This document shows positions 1 through 64,000 of a stretch of 64,000 bases of DNA, in pieces. The DNA comes from Natronosalvus caseinilyticus (GTDB lineage: Archaea; Halobacteriota; Halobacteria; Halobacteriales; Natrialbaceae). Positions within the stretch are counted from its first letter, which is position 1. The number at the start of each line of letters is the position of its first letter. The DNA lies in NCBI RefSeq assembly GCF_017357105.1, contig NZ_CP071596.1, forward strand, positions 3,658,001 to 3,722,000, written 5' to 3'. The notes beneath the pieces are model-generated. The model did not search any database and was not told the origin of the DNA. It saw only the letters and a program-made list of their open reading frames with translations. Made by a program: the position numbers and the translations under genes.

Positions 1-38
1 TTTCGCTTGCGTCCGGAGTCCGAGCCCATTCGTGGTGA

Positions 39-326
39 TCACTCGGCCGCCGACTTCGGCGACGATTCAGGTCGCTGCTCGATCTCGAGTTCCTCGAGGT
101 CCTCGAGGTCACCTTCGGAACTCGCTCGTTCTATTTTCGATATTTCCTCCGCATAATGGAGGAACGTGTCGACCGAGGCGACGACGACGCGGGCCTCGAC
201 GGTCAGGAGTTCGATCCCGACGACCGAGACGCGAGCCCAGATGTCGATGACGACACCCTTGTCGAGGATTCGGTCGAGTACTTCGGCGAGACTTGAGGAG
301 TCGGGTCTGCGTTGTGGTGCTGCCAT
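39..326 (-). CDS. gvpA: Gas vesicle structural protein GvpA
   Basis: 95-aa protein whose core from residue 13 ([20 protein letters not shown], then [11 protein letters not shown] and [11 protein letters not shown]) is the highly conserved GvpA fold that polymerises into the ribs of the gas-vesicle wall. The variable acidic tail (residues 67-95) is usual for haloarchaeal GvpA, which is about 76-80 aa; here it is somewhat longer. The ATG at 326 is followed directly by a typical MAxP start. In known haloarchaeal clusters gvpC, gvpN and gvpO lie downstream of gvpA, which here would be beyond the left edge, so only this gene is visible. Upstream on the same strand is a nuclease-helicase rather than a gvp gene. 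An inverted repeat lies 35-53 nt upstream. Confidence 0.96.
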
Positions 327-360
327 ACAGCCAGACTAGGAACGGGAACGGGGTTCACGG

Positions 361-379
361 CTTGCACTGCAACTGCAAG
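361..379. promoter_or_regulatory. Inverted repeat upstream of gvpA
   Basis: CTTGCA and TGCAAG arms (361-366 and 374-379) separated by 7 nt, in the 162-nt gap between the nuclease-helicase stop and the gvpA start. It sits 35-53 nt upstream of the gvpA ATG, where an archaeal activator or operator site would lie. It does not resemble the published GvpE activator box as I remember it, so its role is open. Confidence 0.35.
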
Positions 380-488
380 CCTATTCGTCGAACTCGATAC
401 GCGTCTCCACCCGCCAATTTGAGCCGAATCGTCGCGACCGATGACCGGTGAATCGCCTGCAAACCGAGTCCCTGTTCGCTTACCGAGC

Positions 489-3446
489 TCACCCCGCCCA
501 CTCGAGCAACCGCGCGTAGACTGGATCGGACTCGAGCGCCGCTGGATCACCGACCAGTACGAGTGCCCGTTTGGGTCGGGTGAGTGCGACGTTGATCCGC
601 CGATAGTCCTCGAAGATCGGCCCCTCGAGGTCGCCGGTCGCCGTAAACGAGATGACGATCACCTCCTCGCTCGAGCCCTGGAATCGGTCGACGGTGTCGA
701 CCGTAACGTCGCTCGGGACCGCGTTCGAGATGGTCGCGACCTGTGCCCGGAAGGGCGCGATGACGCCGATTTGGCTTCGGTCGAGTCCCGCTCGCTCGTA
801 CGTCTCGATCAACTCGGCGATTCGTTCGGCCTCGACGACGTCCGTGTATTGTTCGTTGTCGCCCTCGACCGGGACGAACGCGACGGGGTCGCGGAGGGAT
901 TCGGGGAGAGCGTCGCGGGAGACGCCCTCGAGGTCGCCGAGCGTTCGACCCGCCACCTCGGGCGTCGCCGGACGCAGTTCCCCGTCGTAGAACTCCCGCG
1001 AGGCGAACGACTGGATGCGCTGGTTCATCCGGTACTGGCGACCGAGCATCACGCCGGCGTCGGGGTGGAGGTCGACGAGGCGTTCGAACAGCGAGGTCGA
1101 GAGGTCGTTCTCCGCACGCACGACCGGCGGGAGTTGCTCGTGGTCGCCGACGAGCACGAACCGGTCGGCGAGTTCGATGGCGGCGTACGTCCCCGGCTCG
1201 GTGAGCTGGGCCGCCTCGTCGACCAGCGCTACGTCGAACGACTGCTCGGCCATGATCCGGGAACCGCACGAGGCCGTCGTCGCCGCGACCACCTGCGCGC
1301 CCTGGAGTTCCTCGAGGCGCTCTTCGGGGTCGCCCGACCGCTCGAGGCGGTAGCGCTGCATGTCCTCGCGGACGCCGCTCTCGCTGCCGACCCGGACGAC
1401 GGCGTCGGCGTCGATGCCCGCCTCGCCGAACGATTCGAGCACGGCCTCGAGTGCGTTGTCCACGGCGCGGTTGGTAAAGGCCGACAGGAGGACGCGCTCG
1501 CCGCGCTCGACCATCTCGGTAATCGCGCGAGCGATGGTGTAGGTCTTCCCGGTCCCTGGCGGGCCGTGGATCAGCGCGCAGTCCCGGGCGCCGACGGCCT
1601 TCCGCACCGCCTCGTCCTGTGCGGCGTTGTTGTCGACGAACGTCTCCTCGAGATCGTCGAACTCCGGTTCGACGCGACCGAAGAGGACGTCCTTTCGCCG
1701 CTGGTCGCCCTTCAGCAGGGCGTCGTGCAGGGCCGTCAGCAGTCGATCGGTCGTGAGTTCGGAGGGGTAGATGTCCAGCCGAGTCACCTCGACGGGTTCG
1801 TCGGCGGTCAGGACGACCTCCTCGTCCAGCCGTTCGATGCGGGCGAGTTCGGCCTCCCCGCGAACGGGGTGGCCGTCGCTCGCGAGCACCAGGTCGCCCT
1901 CGCGGATCTTCGAGGTCGCCGGGGAGCGCTGGCGTGCGCGTAACTCCCAGCGCCCGCCCTCGAGTTCACGCATGCCGTCGAACTCGAGGTCGATGATCGC
2001 CCGGTCGTCGTCGGCGCGTTCCTCGGCGGTCTGTTCCCAGAGTTTGGCGTACTCTCGGTGGACCTCGCGACGTTCCTCCTCGATGGCTCGGTAGAAGCGA
2101 TCGAAGTGCTCGAGTTCCTCGTCGGGGAGTGCCTGGCCGATGGACCCGGCCTTCGACTCCTGGTCGAGTCGTCCCGAGACGACCATACAGGTGTCGCGCT
2201 CGAAGCAGTACTCACACTTCGCGTCCGCTTCCTTTCCGGTCGGGATCGACCCCGACATCTCCATCGCCGCGATCTCGTTTCGCAGGCGGACGACGTACTT
2301 CAGCAGACCTGCCCCCATCGAGAAGTCCTTCGCGGGCGTGAGGTCGCCGGTCTCCTCGTCGCGCTCGAGCGCGGAGTTCTTGGTGTAGAGCAGGGTTCCG
2401 GTATCGACGGGGTCGCCGTGTTCCTCGAGCAGGAGCGCGTAGCAGGCCGCCTGGACCTTGTCTTTGAACCGGGGTTCCTTCCGGAGGTTCTTCCCGGTCT
2501 TGAGTTCGACGGGTGCCCCCCGGCGGATGGCGTCGGCCCGTCCGCGGATGCCGAAGGTTTCGCTGATGAGTAACTGCTCGGACCGCCACTCGTTTGCTTC
2601 GGGCGCGAACGACCGAGACGAGCTGTCGGCAGTAACCGCCCCGTCTTCGGCGGCAGCGGCCGCCCCGTCTTCGGCGGCAGCGGCCACCCCGTCTTCGGCG
2701 GCAGTAGCCGCCCCACCCCCACCCGTAAGCCGCCCCTGCTCGAGCCACCCCTCGATGGCCGCGGCATTCTTCCGGACGTCCTCTTCGACCGTTTTGCGCG
2801 ATTCGCCGAGCAAGCCCAACTCGAGCCCCCGGTCGTCGATTCGCTCGTCGATGGCAGCCTCGAGGTCGCGACCCCGGAGCAGATCGCCGAACACCTCGTG
2901 GACGATGGTCCCCTTGACCACCGGGTAGTTGAGTGGCACGCCCGAGAGCTTGTTCAGGTAGTACAGGCGCGGGCACTCGACCCAGTTTCGAATAGCCGTC
3001 ACGTTCACGAGGAAGCTCGGTTCGACGACGACGTAGGATTCCCCCGTCGTCGAGTACTGCGTCTCGCCCTGGTACTCGCGCTCCTCGGCGTTCGTGACCA
3101 GCAGTTCCATCCCCGGATCGAGGCGTTCGGCGGATTCGGTCCACTTGCCCCAGCAGGTGACTGTGACCGTGGCCGTGGCCGTGGCCGTCTCCGTGTCCGT
3201 GTCCGATTCCAATTCTCGAACCGCTGCACCCGCGCCGTTCGCTGCACCCGAACCCGTCGCCTCGCTCTCGAGCGACTCCACGCGAACGGGTACCTCCACG
3301 AGTTCGCTCTCGCCGTAACTCGTCGACACCGTTCGGATCGACACCTCGCCGGCGACGGTTCCGCGTACGTTCACGGGTATTCTGACGGACCCGAGAGGGA
3401 AAAACGCTATCGGTCGCTCTCGCGTCGCTCCCGTGATCGTTTCCAC
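489..3446 (-). CDS. Dna2-like Cas4-type nuclease fused to superfamily 1 helicase
   Basis: About 985 aa. The N-terminal third carries a Cas4/RecB-type PD-(D/E)XK nuclease: ECPRLYYL near residue 157 supplies the first iron-sulfur cysteine, PVELKTGK holds the catalytic E-x-K, and CEYCFERDTC near 410 supplies the last three cysteines. The C-terminal half is a Dna2/UPF1-like SF1 helicase: Walker A HGPPGTGKT near 630, Walker B LVDEAAQ, GDHEQLPP, GRQYRMNQ, DTVDRFQGSS and NVALTRPKRA. This arrangement matches haloarchaeal Dna2-like proteins that process DNA ends or flaps. A low-complexity Ala/Glu/Asp linker from a 24-nt tandem repeat lies between the cysteine clusters. ATG at 3446 is the longest start; a GTG a few codons inside (before the NVRGTVAGE segment) is an alternative. 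Confidence 0.9.
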   Translation of the reverse strand: METITGATRERPIAFFPLGSVRIPVNVRGTVAGEVSIRTVSTSYGESELVEVPVRVESLESEATGSGAANGAGAAVRELESDTDTETATATATVTVTCWGKWTESAERLDPGMELLVTNAEEREYQGETQYSTTGESYVVVEPSFLVNVTAIRNWVECPRLYYLNKLSGVPLNYPVVKGTIVHEVFGDLLRGRDLEAAIDERIDDRGLELGLLGESRKTVEEDVRKNAAAIEGWLEQGRLTGGGGAATAAEDGVAAAAEDGAAAAAEDGAVTADSSSRSFAPEANEWRSEQLLISETFGIRGRADAIRRGAPVELKTGKNLRKEPRFKDKVQAACYALLLEEHGDPVDTGTLLYTKNSALERDEETGDLTPAKDFSMGAGLLKYVVRLRNEIAAMEMSGSIPTGKEADAKCEYCFERDTCMVVSGRLDQESKAGSIGQALPDEELEHFDRFYRAIEEERREVHREYAKLWEQTAEERADDDRAIIDLEFDGMRELEGGRWELRARQRSPATSKIREGDLVLASDGHPVRGEAELARIERLDEEVVLTADEPVEVTRLDIYPSELTTDRLLTALHDALLKGDQRRKDVLFGRVEPEFDDLEETFVDNNAAQDEAVRKAVGARDCALIHGPPGTGKTYTIARAITEMVERGERVLLSAFTNRAVDNALEAVLESFGEAGIDADAVVRVGSESGVREDMQRYRLERSGDPEERLEELQGAQVVAATTASCGSRIMAEQSFDVALVDEAAQLTEPGTYAAIELADRFVLVGDHEQLPPVVRAENDLSTSLFERLVDLHPDAGVMLGRQYRMNQRIQSFASREFYDGELRPATPEVAGRTLGDLEGVSRDALPESLRDPVAFVPVEGDNEQYTDVVEAERIAELIETYERAGLDRSQIGVIAPFRAQVATISNAVPSDVTVDTVDRFQGSSEEVIVISFTATGDLEGPIFEDYRRINVALTRPKRALVLVGDPAALESDPVYARLLEWAG
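2641..2712. repeat. Three tandem copies of a 24-nt unit inside the helicase gene
   Basis: Units at 2641-2664, 2665-2688 and 2689-2712 begin CCGTCTTCGGCGGCAG and differ at only a few positions. On the minus strand they encode repeated EDG plus Ala blocks, a flexible acidic linker between the first iron-sulfur cysteine and the nuclease catalytic residues. The near identity suggests recent slippage expansion. Confidence 0.85.
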
Positions 3447-3578
3447 CCTGGAAACACCGTATTACCGGAGTAGTTGCCCACAGAAGGCCGTAACGGTAGA
3501 ACGGGCTTTTGTCTATCCTCGCCGTCCGACGAGACCGTGAGACAGTCGAATCGACGAGCGCCCACCCCGCTCGAGATC

Positions 3579-4049
3579 ATGGCCGATCGCCACACCGAAT
3601 CGACCGGGAGCCATCGAACCATGGAGCGCGACCCGCGCGACGAGTCGACCCAGATCGCGAACGAAGAGCGGCGGAAACAGACGCCGATTCTCAGCGCGAT
3701 CATCGCCGGACTTGGCCTCTGGATCGCGTTTTCGGGACTTCTCCTCGACGCGAGGGCGACGTCGACCGCGGTCACGAACAACCTCCTCGTCGGGCTGGTC
3801 ATCGCACTCACGGCCGGTTACAATTACTATCGCATCCGACACGACGTCCCGCTGAGCCCGGTCGTCGCCTCACTGGTCGCCATCCTCGGCCTCTGGCTGA
3901 TCGTCGCGGCTCCCGCCCTCGGAATGGTCGGCGCGCTGTTCTGGAGTACGTTCGCCGCCGGCCTCCTCGTCGTCGGTCTCTCGGGCTGGACCGTCTACAC
4001 GGCTCGAGACGCGCGAACCGTGACCGGGGATGTGCGGTCGCGATTCTGA
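3579..4049 (+). CDS. SPW-repeat-like integral membrane protein
   Basis: Small membrane protein, 156 aa from ATG 3579 (ATG 3621 is a possible shorter start; 3474 would add a doubtful 35-aa tail). After a polar N-terminus come four hydrophobic segments arranged as two repeats, each with a GLWIAFSG / GLWLIVAA motif. This resembles the SPW repeat (Pfam SPW family) found in haloarchaeal and bacterial membrane proteins of unknown function. It is transcribed divergently from the nuclease-helicase gene. The next gene (4075-4323) is on the opposite strand, so this looks monocistronic. Confidence 0.7.
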   Translation: MADRHTESTGSHRTMERDPRDESTQIANEERRKQTPILSAIIAGLGLWIAFSGLLLDARATSTAVTNNLLVGLVIALTAGYNYYRIRHDVPLSPVVASLVAILGLWLIVAAPALGMVGALFWSTFAAGLLVVGLSGWTVYTARDARTVTGDVRSRF

Positions 4050-4074
4050 GTTCGAGTCACGGCTCGAGGGAGAC

Positions 4075-4323
4075 TCATTCGAGTTCGAGTTCGACTTCGA
4101 GTCGCCGCCGTCGATGGGTGGCCTCGAGAAAGCCAGCGGCGACGGCGGCGAACGCGCCCATGACGATTGCGAAGCCGATAACGGGGAGGAGCGGTCCGTC
4201 GGTGAACACCCCGATCGCGAGCTGGGCGAGCGCGAGGACCACCGGTGCGACGACGACGAGTGCGGTTTCGACGGGCGCGGTTCGAAACAGTTCCGTCAAC
4301 GGGAATGTATCGGTTGCGGGCAT
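4075..4323 (-). CDS. Small two-helix membrane protein, unknown function
   Basis: 82 aa with two hydrophobic stretches (about residues 19-40 and 46-66), a basic cluster THRRRR after the second helix and an alternating Glu/Leu/Val tail (LEVELELE). The basic cluster suggests that the C-terminus faces the cytoplasm. Converges with the SPW-like gene and ends 25 nt from it. No family recognised. Codon use is chromosomal. Confidence 0.6.
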   Translation of the reverse strand: MPATDTFPLTELFRTAPVETALVVVAPVVLALAQLAIGVFTDGPLLPVIGFAIVMGAFAAVAAGFLEATHRRRRLEVELELE

Positions 4324-4512
4324 GCGAAATCCGTTCTTACCGGAATCCGGAACGGGGGTTTCGTAGCTCTTGTGGTTCTCGAGCGATCTCGAAACCGATC
4401 ACGAGACGGCGGTTCAATCCCACATTTGTCTGGAAACGTCGCCTTACGCAGCGGACGGGGCGCGTGTCGCCCCGACCGATACGTATTTTCTTCCCGACGC
4501 GTATCCTCGAGT

Positions 4513-5064
4513 ATGCGGATTCGTGACTGGCAGGACGTGCTCGAGGACGTCGTCGAACGGGACGTCGACCCCGAGGGGTGGCGCGCGGTCGCCGGCGACC
4601 GCGCTCGAGGGGTCGGCGAAGATATGTACCTCGCCCACCCCCGAGTCGGACTGCTCGTCCTGAAGACCTATGCGAAAAATCCCTACGAGGTCAGGGGCGT
4701 CGGAAGCCGGGTCGCCCGGCGACTGGACGACGAGATCGGCTCGTTTCTCCCCGACGAGGAGACGCCCAGCCGGTTCGCCGTCCAGTCCCCGCCGGAGGAC
4801 GAGGACCACGCCCAGTCGGTCGCCAGACGCCTCGAGACCGTCGTCCAGACCCACGCCGACGCGCCCACGCGTCCCCAGGACTTCTTCGACGACGTGATGG
4901 GCGCCCTCGAGAGCCCCGCGTTCGGGCCGATGGCCTACGACCAGGACGACCGCCCCGACGAACTCGAGGGGTTATCAGACGAGTTCGAAGACGCCGAGAA
5001 GTTGCTGGATTCCGAACTCGAGGACCTGATCGAAGAGGACGCGGTGGATCGTGGGTTCATGTAG
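4513..5064 (+). CDS. Conserved-looking haloarchaeal hypothetical protein
   Basis: 183 aa from ATG 4513. A longer open frame extends back to 4030 but overlaps the small membrane gene on the other strand, so the internal ATG with RIRDWQDVLEDVVE is preferred. The N-terminal 75 residues are compact (DMYLAHPRVGLLVLKTYAKN) and could be a small alpha/beta domain. The C-terminal half is highly acidic and helical, ending EDLIEEDAVDRGFM. There is no signal peptide or membrane segment. I do not recognise a function. Confidence 0.75.
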   Translation: MRIRDWQDVLEDVVERDVDPEGWRAVAGDRARGVGEDMYLAHPRVGLLVLKTYAKNPYEVRGVGSRVARRLDDEIGSFLPDEETPSRFAVQSPPEDEDHAQSVARRLETVVQTHADAPTRPQDFFDDVMGALESPAFGPMAYDQDDRPDELEGLSDEFEDAEKLLDSELEDLIEEDAVDRGFM

Positions 5065-5169
5065 CGAGCGTCGTCGTCATCTTCCACGTGAACGCTTGGC
5101 GAATACGCTCGAGGAGAACGCCTAACGAGAATAATCGACGAGACCACTCGACGAGATCGAGGCCGACCG

Positions 5170-6495
5170 TCAATCGGTCGTCACGGTCTCCTCCGGCCCG
5201 CCGTCGACAGGCGCGTCGGCCCACGCCCCGTCCGCGAGGTCGATCGCACCGGTCCACTTGCCGACGACCGACGAGACCGCGAGGTCGCCGGTAACGTTGT
5301 TCGTCGTCGCGATCCGACCGAGGATCGGATCGACGCCCGCGACGAAGCCGACGATCTCGAGGGGCAAGCCGAGCGCGTTCAGGATGACGGTGAGCATAAT
5401 GAGCCCGGCCCCGGGGACGCCGGCCGTCCCGATGCTGATCAGGATCACCGTAAAGAGGACGAGCACCTGCTCGCCTAATCCCAGCGAGATGCCGACCATG
5501 TTCGCGGCAAAGACGGCCGTTACCGCCTGCCGGATCGCCGCGCCGTCCATGTTGATCGTCGCCCCGAGTGGCAACCCGAAGCCGTAGACTGACTCGTCGA
5601 TTCGCAGGTTCTCCTCGGCGTCCGTGATCGTGACGGGCAAGGTGGCGGTCGAGGAACGGGTGGTGAACGCCATCAGCATGGCGTCTTTCGCCCCATTGAG
5701 GAAGTCCAGCGGCGACTGCCCGAGGATCCCCATCGTCATCACGCCGAGGTAGGTGACGGTCATGTGGATCACGATACCCACCGCGATGACGCCCACGAGC
5801 GCGCCGAGTTGCACGATCGCACCGAGTCCCTCGGTCCCGATCGACGCAGCCATCAGTGCGAAGACGCCGACGACGCCGTACTCGAGGACGCCCCAGATGA
5901 TCTTGAACAGCGCCTGCGTTCCGGCCTCGACGAACGCGAAGAAGCCGCCGATTGCCCCCTCGACGGACTCGTCGGTCGTGGCCTCGCGGACCGACGTCAG
6001 CGCGAGCCCGAAGACGATCACGAAGAAGATCGTCGCGAGGATGTCGCCTTCCACCATCGCCCCGAGCGGGTTCTCCGGGACGATCCCCAGCAGAACCTCC
6101 GTGACTGTCGGCGGCTCGGCCTCTCGAGCCTCGCCGCCGGTGAACTCCACGGCGGTGCCGGGGTCGAACAGGTTCGCGACCGCGAGGCCGATGACGGCCG
6201 CGACAGTCGTCGTCGCGATGTAGAGCCCGACCGTGAGCCCGCCGACCTTGCCCAGCCGAGACGGCGTCAGCTTGCGGATCCCGCCGAGCAGCGTGAAGAC
6301 GATAATCGGGATGATGAGCATCTCGAGGAGGCGCAAGAAGAGGTCCCCCAGCGGGCTGAGAACGCCCGCCTGCTCCCCGACGACGGCGCCGAGGGCGGTT
6401 CCGAGGACGAACGCGACGGCGATGCGGTAGATGAGTGGGACGGATCGATACCTGCTCCACAGGCGCCGGTGGAGCGGCGCGCGAATCTGGCTCAT
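5170..6495 (-). CDS. Dicarboxylate/amino acid:cation symporter (DAACS family)
   Basis: 441 aa, the usual length for GltPh/GltP-type sodium- or proton-coupled symporters that import glutamate, aspartate or C4-dicarboxylates. The signature re-entrant loops and binding motifs are present: TRSSTATLP (serine-rich hairpin 1), GATINMDGAA (the NMDG sodium site), GVPGAGL (hairpin 2) and TTNNVTGDLAVS (substrate-binding Asp/Asn on TM8). Hydrophobic segments are consistent with eight helices plus two hairpins. The N-terminal LHRRLWSRYRSVPLIYRI is a typical cytoplasmic lead-in. The minus-strand gene stands alone. Substrate specificity cannot be read from sequence alone. Confidence 0.93.
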   Translation of the reverse strand: MSQIRAPLHRRLWSRYRSVPLIYRIAVAFVLGTALGAVVGEQAGVLSPLGDLFLRLLEMLIIPIIVFTLLGGIRKLTPSRLGKVGGLTVGLYIATTTVAAVIGLAVANLFDPGTAVEFTGGEAREAEPPTVTEVLLGIVPENPLGAMVEGDILATIFFVIVFGLALTSVREATTDESVEGAIGGFFAFVEAGTQALFKIIWGVLEYGVVGVFALMAASIGTEGLGAIVQLGALVGVIAVGIVIHMTVTYLGVMTMGILGQSPLDFLNGAKDAMLMAFTTRSSTATLPVTITDAEENLRIDESVYGFGLPLGATINMDGAAIRQAVTAVFAANMVGISLGLGEQVLVLFTVILISIGTAGVPGAGLIMLTVILNALGLPLEIVGFVAGVDPILGRIATTNNVTGDLAVSSVVGKWTGAIDLADGAWADAPVDGGPEETVTTD

Positions 6496-6716
6496 TGGTT
6501 CCGCTTCTAGCTGAGGCCATCAATCGGTGTCGCTGTCGGTGAGATTCTCCGCCACCTGTGACGGTGAACGCCACGGGAGCCTACTACCGCGGTTCACTCC
6601 ACTGCACAAAGAGTCACTCACTACTACGCGTAAAAAACCCTTGAGCGTTACGGTATTTTTGAACGGCACCGTCACACCTTGTACCCCTCGGATTCGATGG
6701 ATACACGGATAACACG

Positions 6717-7376
6717 ATGCACACACTGTTTCCCACCCGCCTCGAGACGGACCGACTGATTTTCGAACGAATCAGCCACGAAACCGTCGACCCGTTCGAG
6801 CTGTACGCGTTCGTGAGTCGAGACAACTGGCAGACCGATGCGACCGAACACATGCCGTGGTTCCGGCTCCAGCGGCTCGACCAGGTCGCCGTGTTCGTCG
6901 ACCGGGCCGAACAGCAGTGGGCTGACCGCGAGCGGGCGCGGTACCTCCTTCGCTCGAACGACGAAGGGGGCGACATCGTCGGGACCACGGCCTACAAACC
7001 CGAGTGGGACACTCGCCGCGCCGGATCGGACATCGTTCTCGCACCGGCGTACTGGGGCCGCGAGTACGGCCTCGAGCGGGCATCCGCGTTCGTCGAGTTG
7101 ACGTTCGAGCGGTACGACCTCGAGGCGTTTTACACGACCTGCGCTGCCGATAACGAGCCGTCCCGACGGATGATCGAGAAGTACGTCGAGAAGTACGGTG
7201 GCCGCCACGAGGGGCTACTGCGCCAGCACTCGCCACGGTCGGACGGGACGGTGACTGACCAGCATCGATACACCATCGTGCGAGCGGAGTACGAGGAGGC
7301 GACAATGGAACTCGAGACGCTCGACTTCGACGTCGAGTGGGGTTTTCCACCGTATCGTGGCAGTTCTAGCCAATAA
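6717..7376 (+). CDS. GNAT-family N-acetyltransferase (RimJ/RimL-like)
   Basis: 219 aa. It begins with the LETDRLIFERI strand typical of RimJ/RimL-type acetyltransferases, continues with GGDIVGTTAYKPEW, and has the acetyl-CoA-binding region around YWGREYGLERASAFVELTFE and the NEPSRRMIEKY helix. The family transfers acetyl from acetyl-CoA to amines (protein N-termini, antibiotics, polyamines). The substrate is unknown here. The gene stands alone between opposite- or differently-oriented units; the 3' flank is an AT-rich stretch (7377-7420). Confidence 0.88.
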   Translation: MHTLFPTRLETDRLIFERISHETVDPFELYAFVSRDNWQTDATEHMPWFRLQRLDQVAVFVDRAEQQWADRERARYLLRSNDEGGDIVGTTAYKPEWDTRRAGSDIVLAPAYWGREYGLERASAFVELTFERYDLEAFYTTCAADNEPSRRMIEKYVEKYGGRHEGLLRQHSPRSDGTVTDQHRYTIVRAEYEEATMELETLDFDVEWGFPPYRGSSSQ

Positions 7377-7536
7377 TACAATAAACATACTATAATACTG
7401 CAGAAAATATGGTAATTGTCTACCTGCGTTCGAACGACGTTCCGTCTGACCGTGGGGCCGCGGGGCGGCGAGGCCGTGGCGGTTGCAAGCCCAACGGCCT
7501 TTTGGGCGAATCGACAATCACGAACTGGTGAAGCCT

Positions 7537-7761
7537 ATGTCCGAAGAGACAGATCACGGCCGAGACGTCGAACTGGCCAAAGAGGATCCCGAGGCGGACG
7601 AGGACGAAGAACTCACCGAGGAAGAAAAAGAGGCGCGTCGCCGCCGAGCCGAGGAAGAGCGAAAGGAGGACATCGAGCACGGATCGACCGAACGCGAGAA
7701 CGAGGCGCTCGAGCAGGAGAACCCCGACAATCACCGGGACGAGCCGCCGTACAACAGCTAG
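7537..7761 (+). CDS. Small highly charged acidic protein, unknown function
   Basis: 74 aa from ATG 7537, chosen over a longer frame because MSEETDHGRD begins the charged composition. Almost entirely Glu/Asp/Arg/Lys: a helical, probably coiled segment (EELTEEEKEARRRRAEEERK) followed by a disordered tail. Small haloarchaeal proteins like this are common. There is no recognisable domain. Confidence 0.6.
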   Translation: MSEETDHGRDVELAKEDPEADEDEELTEEEKEARRRRAEEERKEDIEHGSTERENEALEQENPDNHRDEPPYNS

Positions 7762-7955
7762 GGCGTCCCGGTCGTCGACCGAACCCCTCCGTTCGGGAAG
7801 GCCGTTTCGCTCAAGCGCTTCAGCGGAGTCCGCCTCGAATACCGGTTCTCGAACGCTGGAACGGACCGAAAAGCGGGTACGAGTTCTTGTACGCCTGACT
7901 CGCTACACTCGCCCATAGCGGTACCTCTTTTAGGCATCCACGCCACGCCTCGAGT

Positions 7956-8390
7956 ATGACCACGCTCGGGCTGGTGATCGCCCAGTTCAATCGCCCGATC
8001 ACCGAACGGATGGAGGACGCCGCCCTCGAAGCCGCCGAGGCCGCCGAGGCCGACGTGTACGACGTGGTGTCGGTCCCCGGCGTCTACGACGCGCCGCTGG
8101 CCGCCGACCGACTCGCGCGTCTCGACGCCGTCGATGCCGTCGTCGTGATCGGGACGGTCATCACCGGCGACACCGACCACGACCAGGTGATCACCGACGC
8201 CGCCGCCGGCCGCCTGGCCGACGTCAGCCTCGAGCGTGACACCCCGGTAACCCTCGGAGTGACGGGCCCCGGAATGTCAGCCGCGGAGGCTCGAGAGCGC
8301 GTCCAAAATGCCGCGAAGGCCGTCGATGGCGCGATCGACCTCGTCGAGGAACTGCCGGAACCGGAATCAGACCGCGAACCAGTCGACTGA
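7956..8390 (+). CDS. ribH: 6,7-dimethyl-8-ribityllumazine synthase
   Basis: 144 aa. It catalyses condensation of 5-amino-6-ribitylamino-uracil with 3,4-dihydroxybutanone phosphate, the penultimate riboflavin step. Hallmarks: LGLVIAQFNRPITERM (substrate loop with the aromatic after the first strand), VPGVYDAPLAADRL, VVVIGTVITGDTDHDQVI, and a C-terminal helix with AAKAVDGAIDL. A TTTTAG element at about 24-30 nt before ATG fits a leaderless promoter. The next gene (aminotransferase) follows after 45 nt, so the two may be cotranscribed. RibL, also in flavin synthesis, is 2.3 kb away on the other strand. Confidence 0.95.
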   Translation: MTTLGLVIAQFNRPITERMEDAALEAAEAAEADVYDVVSVPGVYDAPLAADRLARLDAVDAVVVIGTVITGDTDHDQVITDAAAGRLADVSLERDTPVTLGVTGPGMSAAEARERVQNAAKAVDGAIDLVEELPEPESDREPVD

Positions 8391-8435
8391 CACCGCCTCA
8401 CAGCCAGACCCACCACAGCCAAACCCACTTCAGCC

Positions 8436-9584
8436 ATGACCATGGAATTCACCGACCGCGTTGCCCGAGTCGAACCGTCCGCAACCCTCACCATCTCCGC
8501 ACTCGCCACCGAACTCGAGGCCGACGGCGTCGACGTCGTCGACCTGAGCGTCGGCGAACCGGACTTTCCGACGCCCGAAAACGTCGTCCAGGCCGGCAAG
8601 GACGCGATGGACGCCGGCCACACCGGCTACACGACGCCCGCGGGCCACCTCGAGCTTCGCGAGGCGATCTCGGAGAAACTCGCCGTCGACGGCCTCGACC
8701 ACGGCCCGGACGAGATTATCGTCACGCCCGGCGCGAAGCAATCGCTCTACGAAATCGTCCAGACCCTCGTTCAGAGCGGGGACGAGGTCGTCCTCCTCGA
8801 CCCCGCCTGGGTCTCCTACGAGGCGATGGTCGAGATGGCTGGCGGCTCCCTCTCGCGAGTCGACCTCTCACCGTACGACTTCCAGCTCGAGCCCGCCCTC
8901 GACGACCTCGCCGAGGCCGTTTCGGACGACACCGACCTGCTGATCGTCAACTCGCCGTCGAACCCCACGGGCGCTGTCTACTCCGACGCCGCCCTTGAGG
9001 GCGTTCGCGACCTGGCCGTCGAACACGACGTCACGGTCATCTCCGACGAGATTTACAAGGAGATTACCTACGGCGTCGAGCCCACGAGCCTGGGGACGCT
9101 CGAGGGGATGGCCGACCGAACGATTACGGTCAACGGCTTCTCGAAGGCCTACTCGATGACCGGCTGGCGGCTGGGGTACTTCGCCGGGCCGAAAGACCTG
9201 ATCGACCAGGCCGGCAAACTCCACAGCCACTCGGTATCCTCGGCGACGAACTTCGTCCAGTACGCCGGGATCGAGGCCCTCGAGAACACCGACGACGCCG
9301 TGACCCAGATGGTCGAGGCGTTCGAGGACCGACGCGACCTGGTCGTCGACTTGCTCGAGGAGCACGACGTCGACGTGGCCGTTCCGGACGGCGCATTCTA
9401 CATGATGCTCCCCGTCGACGACGACGATCAGGCCTGGTGTGAGGGCGCCATCGAGGATGCCCACGTGGCGACCGTCCCCGGCAGCGCCTTCGGAACGCCC
9501 GGGTACGCCCGCATCTCCTACGCGGCGAGCGAGGAGCGACTCGAGGAGGGAATCGAGCGGCTGGCGGCCGAAAACTACCTCTGA
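8436..9584 (+). CDS. PLP-dependent class I/II aminotransferase (aspartate aminotransferase-like)
   Basis: 382 aa (a second ATG lies two codons in). Fold-type I features: VGEPDFPTPENV, YTTPAGHLELREAI, TPGAKQSLYEIV, NSPSNPTGAVY with the cofactor-contacting Asn, VISDEIYKEITY with the Asp-Tyr pair, and the Schiff-base lysine in VNGFSKAYSMTGWRLGY near residue 237. It is archaeal AspC-like and transfers amino groups between aspartate or aromatic amino acids and 2-oxo acids; exact substrate unclear. It lies 45 nt downstream of ribH on the same strand. Confidence 0.93.
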   Translation: MTMEFTDRVARVEPSATLTISALATELEADGVDVVDLSVGEPDFPTPENVVQAGKDAMDAGHTGYTTPAGHLELREAISEKLAVDGLDHGPDEIIVTPGAKQSLYEIVQTLVQSGDEVVLLDPAWVSYEAMVEMAGGSLSRVDLSPYDFQLEPALDDLAEAVSDDTDLLIVNSPSNPTGAVYSDAALEGVRDLAVEHDVTVISDEIYKEITYGVEPTSLGTLEGMADRTITVNGFSKAYSMTGWRLGYFAGPKDLIDQAGKLHSHSVSSATNFVQYAGIEALENTDDAVTQMVEAFEDRRDLVVDLLEEHDVDVAVPDGAFYMMLPVDDDDQAWCEGAIEDAHVATVPGSAFGTPGYARISYAASEERLEEGIERLAAENYL

Positions 9585-9662
9585 CCGGCCTCGAGACGTA
9601 CCTTCCGCCACGTTTTTCATCCCCACACCTAGTTTTATTGATATTGTCTCCGTAGCGAGAAT

Positions 9663-10547
9663 ATGGCTCTCGAGAATCGTCGATCGCTGACAGCCGCACA
9701 GATCGCTGGCATCTACGCGGTCGTGAGCGGGCTGTGGGTCGTGCTCACCGATCGGATCCTCGAGGCCATCTTTCCAACGATCGCGGCCATGGCCGTCGCA
9801 CAGACGGCGAAAGGGCTCGTCTTCATCCTCGCCTCGACGGCCATCATCTACACTCTCGTCGCCCGGAGTCGACGCGAACTCGAGGAGACGAACCGGCGCC
9901 TCGACCTCGCGCTTCGACACTCGAGCGTGCTCCACCGCGTGCTCAGGCACAACCTTCGGAACACCTGCAACGTGATCCAGGGGACCGCCGAGACGCTCCA
10001 CGATCGAACCGAGGACGTCGACGAATCCCTCGATATCATCGAGGACGAAGCCGAACGGCTGGTTTCGATCGGCGACAAATCGCGATCGCTGGAGTCGGTG
10101 ATCGGAACGGGCCCACACGCTCGAACGGAGGTCGATCTGGCGGGGATCGTCGAGGAGTACGCCGAGATCTACCGCAAACGGTACCCGGATGTCCGAATCG
10201 AAACGGACGTTCCGGGGACCGCCCGTCTCGAGGCACACCCGAAGGTCGAACTCGCCGTCGACGAATTGCTCGAGAACGCCATCGTCCACCACGGATCCGA
10301 CGAGCCGACGGTGCGACTCGCGGTCGAGCGGTCCGCGGACGGGCACGTCGCCTTCGAGGTCGTCGACGACGGGGTTGGCATCCCAGCGGCCGAACGCGAG
10401 GCACTCGAGACGGCCATCGAGGATCAACTCGTCCACGCCAGCGGCGTCGGCCTCTGGTTGGCCCAGATCCTCGTCCTCGAGTCGGGCGGGACGTTCGAGG
10501 TCGGCAGCGCTGGCGCCGGTGGGACGACCGTGCGTGCCGTGTTCTGA
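9663..10547 (+). CDS. Membrane sensor histidine kinase
   Basis: 294 aa. Two transmembrane helices (about residues 14-36 and 42-66) separated by only a short loop, so there is no extracytoplasmic sensor domain. Then a dimerisation/phosphoacceptor helix with the haloarchaeal H-box VLRHNLRNTCNVIQG (His near 97) and an HATPase domain: N-box VDELLENAIVHH, G1 DDGVGIP, G2 GVGLWLAQILV, and a terminal GGTTVRAVF. No receiver domain and no adjacent response regulator, so its partner is elsewhere. An AT-rich segment (TTTTATTGATATTG) about 20-30 nt upstream may be the promoter. Confidence 0.92.
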   Translation: MALENRRSLTAAQIAGIYAVVSGLWVVLTDRILEAIFPTIAAMAVAQTAKGLVFILASTAIIYTLVARSRRELEETNRRLDLALRHSSVLHRVLRHNLRNTCNVIQGTAETLHDRTEDVDESLDIIEDEAERLVSIGDKSRSLESVIGTGPHARTEVDLAGIVEEYAEIYRKRYPDVRIETDVPGTARLEAHPKVELAVDELLENAIVHHGSDEPTVRLAVERSADGHVAFEVVDDGVGIPAAEREALETAIEDQLVHASGVGLWLAQILVLESGGTFEVGSAGAGGTTVRAVF

Positions 10548-10672
10548 CTGGTTTTGGCCCCAGTTCACGCCCATCGGCCCGAACTCGAGCAGAGGCAAGA
10601 ACTCGAGCGCTTTGGACCTGACTCGAGTCGTCGCTCAAATCCCCTAAACCGAACCCTGTAAGCCGAATCCCG

Positions 10673-11164
10673 TTACCCCCGACGCCGAAGAATTCGCTCG
10701 ACGATCAATCGCGTCGACAACAGTTCGTCGTCGTACTTCGACTCTCGCCCCGACGCACGCTCGACCGTACAATCGATGCCGCGGGACTCGAGTTCGGCTT
10801 CGATCGCCCCGGGGTCGTGGTGCTGGTCGTGACCCAGCGCGATCACGTCGGGGTCGAGTTCCTCGATCGGCCGGAAGATGTCCTCGCGATCACCCAGGAT
10901 GGCCTCGTCGACCACCTCGAGAGCGGCGACCAGCTCCCGGCGCTGCCGGGCGGCACAGATCGGCGCCTCCTTGTGATCGACGTTCGTCGGCCGGGCGACG
11001 ATGACGACGAGTTCGTCGCCCATCGCTCTGGCCTGCTCGAGGTAGTGGACGTGACCGGGGTGAAGGAGGTCGAAGGTTCCCTGCGCGACGACGAGTGTCC
11101 CGTCGGATCGATCCTCTCGTCCCCGGATTCGTGCCGTTCGGTCGGTGTCTCGCGTGTCCGTCAT
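10673..11164 (-). CDS. ribL: FAD synthase (FMN adenylyltransferase), archaeal RibL
   Basis: 163 aa. A nucleotidyltransferase of the cytidylyltransferase family that makes FAD from FMN and ATP in archaea. Seen: [19 protein letters not shown] with the HxGH motif at residues 35-38 (HPGH), [34 protein letters not shown], and the C-terminal STRLIVERI standing in for the ISSTRI motif. An acidic/basic N-terminal extension of about 20 residues precedes the domain. Its ATG overlaps by 4 nt (ATGA) the stop of a 45-aa ORF that in turn overlaps the JAMM gene, indicating one coupled transcript. Confidence 0.9.
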
Positions 11165-11298
11165 GGTAGTCTCTCACCGTCAGTCGCGTTCCTGCCGTCA
11201 CTGCTCGTCGCGTCCGCTGCGCTTGTGTCGCTCGCTTTGCTTGCCGTACTCCCCGCGCTCGTATCGCTCGTATCACTCGCTTCGTTCGCGTCGCTCAT
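11161..11298 (-). CDS. 45-aa Ser/Asp/Ala/Thr-rich ORF bridging the JAMM and ribL genes
   Basis: ATG at 11298 overlaps the JAMM-gene stop (ATGA), and its TGA overlaps the ribL ATG (also ATGA). The product is low-complexity (repeats of SDTS, SDTSAA, no hydrophobic core) and encoded by a GC-biased slippery tract. It may be a real microprotein, or it may exist mainly to carry ribosomes from the protease gene to ribL. No homologue recognised; real translation is inferred from the double overlap only. Confidence 0.4.
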
Positions 11299-11792
11299 CC
11301 GCGCAACTCCTCGTCGATGTCCGCTTGCGTGAAGTCGAAAAACGACTCGCTGTCGGGTAACTCGACGTCGATGACCTCGAGGTGCGTCCGCCGTCCCTGC
11401 GAGTCGAACGCCTTCCAGTCGTTCCGGCGGTAGGGCGCGCCGATGATGACGTGCACGCTGCCCCGGCCGAACGTCTCGAGGTCGGCCTGGCTCGGCCGGA
11501 TCACGCCATTCGGGTGGGAGTGGACGCTGCCGAGGGCCTTCACGTCGTTCGGGATTGAACTGGTCTGAACGGTCGCGCTCACGCTGTTGGACTCGGTTCC
11601 GGGGATTATCAGCACGTCGGTGATGACCAGCCCCTCTCGATCGAGTCCCAGTTCCGCGGCTTCGGTTCCTCGAAGAAAGCCCATGTACTCGTCGGGGTGG
11701 GCAGCCTCAGAGGATTCGAGGGCGAACTCGAGAGTTTCCTCGGCGATGCCGAGAATCTCGCTCGAGCGAAAGAGCGCGTCCAGCAGACCCAT
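11295..11792 (-). CDS. JAMM/MPN+ metalloprotease, HvJAMM1-like desampylase
   Basis: 165 aa, full length for the small archaeal JAMM proteases that cleave ubiquitin-like SAMP conjugates and C-terminal extensions. The zinc motif is complete: Glu35 (DEYMGFLRG), then HSHPNGVIRPSQAD giving His91, His93, Ser101 and Asp104. The family's role in haloarchaea is deconjugation of SAMPs involved in proteasome targeting, sulfur transfer and molybdopterin synthesis. Divergent from the DHH-protein gene at 11973, with a 180-nt shared promoter region. First gene of the JAMM - 45-aa ORF - ribL unit. Confidence 0.9.
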   Translation of the reverse strand: MGLLDALFRSSEILGIAEETLEFALESSEAAHPDEYMGFLRGTEAAELGLDREGLVITDVLIIPGTESNSVSATVQTSSIPNDVKALGSVHSHPNGVIRPSQADLETFGRGSVHVIIGAPYRRNDWKAFDSQGRRTHLEVIDVELPDSESFFDFTQADIDEELRG

Positions 11793-11972
11793 GCCTCTAC
11801 GTCCGGTCCTGACGTTGCTAAACGTTCCGGAAGCCGACGCCCGGGGGTCGAGTCGGTGTTCCCGGCGGTCCGGATTGGTACCGGCCGTGGGTTCTGCGCC
11901 CGTACCCGCCGAAAGCGCCCACAGATCGCCTTGGCAAGCGTTATACGCGGCGAAACCAAACTACCGTCACCG

Positions 11973-13901
11973 ATGACACGTGACTCCGCCGGAGGTTCCG
12001 GCGACAGTGATAGTGAAGACGGAGATGTTTCCGTCGTCTACGATCTCGCTCCCGATTGCACCGCTTCGGACGTCCAACCCGACCGCCCGTATCTCGCGTC
12101 GATCAACGGCATCGTCGAGTACGGCGTTTTCGTCGATCTCTCGGAGAACGTCTCCGGCCTCGTCCACGAATCCGTCCTGGAGGGCACCTTCAGCGTCGGC
12201 CAGGAACTCGCCGTCGAACTCGAGGAGGTTCGCGACAACGGCGACATGGCCTTCCAGCCGGCCGACGTCGACCTCGAGGAGGACGACTACACGGTCGAAC
12301 CAGTCGACCACGACTATCCCCTGACCGGGACCGACCGCCTCGAGGCGAACGTCGGCGAACAGGTCCACCTCGAGGGCGAAATCGTCCAGATCAAACAGAC
12401 CGGCGGCCCGACGATCTTCCACATCGCCGACGAGTACGGCGTCGTCCCCTGTGCCGCCTTCGAGGAGGCCGGCGTTCGCGCTTACCCCTCCGTCGAGGTG
12501 GGCGACATCGTTCGCGTCACTGGGACCCCCGAAACCCGCGAGGAGAGCGTCCAGATCGAGGTCGACGGCCTCTCGAACCTCGACGGCGAGGACGCGACCC
12601 AGGCCCGCGAACGACTCGAGGCCGCCCTCGAGGAGCGCGCCCAGCCCCACGACGTCGACCCGCTCATCGACTGGCCCGCGTTCGAGAAACTCCGCCCGAA
12701 CCTCATGGAGGTCGCGACCCTCCTCCGGCGAACCGTCCTCGAGGGGCGACCAATCCGCGTCCGCCACCACGCCGACGGCGACGGTATGTGCGCGGCCGTC
12801 CCCCTCCAGCTCGCCCTCGAGAACTTCATCGCCGAGGTGCACCAGGACGAGAACGCACCCCAGCACCTGATCAAACGCCTGCCCGCGAAGGCGCCGTTCT
12901 ACGAGATGGAAGACGCCACGCGCGACCTCAACTTCGCGCTCGAGGATCGCGAGCGACACGGCCAGCAACTGCCCCTCGTTCTCATGCTCGACAACGGCTC
13001 GACGGCCGAGGACGTACCCGCCTACGAGACGCTGGCCCACTACGACATCCCCATCGTCGCTATCGACCACCACCACCCCGACCCCGACGCCGTCGGCAGC
13101 CTGCTCGACGCCCACGTCAACCCGTACCTCCACGACGAGGACTACCGGATCACGACGGGCATGCTCTGTGTCGAACTCGCCCGGATGATCGACCCCGACC
13201 TCACCGACGACCTGCGGCACGTCCCCGCCGTGGCCGGCGTCTCGGATCGATCGAAGGCCGACGCGATGGACCAGTACCTCGAACTCGCCGCCGAGAACGA
13301 CTACGACGAAGACCGCCTGCGAGACGTCAGCGAGGCCCTCGACTACGCCGCCTTCTGGCTCCGCTACAACTCCGGCGATCACCTGATTCAGGACGTCCTC
13401 GAACTCTCCGACGCCGACGAGGACCGGCACCGGCGGCTGGTCACGTTCCTCGCCGACCGCTCCCGCCGGGACGTCGACCGCCAGCTCGACGCCGCCATGA
13501 ACCACGTCGAGCACGAACGCCTCGACAGCGGCGTCCACCTCTACCGGATCGACGTCGAAAACCACGCCCATCGGTTCACCTACCCCGCCCCGGGCAAGAC
13601 CACGGGCGAGATCCACGACCGCAAGATCCAGGAAACCGGCGACCCGGTCATCACGGTCGGCTACGGGCCCGATTTCGCCGTCCTCCGCAGCGACGGCGTC
13701 CGCCTCGACATCCCCCGAATGGTTTCTGAGCTCGAGGCGGAGATCCCCGGCGGCGGCGTCTCCGGCGGCGGCCACCTCGTCGTCGGCTCGATCAAGTTCG
13801 TCAAGGGCAAGCGCCAGGAGGTCATCGACGCCCTCGTCGAGAAGATGGCCGCCGCGGACATCGACGAGGCGCTCTCGAGTGCGGCGCCGCTCGAGAACTA
13901 G
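11973..13901 (+). CDS. RecJ-like DHH-family phosphoesterase with S1 and OB-fold domains
   Basis: 642 aa from ATG 11973 (a frame open back to 11697 runs over the divergent JAMM gene and is not used). Domains: acidic start, S1-like RNA-binding domain at about 25-95 (ASINGIVEYGVFVDLSENVSGLVHES), OB-fold about 125-205 (LEGEIVQIKQTGGPTIFHIAD), then DHH (RHHADGDGMCAAVPL, MLDNGS, AIDHHHPD) and DHHA1 (GGGVSGGGHLVVGSIKF). It resembles the archaeal RecJ/GAN-related exonucleases; in other archaea such proteins join Cdc45/RecJ-type replication or RNA-processing complexes. Target nucleic acid unknown. A second, shorter DHH-like gene lies at 40754-42043. Confidence 0.9.
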   Translation: MTRDSAGGSGDSDSEDGDVSVVYDLAPDCTASDVQPDRPYLASINGIVEYGVFVDLSENVSGLVHESVLEGTFSVGQELAVELEEVRDNGDMAFQPADVDLEEDDYTVEPVDHDYPLTGTDRLEANVGEQVHLEGEIVQIKQTGGPTIFHIADEYGVVPCAAFEEAGVRAYPSVEVGDIVRVTGTPETREESVQIEVDGLSNLDGEDATQARERLEAALEERAQPHDVDPLIDWPAFEKLRPNLMEVATLLRRTVLEGRPIRVRHHADGDGMCAAVPLQLALENFIAEVHQDENAPQHLIKRLPAKAPFYEMEDATRDLNFALEDRERHGQQLPLVLMLDNGSTAEDVPAYETLAHYDIPIVAIDHHHPDPDAVGSLLDAHVNPYLHDEDYRITTGMLCVELARMIDPDLTDDLRHVPAVAGVSDRSKADAMDQYLELAAENDYDEDRLRDVSEALDYAAFWLRYNSGDHLIQDVLELSDADEDRHRRLVTFLADRSRRDVDRQLDAAMNHVEHERLDSGVHLYRIDVENHAHRFTYPAPGKTTGEIHDRKIQETGDPVITVGYGPDFAVLRSDGVRLDIPRMVSELEAEIPGGGVSGGGHLVVGSIKFVKGKRQEVIDALVEKMAAADIDEALSSAAPLEN

Positions 13902-13902
13902 T

Positions 13903-14180
13903 CTAGAAGTAGATCCGTTCGTCGTCGACCGATTCTTCTTGCTTCCGCTGTCTCTCTTCATCCCGACCCTCGAACGCGAGCCGATGCCACCCGAGTGCGC
14001 CCGCAGCAACCACGCCGACACCCACCACGCCGAGTAACTCGAGCGGGACGGGAAGTGGCGTCGTCTCCTCTCCCTCCCAGTCGGCCTCGAAGACGGTCGT
14101 GTAGTACGAGGCGACCGACTCGCCGTGGAGAGCCAGGACGACTTCGCGATTGTTCCGGAGCGAGTTCCGGTTCCAGTTCA
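13903..14180 (-). pseudogene. C-terminal fragment of a phospholipase D-family gene split by the island
   Basis: Minus-strand frame LNWNRNSLRNNREVVLALHG, which is the second half of an HKD catalytic block (GSxNW then N-R-E), followed by VASYYTTVFEADWEGEE, one transmembrane helix (LELLGVVGVGVVAAGALGW) and a charged cytoplasmic tail ending DDERIYF. The matching N-terminal part lies 21 kb away at 35201-36885 and breaks off exactly at GSLNW. The small open frame that now starts at 14208 (MERQPICCV) is partly mobile-element sequence. The fragment cannot be an active enzyme alone. Confidence 0.88.
14171..14180 (+). repeat. Left attachment core (attL)
   Basis: TTCCAGTTCA, identical to 35201-35210. 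To its left is host gene sequence (phospholipase D C-terminal codons); to its right is island sequence. On the coding (minus) strand the core reads TGAACTGGAA and encodes the L-N-W part of the HKD motif. Confidence 0.85.
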
Positions 14181-14191
14181 GAACACAACAG

Positions 14192-14221
14192 ATAGGTTGA
14201 CGTTCCATTAGATGAACCTAT
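14192..14221. promoter_or_regulatory. Inverted repeat between attL and the integrase gene
   Basis: ATAGGTT (14192-14198) and AACCTAT (14215-14221), 16-nt spacer, between the attachment core and the integrase ATG at 14227. An equivalent TAGGTT/AACCTA pair lies just inside attR. The position suggests integrase binding arms that would also shut off integrase transcription when occupied. Confidence 0.6.
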
Positions 14222-14226
14222 AGTGT

Positions 14227-15777
14227 ATGTCAGACAACAAGCTCGACGCTAACGGATACCACCAGAAGGTCGAACGGGAGCTAAAGAACGTCAAAAGACT
14301 CTCGCTGGACAACGATGATGAACGGAAAGCCGAGGACCTCACAGTAGCAGACCTTGATGGAGATGCTCGCGAGATATATCTGTTCTCGCAATATGTACGT
14401 GATGACCAAGAAGCAGCGAGTGCGATGAATTTGATTGCTCGCCTACGGAGACTCAGCGAGGTTTCAGACAAGCCTCTCACAGAGTGTAGCCCGGATGATA
14501 TCAATGCACTACTGGGTTCCCTTGCAGAGAAAAATTTAGGCACAGGAAAAACGTACAAGTCCTCAACGAAACGGAAATACCTCGATGCTGTTACTGAGTT
14601 TGCTGAGAACCGCGGTATCGATGCGTTAGTCGATATCGAACGTCCCAGTCTGAAGATAGAGAAAGTAGATGAAGACTTTATCCTCTCGAAATCCGAAGTT
14701 TGGGACCTGATTGAATCTGCAAATAACATTCGAACTAAAGCCATTATCGCGATATCGTGGGATTGCGCATGGCGCGTTACAGCCCTCATCTCGCTTAAAG
14801 TCAAGGATTACACGCGCATGGGCAGTGAATATGGATTACTCCAACTGCCAACAAAGGCGGAAGGGTTGAAAGGAGCGGGTGGCTTCAAGAAACCAGTCAC
14901 GGTGTCGAAAGGATATTTAGAAAATTGGCTGGCTGAGCATCCGTGTCAAGACGACCCTGAGGCAGCCCTCTTCTGCAGGATGGACAAAGAAAAACACTAC
15001 GGCGAACACATGACTGGTGAGGCTGTACGTAAGCATCTAAAGAAGGCAGCTACAAACGCAGGGATTGACAAAGACCGTGTTTACCCTCATGCGTTTCGGC
15101 ATGCTCGAGCAACGTACATGAAAAAGTCAAACGATTATAGTGATTTACATATTGAGCACACACTAAATTGGGCAGAAGGGTCTAATGAGCATAAGCGGTA
15201 TGAGCATTTAGACCAAGATGACAAGATAAATGCAATATTGCGTGCGAAGGGTATCGATGCGCAAGATGATGACGTTGACCCCGAAGAAATCGATTGCCCT
15301 CAATGTCAGCGGAAGATTCCGTTCGATGCGAATCGGTGCCCATACTGTAGTATGATTATCGACGACCGGCCCGCAGAGTGGTTCCAACTCTATCGGGAAA
15401 TCGTCAATGAAGACGACCCTGTCAAAAAGAAATATGATGAGATGGCTTCAATAACGCCCGAAATCGCGGGCCTTACCAAAGCCGAATTTGAGCACGTTCG
15501 GGAAAAATTCGCTATGGCCGTCCAGTTACATGACTTCGGCGGGATTGATTATGACGACCACAGAAAAAATGTCGAAGATTATGACTGGGCTTCAGAAATC
15601 GACATCAGTGGGATTGATGAGACTGATATTGACTACATCAGTAAGAACTGGGTTGCTGCATCAGAACCATTAGCTCGAAACTTCGACGTTAACGAGACTG
15701 AATACCGATTACAAGGGAGTGCAACCGGATTACCAGTTAAGGATATTGAAGAGGATTTAGACAAACTCGACAACTAA
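14227..15777 (+). CDS. Tyrosine recombinase (integrase) with C-terminal zinc ribbon
   Basis: 516 aa. N-terminal SAM-like core-binding domain about residues 50-150 (ECSPDDINALLGSLAEK). Catalytic domain: Arg in DCAWRVTALISLKVKDY near 183, HAFRHARATYM giving HxxR near 288-291, second His/Trp region HTLNWAEGS, and the nucleophile Tyr in HKRYEHL near 325. After the catalytic domain comes a CPQC...CPYC zinc ribbon (about 357-378) and a 140-residue acidic helical tail, the layout of haloarchaeal phage/plasmid integrases. It lies 46 nt from the attL core, as expected for the enzyme that inserted the island. Confidence 0.93.
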   Translation: MSDNKLDANGYHQKVERELKNVKRLSLDNDDERKAEDLTVADLDGDAREIYLFSQYVRDDQEAASAMNLIARLRRLSEVSDKPLTECSPDDINALLGSLAEKNLGTGKTYKSSTKRKYLDAVTEFAENRGIDALVDIERPSLKIEKVDEDFILSKSEVWDLIESANNIRTKAIIAISWDCAWRVTALISLKVKDYTRMGSEYGLLQLPTKAEGLKGAGGFKKPVTVSKGYLENWLAEHPCQDDPEAALFCRMDKEKHYGEHMTGEAVRKHLKKAATNAGIDKDRVYPHAFRHARATYMKKSNDYSDLHIEHTLNWAEGSNEHKRYEHLDQDDKINAILRAKGIDAQDDDVDPEEIDCPQCQRKIPFDANRCPYCSMIIDDRPAEWFQLYREIVNEDDPVKKKYDEMASITPEIAGLTKAEFEHVREKFAMAVQLHDFGGIDYDDHRKNVEDYDWASEIDISGIDETDIDYISKNWVAASEPLARNFDVNETEYRLQGSATGLPVKDIEEDLDKLDN

Positions 15778-16162
15778 TCAAACGAAGCAGAGTTCGGGCG
15801 CTCGCCCTCGAAAACTTCGACGAGGACAGTGCGGAAGACACCCATCAAGTTTGTTAATCGACCTGAGTAGGGGCGCTACTAAAGAACCAATGGAAGTTTT
15901 AGCGCAAGCCGCCGATTCAGACATCGCACTGAGGCGTAATTGCGGCTCGAGCATCCCGACATGACGTGACCGACAACCACGAACGCGAATCACTATTGAC
16001 GACAAAACAGGGGCGTCCTGCCAAGACGGACGATTCAATGGTATATCTACGCAATGTTGCGGCCCTGCTGCTACACGAACGAGTTACTTCCTATCAGGTT
16101 CAACAAATAGGAACTCACTTTTCTACACCAAGACCTTTGTAGATTGGCTAGAATATTCTTTT
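15778..16162. other. Gene-free stretch between integrase and ApeA-like gene
   Basis: 385 nt. The first 80 nt are GC-richer than the rest, as if patched in from chromosomal DNA. No convincing gene, tRNA or repeat. The minus-strand open frame at 15778-16038 has no recognisable protein character. Confidence 0.5.
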
Positions 16163-17638
16163 ATGCAAAGTGTAGAATTCGAAGGATATTGGTGGCCGCC
16201 CGGAGAGCATGAAAACCGGGTCGGGGGAGTCCTTTCGTATGAGCCAGAGTCAGGGGCTACCCTAAACCTGTTTGAATCGTTTGAATCCGGTGTACTCCTC
16301 ACAAGAGAAAGGGAACATGAAGCACATAGCCGTCTATACGGCCTTTCTAAAGAAGGTGACCTCCTCACATTAGTTGATTCTCACCGTGATGGATTTAGCT
16401 CAACTCAAACAGTAGCGGGCAACGTAAGTTACTCAACATATCAACCGAGATATGTCTTAGACGGAATCCATGTTCCACAGAACAAAAACATCTCTTTTAC
16501 GAGGCTTACCACAAGCTTTCCGGGGATTGAGGAGTGGACACAGCACATTCCTTCATCAGATGTAGATGGGGTTCCCGGGCGGACTGTAGAGATTGTTGTA
16601 GATAATCCTGACCCGATAGAGGCGAAAACCGTAGAATACACACTCACGCTTTCAAGTTCCTTTAAGACATCCCGGTCACGCGGCGAAACTCCCTCAGTCC
16701 CAAATGAAACAAGGTTTCATCTTTATCCAAAGCATCCGGCCATCACATTGAGTCGGTTAAGGGACTATATCTATTCGCTCCGAGGGCTACTCACAATCGC
16801 AACGAACCATCCAATAGAACCAAGATACGTGCAAGCAAGAACTCCCGATTCGGGATTCACCACTATTGATGTATACTATGGGAACCCATCTTTTGGGCAG
16901 CCGGGGTCTCCGGGAATCACGAATCTCAATTTCCGACTTCCGGATATTCCTAATGGGTTCAGTGGCTTAATAGAGAGATGGTTTGGCCTGAGACAAGACA
17001 CTAAATCAGCTATTGACCTTTTCCTTGGAACACAGTATAACCCCAATATGTACCGAGAGAACATTTTCCTCTCGCTCACACAAGCTATTGAATCCTATCA
17101 TCGGCGTAGATATCAAGATGAATATATGGACTCTCAGAAGTATGAATCAGGCGTTTACCCGGACGTAATGGATTTCATCAGGGGTGATTTGAATGATGTG
17201 TATGATGACCCCAGTATGTTCCATGGCAATTCGTTATCTCAATCTCAAGTACAACAACTTAAGACCATGAGCGACGCTCACGATATCCCGAATGACTTAG
17301 GAAATGTCTTAGATTCAGCTATTAAATATGCCAACGAATACTCTCTACGGAAGCGGTTTAAAGAGTTAGTGAATGACGAATTCCACAGCATCCTAACAGG
17401 CCTTCCTCATAGTGCTGTCGGACAGATTCATCCCATCGTTGAGACAAGGAATCACCATACTCATCAACTGAAAGGCGAACAGAAAGACCCCGCGATAGCT
17501 GAAGGTGCTGATTTAACGCGGCTAACTTGGTCGTTAGAACAGCTATTAGAGGTGGCATTCTTAGCAGAAATTGGTGTTTCTGAATCGCAAATACGGAACA
17601 CACTCTATGATAGATACAAGCAGTATCGGGTTCTCTAA
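16163..17638 (+). CDS. ApeA-like HEPN-domain defence protein
   Basis: 491 aa. The N-terminus has the ApeA N-terminal-domain pattern (FEGYWWPPG, then VGGVLSYEPESGATLNLF) followed by a large beta-rich region. The C-terminal about 200 residues form an Apea-type HEPN domain: helical FLSLTQAIESYHRR, LRKRFKELV, and the RNase motif ETRNHHTHQL, which gives R-N-x3-H (Arg near 428, His near 433). HEPN proteins with Rx4-6H motifs are metal-independent RNases; bacterial ApeA acts as a single-gene antiphage system, presumably by cleaving RNA on infection. Here the gene stands alone next to the integrase, a common position for swappable defence cargo. Archaeal ApeA-type proteins are little studied. Confidence 0.82.
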   Translation: MQSVEFEGYWWPPGEHENRVGGVLSYEPESGATLNLFESFESGVLLTREREHEAHSRLYGLSKEGDLLTLVDSHRDGFSSTQTVAGNVSYSTYQPRYVLDGIHVPQNKNISFTRLTTSFPGIEEWTQHIPSSDVDGVPGRTVEIVVDNPDPIEAKTVEYTLTLSSSFKTSRSRGETPSVPNETRFHLYPKHPAITLSRLRDYIYSLRGLLTIATNHPIEPRYVQARTPDSGFTTIDVYYGNPSFGQPGSPGITNLNFRLPDIPNGFSGLIERWFGLRQDTKSAIDLFLGTQYNPNMYRENIFLSLTQAIESYHRRRYQDEYMDSQKYESGVYPDVMDFIRGDLNDVYDDPSMFHGNSLSQSQVQQLKTMSDAHDIPNDLGNVLDSAIKYANEYSLRKRFKELVNDEFHSILTGLPHSAVGQIHPIVETRNHHTHQLKGEQKDPAIAEGADLTRLTWSLEQLLEVAFLAEIGVSESQIRNTLYDRYKQYRVL

Positions 17639-18170
17639 TCTCTACAGATTTTCCCACTTAGATATCAAAAGTGACTCCATGCGTGGTTCGTTGACAGGGC
17701 AAGCCGTAAAATCACGATGGTCGTCAAAACTACAACTCAATTTACAAGAGCGGTCTTGTGATGGACATTGTTGGTGGAAAGTTCCCTTGCGATTTCTTGA
17801 TTACAGCAACCAAGACCGTGGAGCGGTCAGGATATCGTATTTACTGCTGAATGGCCCCCTTCATCCTCTGGGTTGGCGCCTCTATTGCTACCAACAATCT
17901 ACATTGGATGAGCAATGAGAATTGTTAGTGCGGTCAACGTTGTGGCACAACTAACTATTGGTAAACAAAGACGCAAATATGAAATATAATTTACTATATT
18001 AGTCTGGCTGCTAAGCCGAAAAAATCAGTCTTAGCCCGCAGAATAAGGCCCAAGCATAACAAGAGAACGTACTGTCAGTGAAAATAGCTATAGTGGTAGA
18101 GCACGTAGACCATAACGACTGAGGCTTTCGAATGGCGTAACGAAGGGCGTCATTCGCACCCCCTCACAAA

Positions 18171-18186
18171 CTAACAGCGTTGTTAG
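18171..18186. repeat. Palindrome CTAACA-GCGT-TGTTAG, copy 1
   Basis: 16-bp interrupted palindrome. The second copy with a different 4-nt spacer (ACAC) is at 18368-18383, and a half site GTTGTTAG is near 18203. Same arms and different spacers suggest a dimeric protein's binding site. Confidence 0.6.
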
Positions 18187-18367
18187 GACGATTCGAGACG
18201 ATGTTGTTAGGGCAGGGGTGAAATGGCCTCCACACAGACCACAACCTGACAAGAAAGAAGGGTGAATATGTGTGTTAGTAATATAAATATTCCTTCGTTA
18301 GAGTGGGGTCTATTTACGAAGAAGCTTAGAAGAGAAGCTTCGAGTTACAGGTAGGTCCTTGACCCGC

Positions 18368-18383
18368 CTAACAACACTGTTAG
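18368..18383. repeat. Palindrome CTAACA-ACAC-TGTTAG, copy 2
   Basis: Second copy of the interrupted palindrome, 197 bp from copy 1; flanked by C on the left and GG on the right. Lies about 215 nt upstream of the first zinc-finger microprotein gene. Confidence 0.6.
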
Positions 18384-18546
18384 GACCCCAACTTGCCCAG
18401 CAAATCCTTCAATAGCATCTACTGAAAGTGCTAACGTACTGATAGTGCCTTACCAGTCCTTGGCACTAGTAGAGTATCAATTCGACGCGCGGTAGGTATT
18501 CAATCAACTGAGTTGACGAGAGTTCATAGAAATGGGGGTTGACCAG

Positions 18547-18561
18547 CACAATACCTTAGCA
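18547..18561 (+). promoter_or_regulatory. Conserved 15-nt block upstream of zinc-finger microprotein 1
   Basis: CACAATACCTTAGCA lies 22-36 nt before the ATG at 18583. The identical 15-mer lies at exactly the same distance before the paralogue at 25948, while the 21 nt between block and ATG differ. That spacing is where archaeal BRE/TATA elements sit, so a shared core promoter is the simplest reading. Confidence 0.6.
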
Positions 18562-18582
18562 GTTGGATTATTTATATATACT

Positions 18583-18777
18583 ATGGAACAAGCAAGAGAA
18601 ATTGGCCAAGTTGGACCACATGAGATGGTTTACGCTGAGAGGCGACCTGAGGACAGCGAAGAGATAATCTATTTCTGTGCATGGTGTTCGCTTGAAACAA
18701 CTAAGAAATACATGCTCCAACATTATAGATGTGGACGAGACCGGTACAGAGATACCGCACGGTATACCATTAACTGA
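18583..18777 (+). CDS. Zinc-finger microprotein, copy 1
   Basis: 64 aa from ATG 18583. A frame open to 18532 exists, but the residues just before this ATG are not conserved with the paralogue. Middle motif VGPHEMVYAERRPEDSEE, then a C-x2-C...H-x2-C finger (FCAWC, then TTKKYMLQHYRC) and a basic tail RDRYRDTARYTIN. The paralogue at 25754-25948 shares most residues across its whole length. It could be a nucleic-acid-binding regulator or antitoxin-like microprotein; no named family recognised. Confidence 0.75.
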   Translation: MEQAREIGQVGPHEMVYAERRPEDSEEIIYFCAWCSLETTKKYMLQHYRCGRDRYRDTARYTIN

Positions 18778-19083
18778 CATCATCCTCGAATCAGTTCCAA
18801 GAGATATTCTCTAGCCAGACCTCTACCTCCGGTGTCATACAGCTAGACTGAGGGTGTCATAGAAAGTTTGCATACCCTCTCTATGACTACCCGATAAACG
18901 GTAAGTACAGGGGAGACACGTAGCGGTGCCTTGATAGTGAGAATCAGCCGTAGGAGAAACCACTCACCCAGATTTCGACGCCATTGCCAATGTTCGAAGA
19001 AGGTAGGGGCTCACAACGAATATTGACTGAGTTAGCCATCAACTCCGGCAGTCACACTTCACTACTTCAGGAATATAGAACAG
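18778..19083. other. Gene-free stretch with an 8-bp inverted repeat
   Basis: 306 nt without a gene. Contains GTCATAGA (18856-18863) and TCTATGAC (18880-18887), which could form a hairpin with a 16-nt loop, and an extra copy of GGTGTCATA just upstream (about 18830). It may terminate transcription of the zinc-finger microprotein gene or encode a short RNA. Confidence 0.4.
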
Positions 19084-19314
19084 CTATTCTTCTGCAGCCT
19101 CAACTTCTCCGAGCCAACCCAGTCCGAATAATACTGCTGCACCTGCTGCGATAGTTCGTATCCACCAATACATCTGGTACTGGGATTGATGTTCTGATGA
19201 GAACGTCACGGCAGCCTGCCCCGCTAACGTCTCTTCGTATCCAGTCACCTCACCATGGGCCCACATAGCCACAAAACCCGCAACAATGGCGATGCCCAAT
19301 AAGTATTCGCTCAT
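19084..19314 (-). CDS. Small two-helix membrane protein, unknown function
   Basis: 76 aa. Helix 1 is about residues 4-20 (YLLGIAIVAGFVAMWAH), then an outer loop of about 30 residues rich in Gln, Glu and Tyr (SSEHQSQYQMYW), helix 2 about 52-68 (TIAAGAAVLFGLGWLG) and a short acidic tail. No family recognised. It is the only minus-strand gene between the zinc-finger gene and the Mrr gene. Confidence 0.55.
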   Translation of the reverse strand: MSEYLLGIAIVAGFVAMWAHGEVTGYEETLAGQAAVTFSSEHQSQYQMYWWIRTIAAGAAVLFGLGWLGEVEAAEE

Positions 19315-19489
19315 ACGCTCCGTTATTCAAGCAAGTGAGAAAATACTATCGTCTGAACATTATATATGAATATCAAATCAATCGAGGTCGCGTCACTCAT
19401 AGATATTGGTTACTTGGTCAACGAGGTGATATCGAAAAGATAGGAGAGAATTAATCAACCTACGATACAATTCACCAGTCTAGAATATC

Positions 19490-20530
19490 ATGTCCATATC
19501 GATAAGCGAACTCGAAACTAATCTACAACAAATCAACGAATACGAGTTCGAAGAGTTCGTTGCCGAGGTCTGGTGCCACCGGGGCTGGAACACTCGTGTT
19601 ACCCAAGGGGCGGCCGACAAAGGTATCGACGTTGTCGCTGAGAAAGACTTCCCTTACGAAGAGAAGATTCTGATTCAAGCCAAACGGTATGGCTCGGGGA
19701 GCAGGGTCGGGAGTCCAGAGATGCAGAAGTACGCATCACTCGTCCAGCGCGACAAGGTCGATAAGGTCCTCATCGTCTGTACTAGTAACTTTACCTCGCA
19801 GGCACAGGATATCGCAAAGGATTTCGGAATCAAGTGCGTTAATGGACGAATCCTCGCACAAATTATCCAACAGGAGGGACTGGAAGACCTAGTCCGAGAG
19901 TACGTTGGAGAAATTGATGACGCTCAAATTGACTCGCCAACTCCCGCGACCGCCAGCGTTGAGAGCGAAGATGATACGGATACTACCATCGATGCGGCTC
20001 TGTACGCGGAAGGCGAGCATTTGACCATGGAGTTGACGGGATTGTCCTACTCTGACCGTCTGTCCCGCACTATCGCAACGTTCGAGATACATAATAAAGC
20101 AGATTCAAAATGGAAAATTGACACTGAAGACTTCACGGTTATTTCGAAGGACGGGTTCAGCCATAACCCGCTGCGATTGAGAGTGATGGAGAACATCCCG
20201 GGAGATTGGGGAATGGTATATGAAGATATACGACCAGACGCCAAAATCCGATATCTCGCCGCCTTCAACTCAGATATTGTTGATAATATAGAACGAATAG
20301 AGTACGATGCACCAGTTCGGAAGCGCCTATCAGGTGCATCAATTGTTCCATCGTCTCCGCCATCCTCACCAGATAAGGATGCAAGTCTCGACGAGATACG
20401 CAAGCAGATTGAGAAACGAACAGCTAACAGGCTGCGAACAGAGACTCTGAATTTAATGGTAACAGAATCAGATAAACAGCACTTGTCAATCCCAGATTCC
20501 CTACCGATTGAGGAAATCTATATTCAATAA
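19490..20530 (+). CDS. Mrr-type restriction endonuclease with C-terminal beta domain
   Basis: 346 aa. Residues 8-135 are an Mrr-cat PD-(D/E)XK nuclease: YEFEEFVAEVWCHRGWNTRVTQ, catalytic GIDVVAE (Asp near 47), ILIQAKRYG (Q-x-K near 63-65), VGSPEMQKYASL and VLIVCTSNFTSQAQDIA, the standard Mrr signature. After an acidic linker, residues about 165-275 form a beta-rich domain (FEIHNKADSKWKIDTEDFTVIS) like the small ligand- or protein-binding domains attached to membrane or defence proteins; then a helical tail. Mrr enzymes cut methylated or invading DNA. No methyltransferase is adjacent, so it may be a modification-dependent nuclease. It starts a run of small membrane-associated genes. Confidence 0.88.
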   Translation: MSISISELETNLQQINEYEFEEFVAEVWCHRGWNTRVTQGAADKGIDVVAEKDFPYEEKILIQAKRYGSGSRVGSPEMQKYASLVQRDKVDKVLIVCTSNFTSQAQDIAKDFGIKCVNGRILAQIIQQEGLEDLVREYVGEIDDAQIDSPTPATASVESEDDTDTTIDAALYAEGEHLTMELTGLSYSDRLSRTIATFEIHNKADSKWKIDTEDFTVISKDGFSHNPLRLRVMENIPGDWGMVYEDIRPDAKIRYLAAFNSDIVDNIERIEYDAPVRKRLSGASIVPSSPPSSPDKDASLDEIRKQIEKRTANRLRTETLNLMVTESDKQHLSIPDSLPIEEIYIQ

Positions 20531-20600
20531 CGCTGTCTCGTCGTAACTCTATTTCCTGATGAGGTCCTGTAGTATCTGACCTGTTGCTACACTCACTAGA

Positions 20601-20610
20601 TTTTATATTA
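20601..20610 (+). promoter_or_regulatory. TATA box of the 204-aa gene
   Basis: TTTTATATTA centred about 27 nt before the ATG at 20632, the classic placement for a leaderless haloarchaeal transcript. Supports 20632 as the start and an independent promoter after the Mrr gene. Confidence 0.65.
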
Positions 20611-20631
20611 CACCACTGACGACACATTTGT

Positions 20632-21246
20632 ATGGTCTTAGATGGGTCTATTGATATTACCGTTGCTGTCGGGTTTGTCGGTGGGATTGGGAGTAAATTG
20701 GTTTACGATGTTATTGCTCACCGACTAGAACAACGACGGAAGGCAAAGCGAGAGACAAAACAGTGGTACGACGATATGATGAAATACGCGAAGGAGGCTC
20801 ATATCGACGCGCGGATGTATAAGAGCAACATTAGGTATTTTACATTATTCGACCCGGACGAGCAGGAATACGTCTACGGTCCGAAACCCACTGAGGAACG
20901 AATAGAGTGGATTAAACAGAAGCATGGATGGGAAGATAAAGAGGTTTCAGGATTACATGAGACTTTTGAGGAGTTTACTCACCATTTGAGACTTGAATCT
21001 GTCGGGGATATCAGGGAGGAAATCCAGACTTCTATGGAACTGCACGTGTCGCGACTACGAGAACAATTATCGACACAGCCAGATGACCTTGATGATGAGA
21101 TTGTAGAGACTGCGTCCACTTTATTGGAGAAAGTGAATAAGATGAAGATACTCAAAAATGTTCCCGATTCGAACTACAACGCGGTCAAAGAGGCTTCAGT
21201 TGAACTTGTCCAACAGTGTGACGAGGCAATTAATGAGTTAGAGTGA
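20632..21246 (+). CDS. Membrane-anchored helical protein, unknown function
   Basis: 204 aa. One N-terminal hydrophobic helix (DITVAVGFVGGIGSKLVYDVIA) is followed at once by a basic stretch (HRLEQRRKAKRETKQWYDDM), so the rest should be cytoplasmic. That part is mainly helical, with HLRLESVGDIREEIQTSMELHVSRLREQL suggesting a coiled coil. The same layout recurs in the 225-aa protein at 21657-22334. No family recognised. It lies 102 nt after the Mrr gene with its own TATA box; possibly part of a membrane-linked defence group. Confidence 0.7.
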   Translation: MVLDGSIDITVAVGFVGGIGSKLVYDVIAHRLEQRRKAKRETKQWYDDMMKYAKEAHIDARMYKSNIRYFTLFDPDEQEYVYGPKPTEERIEWIKQKHGWEDKEVSGLHETFEEFTHHLRLESVGDIREEIQTSMELHVSRLREQLSTQPDDLDDEIVETASTLLEKVNKMKILKNVPDSNYNAVKEASVELVQQCDEAINELE

Positions 21247-21361
21247 GCGGTCTCGCCGATTAAACGTCAATATCTCTCGCATAGATATCTTTAGCTACGC
21301 CAATCAATATCCTCACCCCCTCGATTTATTATCATAGTCAATGAATGTTCAATCGTACACA

Positions 21362-21685
21362 ATGGGAGAAACAGTCGAAGATATCTGGGAAGCGGGGAGT
21401 GCAGCCGCACTAGCCATATTCGGCTATATCGCAGTGATATTGTTGTGGACCGCTGATTCGACCCAAGACTCCGTCACTATCTTCACGAAAACGGTCACAG
21501 TACTCCTTCTCGCAGCCTTTCCAACCACAGAGGTTGGGATATATCTCGCGGTATTCATGGCAGCTGTCGGGGCATCAATTTCCATTTCTATGCTTGGGGC
21601 CAAGCGGGTGTTCATTATTTTCACTGCTGGGTTCTTCTGGTGTGGCACAAACATCATCATGAACTGGTTCTTTGGCCCGCTGTAG
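21362..21685 (+). CDS. Small multi-pass membrane protein, unknown function
   Basis: 107 aa from ATG 21362 (a start seven codons upstream is possible). Four hydrophobic segments at about 12-33, 43-57, 59-78 and 82-104 (VFIIFTAGFFWCGTNIIMNW) with very short loops. The last 29 nt overlap the 3' end of the opposite-strand gene 21657-22334. No family recognised. Confidence 0.6.
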   Translation: MGETVEDIWEAGSAAALAIFGYIAVILLWTADSTQDSVTIFTKTVTVLLLAAFPTTEVGIYLAVFMAAVGASISISMLGAKRVFIIFTAGFFWCGTNIIMNWFFGPL

Positions 21686-22334
21686 ATTCGATATCTGTCT
21701 TCCAACTCTCCGAATCTCCGCTGTCTAACTCATCAGATTCATACTCCTCATCCAGTTCATCCAGTGATTCCAATGCAGCCCCCTTCAGGTTCGAGAGTAA
21801 TTTCGCTTCTTTCCTCAGACGCTCCATTTCCTCTTGAAAATCCCTTATCGTCGCGTCGTCCTCTTCCTCAATCCTACTCGCCCGTATTACTCGTTCCATT
21901 GTTTCAGAAACTATAGTTATCTGCTCGTAAAATCTGATGACGGCCTCAATCTGCGACCCGGTCAAGATTCCAATATCGCTCAGGTTCTCCACATATACGT
22001 GGCGTTTTGGGTACAATGGGGAGACCCTTGCAAATCGTCCAAGTACCTGTCCTCGCCAATACATCTGAACCAACCGCTCGGCTTCTTCATCAGTCAATTC
22101 TGCAATCTCATCATCATCCAGTATATCAGAGTCTGACAGCCCTCGATAAGATTCTAAGGAGCAGTATTCCTGAATAGTATCGACATCTATCGTCTTTATT
22201 TCGGTCGCTAATGCCATCTTCAGGTGGTCTTGTTCAACTTTTCGTTGATACCACCCTAATAGAAATGAGCCCCCGGTCGCTGCTATCGCACCAATAAGAA
22301 CGTAGACCAATTCCGAAGGTAGCGGCCCGTACAT
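21657..22334 (-). CDS. Membrane-anchored acidic helical protein, unknown function
   Basis: 225 aa. Single N-terminal transmembrane helix (LVYVLIGAIAATGGSFLLGWY), then a basic turn (QRKVEQDHLKMALATEIKTI) and a cytoplasmic helical domain of about 150 residues with a strongly acidic C-terminus. Similar architecture to the 204-aa protein at 20632, though not obviously homologous. Converges with 21362-21685, overlapping by 29 nt. No family recognised. Confidence 0.7.
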   Translation of the reverse strand: MYGPLPSELVYVLIGAIAATGGSFLLGWYQRKVEQDHLKMALATEIKTIDVDTIQEYCSLESYRGLSDSDILDDDEIAELTDEEAERLVQMYWRGQVLGRFARVSPLYPKRHVYVENLSDIGILTGSQIEAVIRFYEQITIVSETMERVIRASRIEEEDDATIRDFQEEMERLRKEAKLLSNLKGAALESLDELDEEYESDELDSGDSESWKTDIESTAGQRTSS

Positions 22335-22406
22335 ATTCTGACAGAGGCTACTACAGTCATGTAATACCTACTATCTGTTAACAGAGAAGAGAGGTTCGAT
22401 GTAGCT

Positions 22407-22805
22407 CTATTTCTTAATCAGGTCTTGCAGCAGACGCCCAGTCGCGACCGCAATGGTCACCACTATATCGACTATCGTTTTCAGCGACCATACCACCGCG
22501 GAGATAAGCATTCCCCCGTAGTATCTGGTGTATCTGTAGTCCGACCGCCGGAGGTCTTTCAATACCCCTCCGACGAATTTAGCGACGAACAGCGGTATAT
22601 CGACTAACAGCTTGTAGGCTAACGCAGTAAATGCATTCAGTCCTCTATGGGTCAGTATCCACCATGTTGACTCACCAGTACCAGCGATTTCCCGGCTGAT
22701 GGGCCGCGTAAACCGGTCGCCACACCAAGGGTCTCGGAGCCAACCGAAGAAACTCCCGGTCTTCTGCCGTATGTTTCCAACCGCCTGTCTTGACCGCTTA
22801 ATCAT
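22407..22805 (-). CDS. Basic membrane protein, unknown function
   Basis: 132 aa from ATG 22805, chosen over GTG 22814 because a TATA-like TTTAAATAAG is centred 26 nt upstream. Basic N-terminus (MIKRSRQAVGNIRQK), tryptophans (FFGWLRDPWCGD), then hydrophobic or amphipathic segments at about 53-78 and 99-125 ending RLLQDLIKK. It lies 73 nt upstream of the 225-aa membrane-anchored gene on the same strand, so the two may be cotranscribed. No family recognised. Confidence 0.6.
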   Translation of the reverse strand: MIKRSRQAVGNIRQKTGSFFGWLRDPWCGDRFTRPISREIAGTGESTWWILTHRGLNAFTALAYKLLVDIPLFVAKFVGGVLKDLRRSDYRYTRYYGGMLISAVVWSLKTIVDIVVTIAVATGRLLQDLIKK

Positions 22806-22826
22806 ACCTCGCACTTACCATACGAC

Positions 22827-22836
22827 TTATTTAAAA
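22827..22836 (-). promoter_or_regulatory. TATA box of the 132-aa membrane protein gene
   Basis: TTTAAATAAG on the minus strand, centred about 26 nt before the ATG at 22805, consistent with a leaderless transcript. Confidence 0.6.
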
Positions 22837-23040
22837 CATACATGAGTTCTCGCAGATTGAATTGCGAGAATCTCACTTGACTCTGTTGAGTATCTGCGGG
22901 CACGACATCAACCGGGACTGTCGTTCCCTCCGTCGAGCCCTCGCCACTCTCACCAAGAACCCTGTTCAATCTCCCTCCGGGCCTTTTTCTGGTTGTTGCA
23001 CTCTAAATTGAGAGAGTGAGTCAAAAAGCGCGAGCCGACG

Positions 23041-23337
23041 TTAGCTTTCGTCGGTCGTAGACACAATGGTCACACTCCGTACAGGGACATACTGGGGCTC
23101 CTCCGCTTTCCGAACAGTCGTCACGAACACGATGTCATGCTGGCGGGCGAGTTCGAGAGCATCAGTTTCAGCCAAGTCCTCACGAGTACGCGTCTCGCCC
23201 TTCTCACTGACGAGGGTTCCATCGACCCCAGACCAGTGTTCCGAACACCAGTTAGCGGAGTCCAGTTGCAGAACCCGAACGTAATCCTCCTGTGCGGGCG
23301 GCGTTCGGTTGATTTCTCGATTCGGTAGGTGGGGTAG
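23041..23337 (-). pseudogene. Start-less remnant of a small chromosomal-type gene
   Basis: A minus-strand frame of 98 codons runs from just after a TGA at 23338-23340 to TAA at 23041. It translates into protein-like sequence (YVRVLQLDSANWCSEHWSGV, TREDLAETDALELARQHDIV, YVPVRSVTIVSTTDES) with GC-rich chromosomal codon use. There is no ATG, and the only in-frame GTG codons lie far inside, so the N-terminus appears lost. Its upstream end overlaps the start of the plus-strand frame at 23309. Interpreted as a truncated gene; function not recognised. Confidence 0.5.
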
Positions 23338-23659
23338 TCAGTTGCCCATCGGAATCTTCGGCATTTTGGGATATGTATTCCTCTTACTCTACACTGCTGA
23401 GGCATCGAGCTATCTCGGTCTCGTCGGATTCGGACTGGGAACGCTGGCAAGCGCTTGGGCACTCACAAAGGTGTTTTACGGAGCCCTTCTCGGAGGTATC
23501 TTCTGGGCGGGAGTCCTCACGGCCATCATCAGTTATCAGATGGGGGAAGTGACCATCTGGACTCTCGGTATTGGGGCCGGAGTGTTGGTTATCACGTGTA
23601 TTCCGGCCATCCTCGCTATTGGAATCAATCGCGTGAAGAAAATGCGTCATTCGGCGTAA
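23309..23659 (+). CDS. Four-helix membrane protein with uncertain start
   Basis: Up to 116 aa. Hydrophobic segments about residues 13-31, 36-55, 57-78 and 82-105 (IWTLGIGAGVLVITCIPAIL), ending in a basic INRVKKMRH tail. The only start at the listed position is TTG; no ATG or GTG is in frame before the first helix, so this may be a 5'-truncated gene. No family recognised. Confidence 0.45.
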   Translation: MISRFGRWGSQLPIGIFGILGYVFLLLYTAEASSYLGLVGFGLGTLASAWALTKVFYGALLGGIFWAGVLTAIISYQMGEVTIWTLGIGAGVLVITCIPAILAIGINRVKKMRHSA

Positions 23660-24046
23660 ATAATCACGGGAAGATTTCCCGGAATTTCCGCAAGACACTC
23701 TCACTGCCTTTCCGGATGAGCCTTGGGAGGATTTATCCAGCCCTTGTGTTCAGTGACTCCCGTTAATATCTGTAAGACCACTTCAACCGGTCCGGGTCAT
23801 TACTGCGCTTCCATAGAAGCAGAGAACAGTTTCTCTCACAAACTCGAGCAGCGGCGAAATCAAAGAGGTCCCAATAGACCTCTCAAGGATATTGTTACTT
23901 GGCCTCCATTAGGAGGTGTCGTATATGGCCCATCCTGACGGTTACTGACGATATTGCCGATAGGACATTACTGACAATTACTGACATCTACGGTATTTGT
24001 CTCCTGACCATAAAACCAATATTGAAACGATTACAACAAAGGCGCT
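23660..24046. other. Gene-free region with TTACTGAC repeats upstream of the regulator gene
   Basis: 387 nt. The left two thirds hold nothing recognisable. The right part has three TTACTGAC copies at 23942-23949, 23968-23975 and 23978-23985, 62-105 nt before the winged-helix gene, with a related CTGACGG just before the first copy. Confidence 0.5.
23942..23985 (+). repeat. Three direct copies of TTACTGAC
   Basis: Copies start at 23942, 23968 and 23978 (spacings 26 and 10 nt, the latter one helical turn). Direct, same-strand repeats upstream of a winged-helix gene suggest an autoregulatory operator or iteron-like array. Confidence 0.6.
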
Positions 24047-24490
24047 ATGACACTTGATGAAGCATCCCGAGCCATTGTCAATGCTATCGACCGCAACGGT
24101 GGTACAGCAGATACGACACATGTTCGACGGCAAACTGGACTATCGAATTCGTCTGTTCGTTATCGATTTTCGAAACTCGAGAATCTGGGTTTCATTGATA
24201 TAAGCTATAATGATAGCCAAACCCCTGATGGGGTCGCACCCATCACGGTTGTACAACTCACTGACTTTGCGAGAGAAGAGATTCAGAAGGGCCTGACTGT
24301 TGAAACTGAACAGCGGCGAGCTACAATAGAGCCCGTCGATAATGCAGACCGCATCAAAGCATTAGAGGAAGACCTTAGGGAGGTACGCGACCTCGTGAAT
24401 CAAATCCAAAGTAATCAGAATTGGATTGGGCCTCGAGTAGAGGAGTTGATAGAGAGGGACCCAATCCAATCCAACTCCAAATTGGATTGA
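24047..24490 (+). CDS. Winged-helix DNA-binding regulator with C-terminal coiled coil
   Basis: 147 aa. Residues 1-85 form a winged helix: EASRAIVNAIDRNGGTADTT, recognition-helix region RRQTGLSNSSVRYRFSKLENLG, wing FIDISYN...VVQLTDFAREEI. Residues about 100-125 (DRIKALEEDLREVRDLVNQI) are a coiled coil for dimerisation. Such wHTH-coil proteins are common on haloarchaeal plasmids and islands. The direct repeats just upstream are candidate binding sites, and inverted repeats overlap its 3' end. The broken coiled-coil gene begins 14 nt downstream. Confidence 0.8.
   Translation: MTLDEASRAIVNAIDRNGGTADTTHVRRQTGLSNSSVRYRFSKLENLGFIDISYNDSQTPDGVAPITVVQLTDFAREEIQKGLTVETEQRRATIEPVDNADRIKALEEDLREVRDLVNQIQSNQNWIGPRVEELIERDPIQSNSKLD
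24421..24489. repeat. Nested inverted repeats at the end of the winged-helix gene
   Basis: TTGGATTGGG (24421-24430) pairs perfectly with CCCAATCCAA (24460-24469). CAATCCAA (24467-24474) also pairs with TTGGATTG (24482-24489), so two mutually exclusive hairpins are possible. They cover the last codons of the regulator and end 15 nt before the next ATG. Confidence 0.65.
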
Positions 24491-24504
24491 TTATTGCCCC
24501 GGAC

Positions 24505-24965
24505 ATGAGCGAGGTCGCGTTAGAGGCGAAGCGGGGAGACGAGAGTGTGAAGGAGTCCGTGCAGGGCTACCGTCGAAAGCTATACCGACTCAAAAAGGAG
24601 CAAGAGGCGACGGAGGAGGTGCTGGAGCACATTACGAGCAAGGACCACATTACTCGCGAGGATATGGTTCGATTCATGCATAAAAAATCAAACGACGTAA
24701 TGCAGTCGGCTAGTGCGGATGTGTCACTGCTGGAGGCGCGAATCGACGAGTTGCGCGAAGATATCGAGGAGACTCGAGACGTGTTGAGGTGCTCACCGAT
24801 TATGCCAGCGCCGCGCTCAACCGGTCGAAATCGAACGAGGATGAGTTGGACGTAGCGTGCCGCGCGCACAACGCCGTTCACTCTCGCATCAAAGAGTTAG
24901 GGGCGGACCGTGCGGACTTGGAGGAGGACGTCGACGAGATGGATTCCGGACTGCTCCCATTTTGA
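24505..24965 (+). pseudogene. Frameshifted coiled-coil protein gene
   Basis: From ATG 24505 the frame reads a charged helical protein (KLYRLKKEQEATEEVLEHIT, ARIDELREDIEETRDVL) and then shifts near 24786-24790: the original frame ends in unlikely sequence at 24855. The frame that continues sensibly (VLTDYASAALNRSKSNEDEL, then HNAVHSRIKELGADRADL, ending MDSGLLPF) stops at 24965. One missing base around GTGTTGAGGTG (probably GTGTTGGAGGTG) explains it. Restored length is about 153 aa. It is either a true pseudogene or a sequencing error. Function unknown. Confidence 0.7.
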
Positions 24966-25147
24966 AGTTGGTATGCATCCTAACGTCTATTGAGTTCGAC
25001 TCAATCGTCTGGGGATTGGCCGGTAGACGAACTGCTCCCCGAAACCATCCAGAACATCTGTACGAGGATTTGTCAAACTAACAGAGGGCCGCTGATGAGC
25101 GGCGGCCTCGCCCAAACACTGAATGGGCCGTACCACGTATTACCGAT

Positions 25148-25291
25148 ATGAAACCACCATCTGGTCATTACGACTGGCACCACATTGAGCGGGACGACGT
25201 GCCTGACCTCAAACTACGGTGTAAACATTGCAAGACCGTGGTCGAGGTCGAAAAAGCGAACGAACATATCCGTGACTGTGTGACAACATGA
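25148..25291 (+). CDS. 47-aa C2HC zinc-finger protein
   Basis: ATG 25148 to TGA 25291. After HYDWHHIERDDVPDLKLR comes a CKHC...H-x3-C finger (CKHCKTVVEVEKANEHIRDC), a compact zinc-binding motif. The stop overlaps the next ATG by 4 nt (ATGA), so it is translationally coupled to the following zinc-protein gene. Codon use is GC-rich, unlike most of the island. Confidence 0.65.
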   Translation: MKPPSGHYDWHHIERDDVPDLKLRCKHCKTVVEVEKANEHIRDCVTT

Positions 25292-25542
25292 ACACGACCG
25301 TCTGGGACGACTGTACGTGGCTCTGTCCACAATGCGAAGCCGACCGGGACGAGGGCGAGCCACACGCAATCCTTGAACTCGTCGCGAGCGGCAACCCATC
25401 GAGGGATGTCGCCGGGCCCGAAATGCGAGACGACGAGGGAGCGTTGGACAGTGAAAAGTAGCTGGAGCGACAGTACACGGAGCCTGTCGTCTATTGCATC
25501 GAGTGCGAGACGGCGTATGACGTGGAGTTCAACCCACGATGA
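25288..25542 (+). pseudogene. Zinc-ribbon protein gene interrupted by an amber codon
   Basis: From ATG 25288 the frame runs 57 codons (CTWLCPQCEADRDEGEPHAI) to TAG at 25459-25461. It then stays open for another 26 codons (ERQYTEPVVYCIECETAYDV) to TGA 25542, which overlaps the next ATG by 4 nt. The two halves supply the two C-x2-C knuckles (CPQC and CIEC) needed for one zinc ribbon, so the TAG looks like a nonsense mutation in a gene of about 84 codons. The first 57 aa could still be made. Confidence 0.6.
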
Positions 25543-25730
25543 CCGACTATCAAATCAGCGCCTCGTACAACGCGGAGAATGGCACGGTCGCGCTCACCGT
25601 GTTCGACCTCAACGACGCCACAGAAGGGGACAGTATCATCGACCAATGCAAGGTGGGCAAGGGACTAGTTCTGATGAGTTGTACAGGGCGTGGCATGATT
25701 TCGGCTCCTCTAACTAATATAGAAGGATAG
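25539..25730 (+). CDS. Short coupled ORF at the end of the zinc-protein group
   Basis: 63 aa (MTDYQISASYNAENGTVALT, then DQCKVGKGLVLMSCTGRGM). Its ATG overlaps the preceding stop by 4 nt, giving three translationally coupled genes 25148-25730. The final residues and the following DNA turn AT-rich, so the 3' end may have been cut by a past rearrangement. No family recognised. Confidence 0.5.
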   Translation: MTDYQISASYNAENGTVALTVFDLNDATEGDSIIDQCKVGKGLVLMSCTGRGMISAPLTNIEG

Positions 25731-25753
25731 CTTATCAACAGGCCACCATAAAC

Positions 25754-25948
25754 TCAGTCAATCGTATACCGGTCGTTATCCTTGTATCGGTCACGCTCAC
25801 ACCGATAGTGCTGAAGCATATATTTTTTAGTTGTCTCATAGTCACACCATGCACAAAAGCACACGACGCGGTCACTATCGCTCGGTCGTCGCTCAGCGTA
25901 AACCATGTCATGTGGTCCAACTTCACCAACTTCACTAATATTTTCCAT
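25754..25948 (-). CDS. Zinc-finger microprotein, copy 2
   Basis: 64 aa from ATG 25948 (a GTG at 26005 would extend it, but the intervening residues are not conserved). Paralogue of 18583-18777: VGPHDMVYAERRPSDS and FCAWC...TTKKYMLQHYRC are shared almost exactly, as are RDRY and RYTI near the end. It has the same C-x2-C...H-x2-C finger. The two copies are 7 kb apart in opposite orientation within the same island and share a promoter block, so this is a duplication of gene plus promoter. Confidence 0.75.
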   Translation of the reverse strand: MENISEVGEVGPHDMVYAERRPSDSDRVVCFCAWCDYETTKKYMLQHYRCERDRYKDNDRYTID

Positions 25949-25969
25949 ATGCAATAGAATATGTTCTAT

Positions 25970-25984
25970 TGCTAAGGTATTGTG
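25970..25984 (-). promoter_or_regulatory. Conserved 15-nt block upstream of zinc-finger microprotein 2
   Basis: CACAATACCTTAGCA on the minus strand, 22-36 nt before ATG 25948: same sequence and same offset as at 18547-18561. Confidence 0.6.
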
Positions 25985-26189
25985 GGAAGATGGGATAAGT
26001 GACACAGTAGGCTCCAGTGTGAACAGTGGCTGAGAGTTTGGATTCCATCCACGATGCCATATTGAGAGGGGCAGCTGGGAGTCCGTGAATTCCGAATGCT
26101 GTGAGTACTATGTGCGAGTTCCGTCCAGTCAACGTTCGAGAGAGTCGAATCACTTTTGAGTAGATGGGTTCCACACGGCCAGATAGCCA

Positions 26190-26519
26190 TTGTTTCTTCT
26201 GCACTGCAACACTTTGATTCCCATTGATACTCATCTGGCTCAGTCATGTATTTCAATTCAGGAGATACGCGACCGCGATGGGGACCAATGCGTTCTCTGT
26301 TTAAATTCTGATAAAATCCACGTCCACCACATCGACGGAGAGGCGACGAACAACGACTCGGATAATCTGGTGACGCTGTGCGAACGGTGTCACAATCGGA
26401 TTCACAGCATCCAGAACCGCCACTCGAATCGAACGAAAGGCGACTTCATCGGAGAACTCGTGGATGAGGGTCACAAGCGGAATGTTGTGTTGGCTGTTCT
26501 CCGGGAAGTGACCATGTGA
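26190..26519 (+). CDS. Small HNH endonuclease, start uncertain
   Basis: The HNH fold is clear from about residue 24 on: RDRDGDQCVLC (first zinc pair), KIHVHHIDGEATNNDSDNLV (catalytic His and Asn) and LCERCHNRIH (second zinc pair). The first 23 residues have no domain character, and the only start there is TTG at 26190, so the true start is unknown or the N-terminus is truncated. HNH nucleases nick or cut DNA and are frequent in mobile elements and restriction systems. The upstream 180 nt are AT-rich and gene-free. Confidence 0.7.
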   Translation: MFLLHCNTLIPIDTHLAQSCISIQEIRDRDGDQCVLCLNSDKIHVHHIDGEATNNDSDNLVTLCERCHNRIHSIQNRHSNRTKGDFIGELVDEGHKRNVVLAVLREVTM

Positions 26520-26598
26520 GTCGACACTGGAGGCGCTTTCAGCGCTCAAACCTAAATGCAGAGCTACACTTATGTGGTTTCAATGCCGATACGTCAGT

Positions 26599-26880
26599 AT
26601 GGCAGAATTACATCTATCGAATGGGCAGTCCAAGCAGTATGAAAAGGTCATTGTCAAAGAAAACGGGTGGGCAATCGGGATTCTCCATGGCCGTCCAGAC
26701 GAGGCGTTTCCTCCAGACAAAATTGAGCGCGTAGACCTTGACGAGGACGTGTATACAGCTTCCTATCTACACGAAGAGGAATACGGTGAGAGCCGACAAG
26801 CACGACCAGATGAGCCCGGAGAATCTGTAACCGAGTTCAAACCCGTTCATCGAATGGAGTTAGAATACCATTTCGAGTGA
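26599..26880 (+). CDS. Small protein, unknown function
   Basis: 93 aa from ATG 26599 (MAELHLSNGQSKQYEKVIVK). A frame open upstream to 26572 is less likely. Predicted beta-rich start with ENGWAIGILHGRPDEAFPPD, ending in charged RMELEYHFE. No cysteine motif or membrane segment. Starts 80 nt after the HNH gene; the next gene follows after 28 nt, so the two may be cotranscribed. Confidence 0.55.
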   Translation: MAELHLSNGQSKQYEKVIVKENGWAIGILHGRPDEAFPPDKIERVDLDEDVYTASYLHEEEYGESRQARPDEPGESVTEFKPVHRMELEYHFE

Positions 26881-26908
26881 TTCGAACAGATACATGCATG
26901 CAAACAGC

Positions 26909-27427
26909 ATGAGCAAGGAGGAAGTTGTCGTGCTCCATTTTGACGAGGAGAAGACCGACGTTCCTGCATACAACGAACTGGCAAAACACATTGCTGACGA
27001 ATTTAGACAATATGATTTTGAGATGGGACCGACTCGAAAGGTCTATGCTCTGGATGTTGCGACTGATATTCCGGAACCGGCCGTGGAATGGGCCTATTTC
27101 GCAATCAAAGAGGTAGGCTCATTTGCCATCTACGAGTATTTACGTCGGAATTTTGGGGAAAGTGAGGAGAATGAAGAAAGCTCTGATACCGAACAGAACG
27201 TCATAATCCAGACAAATAGTGGTAACGTGGTTATCAAGGAGATGGAAATGATGTCCGCGAGGGAAGCAAAAGAGGTAACCGGGCACTTTGAGCTTCTTTC
27301 TGAGGGTGGAGGGTTAAAACGCCACTATGGAGACGACGAGGAGATTATGGAAAAATATGGTAGTGAGCGACAGGAGGAAGATGAAGAAGACGAGATAATA
27401 GAAGAAAGTGAATCTCAGGAGAAATAG
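26909..27427 (+). CDS. Acidic protein, unknown function
   Basis: 172 aa from ATG 26909 (ATG 26894 also possible). An alpha/beta N-terminal domain of about 85 residues (VVVLHFDEEKTDVPAYNELA, VEWAYFAIKEVGSFAIYEYL) followed by an acidic linker, a second small segment (NVIIQTNSGNVVIKEMEM) and a Glu-rich tail. No catalytic motif recognised. It converges with the restriction-modification gene 57 nt away. Confidence 0.55.
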   Translation: MSKEEVVVLHFDEEKTDVPAYNELAKHIADEFRQYDFEMGPTRKVYALDVATDIPEPAVEWAYFAIKEVGSFAIYEYLRRNFGESEENEESSDTEQNVIIQTNSGNVVIKEMEMMSAREAKEVTGHFELLSEGGGLKRHYGDDEEIMEKYGSERQEEDEEDEIIEESESQEK

Positions 27428-27484
27428 TGTTAGCCGGGAAACCGCCGTGTGGTTCGAGCAGTTCGAAGAATGAAACGGACTACT

Positions 27485-30400
27485 CTACCAGATTTCTAAG
27501 TAGTTATCGATAATCTCCTTGTCTTCCTCAGAAAGACCGTACACATCGTGCATAATGAGGTCGTCCAATTCAAGCTGTTTCTGGACGGATTCTTCCTGAA
27601 GGTCTTGGATGCGCTGCTTGTTGGTCTCGTATTCATCCATTAGAGCGAGTATCCCATCTTTCGTTGGGACCGGCATATCGAGGATTTCCATTCGATTGAG
27701 TCGTTTCCCTTGCTCGGTCAGTAGACGGTAGACGAAATTACGCACCTCCTCTGAACTAAAGTTCAGATGGTGCCCTTGTTTCATCACAACTTGGAAGGCA
27801 TCATCAGACTCACCCGTGCGAATCGGGTCCTGTCGGTAATCGTCATCATCGAGGTCGACACTGTCAACGATGTCCAAAATCGTGCTACTACGGTCATATT
27901 CAGGCAGATAATTCGTCACCTCCGAAGTCTTGTATTGGAGTTCTTCGACTTCTTCCAGCATGTCACGAATTTCTCTTGCGGATTTGACGACCGTGTCCTT
28001 GTGCTCCGTCTCAGCGACGATTGGCAGCGGTTCAAGGAACGTCTGGCCGAATGAGTAGTATTTGCTGTTGAAGATGAAGCTGATGTGCTTATGGTAGAAC
28101 TCGATGACCCGCGAATTTAGTAATGCACCATAGTAGAGCGTGTCACTGGCGTTAGGCGCGTACTCCTCAGAGAGGTGGATGCCGTATCCGCCCGCGGTCC
28201 CGCCGCCAACGAAGTAGTATTTCCCTTCATCGTCTGGGACGAATGACGGGCGTTGTCGGAGGACACCGGCCATGATTTTGTCGGTCTCGAACTTTCCGAT
28301 GTTTTGTTTCCGACTGAACCGCCACCATTGGTCCCGGTCTTCCCACTTACCCCCTTCTCGCGCTTTCAATGTCGTCTCGTGATTCTTGAAGAACCTCCAT
28401 GCATGTGGATAGTCGTTTTGCAACTCATGTTTGGTTAGTGCCCGTGCGCCGTCATCGGTGACAGCGTAAGGAAACACGACCCAAAGCCCGCTCCAATTTG
28501 TCCCCCAGCGTTCGATTTCTTTCCCTTTGAGGAGACGACGCAGGATGTCCTTTTCAATTGTTTCTGGTTCACCTGCGTCGGCACATTTGAATTCAACCGT
28601 ACCGTCGCCGTTGTCTTGCACAATCTCCCCAGCGAATACCTTGTCCTTTCCGGTGATGATTCCCTGAAAGACCTCGTCCGTGACCTCTTCCAGCCGGTAA
28701 TCACTGGCGACTTGGATGGAGTTGAAGACCTCTCGCTCGTCATCCGGCATCGGCTTCCAGCACGGAAGGCTCTCGCTACGATTATCCGCTCTGAGAGATG
28801 ACTGGGAGTGAGTATATAACTCATATTCCTTGGCTGAGGAGGCCCCCCAGTCTTCAAGGTATTTGATTTCGTCCAATAAATCGCTTTTCGTCTCTGAGAC
28901 TCGGGCGCACTTTATGTCATCATCAATCGGAGCCTCTCTATCCACAACGAGGATGCACGGATAGGGTGTGGCCGCGTCGAAAACCTTGGTATCTTTGAAG
29001 TCCAGTAGGTGCGTAATCGGTTCGTCTCCGAGCCGCTGGCGGATTTTAACTCCATAATCCGCGTTGACGACTCGATTCGGGCAGATGTATGCGAGGCTGC
29101 CGTCTTCGGTAAGCCAGTTCAATCCGCGCTCAATGAACGGAATGTAAATGTCGAAGTTCTTTACAGTTGTTCTATAGTTCTTGGAGTACAGTTCTTTAAC
29201 GTCGTTGCTCAGATTCTGGATACGAACATATGGGGGATTCGCGATTACTACATCGAATTCAATTTCGTCTTTAATCCGGTCGACAGCGTTCCTATCTTCG
29301 ATAAATGACTGGGCGCGCCCATTATACTCGGCGAACTGCTGGAGGTTAGACTGGATATTGTCTGCGTTCCCGTCCCGTTCCCGTTTCTCCATTATCGTCG
29401 GAGAAAGGGTGTCTGCGACGTGAATCTCAAACCCATCGAGCGTGTAGTGAGGATTCACATCCATGACTTTGTTGTACAAGTCTATGGTGCGGAAGAGCAG
29501 ATTAATCTGCGTAATGTGGACAGCGAATGGATTGATGTCGATTCCATAGAGATTGTTTTGGATACGCTCCAGAATCGTCCGGGCTTGCTCTCCGTCCAAG
29601 TAGTGGATACTCGTCTCTCCGAACTTATTGAGATAATGTTGAATCAATCGCTCGGCCGCTTCAGTGAGGAACCCACCACTCCCACACGCAGGGTCGAGGA
29701 TTTTCTGCTGGCCGATACCAGCATTCACCTCGTATCCCGCGGTGTCCAGCATATACTGGATAACTTCAATAGGCGTGTAGTACTCCCCCAGTTCTTTCCT
29801 CTCCTCCTTAGGCAGGTAGTCCTCGTATACATGACCAAGGATGTCACGGTTGACGCGTTCGAAGTCGAACCGGTTCAGCCGCTTCAAAACCGTGCTCAAT
29901 GTATAATCTAATTCATCCTCCAACGTACGCTGGCGGCGTTCCTCTTCCGAGGAGAACTGCTGACGCTTGTCTCTCGATACCCACCACCAGTCAAAAATAC
30001 CAAGGTCATATAAGTCGCTATAGTGGTTATCAATCCTGTCGTACGTGTCCATCAACCCGCTCAGATACGGCTGCTCGTCTCCACGTTCTATGGCTTCCGC
30101 CATACCACGCGACGAAATCCGGGTATGACCAACAATCTCTTTGTCCTCGGCAATTCGCGCGAATAGCGCCCGATTGAGAACGATATATGCGGTCTCTCGG
30201 CAAAATGCATCTTTCGCGTCCTCAGTCTGCCCCGTGTACGCGCGCCAGTCCTTCCAATCGGGGAACGTCGAGTCCAAGAAGTGTTTCGGGTACGACCCTT
30301 CCTCACGGTCTTGGTAATCATCGAAAAACCGTTTGAGGACCTCGGTCAGTTCGTCGAGCGAGTCCTTGACTGCATCCAGAAACAACTCGTACCCTTCGTC

Positions 30401-30967
30401 GTCCACCCCTTCTTGATACTGGACAGGCACCTCTTGGTAGCGGGTTCTGAAGAAGTCAGCCGCGTCGAAATCTACATAGCGGTCTTTTTGGAGTAGAGTC
30501 AACTCTCGGAGAGCGTCACGCTGGTCGGCGTCCAACTTCTCAACATTTGTGGTCGCCATCTTATCGACGTCGAGTCCAACGATTTTGCGAATAGACCGGT
30601 CGTCCTGAATATACTCATAGAGGTTGAACGTGTGGCCGTTCGTGAGAATCCCGTATTCGGCACTGCCGACACTTACCATGTACGTCTCCAACTGGTCGTG
30701 GTCGGCAAGACCCAAGTCATGCGAGGGGCGTTTTGTCTCGCAGACAATCACCGGAAACGGCGGCTCGCTATCGTCGTAACAGAGCAGGTCTTTCTGCTCG
30801 TCCTCGAAGTTGACGTGACCTGTGCCAATAGTCCGAGACCATCCCAGTGCGTCCGTGAAGAGGTGGTCGACGAGGCTGTACCTGAAGTCAAATTCACTTC
30901 CCTCCTGTCGAATTTCCGCATTGATATCGATGAAGGCTTGATGGAGGTTCTCCACAGCAGATGTCAT
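27485..30967 (-). CDS. Single-chain type IIG-like restriction-modification enzyme
   Basis: 1160 aa from ATG 30967; an AATTATAA box 26-33 nt upstream supports this start over GTG 30976. N-terminal nuclease-like region with PPFPVIVCETKRPS (E-x-K at about 77-79 of a PD-ExK core) and the YGILTNGHTFNLYEY strand of type I HsdR/type IIG proteins. Central helical domain. N6-adenine methyltransferase: GEYYTPIEVIQYML, motif I ILDPACGSGGFLTE near 422, motif IV VVIANPPYVRIQN near 577. The C-terminal third (TaqI-like target-recognition region, then coiled coils) should set DNA specificity. Cutting, methylation and recognition in one chain make it a self-contained restriction system. No separate S subunit is nearby. 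Confidence 0.88.
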   Translation of the reverse strand: MTSAVENLHQAFIDINAEIRQEGSEFDFRYSLVDHLFTDALGWSRTIGTGHVNFEDEQKDLLCYDDSEPPFPVIVCETKRPSHDLGLADHDQLETYMVSVGSAEYGILTNGHTFNLYEYIQDDRSIRKIVGLDVDKMATTNVEKLDADQRDALRELTLLQKDRYVDFDAADFFRTRYQEVPVQYQEGVDDEGYELFLDAVKDSLDELTEVLKRFFDDYQDREEGSYPKHFLDSTFPDWKDWRAYTGQTEDAKDAFCRETAYIVLNRALFARIAEDKEIVGHTRISSRGMAEAIERGDEQPYLSGLMDTYDRIDNHYSDLYDLGIFDWWWVSRDKRQQFSSEEERRQRTLEDELDYTLSTVLKRLNRFDFERVNRDILGHVYEDYLPKEERKELGEYYTPIEVIQYMLDTAGYEVNAGIGQQKILDPACGSGGFLTEAAERLIQHYLNKFGETSIHYLDGEQARTILERIQNNLYGIDINPFAVHITQINLLFRTIDLYNKVMDVNPHYTLDGFEIHVADTLSPTIMEKRERDGNADNIQSNLQQFAEYNGRAQSFIEDRNAVDRIKDEIEFDVVIANPPYVRIQNLSNDVKELYSKNYRTTVKNFDIYIPFIERGLNWLTEDGSLAYICPNRVVNADYGVKIRQRLGDEPITHLLDFKDTKVFDAATPYPCILVVDREAPIDDDIKCARVSETKSDLLDEIKYLEDWGASSAKEYELYTHSQSSLRADNRSESLPCWKPMPDDEREVFNSIQVASDYRLEEVTDEVFQGIITGKDKVFAGEIVQDNGDGTVEFKCADAGEPETIEKDILRRLLKGKEIERWGTNWSGLWVVFPYAVTDDGARALTKHELQNDYPHAWRFFKNHETTLKAREGGKWEDRDQWWRFSRKQNIGKFETDKIMAGVLRQRPSFVPDDEGKYYFVGGGTAGGYGIHLSEEYAPNASDTLYYGALLNSRVIEFYHKHISFIFNSKYYSFGQTFLEPLPIVAETEHKDTVVKSAREIRDMLEEVEELQYKTSEVTNYLPEYDRSSTILDIVDSVDLDDDDYRQDPIRTGESDDAFQVVMKQGHHLNFSSEEVRNFVYRLLTEQGKRLNRMEILDMPVPTKDGILALMDEYETNKQRIQDLQEESVQKQLELDDLIMHDVYGLSEEDKEIIDNYLEIW

Positions 30968-30992
30968 GACGGGCACTTCTCATCCGGGCGTG

Positions 30993-31000
30993 TTATAATT
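30993..31000 (-). promoter_or_regulatory. TATA box of the restriction-modification gene
   Basis: AATTATAA on the minus strand, 26-33 nt before ATG 30967; fits a leaderless transcript. Confidence 0.6.
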
Positions 31001-31075
31001 TTGTTTGAGGACCGCGCGTTCTCCGAGACATGGTTAGGAATTTCCCTCCAATTCCATTGTCCCAGTTATAGGTAT

Positions 31076-31171
31076 AACTAGGACGCAATAGCCCAATAAC
31101 AGGTCTATTTCGCATTCAATGCGGAGAGACGGAAGGTTCAAATGTCCTAGTTGACTAAAGAGAAATAGGAC
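31076..31171. promoter_or_regulatory. Three TAGGAC/GTCCTA sites before the second integrase
   Basis: AACTAGGAC (31076-31084) is the exact reverse complement of GTCCTAGTT (31144-31152); a further TAGGAC is at 31166-31171, forming a hairpin with GTCCTA (31144-31149) that ends 3 nt before the integrase ATG. Candidate recombinase or operator sites covering the integrase promoter. Confidence 0.6.
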
Positions 31172-31174
31172 ACA

Positions 31175-31771
31175 ATGAGAATCGATACTGACGGCGACCG
31201 GGTGAAATGCTGGCTCGGTCGCTCCGAGATTGACACACTTGCAAGACGCGCACCCACCCGAGAAGCCGAACTCGCGATTCGAATAATGGGCGACTGTGGA
31301 CTGCGTTCCTTCGAAGTTATCCAGATTTGCCCAAAGCACAAGCGACGGAGTGAAGACGGCTCCGCGTGGCTCCTCCGCGTTCCGAAGGGGAAAGACACGC
31401 GAAACGGTACCGGTAAGGCGCGAGATACGTTCCTCCCAGCGCAAACCGAACAACTCCTGCACTCCTATCAACGGGACGAGTCGCTAGGCATGGACGAGCA
31501 GTACATCACCGTCGCGCCGCGCAGCGTCCGCAGATGGGTCGAGGTCGCCGCCAAGAACGCACATGAGACGACGGGTGTAGACGACTGGCAGCACGTCTCC
31601 AGTCACGACCTCCGCCGCTCGTGGGCCACGTACCTACTCGTAGAGCAACGGCGCAATGTTAGGGTCGTCCAGTCAGCCGGGGGGTGGAAAGACTATGACA
31701 GCATGAAACCATATCTCGGCGAAGCTACAGAACAAGCAATTGTCGAGGAATTGGGCGCGGTCAAATTCTGA
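31175..31771 (+). CDS. Short tyrosine recombinase (catalytic domain only)
   Basis: 198 aa, lacking the N-terminal core-binding domain of the large integrase at 14227. Catalytic residues are all visible: Arg in MGDCGLRSFEVIQI near 44, Lys in VPKGKDTRNG, HDLRRSWATYLL (HxxR near 147-150), and Tyr in GWKDYDSMKPYL. Short haloarchaeal XerC/D-like recombinases of this kind are common beside phage, plasmid and restriction genes. It is divergent from the type IIG-like gene with a 207-nt shared control region. It may move or invert its own neighbourhood, or be a leftover of an earlier insertion. Confidence 0.88.
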   Translation: MRIDTDGDRVKCWLGRSEIDTLARRAPTREAELAIRIMGDCGLRSFEVIQICPKHKRRSEDGSAWLLRVPKGKDTRNGTGKARDTFLPAQTEQLLHSYQRDESLGMDEQYITVAPRSVRRWVEVAAKNAHETTGVDDWQHVSSHDLRRSWATYLLVEQRRNVRVVQSAGGWKDYDSMKPYLGEATEQAIVEELGAVKF

Positions 31772-32005
31772 ACGAATCCCGAACAGGGAATTCCACTAAG
31801 TGCAATACAGGGGTATGGGAACGATGCTCCGTGAAAGTTCGTTCTCTTTTGCAACCCGCTGTCCTCATTGTACACACGACTTATTTACACCCTGTAAATT
31901 GGTAACCATCTGCGTACAAGAGAGCTTTCAGTCAGCTATGCCACAGAGGTGATGAAATCACTACAATTCACTCTATTCGGTATCTCAGTTTACGTGGTTC
32001 CACCG

Positions 32006-33439
32006 TTACCTGCACCAGCCAGAAACGAACATTGTATTCATTAAAAGACCTTTTGAAAATACAGTGAGACTATCGAGTTCTACCATTCTATCGTTACTCT
32101 CAGTGTAACCTCCAACTATTTCTAGAGGAATTCGATTAAGTCCGTTTAACGGATTTGATATGTATTCTGGGATATTGACCCGGGCTTGATTCTGGAGTTC
32201 ATCTATACGGTGATAAAGAGGGTTATCTACTACCATATATTCTGGTGCATCAGGATGTGAACTAATATTCACCACTTCCGGATGCCCAAGATGTTGTGAG
32301 TCTCCTGATATTGTAAGCATCTGTAGACCTCGTCGTTGTTGGTATACATCAGGGTGCTTGCCTAGTTCTCTGAAAAACGATTGGTAGCCGCTACTATCGA
32401 ATGGAATATCAGTAAATACAAAGCCACATTTTGTTCTTGAGAAATGGTCTCCTCGCCACTGAGTTTCAATCCAAAATATCCCCGCAGAACAACTTACATA
32501 CGCTACTGCAATAGGCCGAGGGTCACTAGGAACATTATCGGATTGGGGTTCTTCGGTATGTGATTCCTCTAATAGTCGTATTGTCTGGTCTATCTTCTCT
32601 AAATCTTCAACGAACCATCGATGCCCCCGACCTACTACTTGACGGTCGCCCAGTTTAATGGCGTAGCCTAAGCGTGAGGGGAGCAGGCTGGTATCGGTGG
32701 TTTGTTCTAAGATGTTAAACACCTCTTCGATTTCCTCTGCTGAGGATGCGTGAACGTATTCCTCTACATGGTAGAGAACTGATTTCCCAAAGTCATGGGT
32801 GAGCCCCGGTTCGCCAAATACGAACATCGATGGACCTTCAGACGTTGTAATTAACCAATTTGAAGGAGACCGAAGCGAAGGCACGTTATCTTGAGAATCG
32901 AGGTCAACATTAATGCTGACACGTTGTTCTATCTCAGATGAGAACAAACTGTATTCCTCACGTTTACGGACTTGGAAGAATGATAATAGTTGGTCGCTAG
33001 ACATCTCATCCATGCCATCACCAACACGAATCCACGGGACGTAATCTCCCTTCTCTTTGAATTGAATTGGTTTTTCACGGGCCTTGTCCACGTCAATACG
33101 AAGGAGACGTTTTCCCGAGTATTCGACAAAATTCACATCTACTAAATCAGAAACTGGTGGGGTGGTATATTCGAGGGCAGTTTGAGTTATATACTGTACA
33201 ACTTCCGAATCAACTGGAAATCCTTGAATGAGTAGACTATCTGATTGCTCTTTCCTAACGCCGATAATTACTGTTCCACCGGCCTGATTGGCCATCGCTG
33301 AGAGTACTTTTACAAGCTTTTTTCGGCCATCAGAACTCTCAACTATTTCCTTCGATTTACAATCAAACTCCTCCGATTCAACCCCCGGTTCAGAAGCAAA
33401 TCGTTTCACAAGTCGTTTCGTTTCTTGCTCAATACGCAT
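32006..33439 (-). CDS. AlbA_2 (Schlafen-like) domain protein
   Basis: 477 aa. N-terminal AlbA_2 / divergent AAA-4 type domain: ESEEFDCKSKEIVESSDGRK followed by VLSAMANQAGGTVIIGVRKE and later PWIRVGDGMDEMSSDQLLSF, the signature shared with Schlafen-family core domains. The remaining about 300 residues are unlike any family I recognise, with beta-rich segments (AVAYVSCSAGIFWIETQWRG). Schlafen-like domains have nucleic-acid binding or tRNA-nuclease roles in eukaryotes, and AlbA_2 proteins turn up in prokaryotic defence loci, so a role as defence effector or regulator is inferred. A TATA-like TATGAATTTA lies about 27 nt upstream of the ATG. Confidence 0.8.
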   Translation of the reverse strand: MRIEQETKRLVKRFASEPGVESEEFDCKSKEIVESSDGRKKLVKVLSAMANQAGGTVIIGVRKEQSDSLLIQGFPVDSEVVQYITQTALEYTTPPVSDLVDVNFVEYSGKRLLRIDVDKAREKPIQFKEKGDYVPWIRVGDGMDEMSSDQLLSFFQVRKREEYSLFSSEIEQRVSINVDLDSQDNVPSLRSPSNWLITTSEGPSMFVFGEPGLTHDFGKSVLYHVEEYVHASSAEEIEEVFNILEQTTDTSLLPSRLGYAIKLGDRQVVGRGHRWFVEDLEKIDQTIRLLEESHTEEPQSDNVPSDPRPIAVAYVSCSAGIFWIETQWRGDHFSRTKCGFVFTDIPFDSSGYQSFFRELGKHPDVYQQRRGLQMLTISGDSQHLGHPEVVNISSHPDAPEYMVVDNPLYHRIDELQNQARVNIPEYISNPLNGLNRIPLEIVGGYTESNDRMVELDSLTVFSKGLLMNTMFVSGWCR

Positions 33440-33926
33440 TTACTGGACAACTTACTACTAAATTCATAAGAGGCTATCTAATAAAGGCCCCCGCTGATTT
33501 CCACCATCTTGAAGCCCTAAGCTCATTCTAAAAATAATTCTGTACAGTTGATTCTGCCACAAAAGCAGAGGTACAGGCGTGTGGGCGAACGAAAAGGCCG
33601 TATTCTTCTCATTCGGACACTCGCCAGAGAAGAGTCGCAACCACAAGCGAGACCGCCGAGACAACTGTACCGAGAATCGGGAACCCGGGGTCAGTCATCA
33701 TCGGGAGCGTAGAATGAACAGCCCGGATTACGGCATCGAACAGTGAAAGCGAACCGCCAGAAAACCTTGAAGTATGCGTCTGACTTGCATTTGGGCCGCT
33801 TCCTTGAAGATGAAGAGCTTCAGCCCGGGTGTTCGGCGTGCCCACTTCGAGACCTCAAACTCAGAATCGGTCAACGTCGTATCTCGCCACGGCGCAAGAG
33901 AACAGCGCCGATGAACGCTTCTCCGT
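33440..33926. other. Mostly gene-free 0.5 kb between AlbA_2 and HNH genes
   Basis: Only a short minus-strand frame at 33609-33698 looks protein-like: 29 residues with one membrane helix (ILGTVVSAVSLVVATLLWRV). Its frame is open upstream to 33845 without domain character. The remainder carries overlapping short frames on both strands of the type expected by chance. Confidence 0.4.
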
Positions 33927-34754
33927 CTAACCAGACGTCTCAGATGTCTCCTCGCGGTACTCATCGGACTCGATGTCGGCGAGCCACTCGCGGAGTTTCT
34001 CGTTGTAGTTCTCGCCGTCCTCGCCGTGATGGACGCGACAGTGACAGTTCGGACAGAGCGCGATGACCATATCAGGTCTATCCGGCCCACCATCGCTTAG
34101 TTCGTTGATGTGATGCGCATGGAAATACGGGTCGCCGGATTTATTTTGGAACGCTGGCTCCCCACACCCTTCGCATTTCCCCTCCGCGCGAGCTTTCACA
34201 TACGTTTTCACCACGTCTGACCCTTCGTACGTTTGAGTCGTGGCCGAGACCGGGTCCACAGCCTCACTCGCACATTCCCCCGCCCGCTTGCGTAGCGTCG
34301 CCAAGTCAGGGGAGTCGTCCTCGAAGTCCGCAACAGCGTCTGCCTCGTCGTGCGCGTTACTCTCCTTAGGGACCTCCGAAATATTTCTGACTTTGCTCTG
34401 TAGGTTTTTTGAGTGACCACAATGTCGGCAGACCCAGAAATCAGTTGAACGTATCCACACCGTTTTACCGCATTCATTACACGCTTTGTCGACCCACCTA
34501 ACTAGCTCCCACTCGCTCAGCAGCGTATTGACGGAAATCAACGGTCCAGCCTCCTCGTATCCCCTCAAAGGATAAGCCATCGTCTTCTTGATGTCGGGAT
34601 GCCAATTATTTGGGTCGTCCGTTTCCGGGTCAACCACGAGAGAAACAGGACATAAGTAGAGGGGGATTCCTCCTTCCGTCCGCCGGTCGATGATTCGTAC
34701 GTAATTGTCGTCTCGGGCCCAGATTTGACCAGTCTCGATAGTATTCGTGGTCAT
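33927..34754 (-). CDS. HNH endonuclease with additional zinc knuckle
   Basis: 275 aa from ATG 34754 (an in-frame start at 34853 adds 33 unlikely residues). N-terminal 95 residues: beta-rich GQIWARDDNYVRIIDRRTEG domain. Residues about 93-115 contain a CNECGK...CRHC zinc knuckle. C-terminal HNH: YVKARAEGKCEGCGEPAF, PYFHAHHINELSDGGPDRPD (catalytic His) and ALCPNCHCRVHHGEDG. The C-terminal module matches the McrA-type HNH nucleases found in haloarchaea, which are thought to restrict foreign or modified DNA. It is the first gene inside the right end of the island. Confidence 0.85.
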   Translation of the reverse strand: MTTNTIETGQIWARDDNYVRIIDRRTEGGIPLYLCPVSLVVDPETDDPNNWHPDIKKTMAYPLRGYEEAGPLISVNTLLSEWELVRWVDKACNECGKTVWIRSTDFWVCRHCGHSKNLQSKVRNISEVPKESNAHDEADAVADFEDDSPDLATLRKRAGECASEAVDPVSATTQTYEGSDVVKTYVKARAEGKCEGCGEPAFQNKSGDPYFHAHHINELSDGGPDRPDMVIALCPNCHCRVHHGEDGENYNEKLREWLADIESDEYREETSETSG

Positions 34755-35167
34755 GGTCTTATTCAAGCAGCAGTTGGGCGGAACGTCTGTCCCCCTTACA
34801 CTTGGGCCGATTGTAGAGTTCGCTTGCGCGTATGAACGTGGGTGTCCAATCATCTGGAGCGAGTCTATTGGGGATTCCCTCAGGGTAACGGGCCATCGAG
34901 TGGCTTGTTATCTGCTCAACCATGATTGGATGGACGGGAGGTATATTCAAAACTATTCAGACCGTAATTTATGAATGAATTTGAATATGTTTAAGAAATC
35001 CTTAACTTATGGGCATACAATACAGTTAATACGAGAATGGTAATACAATTTAACACGCAGCTACACACTAATTAGGGGTTTAACAGGATATAGAAAGAGA
35101 AATCGCATTCAGAGGAGGTCTATTTAAAACATCGTTCTAGGACGAATGTGTTGGGAATTATACTTTT

Positions 35168-35191
35168 TAGGTTCGTTGGAACACCAACCTA
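35168..35191. promoter_or_regulatory. TAGGTT/AACCTA inverted repeat next to attR
   Basis: TAGGTT (35168-35173) and AACCTA (35186-35191), 12-nt spacer. It mirrors the pair beside attL and sits at nearly the same distance from the core (9 nt here, 11 nt there). Probable integrase arm sites. Confidence 0.6.
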
Positions 35192-35199
35192 ATATTAGG
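35188..35199. repeat. Perfect 12-bp palindrome at the right border
   Basis: CCTAATATTAGG, one base from the attR core and overlapping the right arm of the TAGGTT/AACCTA repeat. No equivalent exists at the left end. Confidence 0.65.
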
Positions 35200-35200
35200 C

Positions 35201-35210
35201 TTCCAGTTCA
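35201..35210 (+). repeat. Right attachment core (attR)
   Basis: TTCCAGTTCA, identical to the left core. To its right the phospholipase D gene resumes in the correct frame (GSLNW). Joining 14170 to 35201 would give back one uninterrupted core and gene. Confidence 0.85.
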
Positions 35211-36908
35211 AACTCCCGAGAACAACCGTGTCGCCGTCGACGATCACGCCCTTCGCGTGAATTTTCTCGAATCGCTCACCAGGTTCGACGAGACGAGCCT
35301 CGAGCGGCAGGTCGTCCCTCGCCGCGGCCGTCTCGAGTCGCTCGATCACCTCGTGATTCGCCTCCTCGTTGTACCAGCTGGCGTCGAGGAGGACGCGCAC
35401 TTCGACGCCGCGTTCGGCGGCCTCGATCGTCGCCTCGAGCACCGACGCGTCGTCGCCGATACTGGCCTGGGTAACGTCGATCGACTCCTCGGCGCCCTCG
35501 AGCAACTCGAGGAGCCGACCCTCGGCGTTGTCCGGTGCGAGCAGGAGTTCTACCCGCTCGAGGGCGACGGGTTCCGGTTCGTGGACGGTCGGATAGGCCC
35601 CGGGTGCTGGATCGGGCTCGACGAACGTCGCTGATTTCCGGTGCTCGGCCCACGGAGTGACGTCCCAGCCGTCCGCATCGGCCCGGAAGACCCCCTCCAG
35701 GTCGCGGGCGAGCGCACGGTTCTCGACGACGACGCCCCAGCCGCGACTCGAGGCGCCGCCGAGTCCCGACGGCGACCAGTTCTCGGTGGTGACGAGGACC
35801 GTTTCGTCGACGACGGCGTACTTGGGATGGTGGTATCGATACCGTGCCCCCGGTCCGCCGAGAGCGTACACGTCGGCGCCCTGACTCTCGAGTTCGGTGA
35901 GGAGTTCGTCGGTGCGTTCCGAGGCGCCGCCGACGGGCCCCGCCTCGACGAGAATTTCGACGTCGACGCCGCGCTCGAGGGCGTCCTCGAGCGCCGTTGA
36001 GATTTCCGGAGACGTGAACGTGTAGCCGGCGATGCGAATCCGATCCTCGGCCGCTGCGATTCGGTCGCGGGCGACGTCGGGTGCGTCCGGCAAGACGAAC
36101 GCGGTTCCCGCCGTCTCGCCGTAGGTGGCGACCGGGAGGCAGGTCGCGCCGCGTGGCCACCACGCGTCCTGGCCCGGAGTCGTGGATACGTCAGTCGCGT
36201 TCGATCCCGACCGGTACCAGACCCTGGCCGTTCGCGCCCGATCGTAGGTGACTTCGTCGACGAGCGTCCCGCCCTGGAGCACTCGGAGGGTGTCCCCGTC
36301 GGCCGCCAGCCAGAGGTGGCCCTCGAGTTCGAGCACCTCGAGGGTCGTCATCGACGCCGTCTCGTCGGGATCCATCGAGAGCGCAACCGGACCCGAGACC
36401 GTTGCGTCCGGAATCGCTGCCGTCGTGTGACCGTCGGTTACCGTCCAGTTCTCGAATCGTGTTCGTGCCGGCACCTTGAGGACGAAGAACTCGCCGACGT
36501 TGCCGTGGGTCGTCGGGTTCGGATAAACGGCTGCAACGTGTGGTTCAGTTCGAGATTGGCTCTCGGACATCTCCACCGCGTCGGAGAGAGGGCTATTGTC
36601 GGGAAACGCCGTTGCCGCCCCAACCGGACAGGCTCGGCTGTCGTCGCGTACGTCCTGCAACGGGATGCCCGTGAATTCTCCCGAGAACACCCCGGCCATC
36701 TCGAGTCGGCCGTCGCTCGAGTCCACAGGGAGGTGGCGGTGGCTCGTCGACGAGTCGACGCTAACGCTGGCGGTTCCGGCGGTTCCGGCGGTACCGACGG
36801 TTTCGACGGTTTCGGCGGTTCCGATGGTGCCTACCGAGGCACCGAGAAGGGCGATCACGAGGAAGACTGCCAGGACGGGGCGCACGGTGGGCTCTGGCCG
36901 CGCGTTCG

Positions 36909-36916
36909 TATATAAA
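36909..36916 (-). promoter_or_regulatory. TATA box of the split phospholipase D gene
   Basis: TTTATATA on the minus strand, 24-31 nt before GTG 36885: ideal position for a leaderless transcript, so the truncated gene may still be transcribed into the island. Confidence 0.65.
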
Positions 36917-36969
36917 CTCTCGTCCCACGACGATAGCGAAGAAGGATCCGATGACGTGGCGCCTCGATC

Positions 36970-38220
36970 TCAGGCCGTCGGCTCGAGCGCCGGCCCCGCC
37001 TTCTCGGCTTCGGCCTGCACGAGGTAGGCGCGGTCGTCGTCGTACTCGAGGAGTGCCTCGAGGGCGTCTTCGGTGCCGATCCGGTTGAGCGCCCAGGCGG
37101 CGGAGGCGCGGACGGTGTCGTCGTCGTCCTCCTCGAGGACGTCCGCGAGCGGAGAGATCGCTCGGGTATCGCCGATGAGGCCGAGTGCGCGCGCGGCGGC
37201 GCTTCGAATCTCGCCGTTCTCGGCGACGAGCTGGTCCGCGAGAGGCTGGACGGCCTCCTCGGCGCCGATTTCGCCCAGGGCCTTGAACGTCACCTTCTGG
37301 AGCAGCGGGTTCGAGTCGTTGTCGACGTAGTCGACGAGCGTCTCGACGACCTCCTCGTCGGCGACGCCGATCTTGCCGATGATGGTGATCGCGTCCTGGT
37401 CGCGACGGGTCGCCCGCTGGAGCATGGGTTCGAGGGCTTCCTCGGGGCCCATTCGCTCGAGAGCCTCGAGGGCGTGTTCTTCCATGAAGTCAGAGTCGAA
37501 CGTCTCCAGGGACAGCAAGATCATGTCGACGTTGTGTTGCTTCTCGTGAACCTTGAGGGCGTGCCACTCCGGCGGGTAGTCCTTGACGTGCTCGAGGACG
37601 TCGTAGAACCCCTGGGCGCGGAGTTGCTGGCGAACCGAGAGGTCCTCCCAGGCTTGAGCGTCGTCGATGCCGTCGACCAGCGCCTCGGTGGCCTCGAGGA
37701 GGGCCGCGATGTCGTCGGCGTCGGGATCGAGGTCGGCTTCCTCGACGGCGGCGCCGGCGTTCTCGAGCGTGGCGGTCAGCCTGGCGACGGTGTCCTCGCC
37801 GTTGCCGTCGGCGAGGGTCAGGTTCGTCCCGAGAACTTCGTTGACGTCGGCGACGAAGGTTTGGACGACGTCGACCAGTTCGGACTCGCCCTGCTCGGTC
37901 CAGCGCGTCTCGGCGATTTCGCCCTTCGCGTCGTCGATTTCGGTGACGACGTCCTCGGCGTAGGGCCCACGGGCGTCCTCGAGGTCCGAGGACAAGGAGT
38001 CGACGTCGTCCTCGAGGGATTCGTCTTCCTCGTCCTCCTCGAGGTCAGCCGCTTCGACGTCAGCTTCCAGGTCGGAGAGTGCGGCCTCGACTTCGTCGAG
38101 ATCGGACTCGGTTTCGGCGTCCTCGAGGGCCGCCTCGACGGACTCGAGGCGCTCGCGGAGCGATTCGACGGTGAGTTCGTGTTCGTGTTCGTCGGCCGTT
38201 TCGGACTCCTCGTCGCTCAT
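36970..38220 (-). CDS. HEAT-repeat protein with acidic coiled-coil N-terminus
   Basis: 416 aa. Residues 15-100 are very acidic and coiled (LESVEAALEDAETESDLDEV). Residues about 225-405 hold HEAT/PBS-lyase-type repeats: ALEALERMGPEEALEPML, TFKALGEIGAEEAVQPLADQ, ARALGLIGDTRAISPLADVL, AWALNRIGTEDALEALLEY. Such repeats form a curved scaffold for protein-protein contacts. Partner unknown. Followed after 84 nt by the phospholipase D fragment on the same strand, which has its own TATA box. Confidence 0.88.
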   Translation of the reverse strand: MSDEESETADEHEHELTVESLRERLESVEAALEDAETESDLDEVEAALSDLEADVEAADLEEDEEDESLEDDVDSLSSDLEDARGPYAEDVVTEIDDAKGEIAETRWTEQGESELVDVVQTFVADVNEVLGTNLTLADGNGEDTVARLTATLENAGAAVEEADLDPDADDIAALLEATEALVDGIDDAQAWEDLSVRQQLRAQGFYDVLEHVKDYPPEWHALKVHEKQHNVDMILLSLETFDSDFMEEHALEALERMGPEEALEPMLQRATRRDQDAITIIGKIGVADEEVVETLVDYVDNDSNPLLQKVTFKALGEIGAEEAVQPLADQLVAENGEIRSAAARALGLIGDTRAISPLADVLEEDDDDTVRASAAWALNRIGTEDALEALLEYDDDRAYLVQAEAEKAGPALEPTA

Positions 38221-38420
38221 GGAACCACCCGGTGACCCGTCGGCGTGCGGTGACGCAGTTCCGTCTTCATACCGAAGAATCGTGTCAGGATGCTCCTAAG
38301 CGTTTCCATCTGGTCACGGAGCGTGCCACTCGAGGTGTGATTGTGAAGCGTGATAATCGGGTCGTGCCCTCGACCTCCTTCGCCCGTGTTCTCGCTCTCG
38401 CTCTCGCCCTCGCGCGTCGG

Positions 38421-39152
38421 CTACTCCACACCAGCGGCACGCTCCTCGACCGGGGCAGGTTCCTCGCGCCAGTAGAACCACGGGCTCAGCGTCATGTAGG
38501 CGATGCCGAGCGTGAGCAGGGCGTAGGGGAACGTCCGGCCCGCGACGTTCGGGACGAGCATGGCCAGCGCGTGCACGACGCCCATGATGAGCGCGTCTCG
38601 AGCCAGCAGGTCGGGGTAGCGAATCCGCGAAACCATCAGGTAACAGAACGCGCCGGTGACGGCGAGGACGAGCCAGGGGTCGTCGACGGGGTGGCCGGCC
38701 AGGATCGCCGCGCCCATGATCGTCGCCGCGAGCGTCGTCTGGATGCCCTCGGTGTAGTCGTCGGCCGTGTCGTAGGCCGTGTAGAGGCCGAGGCGGGCGA
38801 CGGCCATCGCGACGAACAGCGCACAGACGCCAGTGACGACGCCGAGTTCGACGGACACTGCCTCGAAGCCGATTTCGAGTCCGTCGCTGACGACGACGAA
38901 CGCGAGCACGGCGGGCGCGATGGCGAAGGAGGCCACGTCAGCCAGCGAGTCGAGGTAGGGGCCGGCCGCCGTCCCGCCGTACTGGCGCGCGAGAATGCCG
39001 TCGAGTCCGTCGGCGATCGCCGCGAGCAGGATCAACCGGGCGGCGAGACGAATGTCGACGAACGCGACGACGACGGCGACGAATCCGAGGCCCGCGTTGG
39101 CGATGGTCACTGCGTCGGCGATTCCGAGTCGGCCGACGAACCGGGGCAGCAT
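38421..39152 (-). CDS. pssA: CDP-alcohol phosphatidyltransferase, archaetidylserine synthase (PssA-type)
   Basis: 243 aa from ATG 39152 (a longer frame to 39221 adds a basic tail without support). The CDP-alcohol motif D-G-x2-A-R-x8-G-x3-D-x3-D is complete: DGLDGILARQYGGTAAGPYL followed by DSLAD. About six membrane helices. The enzyme joins serine to CDP-archaeol. In haloarchaea PssA is needed both for phospholipids and for ArtA-dependent lipid anchoring of PGF-CTERM proteins. Divergent from the blue copper protein gene. Confidence 0.87.
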   Translation of the reverse strand: MLPRFVGRLGIADAVTIANAGLGFVAVVVAFVDIRLAARLILLAAIADGLDGILARQYGGTAAGPYLDSLADVASFAIAPAVLAFVVVSDGLEIGFEAVSVELGVVTGVCALFVAMAVARLGLYTAYDTADDYTEGIQTTLAATIMGAAILAGHPVDDPWLVLAVTGAFCYLMVSRIRYPDLLARDALIMGVVHALAMLVPNVAGRTFPYALLTLGIAYMTLSPWFYWREEPAPVEERAAGVE

Positions 39153-39258
39153 ACACCCGGATTCGACCGGCAGCGCTCTTACGTGTTTCCGTTTCGCCCG
39201 ATTCCAGCGGGGCGGGAGCAACCGAGCGGGTTATGTTCCGCCTGTCCGAACGTCCGGT

Positions 39259-39693
39259 ATGCACCGGCGCGTTTACCTCGCCACGGCTGGCAGCGCAGCC
39301 CTGGCGGGGCTCGCGGGCTGTACGGTCGTCGGGGACGTTGGCGAACAGGTCTTCGGCGAACCCGAGTACGACATCGGGATGACCCGAAACGAGTTCCTCC
39401 CCGCCGAGTACGAGACGACCGTCGGCGAACCCGTCGTCTGGAAGAACACGAGCGAGTCGATCCACACCATCACCGCGATCGAGGGAAGGCTGCCCGACGA
39501 GGCCGAGTACTTCGCGACCGGGGGCTACGACGATCAGGAATCGGCCGAGGACGCCTGGCACGACAATCACGGTGGCGCAATCGGCATTCGAGAGACCTAC
39601 GAGTACACGTTCGAGGTTCCCGGGACCTATCACTACATCTGCGTTCCTCACGTTGGCGGCGGCATGGTCGGCCGCGTCGTCGTTACCGAGTGA
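39259..39693 (+). CDS. Halocyanin-like blue copper lipoprotein
   Basis: 144 aa from ATG 39259. Twin-arginine plus lipobox signal (HRRVYLATAGSAALAGLAGC), so probably exported folded through Tat and lipid-anchored at Cys21. Cupredoxin domain: EFLPAEYETTVGEPVVWKNT, copper ligands His in SIHTITAI and the C-terminal YHYICVPHVGGGMVG (Cys, His, Met). The spacing between strands is longer than in plastocyanin because of the DEAEYFATGGYDDQESAEDA insertion. Acts as a small electron carrier at the membrane surface. Monocistronic. Confidence 0.92.
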   Translation: MHRRVYLATAGSAALAGLAGCTVVGDVGEQVFGEPEYDIGMTRNEFLPAEYETTVGEPVVWKNTSESIHTITAIEGRLPDEAEYFATGGYDDQESAEDAWHDNHGGAIGIRETYEYTFEVPGTYHYICVPHVGGGMVGRVVVTE

Positions 39694-39825
39694 ATCGCGA
39701 TTCGCCAGTGCACTTTTCGAGGTCGCTTCGCACAACTCGAGCAACTCGAGCAACTCGTGCAAACACCCGGATCACAACCTACGCACCGCTATAGCCGAAG
39801 CGCCAAAAATCGATCGACAGGGAAT

Positions 39826-40467
39826 CTACTCGTCGACGGCGACGTCTTCTTCGTCGACGTCGACCGCGGTCGCCTCCTCTTCGGCGACTTCTTCGGGGTG
39901 AGCCTCGAGCGTCGTCTTCTGGATCTCGACGCGTCGAAGCGGGTAGATCGTCTTCGACTCGCCGTAGATCGCCGAGGAGAGTCGCCCCTCGACGATGCTG
40001 TCGATGAGTTCCTCGAAGGTCCGGTCAGCGGCAGCCTCCTCGACCATCTGAACCATCTGCTGGCGGATGGCCTTCTCCTGGCTCGCGTCGGCCTTCTTCG
40101 TCGTGAAGGCGACCGGCTGGATCTGGAGACGGTAGTCGTCGGTCGTCAGGACCGTGACGTAGGCCTCAATTTTCGAGGCGCCACGGCGGACCAGCGAGCG
40201 CAGGTAGTCGCGAGCCAACGAGTGCTCTTTGAACTCCGTGTACGCGGCGTCGCTACCGACGTCGTTCACCTGGAAGGTGAGCTTCGTGTTGTTCTCGCTG
40301 GCGTTGTTCGTGAGTTCGCCGAGCGTCGTTTCGATGGTTCGGTCGTAGACCTGTTCGGGTTCGTCGGCGGGGGTCTCGCCGAGCTCCGCCCGGTCGAACT
40401 GCTCCGGGGCGAGCACGGTGTACCACCGCTTCTCCTGTTTCGCGCGTGAAACTGATCGTTCGCTCAT
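39826..40467 (-). CDS. 30S ribosomal protein S3Ae (eS1)
   Basis: 213 aa, the archaeal/eukaryotic eS1 family: KRWYTVLAPEQFDRAELGET, DRTIETTLGELTNN, LRSLVRRGASKIEAYVTVLT, IYPLRRVEIQKTTLEAHPEE, then an acidic haloarchaeal tail. A component of the small-subunit platform near the mRNA exit. Last gene of the S15-RecJ-Pcc1-S3Ae operon; its ATG overlaps the pcc1 stop by 4 nt. Confidence 0.97.
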   Translation of the reverse strand: MSERSVSRAKQEKRWYTVLAPEQFDRAELGETPADEPEQVYDRTIETTLGELTNNASENNTKLTFQVNDVGSDAAYTEFKEHSLARDYLRSLVRRGASKIEAYVTVLTTDDYRLQIQPVAFTTKKADASQEKAIRQQMVQMVEEAAADRTFEELIDSIVEGRLSSAIYGESKTIYPLRRVEIQKTTLEAHPEEVAEEEATAVDVDEEDVAVDE

Positions 40468-40757
40468 TGTGTGTTGGTATCTGTGTCGTTCGTTCGTCCG
40501 TGCTGTGCCACTGTCGCAACGTCCGTCGCGACGTCCAGATTGACGACGTAATCGTCGACCGTCGAGTGGAGGCTACCCGTCGTCTCGCGTTCGATTCGCG
40601 TGACGATGGCCGTCGACTCGTCGTCAGCCGACTCGAGTCGCGTCGCCATCTCCGACGTGTTGTCCGGAGCGATGGCTGCCGCAATCGTCGCGGAATCGAC
40701 CGCCAGTCGCGTCCGAATCGTCGCTCGTCGTGTCGCGTTCGGCTCGGTCTCCGTCAT
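40464..40757 (-). CDS. pcc1: KEOPS complex subunit Pcc1
   Basis: 97 aa. Small alpha/beta dimerisation subunit of KEOPS, which makes the universal t6A37 tRNA modification with Kae1-Bud32 and Cgi121. Matches Pcc1: ATIRTRLAVDSATIAAAIAP, ESTAIVTRIERETTGSLHS, TVDDYVVNLDVATDVA. Overlaps the upstream RecJ-like gene and the downstream S3Ae gene by 4 nt each, indicating tight translational coupling. Confidence 0.92.
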   Translation of the reverse strand: MTETEPNATRRATIRTRLAVDSATIAAAIAPDNTSEMATRLESADDESTAIVTRIERETTGSLHSTVDDYVVNLDVATDVATVAQHGRTNDTDTNTQ

Positions 40758-42043
40758 AGGTGCTCCCTCACTGCCGCGATGACCGTTTCGTCGTCAAGCT
40801 CGCGGTCGCCGTACCGCAGCGTTCCGCCACGCCGACCCACGTCGTACGCCGCGCCGATTTCGAGGTCGCGAGCGGCGGCCTCGAGCGTCGGCCCGAAGCC
40901 GCTGGCGTCCCGCGTCGCGAGCGCTGCCGTCCCGTCTCCAAGCGCGAGTACGGCAGGCTCGGGAGATCGGTAGGCGAGCACGAGACGGGCCGCCGGTCGG
41001 ACCGGCGCGTCACCGACGTCGACGACGAACAGGCCGTCGTACCGACCAGCCGACGCGTCGTCGATGGCCGCGTGGACACGTCGTCCACAGGTCCGCCAGG
41101 CTTCGAGAGCAGGCGTTCTGGCCTCGTGGCCCATCGCGAGGGCCACGCCGGTTCCGGCCTCGAGCGCTGCCGTCGCCTCGAGGACGTCCGCGTAGCCCTC
41201 GAGCGTGGCGAACGGCCGGCCGTCGGTGATCGCGTACGGGTGAAGGAATCGCCCGACTGCCGTCGCGGCGTGCTCGCTGGCGTCGTCGTCGCCCACGACG
41301 TCGAGGGCGACGGCCGAGCCGATCGTTCGGTGGGTGTTCGGGTCAAGCTCCGGGTCCGAGTCCGGGCCGATAGCGTCGCTGTCGCCATTGCCGTTGTCGT
41401 CACCGTCGATGGTGATGTCGACTCCGAGTCCCTCGAGTGCATCCGCCACAGCGCCCTCGTCACCCGACCAGGGCGCGAGACAGCCCATCGAGGCGGTGAG
41501 GCCGTCGACGACGTCCGCAGTCGGAACGCCGACGCCGGGTCGTCGCTCCAGTCGATCGCTCTCGAGAGCCGATTCGAGCACCCACTCGGACTCGCCAGCA
41601 CCGGGTTCGATCCCGGCGGCGATCGTTCCGGCGAGGGTGAGCACGGGGTCGGGCGAGCCCTCGAGGTCGCGGGCGAGTTCGGCCGCGGCGAGCGTCGCCG
41701 GGCGGGTCTCGGTCTCGAGGGAGACGGCGTCCGTTGCGTCGGCGTCGCCGTCAGCGTCAACGTCGGCGTCGTGCGGCCCAATCACGACCGACACCGTTCC
41801 CGGCGTGCGATCGTCGCTCGGCTGCAGGCGCGCTGTCCGCTCGCCGATCGTCTCGCCAACCGCCACCTGGAACGGTGTCTCGCGGTCGGTGAGGGTTCTA
41901 GCGAGAAGGCCGGCCGCGGCCAGTCCGTCGCCGTCCGCCCGCGTGACTATGCGGACGAAGTCGGCACTCTCGAGTCGCTCGAGCGCCGGTGCCGATACCG
42001 ACGAGGCGGACGAATCGACCGTGGCGCGACCTTCCATCGTCAT
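40754..42043 (-). CDS. RecJ-like DHH-family protein of the ribosomal operon
   Basis: 429 aa. DHH-type start RIVTRADGDGLAAAGLLART; later GVALAMGHEARTPALEAWRT and a DHHA1-like end with VVDVGDAPVRPAARLVLAYR. The central DHH metal motifs are weak: an acidic Asp-rich insert (DADVDADGDADATDA) replaces the usual loop and no clear DHH triplet is seen, so it may be a non-catalytic, Cdc45-like member, although this position in archaeal S15-Pcc1 operons is usually annotated RecJ exonuclease. The ATG directly follows the S15 stop; pcc1 overlaps its 3' end by 4 nt. Confidence 0.82.
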   Translation of the reverse strand: MTMEGRATVDSSASSVSAPALERLESADFVRIVTRADGDGLAAAGLLARTLTDRETPFQVAVGETIGERTARLQPSDDRTPGTVSVVIGPHDADVDADGDADATDAVSLETETRPATLAAAELARDLEGSPDPVLTLAGTIAAGIEPGAGESEWVLESALESDRLERRPGVGVPTADVVDGLTASMGCLAPWSGDEGAVADALEGLGVDITIDGDDNGNGDSDAIGPDSDPELDPNTHRTIGSAVALDVVGDDDASEHAATAVGRFLHPYAITDGRPFATLEGYADVLEATAALEAGTGVALAMGHEARTPALEAWRTCGRRVHAAIDDASAGRYDGLFVVDVGDAPVRPAARLVLAYRSPEPAVLALGDGTAALATRDASGFGPTLEAAARDLEIGAAYDVGRRGGTLRYGDRELDDETVIAAVREHL

Positions 42044-42511
42044 CTACTCCTCGAGCAGTTCGACGGCCGCGTCGTAGGAGTACGCGAAGTCGGGGTCGAT
42101 CTCCGTCCCGCGGTAGTACGAGACGAGGCGTCGAACCTTCGATTCGGTGTTCTGCAGGGCGCGCTTGTTCTGGGCGTCCTGCGGGTTCGCTTCGACGTGC
42201 TCGCGCAGTCGAATCGCTCGCTCCATCAGGTTGTGGAGGTCCTCGGGGAGGTCGCTTTTCGCGTCGTTCTCCTCGAGGATCTCGGTGACCTTCTTCCCGG
42301 TCGCCAGCTTGACGTCCGGGATTGGCGTTCCCGTGACGCCCTCGTCGCGAAGTTTGAGGCCGATCTGACTCGGATCGTGCCCCTGCTCTGCCAGTTCGAC
42401 GACGCGAGATTCGATCTTCTCGGCGTCGACGTCGCTCCACTCCGGTGGTTCGTCTGCCGCCGGCTTGTCCGAACCGGACGTGCCACGGCGGCGGGTGTGC
42501 ATTCGTGCCAT
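42044..42511 (-). CDS. 30S ribosomal protein S15 (uS15)
   Basis: 155 aa from ATG 42511, giving the usual MARMHTRRRGTSGSDKP start; a longer frame to 42580 is rejected. Conserved archaeal S15: VVELAEQGHDPSQIGLKLRD, GTPIPDVKLATGKKVTEIL, NKRALQNTESKVRRLVSYYR. Binds 16S rRNA in the platform. First gene of the four-gene operon. Confidence 0.97.
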   Translation of the reverse strand: MARMHTRRRGTSGSDKPAADEPPEWSDVDAEKIESRVVELAEQGHDPSQIGLKLRDEGVTGTPIPDVKLATGKKVTEILEENDAKSDLPEDLHNLMERAIRLREHVEANPQDAQNKRALQNTESKVRRLVSYYRGTEIDPDFAYSYDAAVELLEE

Positions 42512-42722
42512 TGGTCGAGGATAGGAACCGCACTGACCGCGAGGCGTACCGTTGCAACTGTCAGCTCTCGCTGGATGCACTTCCGCAATCTCGAGTCACC
42601 CGACAACTGCGGGGTGACGAAGTCAGATTTGCGGCCGTGCGCTTCCCACTCACTTCTTCTCGGTCGGAGGCAAAAGCGTTGCGACCTGCGTCTCGCCGTA
42701 TCTGGACTCGACGGTGCTCCGA

Positions 42723-43687
42723 TCAGGCCGGGGCCGCCGGGCGGTCCCGAGCTTTCGTTTCGTCCTCCGCGTCCGCTCGCCCGAGCAACTCGCGAAACTT
42801 CTCGGAGCGCGCTTCGATCCGCGCCCGCGTCTTCGCATCCGGCGAGTGATTTCGCGACTCGAGCAGGAACGTCGTGATAACGACCGTCTTCACCCACGGT
42901 TTGAGCAGTCCGGTGTAGACGGTCAACACGATGGCCCCGACGACGAGCCAGCCGGCGAACTCGACCGTCGACGAGAGGCCACCGAACGCACCCGCCAGAG
43001 GCGTGAGCGCCAGGAGAAGCGCCCCCGTGACCGCGTACATTCCCACCACGATGAGGAGCGTCGAGCCCAGGACGGACTTCCAGGTCTTGGCGTACAACAC
43101 CAGCCCATCGCCCGCGGCCTGCCAGCGGTTGTCCTCCTCGGTGACGAACAGGTGGGCAACGATCGCCTCGTCGATGTACGTCGCCGCGAGCGCCAGGGCC
43201 CGCCCCAGGGTTCCACGAGCTGCTCGAGGCTCGGGGCGAAGTCGACGAGGTTCGACACCGACAGGAGGTGACGGTTGAACTGCTCGAGCACCCCCTTGAC
43301 GACCTGATCGACGGCGAACAGGGCGCTGGCTTCGGTGAAGTTCGCTTTGACCTGCTCGATGCCATAGCTGACCTGGTTCGGCGGCACCTCGCCCGTTTCG
43401 ATCACGTGGGCGATGACGGCGATGTGCCCCGCCTTGACCATGTAGAGGACGTACCTGACCAGGAGCCGCCAGGCCTTCACGAACAGCGCGAGCGCGACCA
43501 GGAGGCCCACGATGGCGATCCACCCCGAGATGGTCCCCGCGTCGACGAACGCGTAGGCCATCCAGCCGATGGCGCCGAAGTAGAGGAGCGATGCGATCCC
43601 GAGTGCGAGCCCGATGCCCAGTCGGAGAAGGACGAACGGAAACGTCTGGAGGTAGATGCCCGTCGCCCGCCCGAAGTGTAGTTTCAT
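42723..43687 (-). pseudogene. Multi-pass membrane protein gene with a frameshift
   Basis: Frame A starts at ATG 43687 (KLHFGRATGIYLQTFPFVLL) and reads sensibly to SNLVDFAPSLEQLVEP near 43208, then degenerates. Frame B takes over with ALALAATYIDEAIVAHLFVT and continues through membrane helices (LLIVVGMYAVTGALLLALTP) to a charged tail ending ARDRPAAPA at 42723. A missing C in the run at about 43204-43208 reconciles the two, giving about 320 aa with some five hydrophobic segments. Resembles uncharacterised haloarchaeal membrane proteins; function unknown. Either a recent mutation or a sequencing error. Confidence 0.8.
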
Positions 43688-43854
43688 ACACCGGCTCTGG
43701 CTTCGGCATGGTATTTAAACTCGAGGAGCGGATGGGTTTGGTTTGTTGGGTGGAGGCGGGCTCGAGCGCCCGAAAACCATGTGCCAGCGTAGCGTCCCTG
43801 CGGAGAATTCGAGGGGTTTATCTATGCCCGCCGGAAAGCAGAAGGTGCGTAGGA

Positions 43855-43926
43855 GGGCTTGTAGATCAGCGGTAGATCACTCCCTTGGCATGGGAGAGGC
43901 CCCGGGTTCAAATCCCGGCAAGTCCA
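43855..43926 (+). tRNA. tRNA-Ala (anticodon GGC)
   Basis: Cloverleaf fits: acceptor GGGCTTG (43855-43861) with CAAGTCC (43919-43925), discriminator A at 43926; D-arm GATC...GATC; anticodon stem CTCCC/GGGAG with loop TTGGCAT, anticodon GGC; T-arm CCGGG-TTCAAAT-CCCGG. No CCA is encoded. No intron. An AT-rich GGTTTATCTATG about 30-45 nt upstream could be the promoter. The DNA after the gene changes abruptly to AT-rich. Confidence 0.95.
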
Positions 43927-44554
43927 TATACAAAAAAGATTTTCAGGCCTTCTAATGCCTGAAATCCTTTCCTTCTGGGTTTCTCGATACCTCTACTTCT
44001 TCCAGTGCTGACTCCGCGGTTCGTGTCGGTTATTCCCTTTAAAGATCGAAAACCGTTCCATCGTGACCTATGCGTATTCAGCGGGCTGGGTTTGCAAGTG
44101 TTAAGAGCTCTATCGCGATGACCGCTGCCAAACAAACAATAATGAACTGCCCGACGACTTCTATATTCCCAGCAGCCGCCTCGTTCAGAGTAATCTGAAG
44201 CGCGTCGACGAGGATAAGCACGATAGTCAGCGAAGTCACTGCACCAGCAACTCCAAAAAGCGCTATAACTTGTTTCATAGATGTCTATTCAACCTTCTAA
44301 CTAATAAATCCTGACGTGGGTTTATAGACTCATCAAAGACCCAAAAATATATTTCCGATTGTGGAAGCGTTCAGGTCTCCTCGATTCAATTTTTTAACTC
44401 GATTAAATATAGGATATTAAGTTCTTAAAACATTTATAGACCTAAATATGTAGTGAGATATTCTCGAGCCAACACGCCACAAACCCAGTTAGAACCTCGA
44501 CAGGAGATTGACAGTCCAAAAACTCTATGCAATGGGAAACCGAGTGGACGCTAA
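43927..44554. other. AT-rich tract downstream of tRNA-Ala with one small membrane ORF
   Basis: About 630 nt of clearly lower GC than its surroundings. The only protein-like frame is at 44078-44278. There is no repeat of the tRNA 3' end at the far side that would prove an integrated element. It may be the eroded remnant of one, since tRNA 3' ends are common integration sites. Confidence 0.45.
44078..44278 (-). CDS. Small two-helix membrane protein, unknown function
   Basis: 66 aa. Helix 1 (ALFGVAGAVTSLTIVLILVD), a short loop LQITLNEAAAGNIEV, helix 2 (VGQFIIVCLAAVIAIELLTL). Lies alone in the AT-rich tract after tRNA-Ala. No family recognised. Confidence 0.5.
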   Translation of the reverse strand: MKQVIALFGVAGAVTSLTIVLILVDALQITLNEAAAGNIEVVGQFIIVCLAAVIAIELLTLANPAR

Positions 44555-45007
44555 ATGGTGTCACATCATGCAGCGTGGGAGGATACTGAGGACGGCTACA
44601 AAAATGGGGAGATCGGTGTCTTCGTTACTCCCACACACGTCGTTTCGAAAGATGGAGTGAACGACGCTCGAGAACGCGACACGGAGGCAGACACAACCGT
44701 GTACTCGGTTTCGTTCCGGACGGGGATCGAATCGGGGTATGAGAGACGCAAACCGCTCGTGGATTTCGAAGACCCGCGGACGGCGTGGGAGTACGCGAAC
44801 CTCGCCACTCATTACATCGAAGTCGCCCACATAGCCGAGTTCGCCGTGTTAGAACTACAGGGCCGAGGGACGCCGATGGACCAGAACTGGATCCCCGACG
44901 GGGTCGTTGCGGACATGGCTGCTGAAGCGGTAATGCGGAAGATGCTCGGACGCCACGAATCCCAGCTAGACGACGCGCTCGAGCGTGTACCTGCGGTGAT
45001 CTCGTAG
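44555..45007 (+). CDS. Hypothetical protein
   Basis: 150 aa (VSHHAAWEDTEDGYKNGEIG start). Probable beta-rich first half (VFVTPTHVVSKDGV, TVYSVSFRTGIESGYERRKP) and helical second half (TAWEYANLATHYIEVAHIAE; VVADMAAEAVMRKML). No membrane segment or metal motif. GC content returns to chromosomal values here. A CGTCTC-A-GAGACG hairpin follows 31 nt after the stop. Function unknown. Confidence 0.65.
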   Translation: MVSHHAAWEDTEDGYKNGEIGVFVTPTHVVSKDGVNDARERDTEADTTVYSVSFRTGIESGYERRKPLVDFEDPRTAWEYANLATHYIEVAHIAEFAVLELQGRGTPMDQNWIPDGVVADMAAEAVMRKMLGRHESQLDDALERVPAVIS

Positions 45008-45038
45008 TCGCATCTGATCTGTTCTCGCTCCTACCAGT

Positions 45039-45051
45039 CGTCTCAGAGACG
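45039..45051. terminator. Possible terminator hairpin after 44555-45007
   Basis: CGTCTC (45039-45044) A GAGACG (45046-45051), a 6-bp inverted repeat 31 nt after the stop codon. No T-run follows, so its role as terminator is uncertain; it could also be a binding site. Confidence 0.3.
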
Positions 45052-45220
45052 CCAGTTCGTGGTGGAACAGCGCGACCAGGAGCGCCCCGCCAGAACCAGG
45101 CTACATCGCACCCCTTCGAGCTCAACTACGTCCGAAATACCGTCCTGGACGCTAAATCAGACAGGCAGCACTAGCGCTGGTTGCTCTCGAGAAGTCCCCG
45201 ACCCCCGTAAAATTCCCCAG

Positions 45221-45655
45221 TTACTCGTTCAGGTGCGACCGGTACCCCTTGGGCTCGAAGCCGCGCCGACAGATGACGCGCTTTCGCCCGACCGTGATCG
45301 CACTGACCTGATTGTCGTCTTCCATCTCCTCGACGACTGCCGAGAGATGTGATTCCTTCCATCCCGTTTCCTCGAGGATGGTCGTTTCGTCGACGCGCCC
45401 GCCGCGTTTGACGAGGAGGCGGAGGACCTTGTCCTCGTCGGCGATTTCGCGATCGCTGGCGCCGTATTCGACCTGTTCGGCGTAACTCAACGTCTCTTTG
45501 TTCTCTCGAGCGGCCGGTCCTGTGGTCGGTTCCTCGGGGGCCGCATCGGGATCGGAGGGCGTCCCGGAAGCCGACTGGCCGTCGACCGATTCAGCGTCGG
45601 CTGTCTCCGATCCGAAGAGGGACGAGAGACGGTCTCGAAGTGAATTGAATACCAT
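45221..45655 (-). CDS. Winged-helix transcriptional regulator
   Basis: 144 aa from ATG 45655 (a start five codons upstream is possible). Residues 1-60 are a low-complexity acidic/Ala-Pro linker. The C-terminal 75 residues form a winged helix: ADEDKVLRLLVKRGGRVDET, ILEETGWKESHLSAVVEEME and wing QVSAITVGRKRVICRRGFEP. The pattern resembles a haloarchaeal wHTH family in which the domain follows a variable N-terminus. Target unknown. Confidence 0.8.
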   Translation of the reverse strand: MVFNSLRDRLSSLFGSETADAESVDGQSASGTPSDPDAAPEEPTTGPAARENKETLSYAEQVEYGASDREIADEDKVLRLLVKRGGRVDETTILEETGWKESHLSAVVEEMEDDNQVSAITVGRKRVICRRGFEPKGYRSHLNE

Positions 45656-45814
45656 TTGTGTGATCACCAACCTCGGTTGATATCGCTGATAGGATGTGCT
45701 CCTACCTTTCTCTTGTGCTCGCAGGATTATATGTGTCCGGTGTCGAGTCGGTTCTCGAGAATTGCATCGGATCCGACAGCTTTGCGGACTCCAATTCGGC
45801 GGTTACCCCGTCGG

Positions 45815-46045
45815 TCACAGATCGGCCCGCACTGCCCTGACGATCTCGTCGACGTCGAACGACTCCTCGCTGACGTCGAAGACGACCGCGTCGTCGACGC
45901 GAACGACGAACACCCCGTGATCGCCGACGGTGAGCGTCGCCGACTCGAGTTCGCCGCCGAACGATCGCATGACGGCCGCCTGGACGTCGAGGGCGCGGTC
46001 GAGGAAGCCACAGGGGTGACAGTACTCGATCTCGAGGGAGGTCAT
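45815..46045 (-). CDS. Rdx/SelW-like thioredoxin-fold protein
   Basis: 76 aa. A CxxC redox motif right after the first strand (EIEYCHPCGFLDRAL), then helix, VFVVRVDDAVVFDVSEE and a final helix DVDEIVRAVRADL: the SelT/SelW/SelH family fold, with Cys in place of selenocysteine. Proposed role in thiol redox control; direct partner unknown. Starts 51 nt downstream of surE's stop, on the same strand. Confidence 0.85.
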   Translation of the reverse strand: MTSLEIEYCHPCGFLDRALDVQAAVMRSFGGELESATLTVGDHGVFVVRVDDAVVFDVSEESFDVDEIVRAVRADL

Positions 46046-46096
46046 GTCACAACTGGCGTTGTGGATACGGAAAGCGGTGGCGGCCCCTGGCGAGCG

Positions 46097-46996
46097 TCAG
46101 AACTCCGGACGCGAACGCTCCTCGAGTCGGCCGTAGGACGCCACGAGTTCCGACAGCGAGTCTGGATCGGCCACGGTGTGGGGAGCCGTCAGCGGGGAGA
46201 CGCTGATCCGGCCCTCGGCGACGGCCCGTCGGTCGGTTCCCTCGGGATCGGGGATGACGTCGGGGTCCATCTCCTCCCAGACGCGGTCGTGAAGGGTGAC
46301 GCCCGTCTCGTGGCGACTCGCGTCCATCTCGTAGCGTTTCGACGGGCGCGTGAGCTCGAGCGGGGCGAGGTCGACGCTGTCGGTCGCGCCGTCGGGCATC
46401 GGAGCGTTGACATTGAGGTATGCGACCGTCTCGAAGACGCCGAACTCGAGGCCGCGTTCGGCGAGGTAACGGGTCGCGTCGGCGGCGAGGACGTAGTCCT
46501 CGGGGGTAGTCTGGACGTCGGTGAACGCGAGGTCGCCGGTGGGGACGTACATCGACGCGGCGATCGCGGGTACGTCGAAGAACGCGGCCTCGACGGCGGC
46601 ACTGACGGTGCCCGAGCGCCCGAGGACGTACTCGCCGAGGTTGGCGCCCTTGTTACACCCCGATACCACGAGGTCGGGATCGGTCGGGCAGAGTTCCGAG
46701 AGGCCGGCGACGACGCAGTCGGCGGGCGTGCCGTGGACGGCGTAGCCGAGGTCGTGTTCCTCGACGTCGACGTCGCTCGAGAGGGCGCGACCGATGGCGC
46801 TCTGGTCGGTGGCTGGGGCGACCGTCGTCACGGTGCCGAGGGCGGAGAGTTCGTCGTACAGTGCCCGGAGGCCGGGGCTGTCGATCCCGTCGTCGTTCGT
46901 CAGGAGGATCTCGAGGTCGTCGTTCCGGTTTCGGTTTCGGTTCCGGTCGCGGTCTCGGTCTCCATGTCGCTCGCTCTCTCGCTCGCGCTCGCTCAT
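46097..46996 (-). CDS. surE: 5'/3'-nucleotidase SurE
   Basis: 299 aa from ATG 46996. The first 27 residues are an unusual charged Arg/Asp/Asn/Glu repeat (SERERESERHGDRDRDRNRN). SurE proper begins LEILLTNDDGIDSPGLRALY with the metal-binding DD, followed by VAPATDQSAIGRALS, VHGTPADCVVAGLSEL, VVSGCNKGANLGEYVLGRSG and SAAVEAAFFDVPAIAAS. It dephosphorylates nucleoside 5'/3'-monophosphates. About 250 aa is usual, so the tail is extra. The upstream Rsm22-like gene ends 96 nt before its start, on the same strand. Confidence 0.93.
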   Translation of the reverse strand: MSERERESERHGDRDRDRNRNRNRNDDLEILLTNDDGIDSPGLRALYDELSALGTVTTVAPATDQSAIGRALSSDVDVEEHDLGYAVHGTPADCVVAGLSELCPTDPDLVVSGCNKGANLGEYVLGRSGTVSAAVEAAFFDVPAIAASMYVPTGDLAFTDVQTTPEDYVLAADATRYLAERGLEFGVFETVAYLNVNAPMPDGATDSVDLAPLELTRPSKRYEMDASRHETGVTLHDRVWEEMDPDVIPDPEGTDRRAVAEGRISVSPLTAPHTVADPDSLSELVASYGRLEERSRPEF

Positions 46997-47092
46997 ACCC
47001 GTCCGTCGGCGTCGTGATCGAAAAGTGCTCCGTTTGGGGAACGTCGGTCGGTTCGGTCCTGGCACTGGTCCCGGTCAGCCTGGTCAGCCAGG

Positions 47093-48598
47093 TCAGCCGA
47101 TCCGATCGACGATCGTCTCCTCGTCGACGACGAGGTTGTACGCGCCCTCGTCGTCGTTCCAGAGGACGAGGACGTTCTCGAACGCGAGTACGTCGCCGTA
47201 CTCGGCCTCGAGCAGGGGCCGATTGAGCGCGGTCTCGTTCGTCACGACGGCGTAGTGGTCGATGGCCTCGCTGCCGTCGCTGATCTTGAAGATCGGGTTC
47301 GGTTCCCGGTCGTCTGCATCCCGCCTACGGGTCCCGCCGCCCCCTCCACGGGTCTCGCTCAGGGAGTGGCTCAGCTTCGCGGCCGTCAGGTCGATCCGGT
47401 TGGTGACGTGGCGTTCCATCTCGGCCATCTTCGCCTGCCCGCTCCCTTCGAGCCCGATCGCGATCCGTCGGGTTCCATCCCGCCGGAGAATCGAGTAGGA
47501 GAACTGGACGTCGACGTTGACGAACTCGCCGGGGTCGGCGCCCTCGCCCGCCCGATCGAGCTTTCGCTGGAACGACGGCACCTCGAGGTCCGGGTGGACG
47601 TCGAACGACCAGCCCCGGTCTTCGGGCGTTTCGCCGCCCCACAGCCGAACGGTCGGTCCGTAGACGGTGACGCCGTCGGCCTCGAGGGTTCGCTCGAGTT
47701 CCCGGAGTTCGATGCTGGCGTTCTTGTCGGCGGGCGCCATCGCCACCAGCGAGCCGTCGGGTGCGAGCCACTCGACCGCCTGTCGAAGGACGGCTTCGGG
47801 ATCCTCGAGTTCGCTGAGGACGTTACAGGCGAGCACGAGGTCGAACGCGGGGTCCGCATCGTCCGCATCGTCCGCATCGGAGTCCCGGTTGTCCAGGGAT
47901 CCCGGATCGAACGCCTCGATGGTCGTCCGATGGATCGTCGCGTGGACGTTTTGCCCCGTCTCTTCGAGCAACGCCTCGAGCACGTCGGCGCCCTCGCCGG
48001 GCTCGACGGCGTGGTAGTCCACCAGCGAATCGTCGGGGAGGAACTCGAACAGCCCCAGTGCGGGGCCGCCGACGCCAGCCCCAACGTCGAGCACGCGCAA
48101 CCGTCGCTCGAGCAGCCCTCGTTCGGCGAGGTCGTCCAGGGCGTACTGGATCGCCGCGTAGTAGGCCGGCAGGTGGTAGATGGCGTAGCCGGCGGCGACG
48201 TCCTCGTCGTAGGAGACCGACCGTCGCTCGAGGTACTGGGACTTCATGCGCCGGATCGTCGACCGGAGAAGCGAACCCGAGGGGCCCTCGTGCCAGTCCA
48301 CGCCGTAGCGGTCGACCAGCACTTCCTCGAGACGGGTGACGTACCGCTCGGGCAGTCGGTGAACGGGATCGGTGGTAGCCGCCGATCGCGGCGGCACCGG
48401 TTCGTCGCTCACGGGAGCGAACGTCCCGTCCTCGCGTTCGACGAGGCCGAGGTCCAGGGCCTCCTCGCGGAGGATCTGGGCGACGACCGCCGGGTGCGGT
48501 TCGCCCTCGACGTAGCTGCTGATCTCTTCGGGATCGATCGGCCGGACCTGGCGCAGGTACTTCGCGTTCGACCGGATTGCCTCGCGCTGGTCGGTCAC
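47093..48598 (-). CDS. Rsm22-family small-ribosomal-subunit methyltransferase-like protein
   Basis: 501 aa. N-terminal helical segment, then a class I SAM-binding methyltransferase core: SYDEDVAAGYAIYHLPAYYA, RVLDVGAGVGGPALGLFEFL (motif I), VDYHAVEPGEG, DLVLACNVLSELEDPEAVLR and APDGSLVAMAPADKNASIEL; C-terminal beta domain. Matches the Rsm22 family, linked to mitochondrial ribosome assembly in eukaryotes; the archaeal target is unknown. The start overlaps the tyrA stop by 4 nt. Confidence 0.85.
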   Translation of the reverse strand: MTDQREAIRSNAKYLRQVRPIDPEEISSYVEGEPHPAVVAQILREEALDLGLVEREDGTFAPVSDEPVPPRSAATTDPVHRLPERYVTRLEEVLVDRYGVDWHEGPSGSLLRSTIRRMKSQYLERRSVSYDEDVAAGYAIYHLPAYYAAIQYALDDLAERGLLERRLRVLDVGAGVGGPALGLFEFLPDDSLVDYHAVEPGEGADVLEALLEETGQNVHATIHRTTIEAFDPGSLDNRDSDADDADDADPAFDLVLACNVLSELEDPEAVLRQAVEWLAPDGSLVAMAPADKNASIELRELERTLEADGVTVYGPTVRLWGGETPEDRGWSFDVHPDLEVPSFQRKLDRAGEGADPGEFVNVDVQFSYSILRRDGTRRIAIGLEGSGQAKMAEMERHVTNRIDLTAAKLSHSLSETRGGGGGTRRRDADDREPNPIFKISDGSEAIDHYAVVTNETALNRPLLEAEYGDVLAFENVLVLWNDDEGAYNLVVDEETIVDRIG

Positions 48599-49422
48599 TC
48601 GCGCTCACCTCCGTTCGCGCTCCTGGAAGCGTTCTGGACGTCCGTTTCGCCGTCGTCGACCCCCTCTCGAGCGCTCCACCGCTCTGCCGCCTCGTCGTAC
48701 AGCGACTCGAACGCCTCGTCGTCGGCCTCGGCGATGGCTCGAGCGGCCTCGGCAACGGCGTCGGCCCCGTCGAACGTCCGCTGGACGTCCGCGTACACGC
48801 GAGGGCTGCCCCCGGTGACGTAGGTCGCGAGCCGCTCGAGCTCGTCGTAAATCGGCGTCTGGAACCCCTCGGGGACGCGTTCGGCCGCGAGCGCGAACGA
48901 CAGGATCGCGGCGTGAGCCGCCGCCTGGACGGACTCCATCGCCCAGTCGTGTTCCTCAGCGGTTGTCTCGACGAGGCGGTTGCCCGCCGACTCGAGCGCC
49001 GACAGCAGCGAGTCGGTGACCGGCCCCTCACGAGCGCGAACCGTCGCGATCGACCCGGGCGCTCGCTCGGGGGCGAACAGCGGGTGCAGACTCGCTCGCT
49101 CGAGGTCGTCGGCGTACGCGGCCATCGCCTCGAGCGGGGTCGCCATCACGCCCGTAACGTCGAGCACGGCGCGCTCGGCCCGCCTCGCGTGGCGTTCGAT
49201 CGATTCTTCGACGTGTCTCATCGGGACGGCCACACAGACGGCCTCGTAGGTCGTCGTTCCCTCGAGGTCGGCGGTGGTACCGCCCACGGTTTCGGCGGCC
49301 CGTTCGGCGGCGTCCTCGTCGACGTCGGCGAACGTCAGCGCCGCGTCGATGGACGGATCGTCGGCTATCGCTTCCCCGAACCACGTTCCCATCGCACCGG
49401 CGCCGACGATCAGAACCTCCAT
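48595..49422 (-). CDS. tyrA: Prephenate/arogenate dehydrogenase (TyrA)
   Basis: 275 aa. Rossmann start MEVLIVGAGAMGTWFGEAIA, NAD-binding EAVCVAVPMRHVEESIERHA, conserved DVTGVMATPLEAM and SLHPLFAPERAP, and the helical dimerisation region (DWAMESVQAAAHAAILSFAL). Oxidatively decarboxylates prephenate in tyrosine synthesis. Begins the tyrA-Rsm22 pair with a 4-nt overlap. The long acidic tail (DDGETDVQNAS) is haloarchaeal. Confidence 0.9.
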   Translation of the reverse strand: MEVLIVGAGAMGTWFGEAIADDPSIDAALTFADVDEDAAERAAETVGGTTADLEGTTTYEAVCVAVPMRHVEESIERHARRAERAVLDVTGVMATPLEAMAAYADDLERASLHPLFAPERAPGSIATVRAREGPVTDSLLSALESAGNRLVETTAEEHDWAMESVQAAAHAAILSFALAAERVPEGFQTPIYDELERLATYVTGGSPRVYADVQRTFDGADAVAEAARAIAEADDEAFESLYDEAAERWSAREGVDDGETDVQNASRSANGGERE

Positions 49423-49587
49423 TGGGGACCGCTACCCGTCGCCGGCGCAAAAACGGTTCGGTGGGCGACGGCGGCTCCAGCTCGAGTCGGTGCGGGCGCC
49501 GATCGATTCGCTCGCGTCGAACAGGCACGCGCTCGCTCACTCGGTTGGTTCGGCACGACCACCTCACTCGGTTGATTCGGCCTGCTC

Positions 49588-50787
49588 TCACTCGCTCGTT
49601 TCGGCGCGCACCGACGGCTCGAGATCGATCGGGTAGTCGGTCAGGTTCTCGTAGCCGTCCTCGGTGACGACGACGAGGTCCTCGATGCGGACGCCGCCGA
49701 CCGCGGGATCGTAGATGCCGGGTTCGACCGTCACGACGTGGCCGACCTCGAGTTCCTCGCCCGACGGCGAGAGACTCGGCGACTCGTGGATGTCGAGGCC
49801 GACGCCGTGGCCGGTGCTGTGGATGAATCCCGTCTCGGTGCCGGGGTCGCTCCGGAAGGTTGCGTAGCCGGCGTCCTCGATGACGTCGCAGACGGCGTCG
49901 TGGACGGCCGCGCCAGTCGCGCCGGGTTCGATCGACTCGAGGGCGGCCTCGAAGGCCTCGTGGGTGACCTCGTAACGACGGCGCATCTCGTCGGTCGGGT
50001 CGCCCCGGCAGAACGTCCGGGTCATGTCGCCGAAGTACTTCGTCTCCTTGTCGCGCGGGAAGATGTCGATCACGATCAACTCGTTCGCCTCGAGCGGGCC
50101 GCTCCCGCGGTCGTGGGGGTCGGCGCCGTGTTCCCCGCAGGCGACGATCGTCTCGTCGAGCGAACAGCCGTTTCGCAGGAGCGCGACCTCGATCTCCTCG
50201 GTGACGCGCTCGCTCGTCAGCGGTTCGCCCTCGTGGTGGAGGACGCCGTCCTCGACGTCTGCCCCGGCGATCAGGCTCTCGGCGACGGCCATCGCCGCCT
50301 GGTTCGCCCGCTGCGTGCGGTGGACGTGCTCGATTTCCTCGTCGTGTTTGACCGAGCGAATCTCGCCGACGATGCCGTCGGCCTCGACGGTCACCTCGAG
50401 GCCGCGGTCGCGGAGGCCGTCGGCCGTCCCGGTCGGGAAGCTTCGCGGGACGGCGACCGAGGCGATCTCCCGGTCGTCGAGGAATCGTTCGAGGACGCGG
50501 AGGAACCCCTCGTAGCGGCCGTACTCGGCGATGAGTTCCTGGGAATCGTACGTCGCGTACCGGGTGACGGTGTCGGCTCCCGATTCCTTGACGGCCCGGC
50601 CGTACTCGAGACCCGAGACGAACAGGTGGATCTCGCCGTCGGGGGTGACGAGCGTCTGGTAGGCGTCGGGCGCGGAGAATCCGGAGACGTAACGCTGGTC
50701 GGAGTCGGTCGCGTCGTCGTCAATGAGGTAGGCGTCGAGTTCCTCGGCGGCGAGGAACTCCGTGAGCGGTGATAGATCGGTCTCCAT
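49588..50787 (-). CDS. M24-family metallopeptidase (Xaa-Pro dipeptidase/aminopeptidase-like)
   Basis: 399 aa from ATG 50787 (a longer frame to 50844 lacks support). Creatinase-type N-terminal domain (ELDAYLIDDDATDSDQRYVS), then the pita-bread domain: ELIVIDIFPRDKETKYFGDM with the two metal Asp, STGHGVGLDIHESPSL with the metal His, VTVEPGIYDPAVGG with Glu, and RIEDLVVVTEDGYENLT with the last Glu. Cleaves X-Pro bonds in peptides. Single gene between tyrA (165 nt downstream) and the E1-alpha gene (200 nt upstream), all on the minus strand. Confidence 0.92.
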   Translation of the reverse strand: METDLSPLTEFLAAEELDAYLIDDDATDSDQRYVSGFSAPDAYQTLVTPDGEIHLFVSGLEYGRAVKESGADTVTRYATYDSQELIAEYGRYEGFLRVLERFLDDREIASVAVPRSFPTGTADGLRDRGLEVTVEADGIVGEIRSVKHDEEIEHVHRTQRANQAAMAVAESLIAGADVEDGVLHHEGEPLTSERVTEEIEVALLRNGCSLDETIVACGEHGADPHDRGSGPLEANELIVIDIFPRDKETKYFGDMTRTFCRGDPTDEMRRRYEVTHEAFEAALESIEPGATGAAVHDAVCDVIEDAGYATFRSDPGTETGFIHSTGHGVGLDIHESPSLSPSGEELEVGHVVTVEPGIYDPAVGGVRIEDLVVVTEDGYENLTDYPIDLEPSVRAETSE

Positions 50788-50986
50788 GCCAGAGCGTGGG
50801 CGTGCCGCGCTAATAATTACCGGGAAAGCGGAACAGTGCGGCAACTCGAGTGCCGCTGACGATACCGCGGGATCGAATCGAAAGGCGCGTCGCGATTTTG
50901 GAAATACGCTCGAGGATTGGCGACAGCGACGAACGGCGAACAGCGACGAACGGCGAACAGCGACCGGAAAACAGCCCGGAATCGAC

Positions 50987-52066
50987 TCAGTGTCCGAGCG
51001 ACGGGTCGTCCGGAAGCTGTCGACGCTGGCGAGGGTAGCGCGGGTGCTCGCCCGCGTAGACGTGATCGAACATCGTCTCGGCGTCGGGGTCGGACTCGGA
51101 TTCGGCCGTCTCGACTGCCGACTGGACGCGCTGCTCGGCCCGCTCGCGAACGGCCTGTTCGTCCTCGTCGGACCAGCCGACGGTCGACTCGAGGTACTCG
51201 CGGGTCCGCTCGAGGGGGTCGGTCCACTCCTCGGCCTCGTCCTCGTCGCGGTAGACGTCGGGGTCGTCGGTGGTCGTGTGGGGTCCGCGCCGGTAGGTCA
51301 CGGCCTCGATGAGGGTCGCACCGCCGCCGTTTCGGGCGCGCTCGAGGGCCTCGTTCACGACGTCGTAGACGGCGAGGACGTCGTTGCCGTCGACGCGAAC
51401 GCCCTCGATGCCGTAGGCGTCGGCCTTCTGGGCGATAGTGGCACTCGCCGTCTGGCGCTCCCTGGGCACCGAGATGGCGTAGCCGTTGTTCTGACAGAAG
51501 AAGACGGTGGGTGCCTCGAAGACGCCCGCGAAGTTGAGGGCCTCGTGGAAGTCGCCCTCGCTCGTGGCGCCGTCGCCCAGGCTGGCCATCGAGACGACGT
51601 CGTCGCCCTTGAGATTCGAGGCCATACCCATGCCGACGGCGTGGGGGAGCTGGGTCGCGATGGGGATGGTGATCGGGAACGTCCGGAGGTCCGCTTCGTC
51701 CTGGCGGTCGACGTAGCTTCCTCGCCCCATCAGGTGGCGGACAACCTCCGAGAGCGGGAGGCCACGCGAGAGGTACATCGCGTGATCGCGGTAGGTCGGA
51801 AAGAGGTAGTCCTCGTCGCGAAGCGCCATTGCGGCGCCGATCTGGGCGGCCTCCTGGCCCTGCATGGGGGCGTAGGTACCGATCCGCCCCTGGCGGTGGA
51901 GGCTGATCGCTTTGTCGTCGAACGTTCGGGCGAGTACCTGTGTCTCGTAGAGTTCGAGGAGCGTCTCCTCGGAGTGGGTGAGGGAGTACTGCGGGCCCTC
52001 GTCCTCGTCGGCTTCGGCTTCGAGTTCCGGCAACACACGAACGATTTCATCGACGTGACTGGCCAT
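50987..52066 (-). CDS. 2-oxoacid dehydrogenase E1 component, alpha subunit
   Basis: 359 aa from ATG 52066 (ATG 52078 adds four residues). Thiamine-diphosphate motif GDGATSEGDFHEALNFAGVF then FFCQNNGYAISVPRE; also YAPMQGQEAAQIGAAMALRD and LFPTYRDHAMYLSRG, typical of pyruvate or branched-chain E1-alpha. It normally pairs with E1-beta, E2 and E3, none of which is adjacent here, so it stands alone as an orphan alpha subunit. The substrate could be pyruvate or branched-chain 2-oxo acids. Divergent from the M28 peptidase with a palindrome in between. Confidence 0.9.
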   Translation of the reverse strand: MASHVDEIVRVLPELEAEADEDEGPQYSLTHSEETLLELYETQVLARTFDDKAISLHRQGRIGTYAPMQGQEAAQIGAAMALRDEDYLFPTYRDHAMYLSRGLPLSEVVRHLMGRGSYVDRQDEADLRTFPITIPIATQLPHAVGMGMASNLKGDDVVSMASLGDGATSEGDFHEALNFAGVFEAPTVFFCQNNGYAISVPRERQTASATIAQKADAYGIEGVRVDGNDVLAVYDVVNEALERARNGGGATLIEAVTYRRGPHTTTDDPDVYRDEDEAEEWTDPLERTREYLESTVGWSDEDEQAVRERAEQRVQSAVETAESESDPDAETMFDHVYAGEHPRYPRQRRQLPDDPSLGH

Positions 52067-52121
52067 AGTAGATTCCAACGGTCTATCAGGGAAGATGCTG
52101 TACTAGCTAATAAATGATGGG

Positions 52122-52142
52122 CTTTACCCCGGTATGGTAAAG
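52122..52142. promoter_or_regulatory. Palindromic operator-like site upstream of the E1-alpha gene
   Basis: CTTTACC (52122-52128) and GGTAAAG (52136-52142), perfect 7-bp arms with a 7-nt centre, 56-76 nt upstream of ATG 52066 in the E1-alpha/M28 divergent region. A TTTATTAG TATA-like element (minus strand) lies nearer the gene, about 40-48 nt before ATG. Confidence 0.55.
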
Positions 52143-52288
52143 ATAATTCACCACCTCTTAAAAGTCCACAACGATTCGTCGAGAATCGCCCGGAGATTCG
52201 GGCAATTATTGACGATCCGTCGACCCCGGCTCGTTCCGGACGGCCGGATTCCCAACAGTTAGGCTACCGGGCCGACCTACTCCGGCAC

Positions 52289-53605
52289 ATGTCCACGTGG
52301 ATCGGCGACGTATTCACCAGTGATCGCGGCTGGAACCACCTCGAGGCCCTCGTCGACGTCGGCAACCGCATGGCCGGCTCGTCGGGCGAACGCGAGGCGG
52401 CGGAGCTGACGCGCGACGCGCTCGAGGTCGCCGGCGCTCGAAATGCGAGACTCGAGTCCTTCGCGATCCAGGGCTGGGAACGCGGCTCGAGTGCGGTTCG
52501 AGCGGGTGACCTGGAACTCGACCTCCAGTGCATCGCGCTTCCCCGAAGCCCCTCGGCGTCGGCGACGGCCCCGCTGGTCGACCTCGAGTACGGCCTGCCT
52601 GAGCAGTTCGGAGACGCCGATCTCGAGGGGGCGATCGTCATGGTTCGAAGCGACATTCCGGACTACTACGATCGGTACGTCCACCGCCGCGAGAAGTACT
52701 ACCACGCGGTCGAAAACGGTGCCGCGGGCTTCGTCTACCGCAACCACGTCGAGGGGTGTCTCCCGCCCACGGGAAGCGTCGGCACGCCCGAACGTCCCGT
52801 CGGCGAGATTCCGGCCGTCGGCGTCTCGAGCGAGGTCGGTTCCAGACTGGCTCGGCGGTTCGACGGCGAGGAGATCGAGGTCGCGGTCGAAGCGACGATC
52901 GAGGACGCCGAGAGTCAGAATGTCCACGCCGAACTCGGCCCCGAGACCGACGAGCGCGTGCTGATCACGAGCCACGTCGACGCCCACGACATCGCGGAGG
53001 GTGCCCTCGACAACGGCGCCGGCACCGCGATGGTGGTCGAACTCGCGAACGCCCTCGCCGCCCGCGAGGACGACCTCGAGACGCGCGTCGAGTTCGTCGC
53101 CTACGGCGCCGAGGAAGTCGGCCTCGTCGGGTCGGGCTACCACGCCGACACCGCCGCCCACGACGAAATCAAGGCCGTCGTCAACAACGACGGCGTGGTG
53201 CGCGGGCGGACGCTCTCGCTGACGACCCACGGCTTCGACGCTCTCGACGACGTCGCCGACGAGGTGTCCGACCGCTTCGGCCACCCCATCGAGACGATTC
53301 CCAAACTCGGACCCCACAGCGACCACTGGCCGTTCGTCCGGTGGGGCGTCCCCGGCACCCACGTGATGAGCACGTCCGACGAGGTCGGTCGCGGCTGGGG
53401 CCACACCTTCGCCGACACGTTCGAGAAACTCGAGCAGCGCGACCTCCTCGAGCAGGCCATCCTCCTCACCGAGTACGTCGTCACGCTCGCAAGAGAGGAC
53501 GTGACCACCGAACCGAAGTCGACCGACGAAATCGTCGAGCGACTCGAGGCCGAGGACCTCGCCGAGGGGATGCAGATCACCGGCGACTGGCCCTACGACG
53601 AGTGA
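52289..53605 (+). CDS. M28-family metallopeptidase with PA domain
   Basis: 438 aa. Zinc ligands of the M28 co-catalytic site: His/Asp in SHVDAHDIAEGALDNGAGTA, Glu pair AYGAEEVGLVGSGYHA, Asp in NNDGVVRGRTLSL and His in GHTFADTFEKL. Residues about 100-215 resemble a PA (protease-associated) insert (VENGAAGFVYRNHVEGCLPP). No signal peptide, so an intracellular aminopeptidase is likely. Ends with an acidic tail. Followed after 133 nt by the NAD-kinase-like gene. Confidence 0.9.
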   Translation: MSTWIGDVFTSDRGWNHLEALVDVGNRMAGSSGEREAAELTRDALEVAGARNARLESFAIQGWERGSSAVRAGDLELDLQCIALPRSPSASATAPLVDLEYGLPEQFGDADLEGAIVMVRSDIPDYYDRYVHRREKYYHAVENGAAGFVYRNHVEGCLPPTGSVGTPERPVGEIPAVGVSSEVGSRLARRFDGEEIEVAVEATIEDAESQNVHAELGPETDERVLITSHVDAHDIAEGALDNGAGTAMVVELANALAAREDDLETRVEFVAYGAEEVGLVGSGYHADTAAHDEIKAVVNNDGVVRGRTLSLTTHGFDALDDVADEVSDRFGHPIETIPKLGPHSDHWPFVRWGVPGTHVMSTSDEVGRGWGHTFADTFEKLEQRDLLEQAILLTEYVVTLAREDVTTEPKSTDEIVERLEAEDLAEGMQITGDWPYDE

Positions 53606-53738
53606 CGGCGAGGGTGGTGTGATCGGCGACGCGCTCAGCGACGAGGGCGAGGGCGAGGACGGCGAGAACGGCGACCGCGATGACGGGGGCGACTCACGGA
53701 ACCGCACGTTTTTGGTCGATCCCCGGCAACAGAGTCGT

Positions 53739-54626
53739 ATGGACGAGGACGGGTTGACGCTGGGCGACGCGCCCCGGATTGGGATCGTCGCGGACGACGT
53801 GACGGGTGATTCGACTCGAGCGGCCGGCTCCGGCACGCTCGCCGGCGAGGACGGAGTGACGGACGAGAGCGCAGGGGCAGGGGCTGGCGAACGCGAGGAG
53901 GCACTCGAAGACGCACGCAGCGCACTCGACGGCGCTTTCGAGGTCGTCACCGGAACGCCGAACGAGGTTCGCGACGCCGAACCGGACCTCGTCGTCGCGG
54001 TCGGCGATCACGCGCTCTCGTCGCTCGCCAGGCTCGAGACCGCCGTCGACGCGCCGATCCTCCCCGTGGCGACCAGCGCCGGGGTCGCTCCGGTCGCCCT
54101 GACCGACCTCCAGGAGGCCGTCGATGCTGTCGCTCGCGGCGATGCGACCATCACGCGCCATCCACTGGTCTCGGTCGTCGCCGACGATTCGGTCGTCTCG
54201 AGGGCCGTCTTCGACGTCTCGCTCGTCACCGACGAACCGGCCCAGATCTCGGAGTACAGCGTCCGCAGTCGCGGGAACACGCTCGCGGCGTTCCGTGCGG
54301 ACGGCGTGGTCGCGGCGACGCCGGCCGGAAGCCACGCCTACGCGGCCGCCGCCTCCGGCCCCTCGCTGTCGGCGGCCGTGGACGCGCTCTCGGTGGTCCC
54401 GATCGCTCCGTTCACGACTCGGACGCGCCACTGGGTGGTGCCCGACGACGACCTCACGCTCACCGTCGAGCGCGACGAGGTCGCCGTCTCGCTCTGTGTC
54501 GACGATCGCTGTCTCGGGACGATCGGTGTCGGCGCGGCCGTCTCGATCTGGGTCGATCCCGAACGGAGCTTCGCCTGTCTCGAGACGCCGGTGAGTCGTG
54601 GGCCGTTCGCTGGTCCGCAGCCCTAG
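53739..54626 (+). CDS. NAD kinase-like protein (divergent)
   Basis: 295 aa from ATG 53739. Overall architecture of ATP-NAD kinase: RIGIVADDVTGD at the start, an acidic insertion, DLVVAVGDHALSSLAR where GGDG normally sits, and the C-terminal beta-sandwich with RADGVVAATPAGSHAYAAAA (usual TPxGSTAY) and SVVPIAPFTTRTRHWVVPDD. The substitution of GGDG by VGDH suggests altered catalysis or a sensor role. Haloarchaea carry several such paralogues. It sits between the M28 gene and a membrane protein gene. Confidence 0.72.
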   Translation: MDEDGLTLGDAPRIGIVADDVTGDSTRAAGSGTLAGEDGVTDESAGAGAGEREEALEDARSALDGAFEVVTGTPNEVRDAEPDLVVAVGDHALSSLARLETAVDAPILPVATSAGVAPVALTDLQEAVDAVARGDATITRHPLVSVVADDSVVSRAVFDVSLVTDEPAQISEYSVRSRGNTLAAFRADGVVAATPAGSHAYAAAASGPSLSAAVDALSVVPIAPFTTRTRHWVVPDDDLTLTVERDEVAVSLCVDDRCLGTIGVGAAVSIWVDPERSFACLETPVSRGPFAGPQP

Positions 54627-54756
54627 TCGGCATCGGCCAATCGTGCCATACCGTCCGTAGAAACCTCGTGAATGCTGTTTTCGCCACTCGAGCGCTCTCG
54701 GGAAGTCGCGCGCGACATTGGAAAAATTCTAATGCACGAACCACCGTGTTTCGAGT

Positions 54757-55215
54757 ATGTTATCACCAGCGCTGCTCGGCCCGATCGACGTCCTCGCCGA
54801 GGAGGTCGTCGGCGGCGTCATGCTCATCGAGTTCGTTCTGCTCGGGCTCGTCGTCGCGAACCTGTTCGTTCGCGTGCTCGCCCACCATCGAACCGTCTCC
54901 GCAGCCCAGGACGATGGTCCCGAAGCCGTCTCGAGGCCGGTCATCCTCGACGTGTCGTCGTTCCTGATCGTCCTCGGTGGGTTCTACTACCTGACGGTCG
55001 ACCTCCACCCCGGGGTCATCTTCACCTCACTCGCCATCACCCTGCTCATCGCGGACTTCTTCGAGTTCGAGGCGCGCCTGGTCGAAGCCCGCCAGGAACT
55101 GCCCCTCGAGCGGCCCAAGGCCGCGATGACCGCTTCGGCGGTCGCCCTCGCGTATATCGCCTACCAGTCGCTGTTCTTCCTGCTCGACCCGTTCTGGGAC
55201 TCGGTCGCCTGGTAA
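54757..55215 (+). CDS. Haloarchaeal four-helix membrane protein
   Basis: 152 aa. Hydrophobic segments about 15-42 (VVGGVMLIEFVLLGLVVANL), 67-82, 85-103 and 125-145 (ASAVALAYIAYQSLFFLLDP), with a charged loop (LAHHRTVSAAQDDGPEA) after the first. The remaining loops are very short. The sequence looks like a conserved haloarchaeal family of unknown function. Confidence 0.7.
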   Translation: MLSPALLGPIDVLAEEVVGGVMLIEFVLLGLVVANLFVRVLAHHRTVSAAQDDGPEAVSRPVILDVSSFLIVLGGFYYLTVDLHPGVIFTSLAITLLIADFFEFEARLVEARQELPLERPKAAMTASAVALAYIAYQSLFFLLDPFWDSVAW

Positions 55216-55417
55216 GCCGTAAGCCCGTCCCGGAATCGGCGTCTACGTGTCGATTCCGCCCTCGATTCGCCATCGACGAGCGCCTGGTTTTGCGGCTCCC
55301 CGTTCTCGGTAGGTCCACCTCGAGTAGCCGCGGAAGTACTCGAGTGCCGCACGGCCCCCGAAGATCGCTCAGAGATCGTTTCAGCTAGCTCGCTCAGAGC
55401 CCGTCCCCTGTCTCTCC

Positions 55418-56194
55418 TCAGAAACCGTTCCGGATCCGCGCTTCGGCAGCCTCGAGCGCCGCGTCCGCGTCGAAGTCGGCGACGATGGCCTCGAGCGTCG
55501 CCTCGTCGGCGTCGGCCAACTCCCTCGCGTGGGCGGTGATATTCGGCACCGCCCGGACGATGTTGTCGACGATCGGGACGTCAGCCACACGCGGCGACCG
55601 CGAGAGCGGGTTCAGGTCGATGACGATCTCCGTCTTCCCCATCGCGTCGAGGGCTTCCGCCCGGTCCCCGTCCTCGAGCGGGACGAGGACCACGTCGGCC
55701 GCGTAGATCCCGTCGGCGTCGACCTTCGCCCGTTCGTGCTCGAGGCCCGGGATGTGGGCGTCCGCCTCGATCCCCTTGACGTCCTCGGCACCGTGCTCAC
55801 GGAGGTGGCCCGCGATGGCGTCGATGCGCTCGGGCGTCCGGTTGAAGAGGTTGACCTCGAGGTCTGCATCGACGGCGTCGGCGAGGGCGATCATCTCGGC
55901 GGGGACGAGCGCCGCGACGTTGCCGTTGATCGAGAGCACCGGACGGTCGGCCAGCAGGAGGTGGGCCGCGGCCACTCGTTCGGCGTCGTCGGCACTCGGG
56001 ATGGTCTCCTCGCCCAGGAGGTAGTCGAACGCGCTTCCGCGCCCCTCGGCGTGCATGCCCTGGAGGTGGGTGATTCCCTTCTCGACGCCGCGTTCGATTC
56101 GGTGCCGGGTCACCAGGTCGGTGTACCGGGGGTGGTCCGCGGGGATCTCCGACTCGTCTTCGACCTCCGCCGGGACGGTCTCGTGGTCGCTCAC
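55418..56194 (-). CDS. 4-phosphopantoate--beta-alanine ligase (archaeal phosphopantothenate synthetase)
   Basis: 258 aa with a GTG start at 56194 (frame open to 56308, but this start gives the family length). Condenses 4-phosphopantoate with beta-alanine in archaeal coenzyme A synthesis. Signature: IPADHPRYTDLVTRHRIERG, EKGITHLQGMHAEGRGSAFD, RPVLSINGNVAALVPAEMIA, IPGLEHERAKVDADGIYAAD, VVLVPLEDGDRAEALDAMGK and DLNPLSRSPRVADVPIVDNI. Pantoate kinase, which makes its substrate, is encoded 4.6 kb away (60785-61612), also on the minus strand. Confidence 0.93.
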   Translation of the reverse strand: MSDHETVPAEVEDESEIPADHPRYTDLVTRHRIERGVEKGITHLQGMHAEGRGSAFDYLLGEETIPSADDAERVAAAHLLLADRPVLSINGNVAALVPAEMIALADAVDADLEVNLFNRTPERIDAIAGHLREHGAEDVKGIEADAHIPGLEHERAKVDADGIYAADVVLVPLEDGDRAEALDAMGKTEIVIDLNPLSRSPRVADVPIVDNIVRAVPNITAHARELADADEATLEAIVADFDADAALEAAEARIRNGF

Positions 56195-56337
56195 ACCGGT
56201 CACCTCGAGTGGGTCGGACAAAAACGACGCGATTGCGGGCTTCGAGTGGGGTCGATACCGCCACGAACGCCGGCCCGGATCGGGTGAACGGTGAACGGAG
56301 GCCACCATTTATGCCGCCCTGCGCCGTCTCGAGGCAC

Positions 56338-57303
56338 ATGCGTGCCGTACGACTCGACACCCACGGTGGACCGGACGTCCTCGAAGTAGTCGACGCCGAT
56401 CGTCCCGACCCGGAGAGCGACGAACTCCTCCTCGAGGTCGCCGCGGCGGGCGTCAACCCCGTCGACACCTACTTCCGGGACGGTTCCTACGAACCCGTCT
56501 CCCTGCCGTTTACGCCCGGCGTGGACGTCTCGGGAACCGTCGTCGAGACCGGCGACGGCGTCGAGGGCTTCGAACCCGGCGACCGGGTCTTCGGGACCGG
56601 GATCGGCAACGCGACGGCCCAGGGGAGCTACGCCGAGTACGCCACGATTCCGACCGATCGCGTCGTCCACCTGCCCGACGGTGTCGACGCCATCCAGGCG
56701 GGCGCGGCCGGCGTCGTCGCCGTCACCGCCTGGCGAGCTCTGATCGATCACGCCGCCCTCGATCCCGCCGAGTACTGCCTCGTCCACGGCGGCTCTGGCG
56801 GCGTCGGGCACGCCGCCGTCCAGATCGCCGCCGCGGTGAGCGCCCGCGTCCTCACGACCGCGAGCCCCGACTACCACAGCGCCCTGGCCGACCTCGGTGC
56901 CGAGACGGTTTTCGATTACGGCCGGGATAACCTCGCCGACGCCGTCCTCGAGGCCAGCGACGGCGGCGTCGACGCGATTCTCGACCACCGCCTCGACGAG
57001 TATCTCCAGTTCGACGCCGACGTGGCAGCGACCGGGGCACGGGTGGTCGGCATCGGGGAGAACAGCCCCGACCCCGGCTTCACGAACGATGGCGCCGCCC
57101 GCTCGAAGGACGTCAACTACCAGTTCATGAGTATGTTCAACACGCCCGACCTCCGCGTGCCGCTTCGCGGGGTCGCCCACCTCCTCGAGTCGGACAATCT
57201 GTCGATCGAGATCGCCGAGACGTACGGGCTCGAGGCGGCCGGCGAGGCCCAGCGGGCCGTGATGGAAGACAGCGTGTTCGGGAAACTCGTGATCGTGCCG
57301 TAA
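56338..57303 (+). CDS. NADPH:quinone oxidoreductase-like MDR protein
   Basis: 321 aa from ATG 56338 (ATG 56311 adds nine residues). Medium-chain reductase without structural zinc cysteines: GroES-like VRLDTHGGPDVLEVVDADRP, VNPVDTYFRDGSYEP, FTPGVDVSGTVVETGDGVEG; Rossmann CLVHGGSGGVGHAAVQIAAA with the nucleotide-binding AxxGxxG-type turn. A small family resembling zeta-crystallin quinone reductases; the physiological quinone is unknown. Divergent from the phosphopantoate-beta-alanine ligase gene. Confidence 0.9.
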   Translation: MRAVRLDTHGGPDVLEVVDADRPDPESDELLLEVAAAGVNPVDTYFRDGSYEPVSLPFTPGVDVSGTVVETGDGVEGFEPGDRVFGTGIGNATAQGSYAEYATIPTDRVVHLPDGVDAIQAGAAGVVAVTAWRALIDHAALDPAEYCLVHGGSGGVGHAAVQIAAAVSARVLTTASPDYHSALADLGAETVFDYGRDNLADAVLEASDGGVDAILDHRLDEYLQFDADVAATGARVVGIGENSPDPGFTNDGAARSKDVNYQFMSMFNTPDLRVPLRGVAHLLESDNLSIEIAETYGLEAAGEAQRAVMEDSVFGKLVIVP

Positions 57304-57418
57304 GCCGTCGCTCGTTTTCGTTCTTCATCTCGACCGGCGACCGTATCCCCCTCGAGCGAACCGAACGCTCCGAACGGAGAATTCCCAGTAAAACGAAATC
57401 TGACTCAGCGACCGGCGA

Positions 57419-60322
57419 TCACTCGGTGAACGTGATCCAGCCCTCGGGTGCGTGCGATTTCACCGCCATCATCGCCTCCCGAGCGTCGGTGCGGTGCTCG
57501 TAGCTCTGGGTGCTCTCGGCCAATACGTCGCCGTAGGTGTCGATCAGCCGCCAGACCCAGCCGTCCTCCGCGCGGTGGAGTTCGAACGAAACGCTGTCGA
57601 TCTCGAGGATGCTCGCGTTCGCGATCAGCCCGCGAACGTCCTCGAGTGCCGCCTGGGCGGTCTCGCTCGAGGCGTGGCCTTCCGACCCGACCGCGACGGT
57701 CCGTCCGTTCTCGTCGATCAGCCGCCAGCGCCACCGTCCGTCCTCGTCGGCGAACAGTTCGAAGGAAGCGACGTCGAAGTCGACGCGACCGGCGATGGGT
57801 GCCCGTCGCCTGACCTCGTCGACGACGGCCATCGCGTCCGCTTTGGTGCGCTCGGTCTCGACGGCGCTCGCGAGTACCTCCCGATCGGCATCGATGAGTT
57901 CCCAGGCCCAGCCGTCGTCGTCGGTCAATCGGATGGCCGCCGTGTCGATGGTAAAGATCGGCGCGTCGTCCGCACGCGCTTTCAGGCCCTTGACGGCGGA
58001 CATCACGCGACCGCGCGAGTCGTACGTTCGAGTGGCGTCGGTGACGACCGTTCGCTCGCGGTCGAGGAGCCGCCAGCGCCACTCGCCGCTCCCGCTGCCG
58101 TACAACTGGACGGAGACGTCGCCGACCGTCGTGGATTGTCCGTTCGCCGCCGTCTCGCGGACGTCGTCGATCGCCCGCTCGAGTTCGTCGCGAGTCGAGG
58201 TCTCTTCGGCGGACACGGCAACGGTTTCGCCCGAGGGAAGCACGAATCGCCACTGCCAGTCCTGGTCGGCGTAGGTCTGGAAGATAGCGTCGTCCATAGT
58301 CCGGACGCTCGAGTCGAGGTGGGCGAGCAGGCGCTCCATGGCCTCTTTGGCCGCCGCCCGCGTCGGGTGGCTGGCCGGGTCTTCTGCGACCATTTTGCCG
58401 GCCTCGTCGATCAGCCGCCAGCCCCACTCGCCGTCTTCAGTGAAGATTTCGAACGCGGCCGTGTCGATCTCGAGGAGTTCGGCCTCGGGCGCCTGCTCTT
58501 TGAGCGTCATCATGGCCTCGGCAGCGTCCCCGCGGGAGGTGTGTTCCTCCCCGGAGTCGGCGAGCACGTTGCCGTCCTCGTCGATCAGTCGCCAGCGCCA
58601 TTCGCCGAAGTCGGCCTCGTAGACCTGGAACGCCGCGTTCTCGAACTCGATGAGGTCGGCCTCGCTGGCCTGCTGGCGGACGCGCTCGATGGCGTCCTCG
58701 GCGGCGTCCTCACCGACGTGGGTCTCGGTGCTGGCTGCGATGACCTCCCGGCCCTCCGTGACGAGGCGCCAGTGCCAGTCCTGGGTCACCGACGGTTCGT
58801 CGGTGCCGGTCGATTCGTCGTCGGCTCCGGTGTCGTCCGCCCCGGTGTCGGCGGTGTCCACGGGTTGCAGTTCGCCACCGTCCGCGGCGGCCATTCGCTG
58901 GGTCGGATAGATCTCGTACTCGGCGTCGTCGATCTCCACGACGGACGCGGCCGTCGCGTGGTCGGCGAACGCGGTGGTCTCCTCGGTGGTCGCCGCTTCG
59001 CTCCCGTGGGCCGATGGGCTGTGTGCGACGACGTGTTCGTTCTCGTCGACCAGCCGCCAGTTCCAGCCGTCTTCGGCCTCAGATTCGTAGCACTCGTAGG
59101 TCGGCTCGCTCGCGACAGTCACCGACGCCGACTCGAGTACCGAGAGGAGCGCCTCGACGGCGTCCTCCGCGGCGCGCCTGGTCTCGAAGTCGGTCGTCGA
59201 CCGGGCCAGTTCCTCGTCGGCCTCGTCGACGAACCGCCAGGTCCAGCCGTCGACTTCCTCGAGGAGTTCGACGCCGACGTGGTCGACGTCGAGCAGTCGT
59301 GCCCGGTCGAACCGCTCGGCGAACGTCTGGGCTGCCGCTTCGGCCCGGTCCATCGACGCGTGGCCCTCCTCGCTCTCGGCCAGGGGACGCCGGTCGTCGT
59401 CGAGCAGCTGCCAGTACCACTGGTCGCGCCGTTCGGTGTAGGTGAAGGCTGCCCCCTCGATTTCGATTACGTCCGCGCCCGGGCCGCGATCCTTGAGGAA
59501 GCTCACCGACTGTTCGGCGTCGTCGCGTCGGTCGAACTCGCTCGCGCAGCTCCCCACGACGCTCCCGTCGTCTCGAGCCAGCGTCCACTGCCAAGTTCCC
59601 TCGCGGTCCTCGTGGAGGCGAAACGCCGAGGTCGTCAGCTCCATCAGGCCGGCCGAGCCGATCTGGGACTTGACGTTCTCGATGCCCGACTCCGTCTCCG
59701 GGCGGGTGACCGCGCTGGATACGCTCTCGGCGAGCGCCTCGAGGTGGAGCACGTGCCACTTCCAGTCGCCCTCCTCGTCGCGGAAGACGGCGAACTGGGC
59801 GCCCTCGAGGGAGTCGCCGGTCATGATTGGGGGCTCTTCCGTCGCACCCTCTTCCGCGACGAACATCCCCTTGCGCCCGGTGACGATGGGGACGAGTGCG
59901 GTTACGCCGGCGATGATCGCGATGCCGGTCGCGTAGAGACCGACGACTTCGACGGTCAGTTCGCGGCCATGTGAGTACCAGTGGTCGGGATAGACGGCAC
60001 CGAAGGATGCGGCGCCCGCCAGTGCGATGAAGAGGCCGACGACGCTCGCCTGAATCCCCCGTCTCCGGACGGGTAACAGGAGCACGATGCCGAAGAGACA
60101 GAGCGCGAGGCCGATGGCGGCCAGGACGCCCGAGACGCGGAACTCGAACTGGGCGACCTGTCCCGTGTAGCCGACCACGAAGACGATGACGCCGACTGCG
60201 CCGAGGAGATAGCCGGCGATAAACACCCAGAATCCATACACGTCCTTCGGTGAATCGGGCTCGCCGACGTAGTGTTCGTACAGTCGAAACAAATTTTGGT
60301 GAAAGTCACTGAAAGACGACAT
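57419..60322 (-). CDS. Membrane protein with about 13 DUF1508 (YegP/HVO_2922-type) repeats
   Basis: 967 aa from ATG 60322 (a start at 60376 is possible). Four helices near the N-terminus (FWVFIAGYLLGAVGVIVFVV, then VLAAIGLALCLFGIVLLLPV, VVGLFIALAGAASFGAVYP, VVGLYATGIAIIAGVTALVP), then a soluble part of about 800 residues made of tandem 50-70-residue units. Each carries a WxW-type core (DWKWHVL, TWQWTLA, QWYWQLL, GWTWRFV, GWNWRLV, DWHWRLV, EWRWRLI, EWGWRLI, DWQWRFV, EWRWRLL, GWAWELI, RWRWRLI, GWVWRLI). These match DUF1508, which is usually one or two copies per protein. Biochemical role unknown. Confidence 0.85.
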   Translation of the reverse strand: MSSFSDFHQNLFRLYEHYVGEPDSPKDVYGFWVFIAGYLLGAVGVIVFVVGYTGQVAQFEFRVSGVLAAIGLALCLFGIVLLLPVRRRGIQASVVGLFIALAGAASFGAVYPDHWYSHGRELTVEVVGLYATGIAIIAGVTALVPIVTGRKGMFVAEEGATEEPPIMTGDSLEGAQFAVFRDEEGDWKWHVLHLEALAESVSSAVTRPETESGIENVKSQIGSAGLMELTTSAFRLHEDREGTWQWTLARDDGSVVGSCASEFDRRDDAEQSVSFLKDRGPGADVIEIEGAAFTYTERRDQWYWQLLDDDRRPLAESEEGHASMDRAEAAAQTFAERFDRARLLDVDHVGVELLEEVDGWTWRFVDEADEELARSTTDFETRRAAEDAVEALLSVLESASVTVASEPTYECYESEAEDGWNWRLVDENEHVVAHSPSAHGSEAATTEETTAFADHATAASVVEIDDAEYEIYPTQRMAAADGGELQPVDTADTGADDTGADDESTGTDEPSVTQDWHWRLVTEGREVIAASTETHVGEDAAEDAIERVRQQASEADLIEFENAAFQVYEADFGEWRWRLIDEDGNVLADSGEEHTSRGDAAEAMMTLKEQAPEAELLEIDTAAFEIFTEDGEWGWRLIDEAGKMVAEDPASHPTRAAAKEAMERLLAHLDSSVRTMDDAIFQTYADQDWQWRFVLPSGETVAVSAEETSTRDELERAIDDVRETAANGQSTTVGDVSVQLYGSGSGEWRWRLLDRERTVVTDATRTYDSRGRVMSAVKGLKARADDAPIFTIDTAAIRLTDDDGWAWELIDADREVLASAVETERTKADAMAVVDEVRRRAPIAGRVDFDVASFELFADEDGRWRWRLIDENGRTVAVGSEGHASSETAQAALEDVRGLIANASILEIDSVSFELHRAEDGWVWRLIDTYGDVLAESTQSYEHRTDAREAMMAVKSHAPEGWITFTE

Positions 60323-60784
60323 TCTGAAACTCGAGTGCATCACCACACTCAACCATAATAAACTTCTGGCTACCAATAACTGGGATTACATATTCGGAAA
60401 CCGACGGACGGCGCGACCCTGGACGGTTCGGAATTGGTCTCCCACCGATTCGGTCGGAGCCGTCACGGCGACCGGAGACGCCATAGACGACATAGACGAC
60501 GCGGCCGGAACCGCACCGTCGAGCGACGCGGCCACACGGACGACACAGCTCGACCGGGCGAGCCCGTCGATTGCGGCCTCGAGTATCGGAGAAAATACTG
60601 GGAACTGATAGCTTCAGCCGTTACTTAAGCAGTCGCCGTTTCTCTATGCCGTTCCTGAGTCGGGTGGTCTCGCATCGGTGGGCGACGTGCCCGAGGGTCA
60701 AGATGGTATCGGTGAACGGAATCCATCTCGAGATGAAATCAAAGAACGAACCACTCTCGAGACGCCTTCAATGACCGCAATCCG
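60323..60784. other. Gene-free region between DUF1508-repeat and pantoate kinase genes
   Basis: 462 nt. The first 50 nt (AT-rich, AACCATAATAAAC) are the probable promoter zone of the repeat protein on the minus strand. The rest shows only short chance frames and no RNA-like structure that I can identify. Confidence 0.5.
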
Positions 60785-61612
60785 TCACTTCAGTACGGCA
60801 CCGGCCGAGTGGGTCCCACACACCGACGGCTCGTACCCCGCGTCGGAGAGGCCGGTCCCCAGCGCAAACACCGTGTTGCCGAGCATCGCCATCGACGCCT
60901 GACCCTCGACGGCCGCGACGTCCTCGAGGACCTCGCGCACCTCGTCGGTGAGCAGTCCCGCCTCGCGGGCGAATCGACGGGACGCGTAGATGAACGACGT
61001 GAGCGTCGGTTCGTCGACGACCAGCGAAAGCGCCTCCTGCCCGGCCGCCGACAGCACGTCCGTGTCACCCGTGATGACGTCCGCCGTCGACAGTCCACCG
61101 AACGAGAGGTATTCTACGCGTGCCCGTGCGGGAATCGCGTCCAGGACGTTGTGGGCTGGCGCGCCAGGCTCGAGCCGAATCGGAATCCCTCCGTGGGCCT
61201 GGGCGACGACGTCACCGAGTCCGGTCCCGGCCTGGACCTCCGCGCCGTGGGCGATCGTCACCAGTTCGTTGTACGAGAGGCGTCGATCGAAGACGTAATT
61301 GGCGGCCAGCGCCGCACCCAGCGCCGTCGCCCCGGAGATACCGAACCCGGATCCGAGCGGGAGCGAGGACTCGACGTCGACTCGCGCTGGCGCCTCGAGC
61401 GTTTCGAGCACCGTGTAGACGGGTTCGATGTCGACGCGCTCGCCCTCGAGGGAAATGGCCGGGTCGTCGGCCCGTGTCACCGTCACGTCGACCCCGTCGG
61501 TCAACGTCAGCCCCGCGCCTCGAGAGCCGGCTTTCGTCGGGTCGTCGTCCGGGTGGGCACTGAAAAAGCCGGTGATGTGGCCGGGAACGAACGCCGTCGC
61601 CTCCTCGCGCAT
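60785..61612 (-). CDS. Pantoate kinase (GHMP superfamily)
   Basis: 275 aa from ATG 61612; a frame open to 62089 crosses the opposite-strand gene. Archaeal PoK phosphorylates pantoate with ATP. GHMP features: FVPGHITGFFSAHPDDDPTK, ADD/GER loop, SSLPLGSGFGISGATALGAA (phosphate-binding loop), AEVQAGTGLGDVVAQAHGGI and a final CGTHSAGAVLK. With the phosphopantoate-beta-alanine ligase at 55418 it covers the archaeal replacement for bacterial pantothenate synthetase/kinase. Confidence 0.9.
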   Translation of the reverse strand: MREEATAFVPGHITGFFSAHPDDDPTKAGSRGAGLTLTDGVDVTVTRADDPAISLEGERVDIEPVYTVLETLEAPARVDVESSLPLGSGFGISGATALGAALAANYVFDRRLSYNELVTIAHGAEVQAGTGLGDVVAQAHGGIPIRLEPGAPAHNVLDAIPARARVEYLSFGGLSTADVITGDTDVLSAAGQEALSLVVDEPTLTSFIYASRRFAREAGLLTDEVREVLEDVAAVEGQASMAMLGNTVFALGTGLSDAGYEPSVCGTHSAGAVLK

Positions 61613-61855
61613 ACGGTCGTCGTTTCGGCCCGGCGGATATAACGTTGAAGATTCTGCCCAACGGGAGCCGTTCCGGCAAACACATGGGCGTGGCTTTTCC
61701 GTCCCGAGCACCCAGTACCGGTAGACGACTGGGCGAGTTGCCTCGCTTCCGGGAGAGGGGAAACGTCGCCGCGACCGGGCCGACATTCGAACCCCCAACC
61801 TCGAGCCCCGAGCCCCGAACCTTGAACCGGGCAATATGTCCAGCCGCCCCTCACG

Positions 61856-63388
61856 ATGGCCACGAACACGAAGACCGACAATTTCGGCGCGTTTTTCAGG
61901 CGGTACACGAAGACCTGGGTCCACGCCGTCGCGACGGCCGGATTGACCGCGTTCGGTACGCTGACGATTTTCTACCGCGGGTTCGCCGTCCTGGCGCTCG
62001 CCAGTTACGTCGTTCCGCCGGTCGCCCTCTACGTCGCTCGACGACGCCGGTCCGAGGCCGTAATCGCGGCGGACGACGAGGTGTCTCAATCCGGGTCGAA
62101 AACCGACCCGCGTGCCGACCGGCCCGAATCGGTCTCGAGCGGCGAGCGAACGCGGTCCACACGGTCGGTTGAACCGAACGCGGCGACGAGCACGTCTACC
62201 GGCGCCGAACCGACGCCATCGACGCGAGGCAAGACGCTCGACCCCGGGCGGGGCACCGATGCCGCCGGCGGGTCAGACGTGGCCTCCACTGACGGCAATG
62301 GTACGGACGCCGATTCCGACGCCGGTTCGGACACAGACGCCGATTCAGACACCGATACTGGCAATAACACCGATACGGACACAGACACCGGTACAGACAC
62401 CGATACGGACACAGACACCGGTACAGACACCGATACGGACAGCGACGAGGATACGGGCAGCGATGGTACCTCGAGCCGTCCTGGAGAACCACACTGGACC
62501 GCCGTCGACAGCCCGACTGACTCCACCCTTCACGACGTCGCCGTCGGCACGGGCGCCATCGCCGTCGGAACCGGCGGAACGGTCCTCGTAGCCACCGACG
62601 ACGAGTGGGAAGCAGTCCTCGAGCACGGGCCCGCCGGCCAGGACCAGGACCTCCACGGCGTCGACGTGACGGACGACGGCGGCGTGGCCTGGATTGCCGG
62701 CGACGGCGGCGCAGTCGCCCGCCTCGAGATCGCGACCGGGCGCCACACGGACTTCTCCGCCCCGGACGACCGAACCGACAACCTGAGCGGTCTGGCCGCC
62801 GCGGGCGCGACCGGCGACGCGACCGTCCTCCTGATTACCGGGTCAGGAGCGGTCGTCAGGGGTCGATACCGGGACGGCGATCTCGCGTGGGCCGAACCCG
62901 TCGCGCCCGGCAGCGGCTCGAGCCTCTCCGGCGTGACCCTGCTCGACGCCGAGACCGGGTATTGCTGTGACACCAACGACGGCGTGTTCCGGACCGACGA
63001 CGGCGGCCAGACGTTCGACGCGATCGGCATCGACGGGGCGGAAGGGACGCTGACCGACGTCGTGGCGGACGAGGGCGACGGTGGGGGAGAGGGAGGGGAA
63101 ACGGCGTGTCACGCGAGCACCGACGCCGGCTTCGTCTACCGATACGAGTCGCCCCCGTCCACGTGGACGCCCGACCGCGTCGGCGAGGACGCGATCACGG
63201 CCATCGCTCGAGCGGGGAACCACCTCGTGGCGATCGACGACCAGGGCGGCGTCTACGATCGTCCCGACCGCACGGCCGACTGGGAACACGCCGTGACCGG
63301 CGCGAGCGGCCCCCTCTACGGTGTCGCGACCGGCCCCGGTCGAGCAGTCGCCGTCGGAGAGGGTGGGACTGTGCTCGAGCGGCGGTGA
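61856..63388 (+). CDS. Membrane-anchored beta-propeller-like protein with Thr/Asp-repeat linker
   Basis: 510 aa. Two membrane helices (VATAGLTAFGTLTIFYRGFA; VLALASYVVPPVALYVARRR), then a long charged linker (about 70-215) with a Thr-Asp rich tandem repeat (TDTDTDTGTDTD). From about residue 215 on, repeated beta blades: STLHDVAVGTGAIAVGTGGT, DLHGVDVTDDGGVAWIAGDG, LSGVTLLDAETGYCCDTNDG, LTDVVADEGDGG, AITAIARAGNHLVAIDDQGG, and LYGVATGPGRAVAVGEGGTV. This resembles Ycf48/BNR-type propellers. Probably a surface-exposed scaffold or receptor; function unknown. Confidence 0.78.
   Translation: MATNTKTDNFGAFFRRYTKTWVHAVATAGLTAFGTLTIFYRGFAVLALASYVVPPVALYVARRRRSEAVIAADDEVSQSGSKTDPRADRPESVSSGERTRSTRSVEPNAATSTSTGAEPTPSTRGKTLDPGRGTDAAGGSDVASTDGNGTDADSDAGSDTDADSDTDTGNNTDTDTDTGTDTDTDTDTGTDTDTDSDEDTGSDGTSSRPGEPHWTAVDSPTDSTLHDVAVGTGAIAVGTGGTVLVATDDEWEAVLEHGPAGQDQDLHGVDVTDDGGVAWIAGDGGAVARLEIATGRHTDFSAPDDRTDNLSGLAAAGATGDATVLLITGSGAVVRGRYRDGDLAWAEPVAPGSGSSLSGVTLLDAETGYCCDTNDGVFRTDDGGQTFDAIGIDGAEGTLTDVVADEGDGGGEGGETACHASTDAGFVYRYESPPSTWTPDRVGEDAITAIARAGNHLVAIDDQGGVYDRPDRTADWEHAVTGASGPLYGVATGPGRAVAVGEGGTVLERR
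62371..62442. repeat. 30-nt tandem repeat encoding a Thr/Asp linker
   Basis: Two identical 30-nt units (62371-62400 and 62401-62430, beginning CGATACGGACACAG) plus a partial third to 62442. Encodes alternating Thr-Asp-Gly; likely slippage-variable in length. Confidence 0.75.
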
Positions 63389-63570
63389 CCGTTTTCGGTT
63401 CTGGTTCCCACTCGAAACGCCAGAGACGAAGCCTCGAGGACCGAATCCTGAGAGGATGGGCCAATTTCTGAGAGGAGAAGTCACGGTCTCGCGCGCATCG
63501 AGACACTCTCGCTCGTGGCGATGGACGGTGACAATCTCGATATGTGAACTGTCGCTCGACTGACTTCGGT

Positions 63571-63628
63571 GAGCCCGTACGGGCTCAGCCGCTGTCGGTC
63601 CGGCGAGACGTCGCTTCGCTTGTCTCGC
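63571..63628. terminator. Two stem-loops between convergent genes
   Basis: GAGCCCGTACGGGCTC (63571-63586) is a perfect 16-bp palindrome, and GCGAGAC (63603-63609) pairs with GTCTCGC (63622-63628). They lie between the plus-strand propeller gene (ends 63388) and the minus-strand aspS (ends 63647), so either could act for both. The 180 nt before them show no gene. Confidence 0.45.
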
Positions 63629-63646
63629 TGTTCACAGGTCTTCGTC

Positions 63647-64000
63647 CTACGGACTCAGACGCTGGCGATCTCGCGGGAAGAGCACAGCCTCCCGAATGTT
63701 CTCGAGCCCCAGCATCGTCATCACGACGCGCTCGACGCCGTAGGCCCACCCGGCGTGGGGCGGCATCCCGTAGCGGAACATCTTCGTGTAGTAGTCGAAC
63801 TGCTCGGGGTCGAGGCCCTGCTGTTCGAAGCCGGCGACGAGGTTCTCGTAGCGGTGCTCGCGCTGGCCGCCCGAGACCAGTTCCATCCGGGGGTGCATCA
63901 GGTCGAACCCCTTCGAGAGGTCGGGGTCGTCGTCGTGGTCCTGGATGTAGAACGGCTTGATCTCGCTGGGCCAGTCGGTGACGAAGTAGTGGCCGCCGAC
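63647..64000 (-). CDS. aspS: Aspartyl-tRNA synthetase, C-terminal part (cut by window edge)
   Basis: The last 117 codons to TAG 63647-63649, open to the window edge. Class II motif 3 region: [20 protein letters not shown], then [20 protein letters not shown] and the terminal [11 protein letters not shown]; upstream residues [20 protein letters not shown] also fit AspRS. Charges tRNA-Asp (and tRNA-Asn in organisms lacking AsnRS). The N-terminal anticodon-binding domain lies outside the window. Confidence 0.93.

Follow-up and report, generated by a model that had tools for sequence, protein, structure and literature searches.

The window, a 64,000-nt stretch of contig NZ_CP071596.1 of Natronosalvus caseinilyticus, carries on its plus strand an open reading frame (16163–17638) that begins with ATG, encodes 491 aa and has no internal stop. 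The start is backed by alignment, as the N-terminus MQSVEFEGYWWPPGEHENRVGG pairs with MEKLEYEGHWWLPGEHEDRVGG of the nearest relative, L010, an ApeA protein from another haloarchaeal family (genome G372). When the protein was searched against Pfam with hmmscan, only two families were matched, both at full profile length: ApeA_NTD1 (PF18862), with residues 5–273 on profile positions 1–271 of 271 (E 5.9e-36, 124.8 bits where the cut-off is 25.5; 16175–16981, plus strand), and then HEPN_Apea (PF18739), with residues 303–476 on positions 1–136 of 136 (E 6.8e-21, 75.6 bits against a cut-off of 24.4; 17069–17590, plus strand). Gao et al. (2020), as summarised in PMC7699616, tested ApeA, a family of defence proteins with these two domains, in E. 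coli. The PADLOC models agreed with the assignment (PDC-S58, 4.1e-59; Cas13-ApeA, 5e-29), and a search of NCBIfam matched no family. The double full-length profile match ruled out a chance reading frame. The original prediction had placed an ApeA family protein with both halves of the layout in an archaeal host; the host is indeed an archaeon, and the searches with the two ApeA models, each far above its cut-off and with the N-terminal domain ahead of the HEPN domain, confirm the rest, so that the frame is a complete and intact member of the ApeA family.

An AlphaFold2 model of the protein built with 18 sequences (pLDDT 78, pTM 0.75) has a strand-rich N-terminal part, the presumed sensor, and an all-helical C-terminal part, the predicted HEPN RNase domain. 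The HEPN half modelled alone reached a pLDDT of 80, and its six top VIA-align matches were all HEPN proteins, with Z from 4.7 to 7.4 (HEPN toxin 7ae2/7ae6, 7.4; Csm6 8jbb, 6.7; 4nqf, 6.0; Csm6 6tug, 5.2; 8pe3, 4.7), values below 8 being rated as common by the tool. Foldseek returned no significant match in the PDB for either the full or the HEPN-half model and nothing significant in a viral library for the full model, and searching the PDB by sequence, with the single sequence and two profiles, likewise gave nothing significant. Because Z stayed below 8 and Foldseek found no significant match, the argument for the fold rests on all six top VIA-align rows being HEPN proteins, and the model supports, short of proof, a HEPN-like fold for this half. 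The MNT-HEPN toxin (7ae2) and Csm6 (8jbb) resemble the ApeA protein in their helical fold, as predicted here, and in the Rx4H motif, but they have partner or sensor domains of their own (antitoxin and CARF, respectively), and no PDB entry matched ApeA by sequence. The N-terminal half matched Hcp/tail-tube and PilZ folds with Z from 5 to 7.3, again a level common for the tool. In the alignments the HEPN domain also contained an insert of some 34 residues (about aa 342–375; 17186–17287, plus strand), which is shared with L010 and partly with L026, and which was modelled with low confidence in both the full and the HEPN-only models.

The predicted catalytic motif, Rx4H, is present as R429-N-H-H-T-H434 (RNHHTH; 17447–17464, plus strand). 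Relatives for alignment were gathered from whole genomes, plasmid records and named genome contigs. In a 25-sequence archaeal alignment, comprising the window's ApeA and 24 relatives, the invariant residues were G60, W125, E310, R429 and H434, and the same five were invariant in a 17-sequence set of this protein and 16 archaeal and bacterial relatives; E310, the acidic residue of the HEPN domain, is encoded at 17090–17092 (plus strand). The motif had been predicted to keep the catalytic Arg and His, and R429 and H434 do lie in the aligned, invariant Rx4H column, which rules out a motif out of register. Both alignments excluded L014, a divergent haloarchaeal ApeA_NTD1 protein (genome G251) whose HEPN half is below HEPN_Apea detection and has SSIDSLLEG in place of Rx4H. 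The motif is therefore not universal across the whole family, and L014 may, from its sequence, be an inactive or re-purposed ApeA.

The window's ApeA is 61% identical to L010, with 0.24 non-synonymous differences per site (pN) against a saturated synonymous value (pS) of 0.80; judged by this comparison, the gene is under strong purifying selection. Identity to L010 is 68% in the HEPN half and 52% in the N-terminal half, and faster change in the N-terminal half is what a sensor placed before a fixed effector would give. Whole-protein identity to the relatives other than L010 was 16–31%. These data bear on the reading that the gene is a decaying passenger that has lost its function. Such decay would fit a Halobacterium salinarum plasmid record in which only the HEPN part is annotated, and two relatives (L059 and L073) that cannot be read through in one frame, but the copy in the window runs to full length with every invariant residue kept, and it has the excess of pS over pN given above, and we regard this reading as very improbable. 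The window's ApeA is probably functional.

The gene lies within a low-GC integrated island of 21.0 kb (14171–35210), where GC is 43–53% between about 14 and 35 kb as compared with mostly 61–71% outside. In four congeners (G607, G605, G260 and G265) the site is empty, the sequence to the left of 14180 running straight into that to the right of 35201, and in the window both ends of the island carry the 10-bp direct repeat TTCCAGTTCA (14171–14180 and 35201–35210). The first gene of the island encodes a tyrosine integrase with a zinc-ribbon-like C-terminal segment (14227–15777, plus strand; PF00589, 9.9e-14). It is followed by ApeA, an Mrr-type restriction endonuclease (19490–20530, plus strand; PF04471, 3.7e-25), a type IIG-like restriction-methyltransferase (27485–30976, minus strand; PF07669, 3.2e-35; PADLOC REase_MTase_IIG, 1.9e-67), a second, short tyrosine recombinase of 198 aa (31175–31771; PF00589, 5e-10), a Schlafen/AlbA_2 domain protein (32006–33439, minus strand; PF04326, 1.4e-14) and an HNH endonuclease resembling type IV restriction enzymes (33927–34853, minus strand; PF01844, 2.9e-08; mREase_IV, 8.8e-15). 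The integrase, the four empty sites and the terminal repeats uphold the earlier proposal of an integrase-linked archaeal island, and ApeA is cargo of this integrase-driven element.

The target of the island is a phospholipase-D-like gene, whose N-terminal part is found at 35167–36885 and whose C-terminal part at 13903–14208, both on the minus strand; in the three congeners checked it is uninterrupted, a single open frame some 660 codons long. This gene has been interrupted twice in the genus. The window's island splits the region of the second HKD motif (GSLNW), and in G607 the first HKD motif (HHPKY) is the site of a different island of 14.6 kb, which has the 15-bp repeat GCGTACTTGGGATGG and recombinase-like and type I restriction-like frames of its own (L046, about 1374–16052). 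For the short recombinase at 31175–31771, a match of 29% identity was seen in L047 (congener G605). Two inverted copies of a repeat of about 230 bp, some 76% alike, were also observed in the window's island (18547–18777 and 25754–25984); the small frame that overlaps the first copy (18532–18777) had no significant Pfam match. The 1.4 kb or so directly downstream of ApeA (17639–19083) contain no convincing gene.

Linkage of ApeA to an integrase recurs among its relatives. Among the positions listed, no more than about 10 kb separates ApeA from an integrase in at least the window, G372, G464 and G001, and the nearest one is farther away in several other genomes; bacterial ApeA genes stand beside an integrase or integrase remnants in Burkholderia latens and in one E. 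coli. The linkage is thus occasional and no rule. L010, which shares the HEPN insert with the window's ApeA, also adjoins a tyrosine recombinase (L044:11261–12259) and has a type I methyltransferase gene nearby, but its integrase is a different one, with no tblastn match to that of the window, and its chromosomal surroundings differ. When related loci were searched by tblastn, many of them with short flanks only, no neighbour gene recurred besides restriction, HNH and recombinase genes, and the lack of a constant neighbour fits a single-gene system. A position next to an integrase, as in the window, L010 and the Burkholderia and E. coli relatives, could also mean that this ApeA-descended HEPN RNase is an addiction or stabilisation module that kills or slows cells losing the island. 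We consider this improbable: there is no adjacent candidate antitoxin, the next convincing gene being Mrr at 19490, no antitoxin-like neighbour was shared with relatives in the tblastn searches, and, among the positions listed, several relatives have no integrase close by.

ApeA had been taken to be known from bacteria, so that an archaeal copy would widen the range of the family. This part of the original prediction did not hold. Anantharaman et al. (2013; PMC3710099), who described ApeA-NTD1 and the conserved Rx4-6H of ApeA/BMEI1217, already gave its phyletic pattern as 'Bacteria > Archaea' (Table 1). In agreement with this, ApeA_NTD1 was found in 19 of the 393 genomes sampled from the host phylum, about one in twenty, and HEPN_Apea in 13 of 293 genomes of the host order. 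ApeA genes are also present on haloarchaeal plasmids in PLSDB (Halomicrobium, Halanaeroarchaeum, Halobacterium and Halocatena), whose records annotate them as 'HEPN domain-containing protein', and, among the named genome contigs, in Archaeoglobi and Methanophagales assemblies. Haloarchaeal ApeA is therefore of a previously known kind, and the window's copy does not widen the range of the family. Archaeal ApeA genes that look broken or frameshifted were noted on a Halobacterium salinarum plasmid, in Halorubrum californiense and in a Methanophagales assembly (L055 8001–9359, L059 and L073).

A tree of 42 sequences grouped all 13 haloarchaeal ApeA proteins in a single clade (99/94), in which L010 is the sister of the window's protein; the deeper branches joining bacteria and other archaea were weakly supported. 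Since the 13 sequences fall in one clade, the window's protein belongs to a haloarchaeal lineage already established, and a recent transfer from bacteria is ruled out. Two members of the clade that are already public, the 'HEPN domain-containing protein' WP_225336172.1 of Halomicrobium urmianum and the Natrinema limicola ApeA (L058), differ from the window's ApeA in their gene neighbourhoods and are about 25–31% identical to it. A scan of genome contigs with the single ApeA protein confirmed no relative. No ApeA relative was confirmed by an alignment-guided scan of viral contigs, and tblastn against phage records gave no match, so that there is no sign of a virus-borne ApeA within those collections. 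A literature search returned no paper that combined ApeA, Halobacteria and defence systems.

As compared with the ApeA family as described, the window's protein has both domains in the same order, a similar length, the Rx4H motif, a probable single-gene arrangement and a location among mobile and defence genes. It differs in its haloarchaeal host, in its identity of about 21–23% to the plasmid-borne members from bacteria that were found, and in the HEPN insert, which is common only to close haloarchaeal relatives. We favour, with a probability of about 0.8, the reading that it is a complete single-gene haloarchaeal ApeA immune protein, carried as island cargo, in which a signal caused by a virus would lead a HEPN dimer to cut RNA and thereby block virus production. 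The restriction, HNH and Schlafen-type genes on the same island count in favour of a role in defence. In the resting cell ApeA would be off. Upon infection, the beta-rich N-terminal domain would bind a virus-caused signal, for which short products of DNA breakdown, possibly deoxydinucleotides, are the most plausible candidates, and the C-terminal HEPN domains would act as a dimer, R429 and H434 (and E310) cutting host or viral RNA. This cleavage would halt translation and block virus production, so that the infected cell would be stopped. HEPN domains that carry Rx4-6H function as dimeric RNases (PMC3710099, PMC13405049), and a 2026 preprint (cited in PMC13405049) names deoxydinucleotides in its title as activators of bacterial ApeA; on these two grounds, the second a title, we consider it most likely that DNA breakdown products or another virus-caused signal would be sensed and that the HEPN dimer would then cut RNA.

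An anti-viral ApeA might also respond to something else, for instance a nucleotide second messenger or a structural protein of the virus. Given how poorly the N-terminal domain is conserved (52% even with L010, against a background of 16–31% over the whole protein with other relatives), a change of ligand could have occurred, but G60 and W125 are invariant in archaeal and bacterial members, which hints at a common fold and perhaps at one kind of ligand; we hold a different signal to be possible but rather unlikely. The HEPN insert in some members and the fast-changing N-terminal domain could further be read as marks of a functionally distinct archaeal branch, in which the haloarchaeal clade would sense an archaeal-virus signal or cut an RNA different from that cut by bacterial ApeA, a proposal that we consider doubtful.

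Taken together, our results support the island-borne, single-gene immune protein as the preferred reading of this locus. The window provides a clean, full-length haloarchaeal copy, with a 61%-identical relative in another family, for studying ApeA defence in archaea, and it adds one further case of a predicted HEPN RNase, encoded by a single gene, that is carried by an integrase-driven island.
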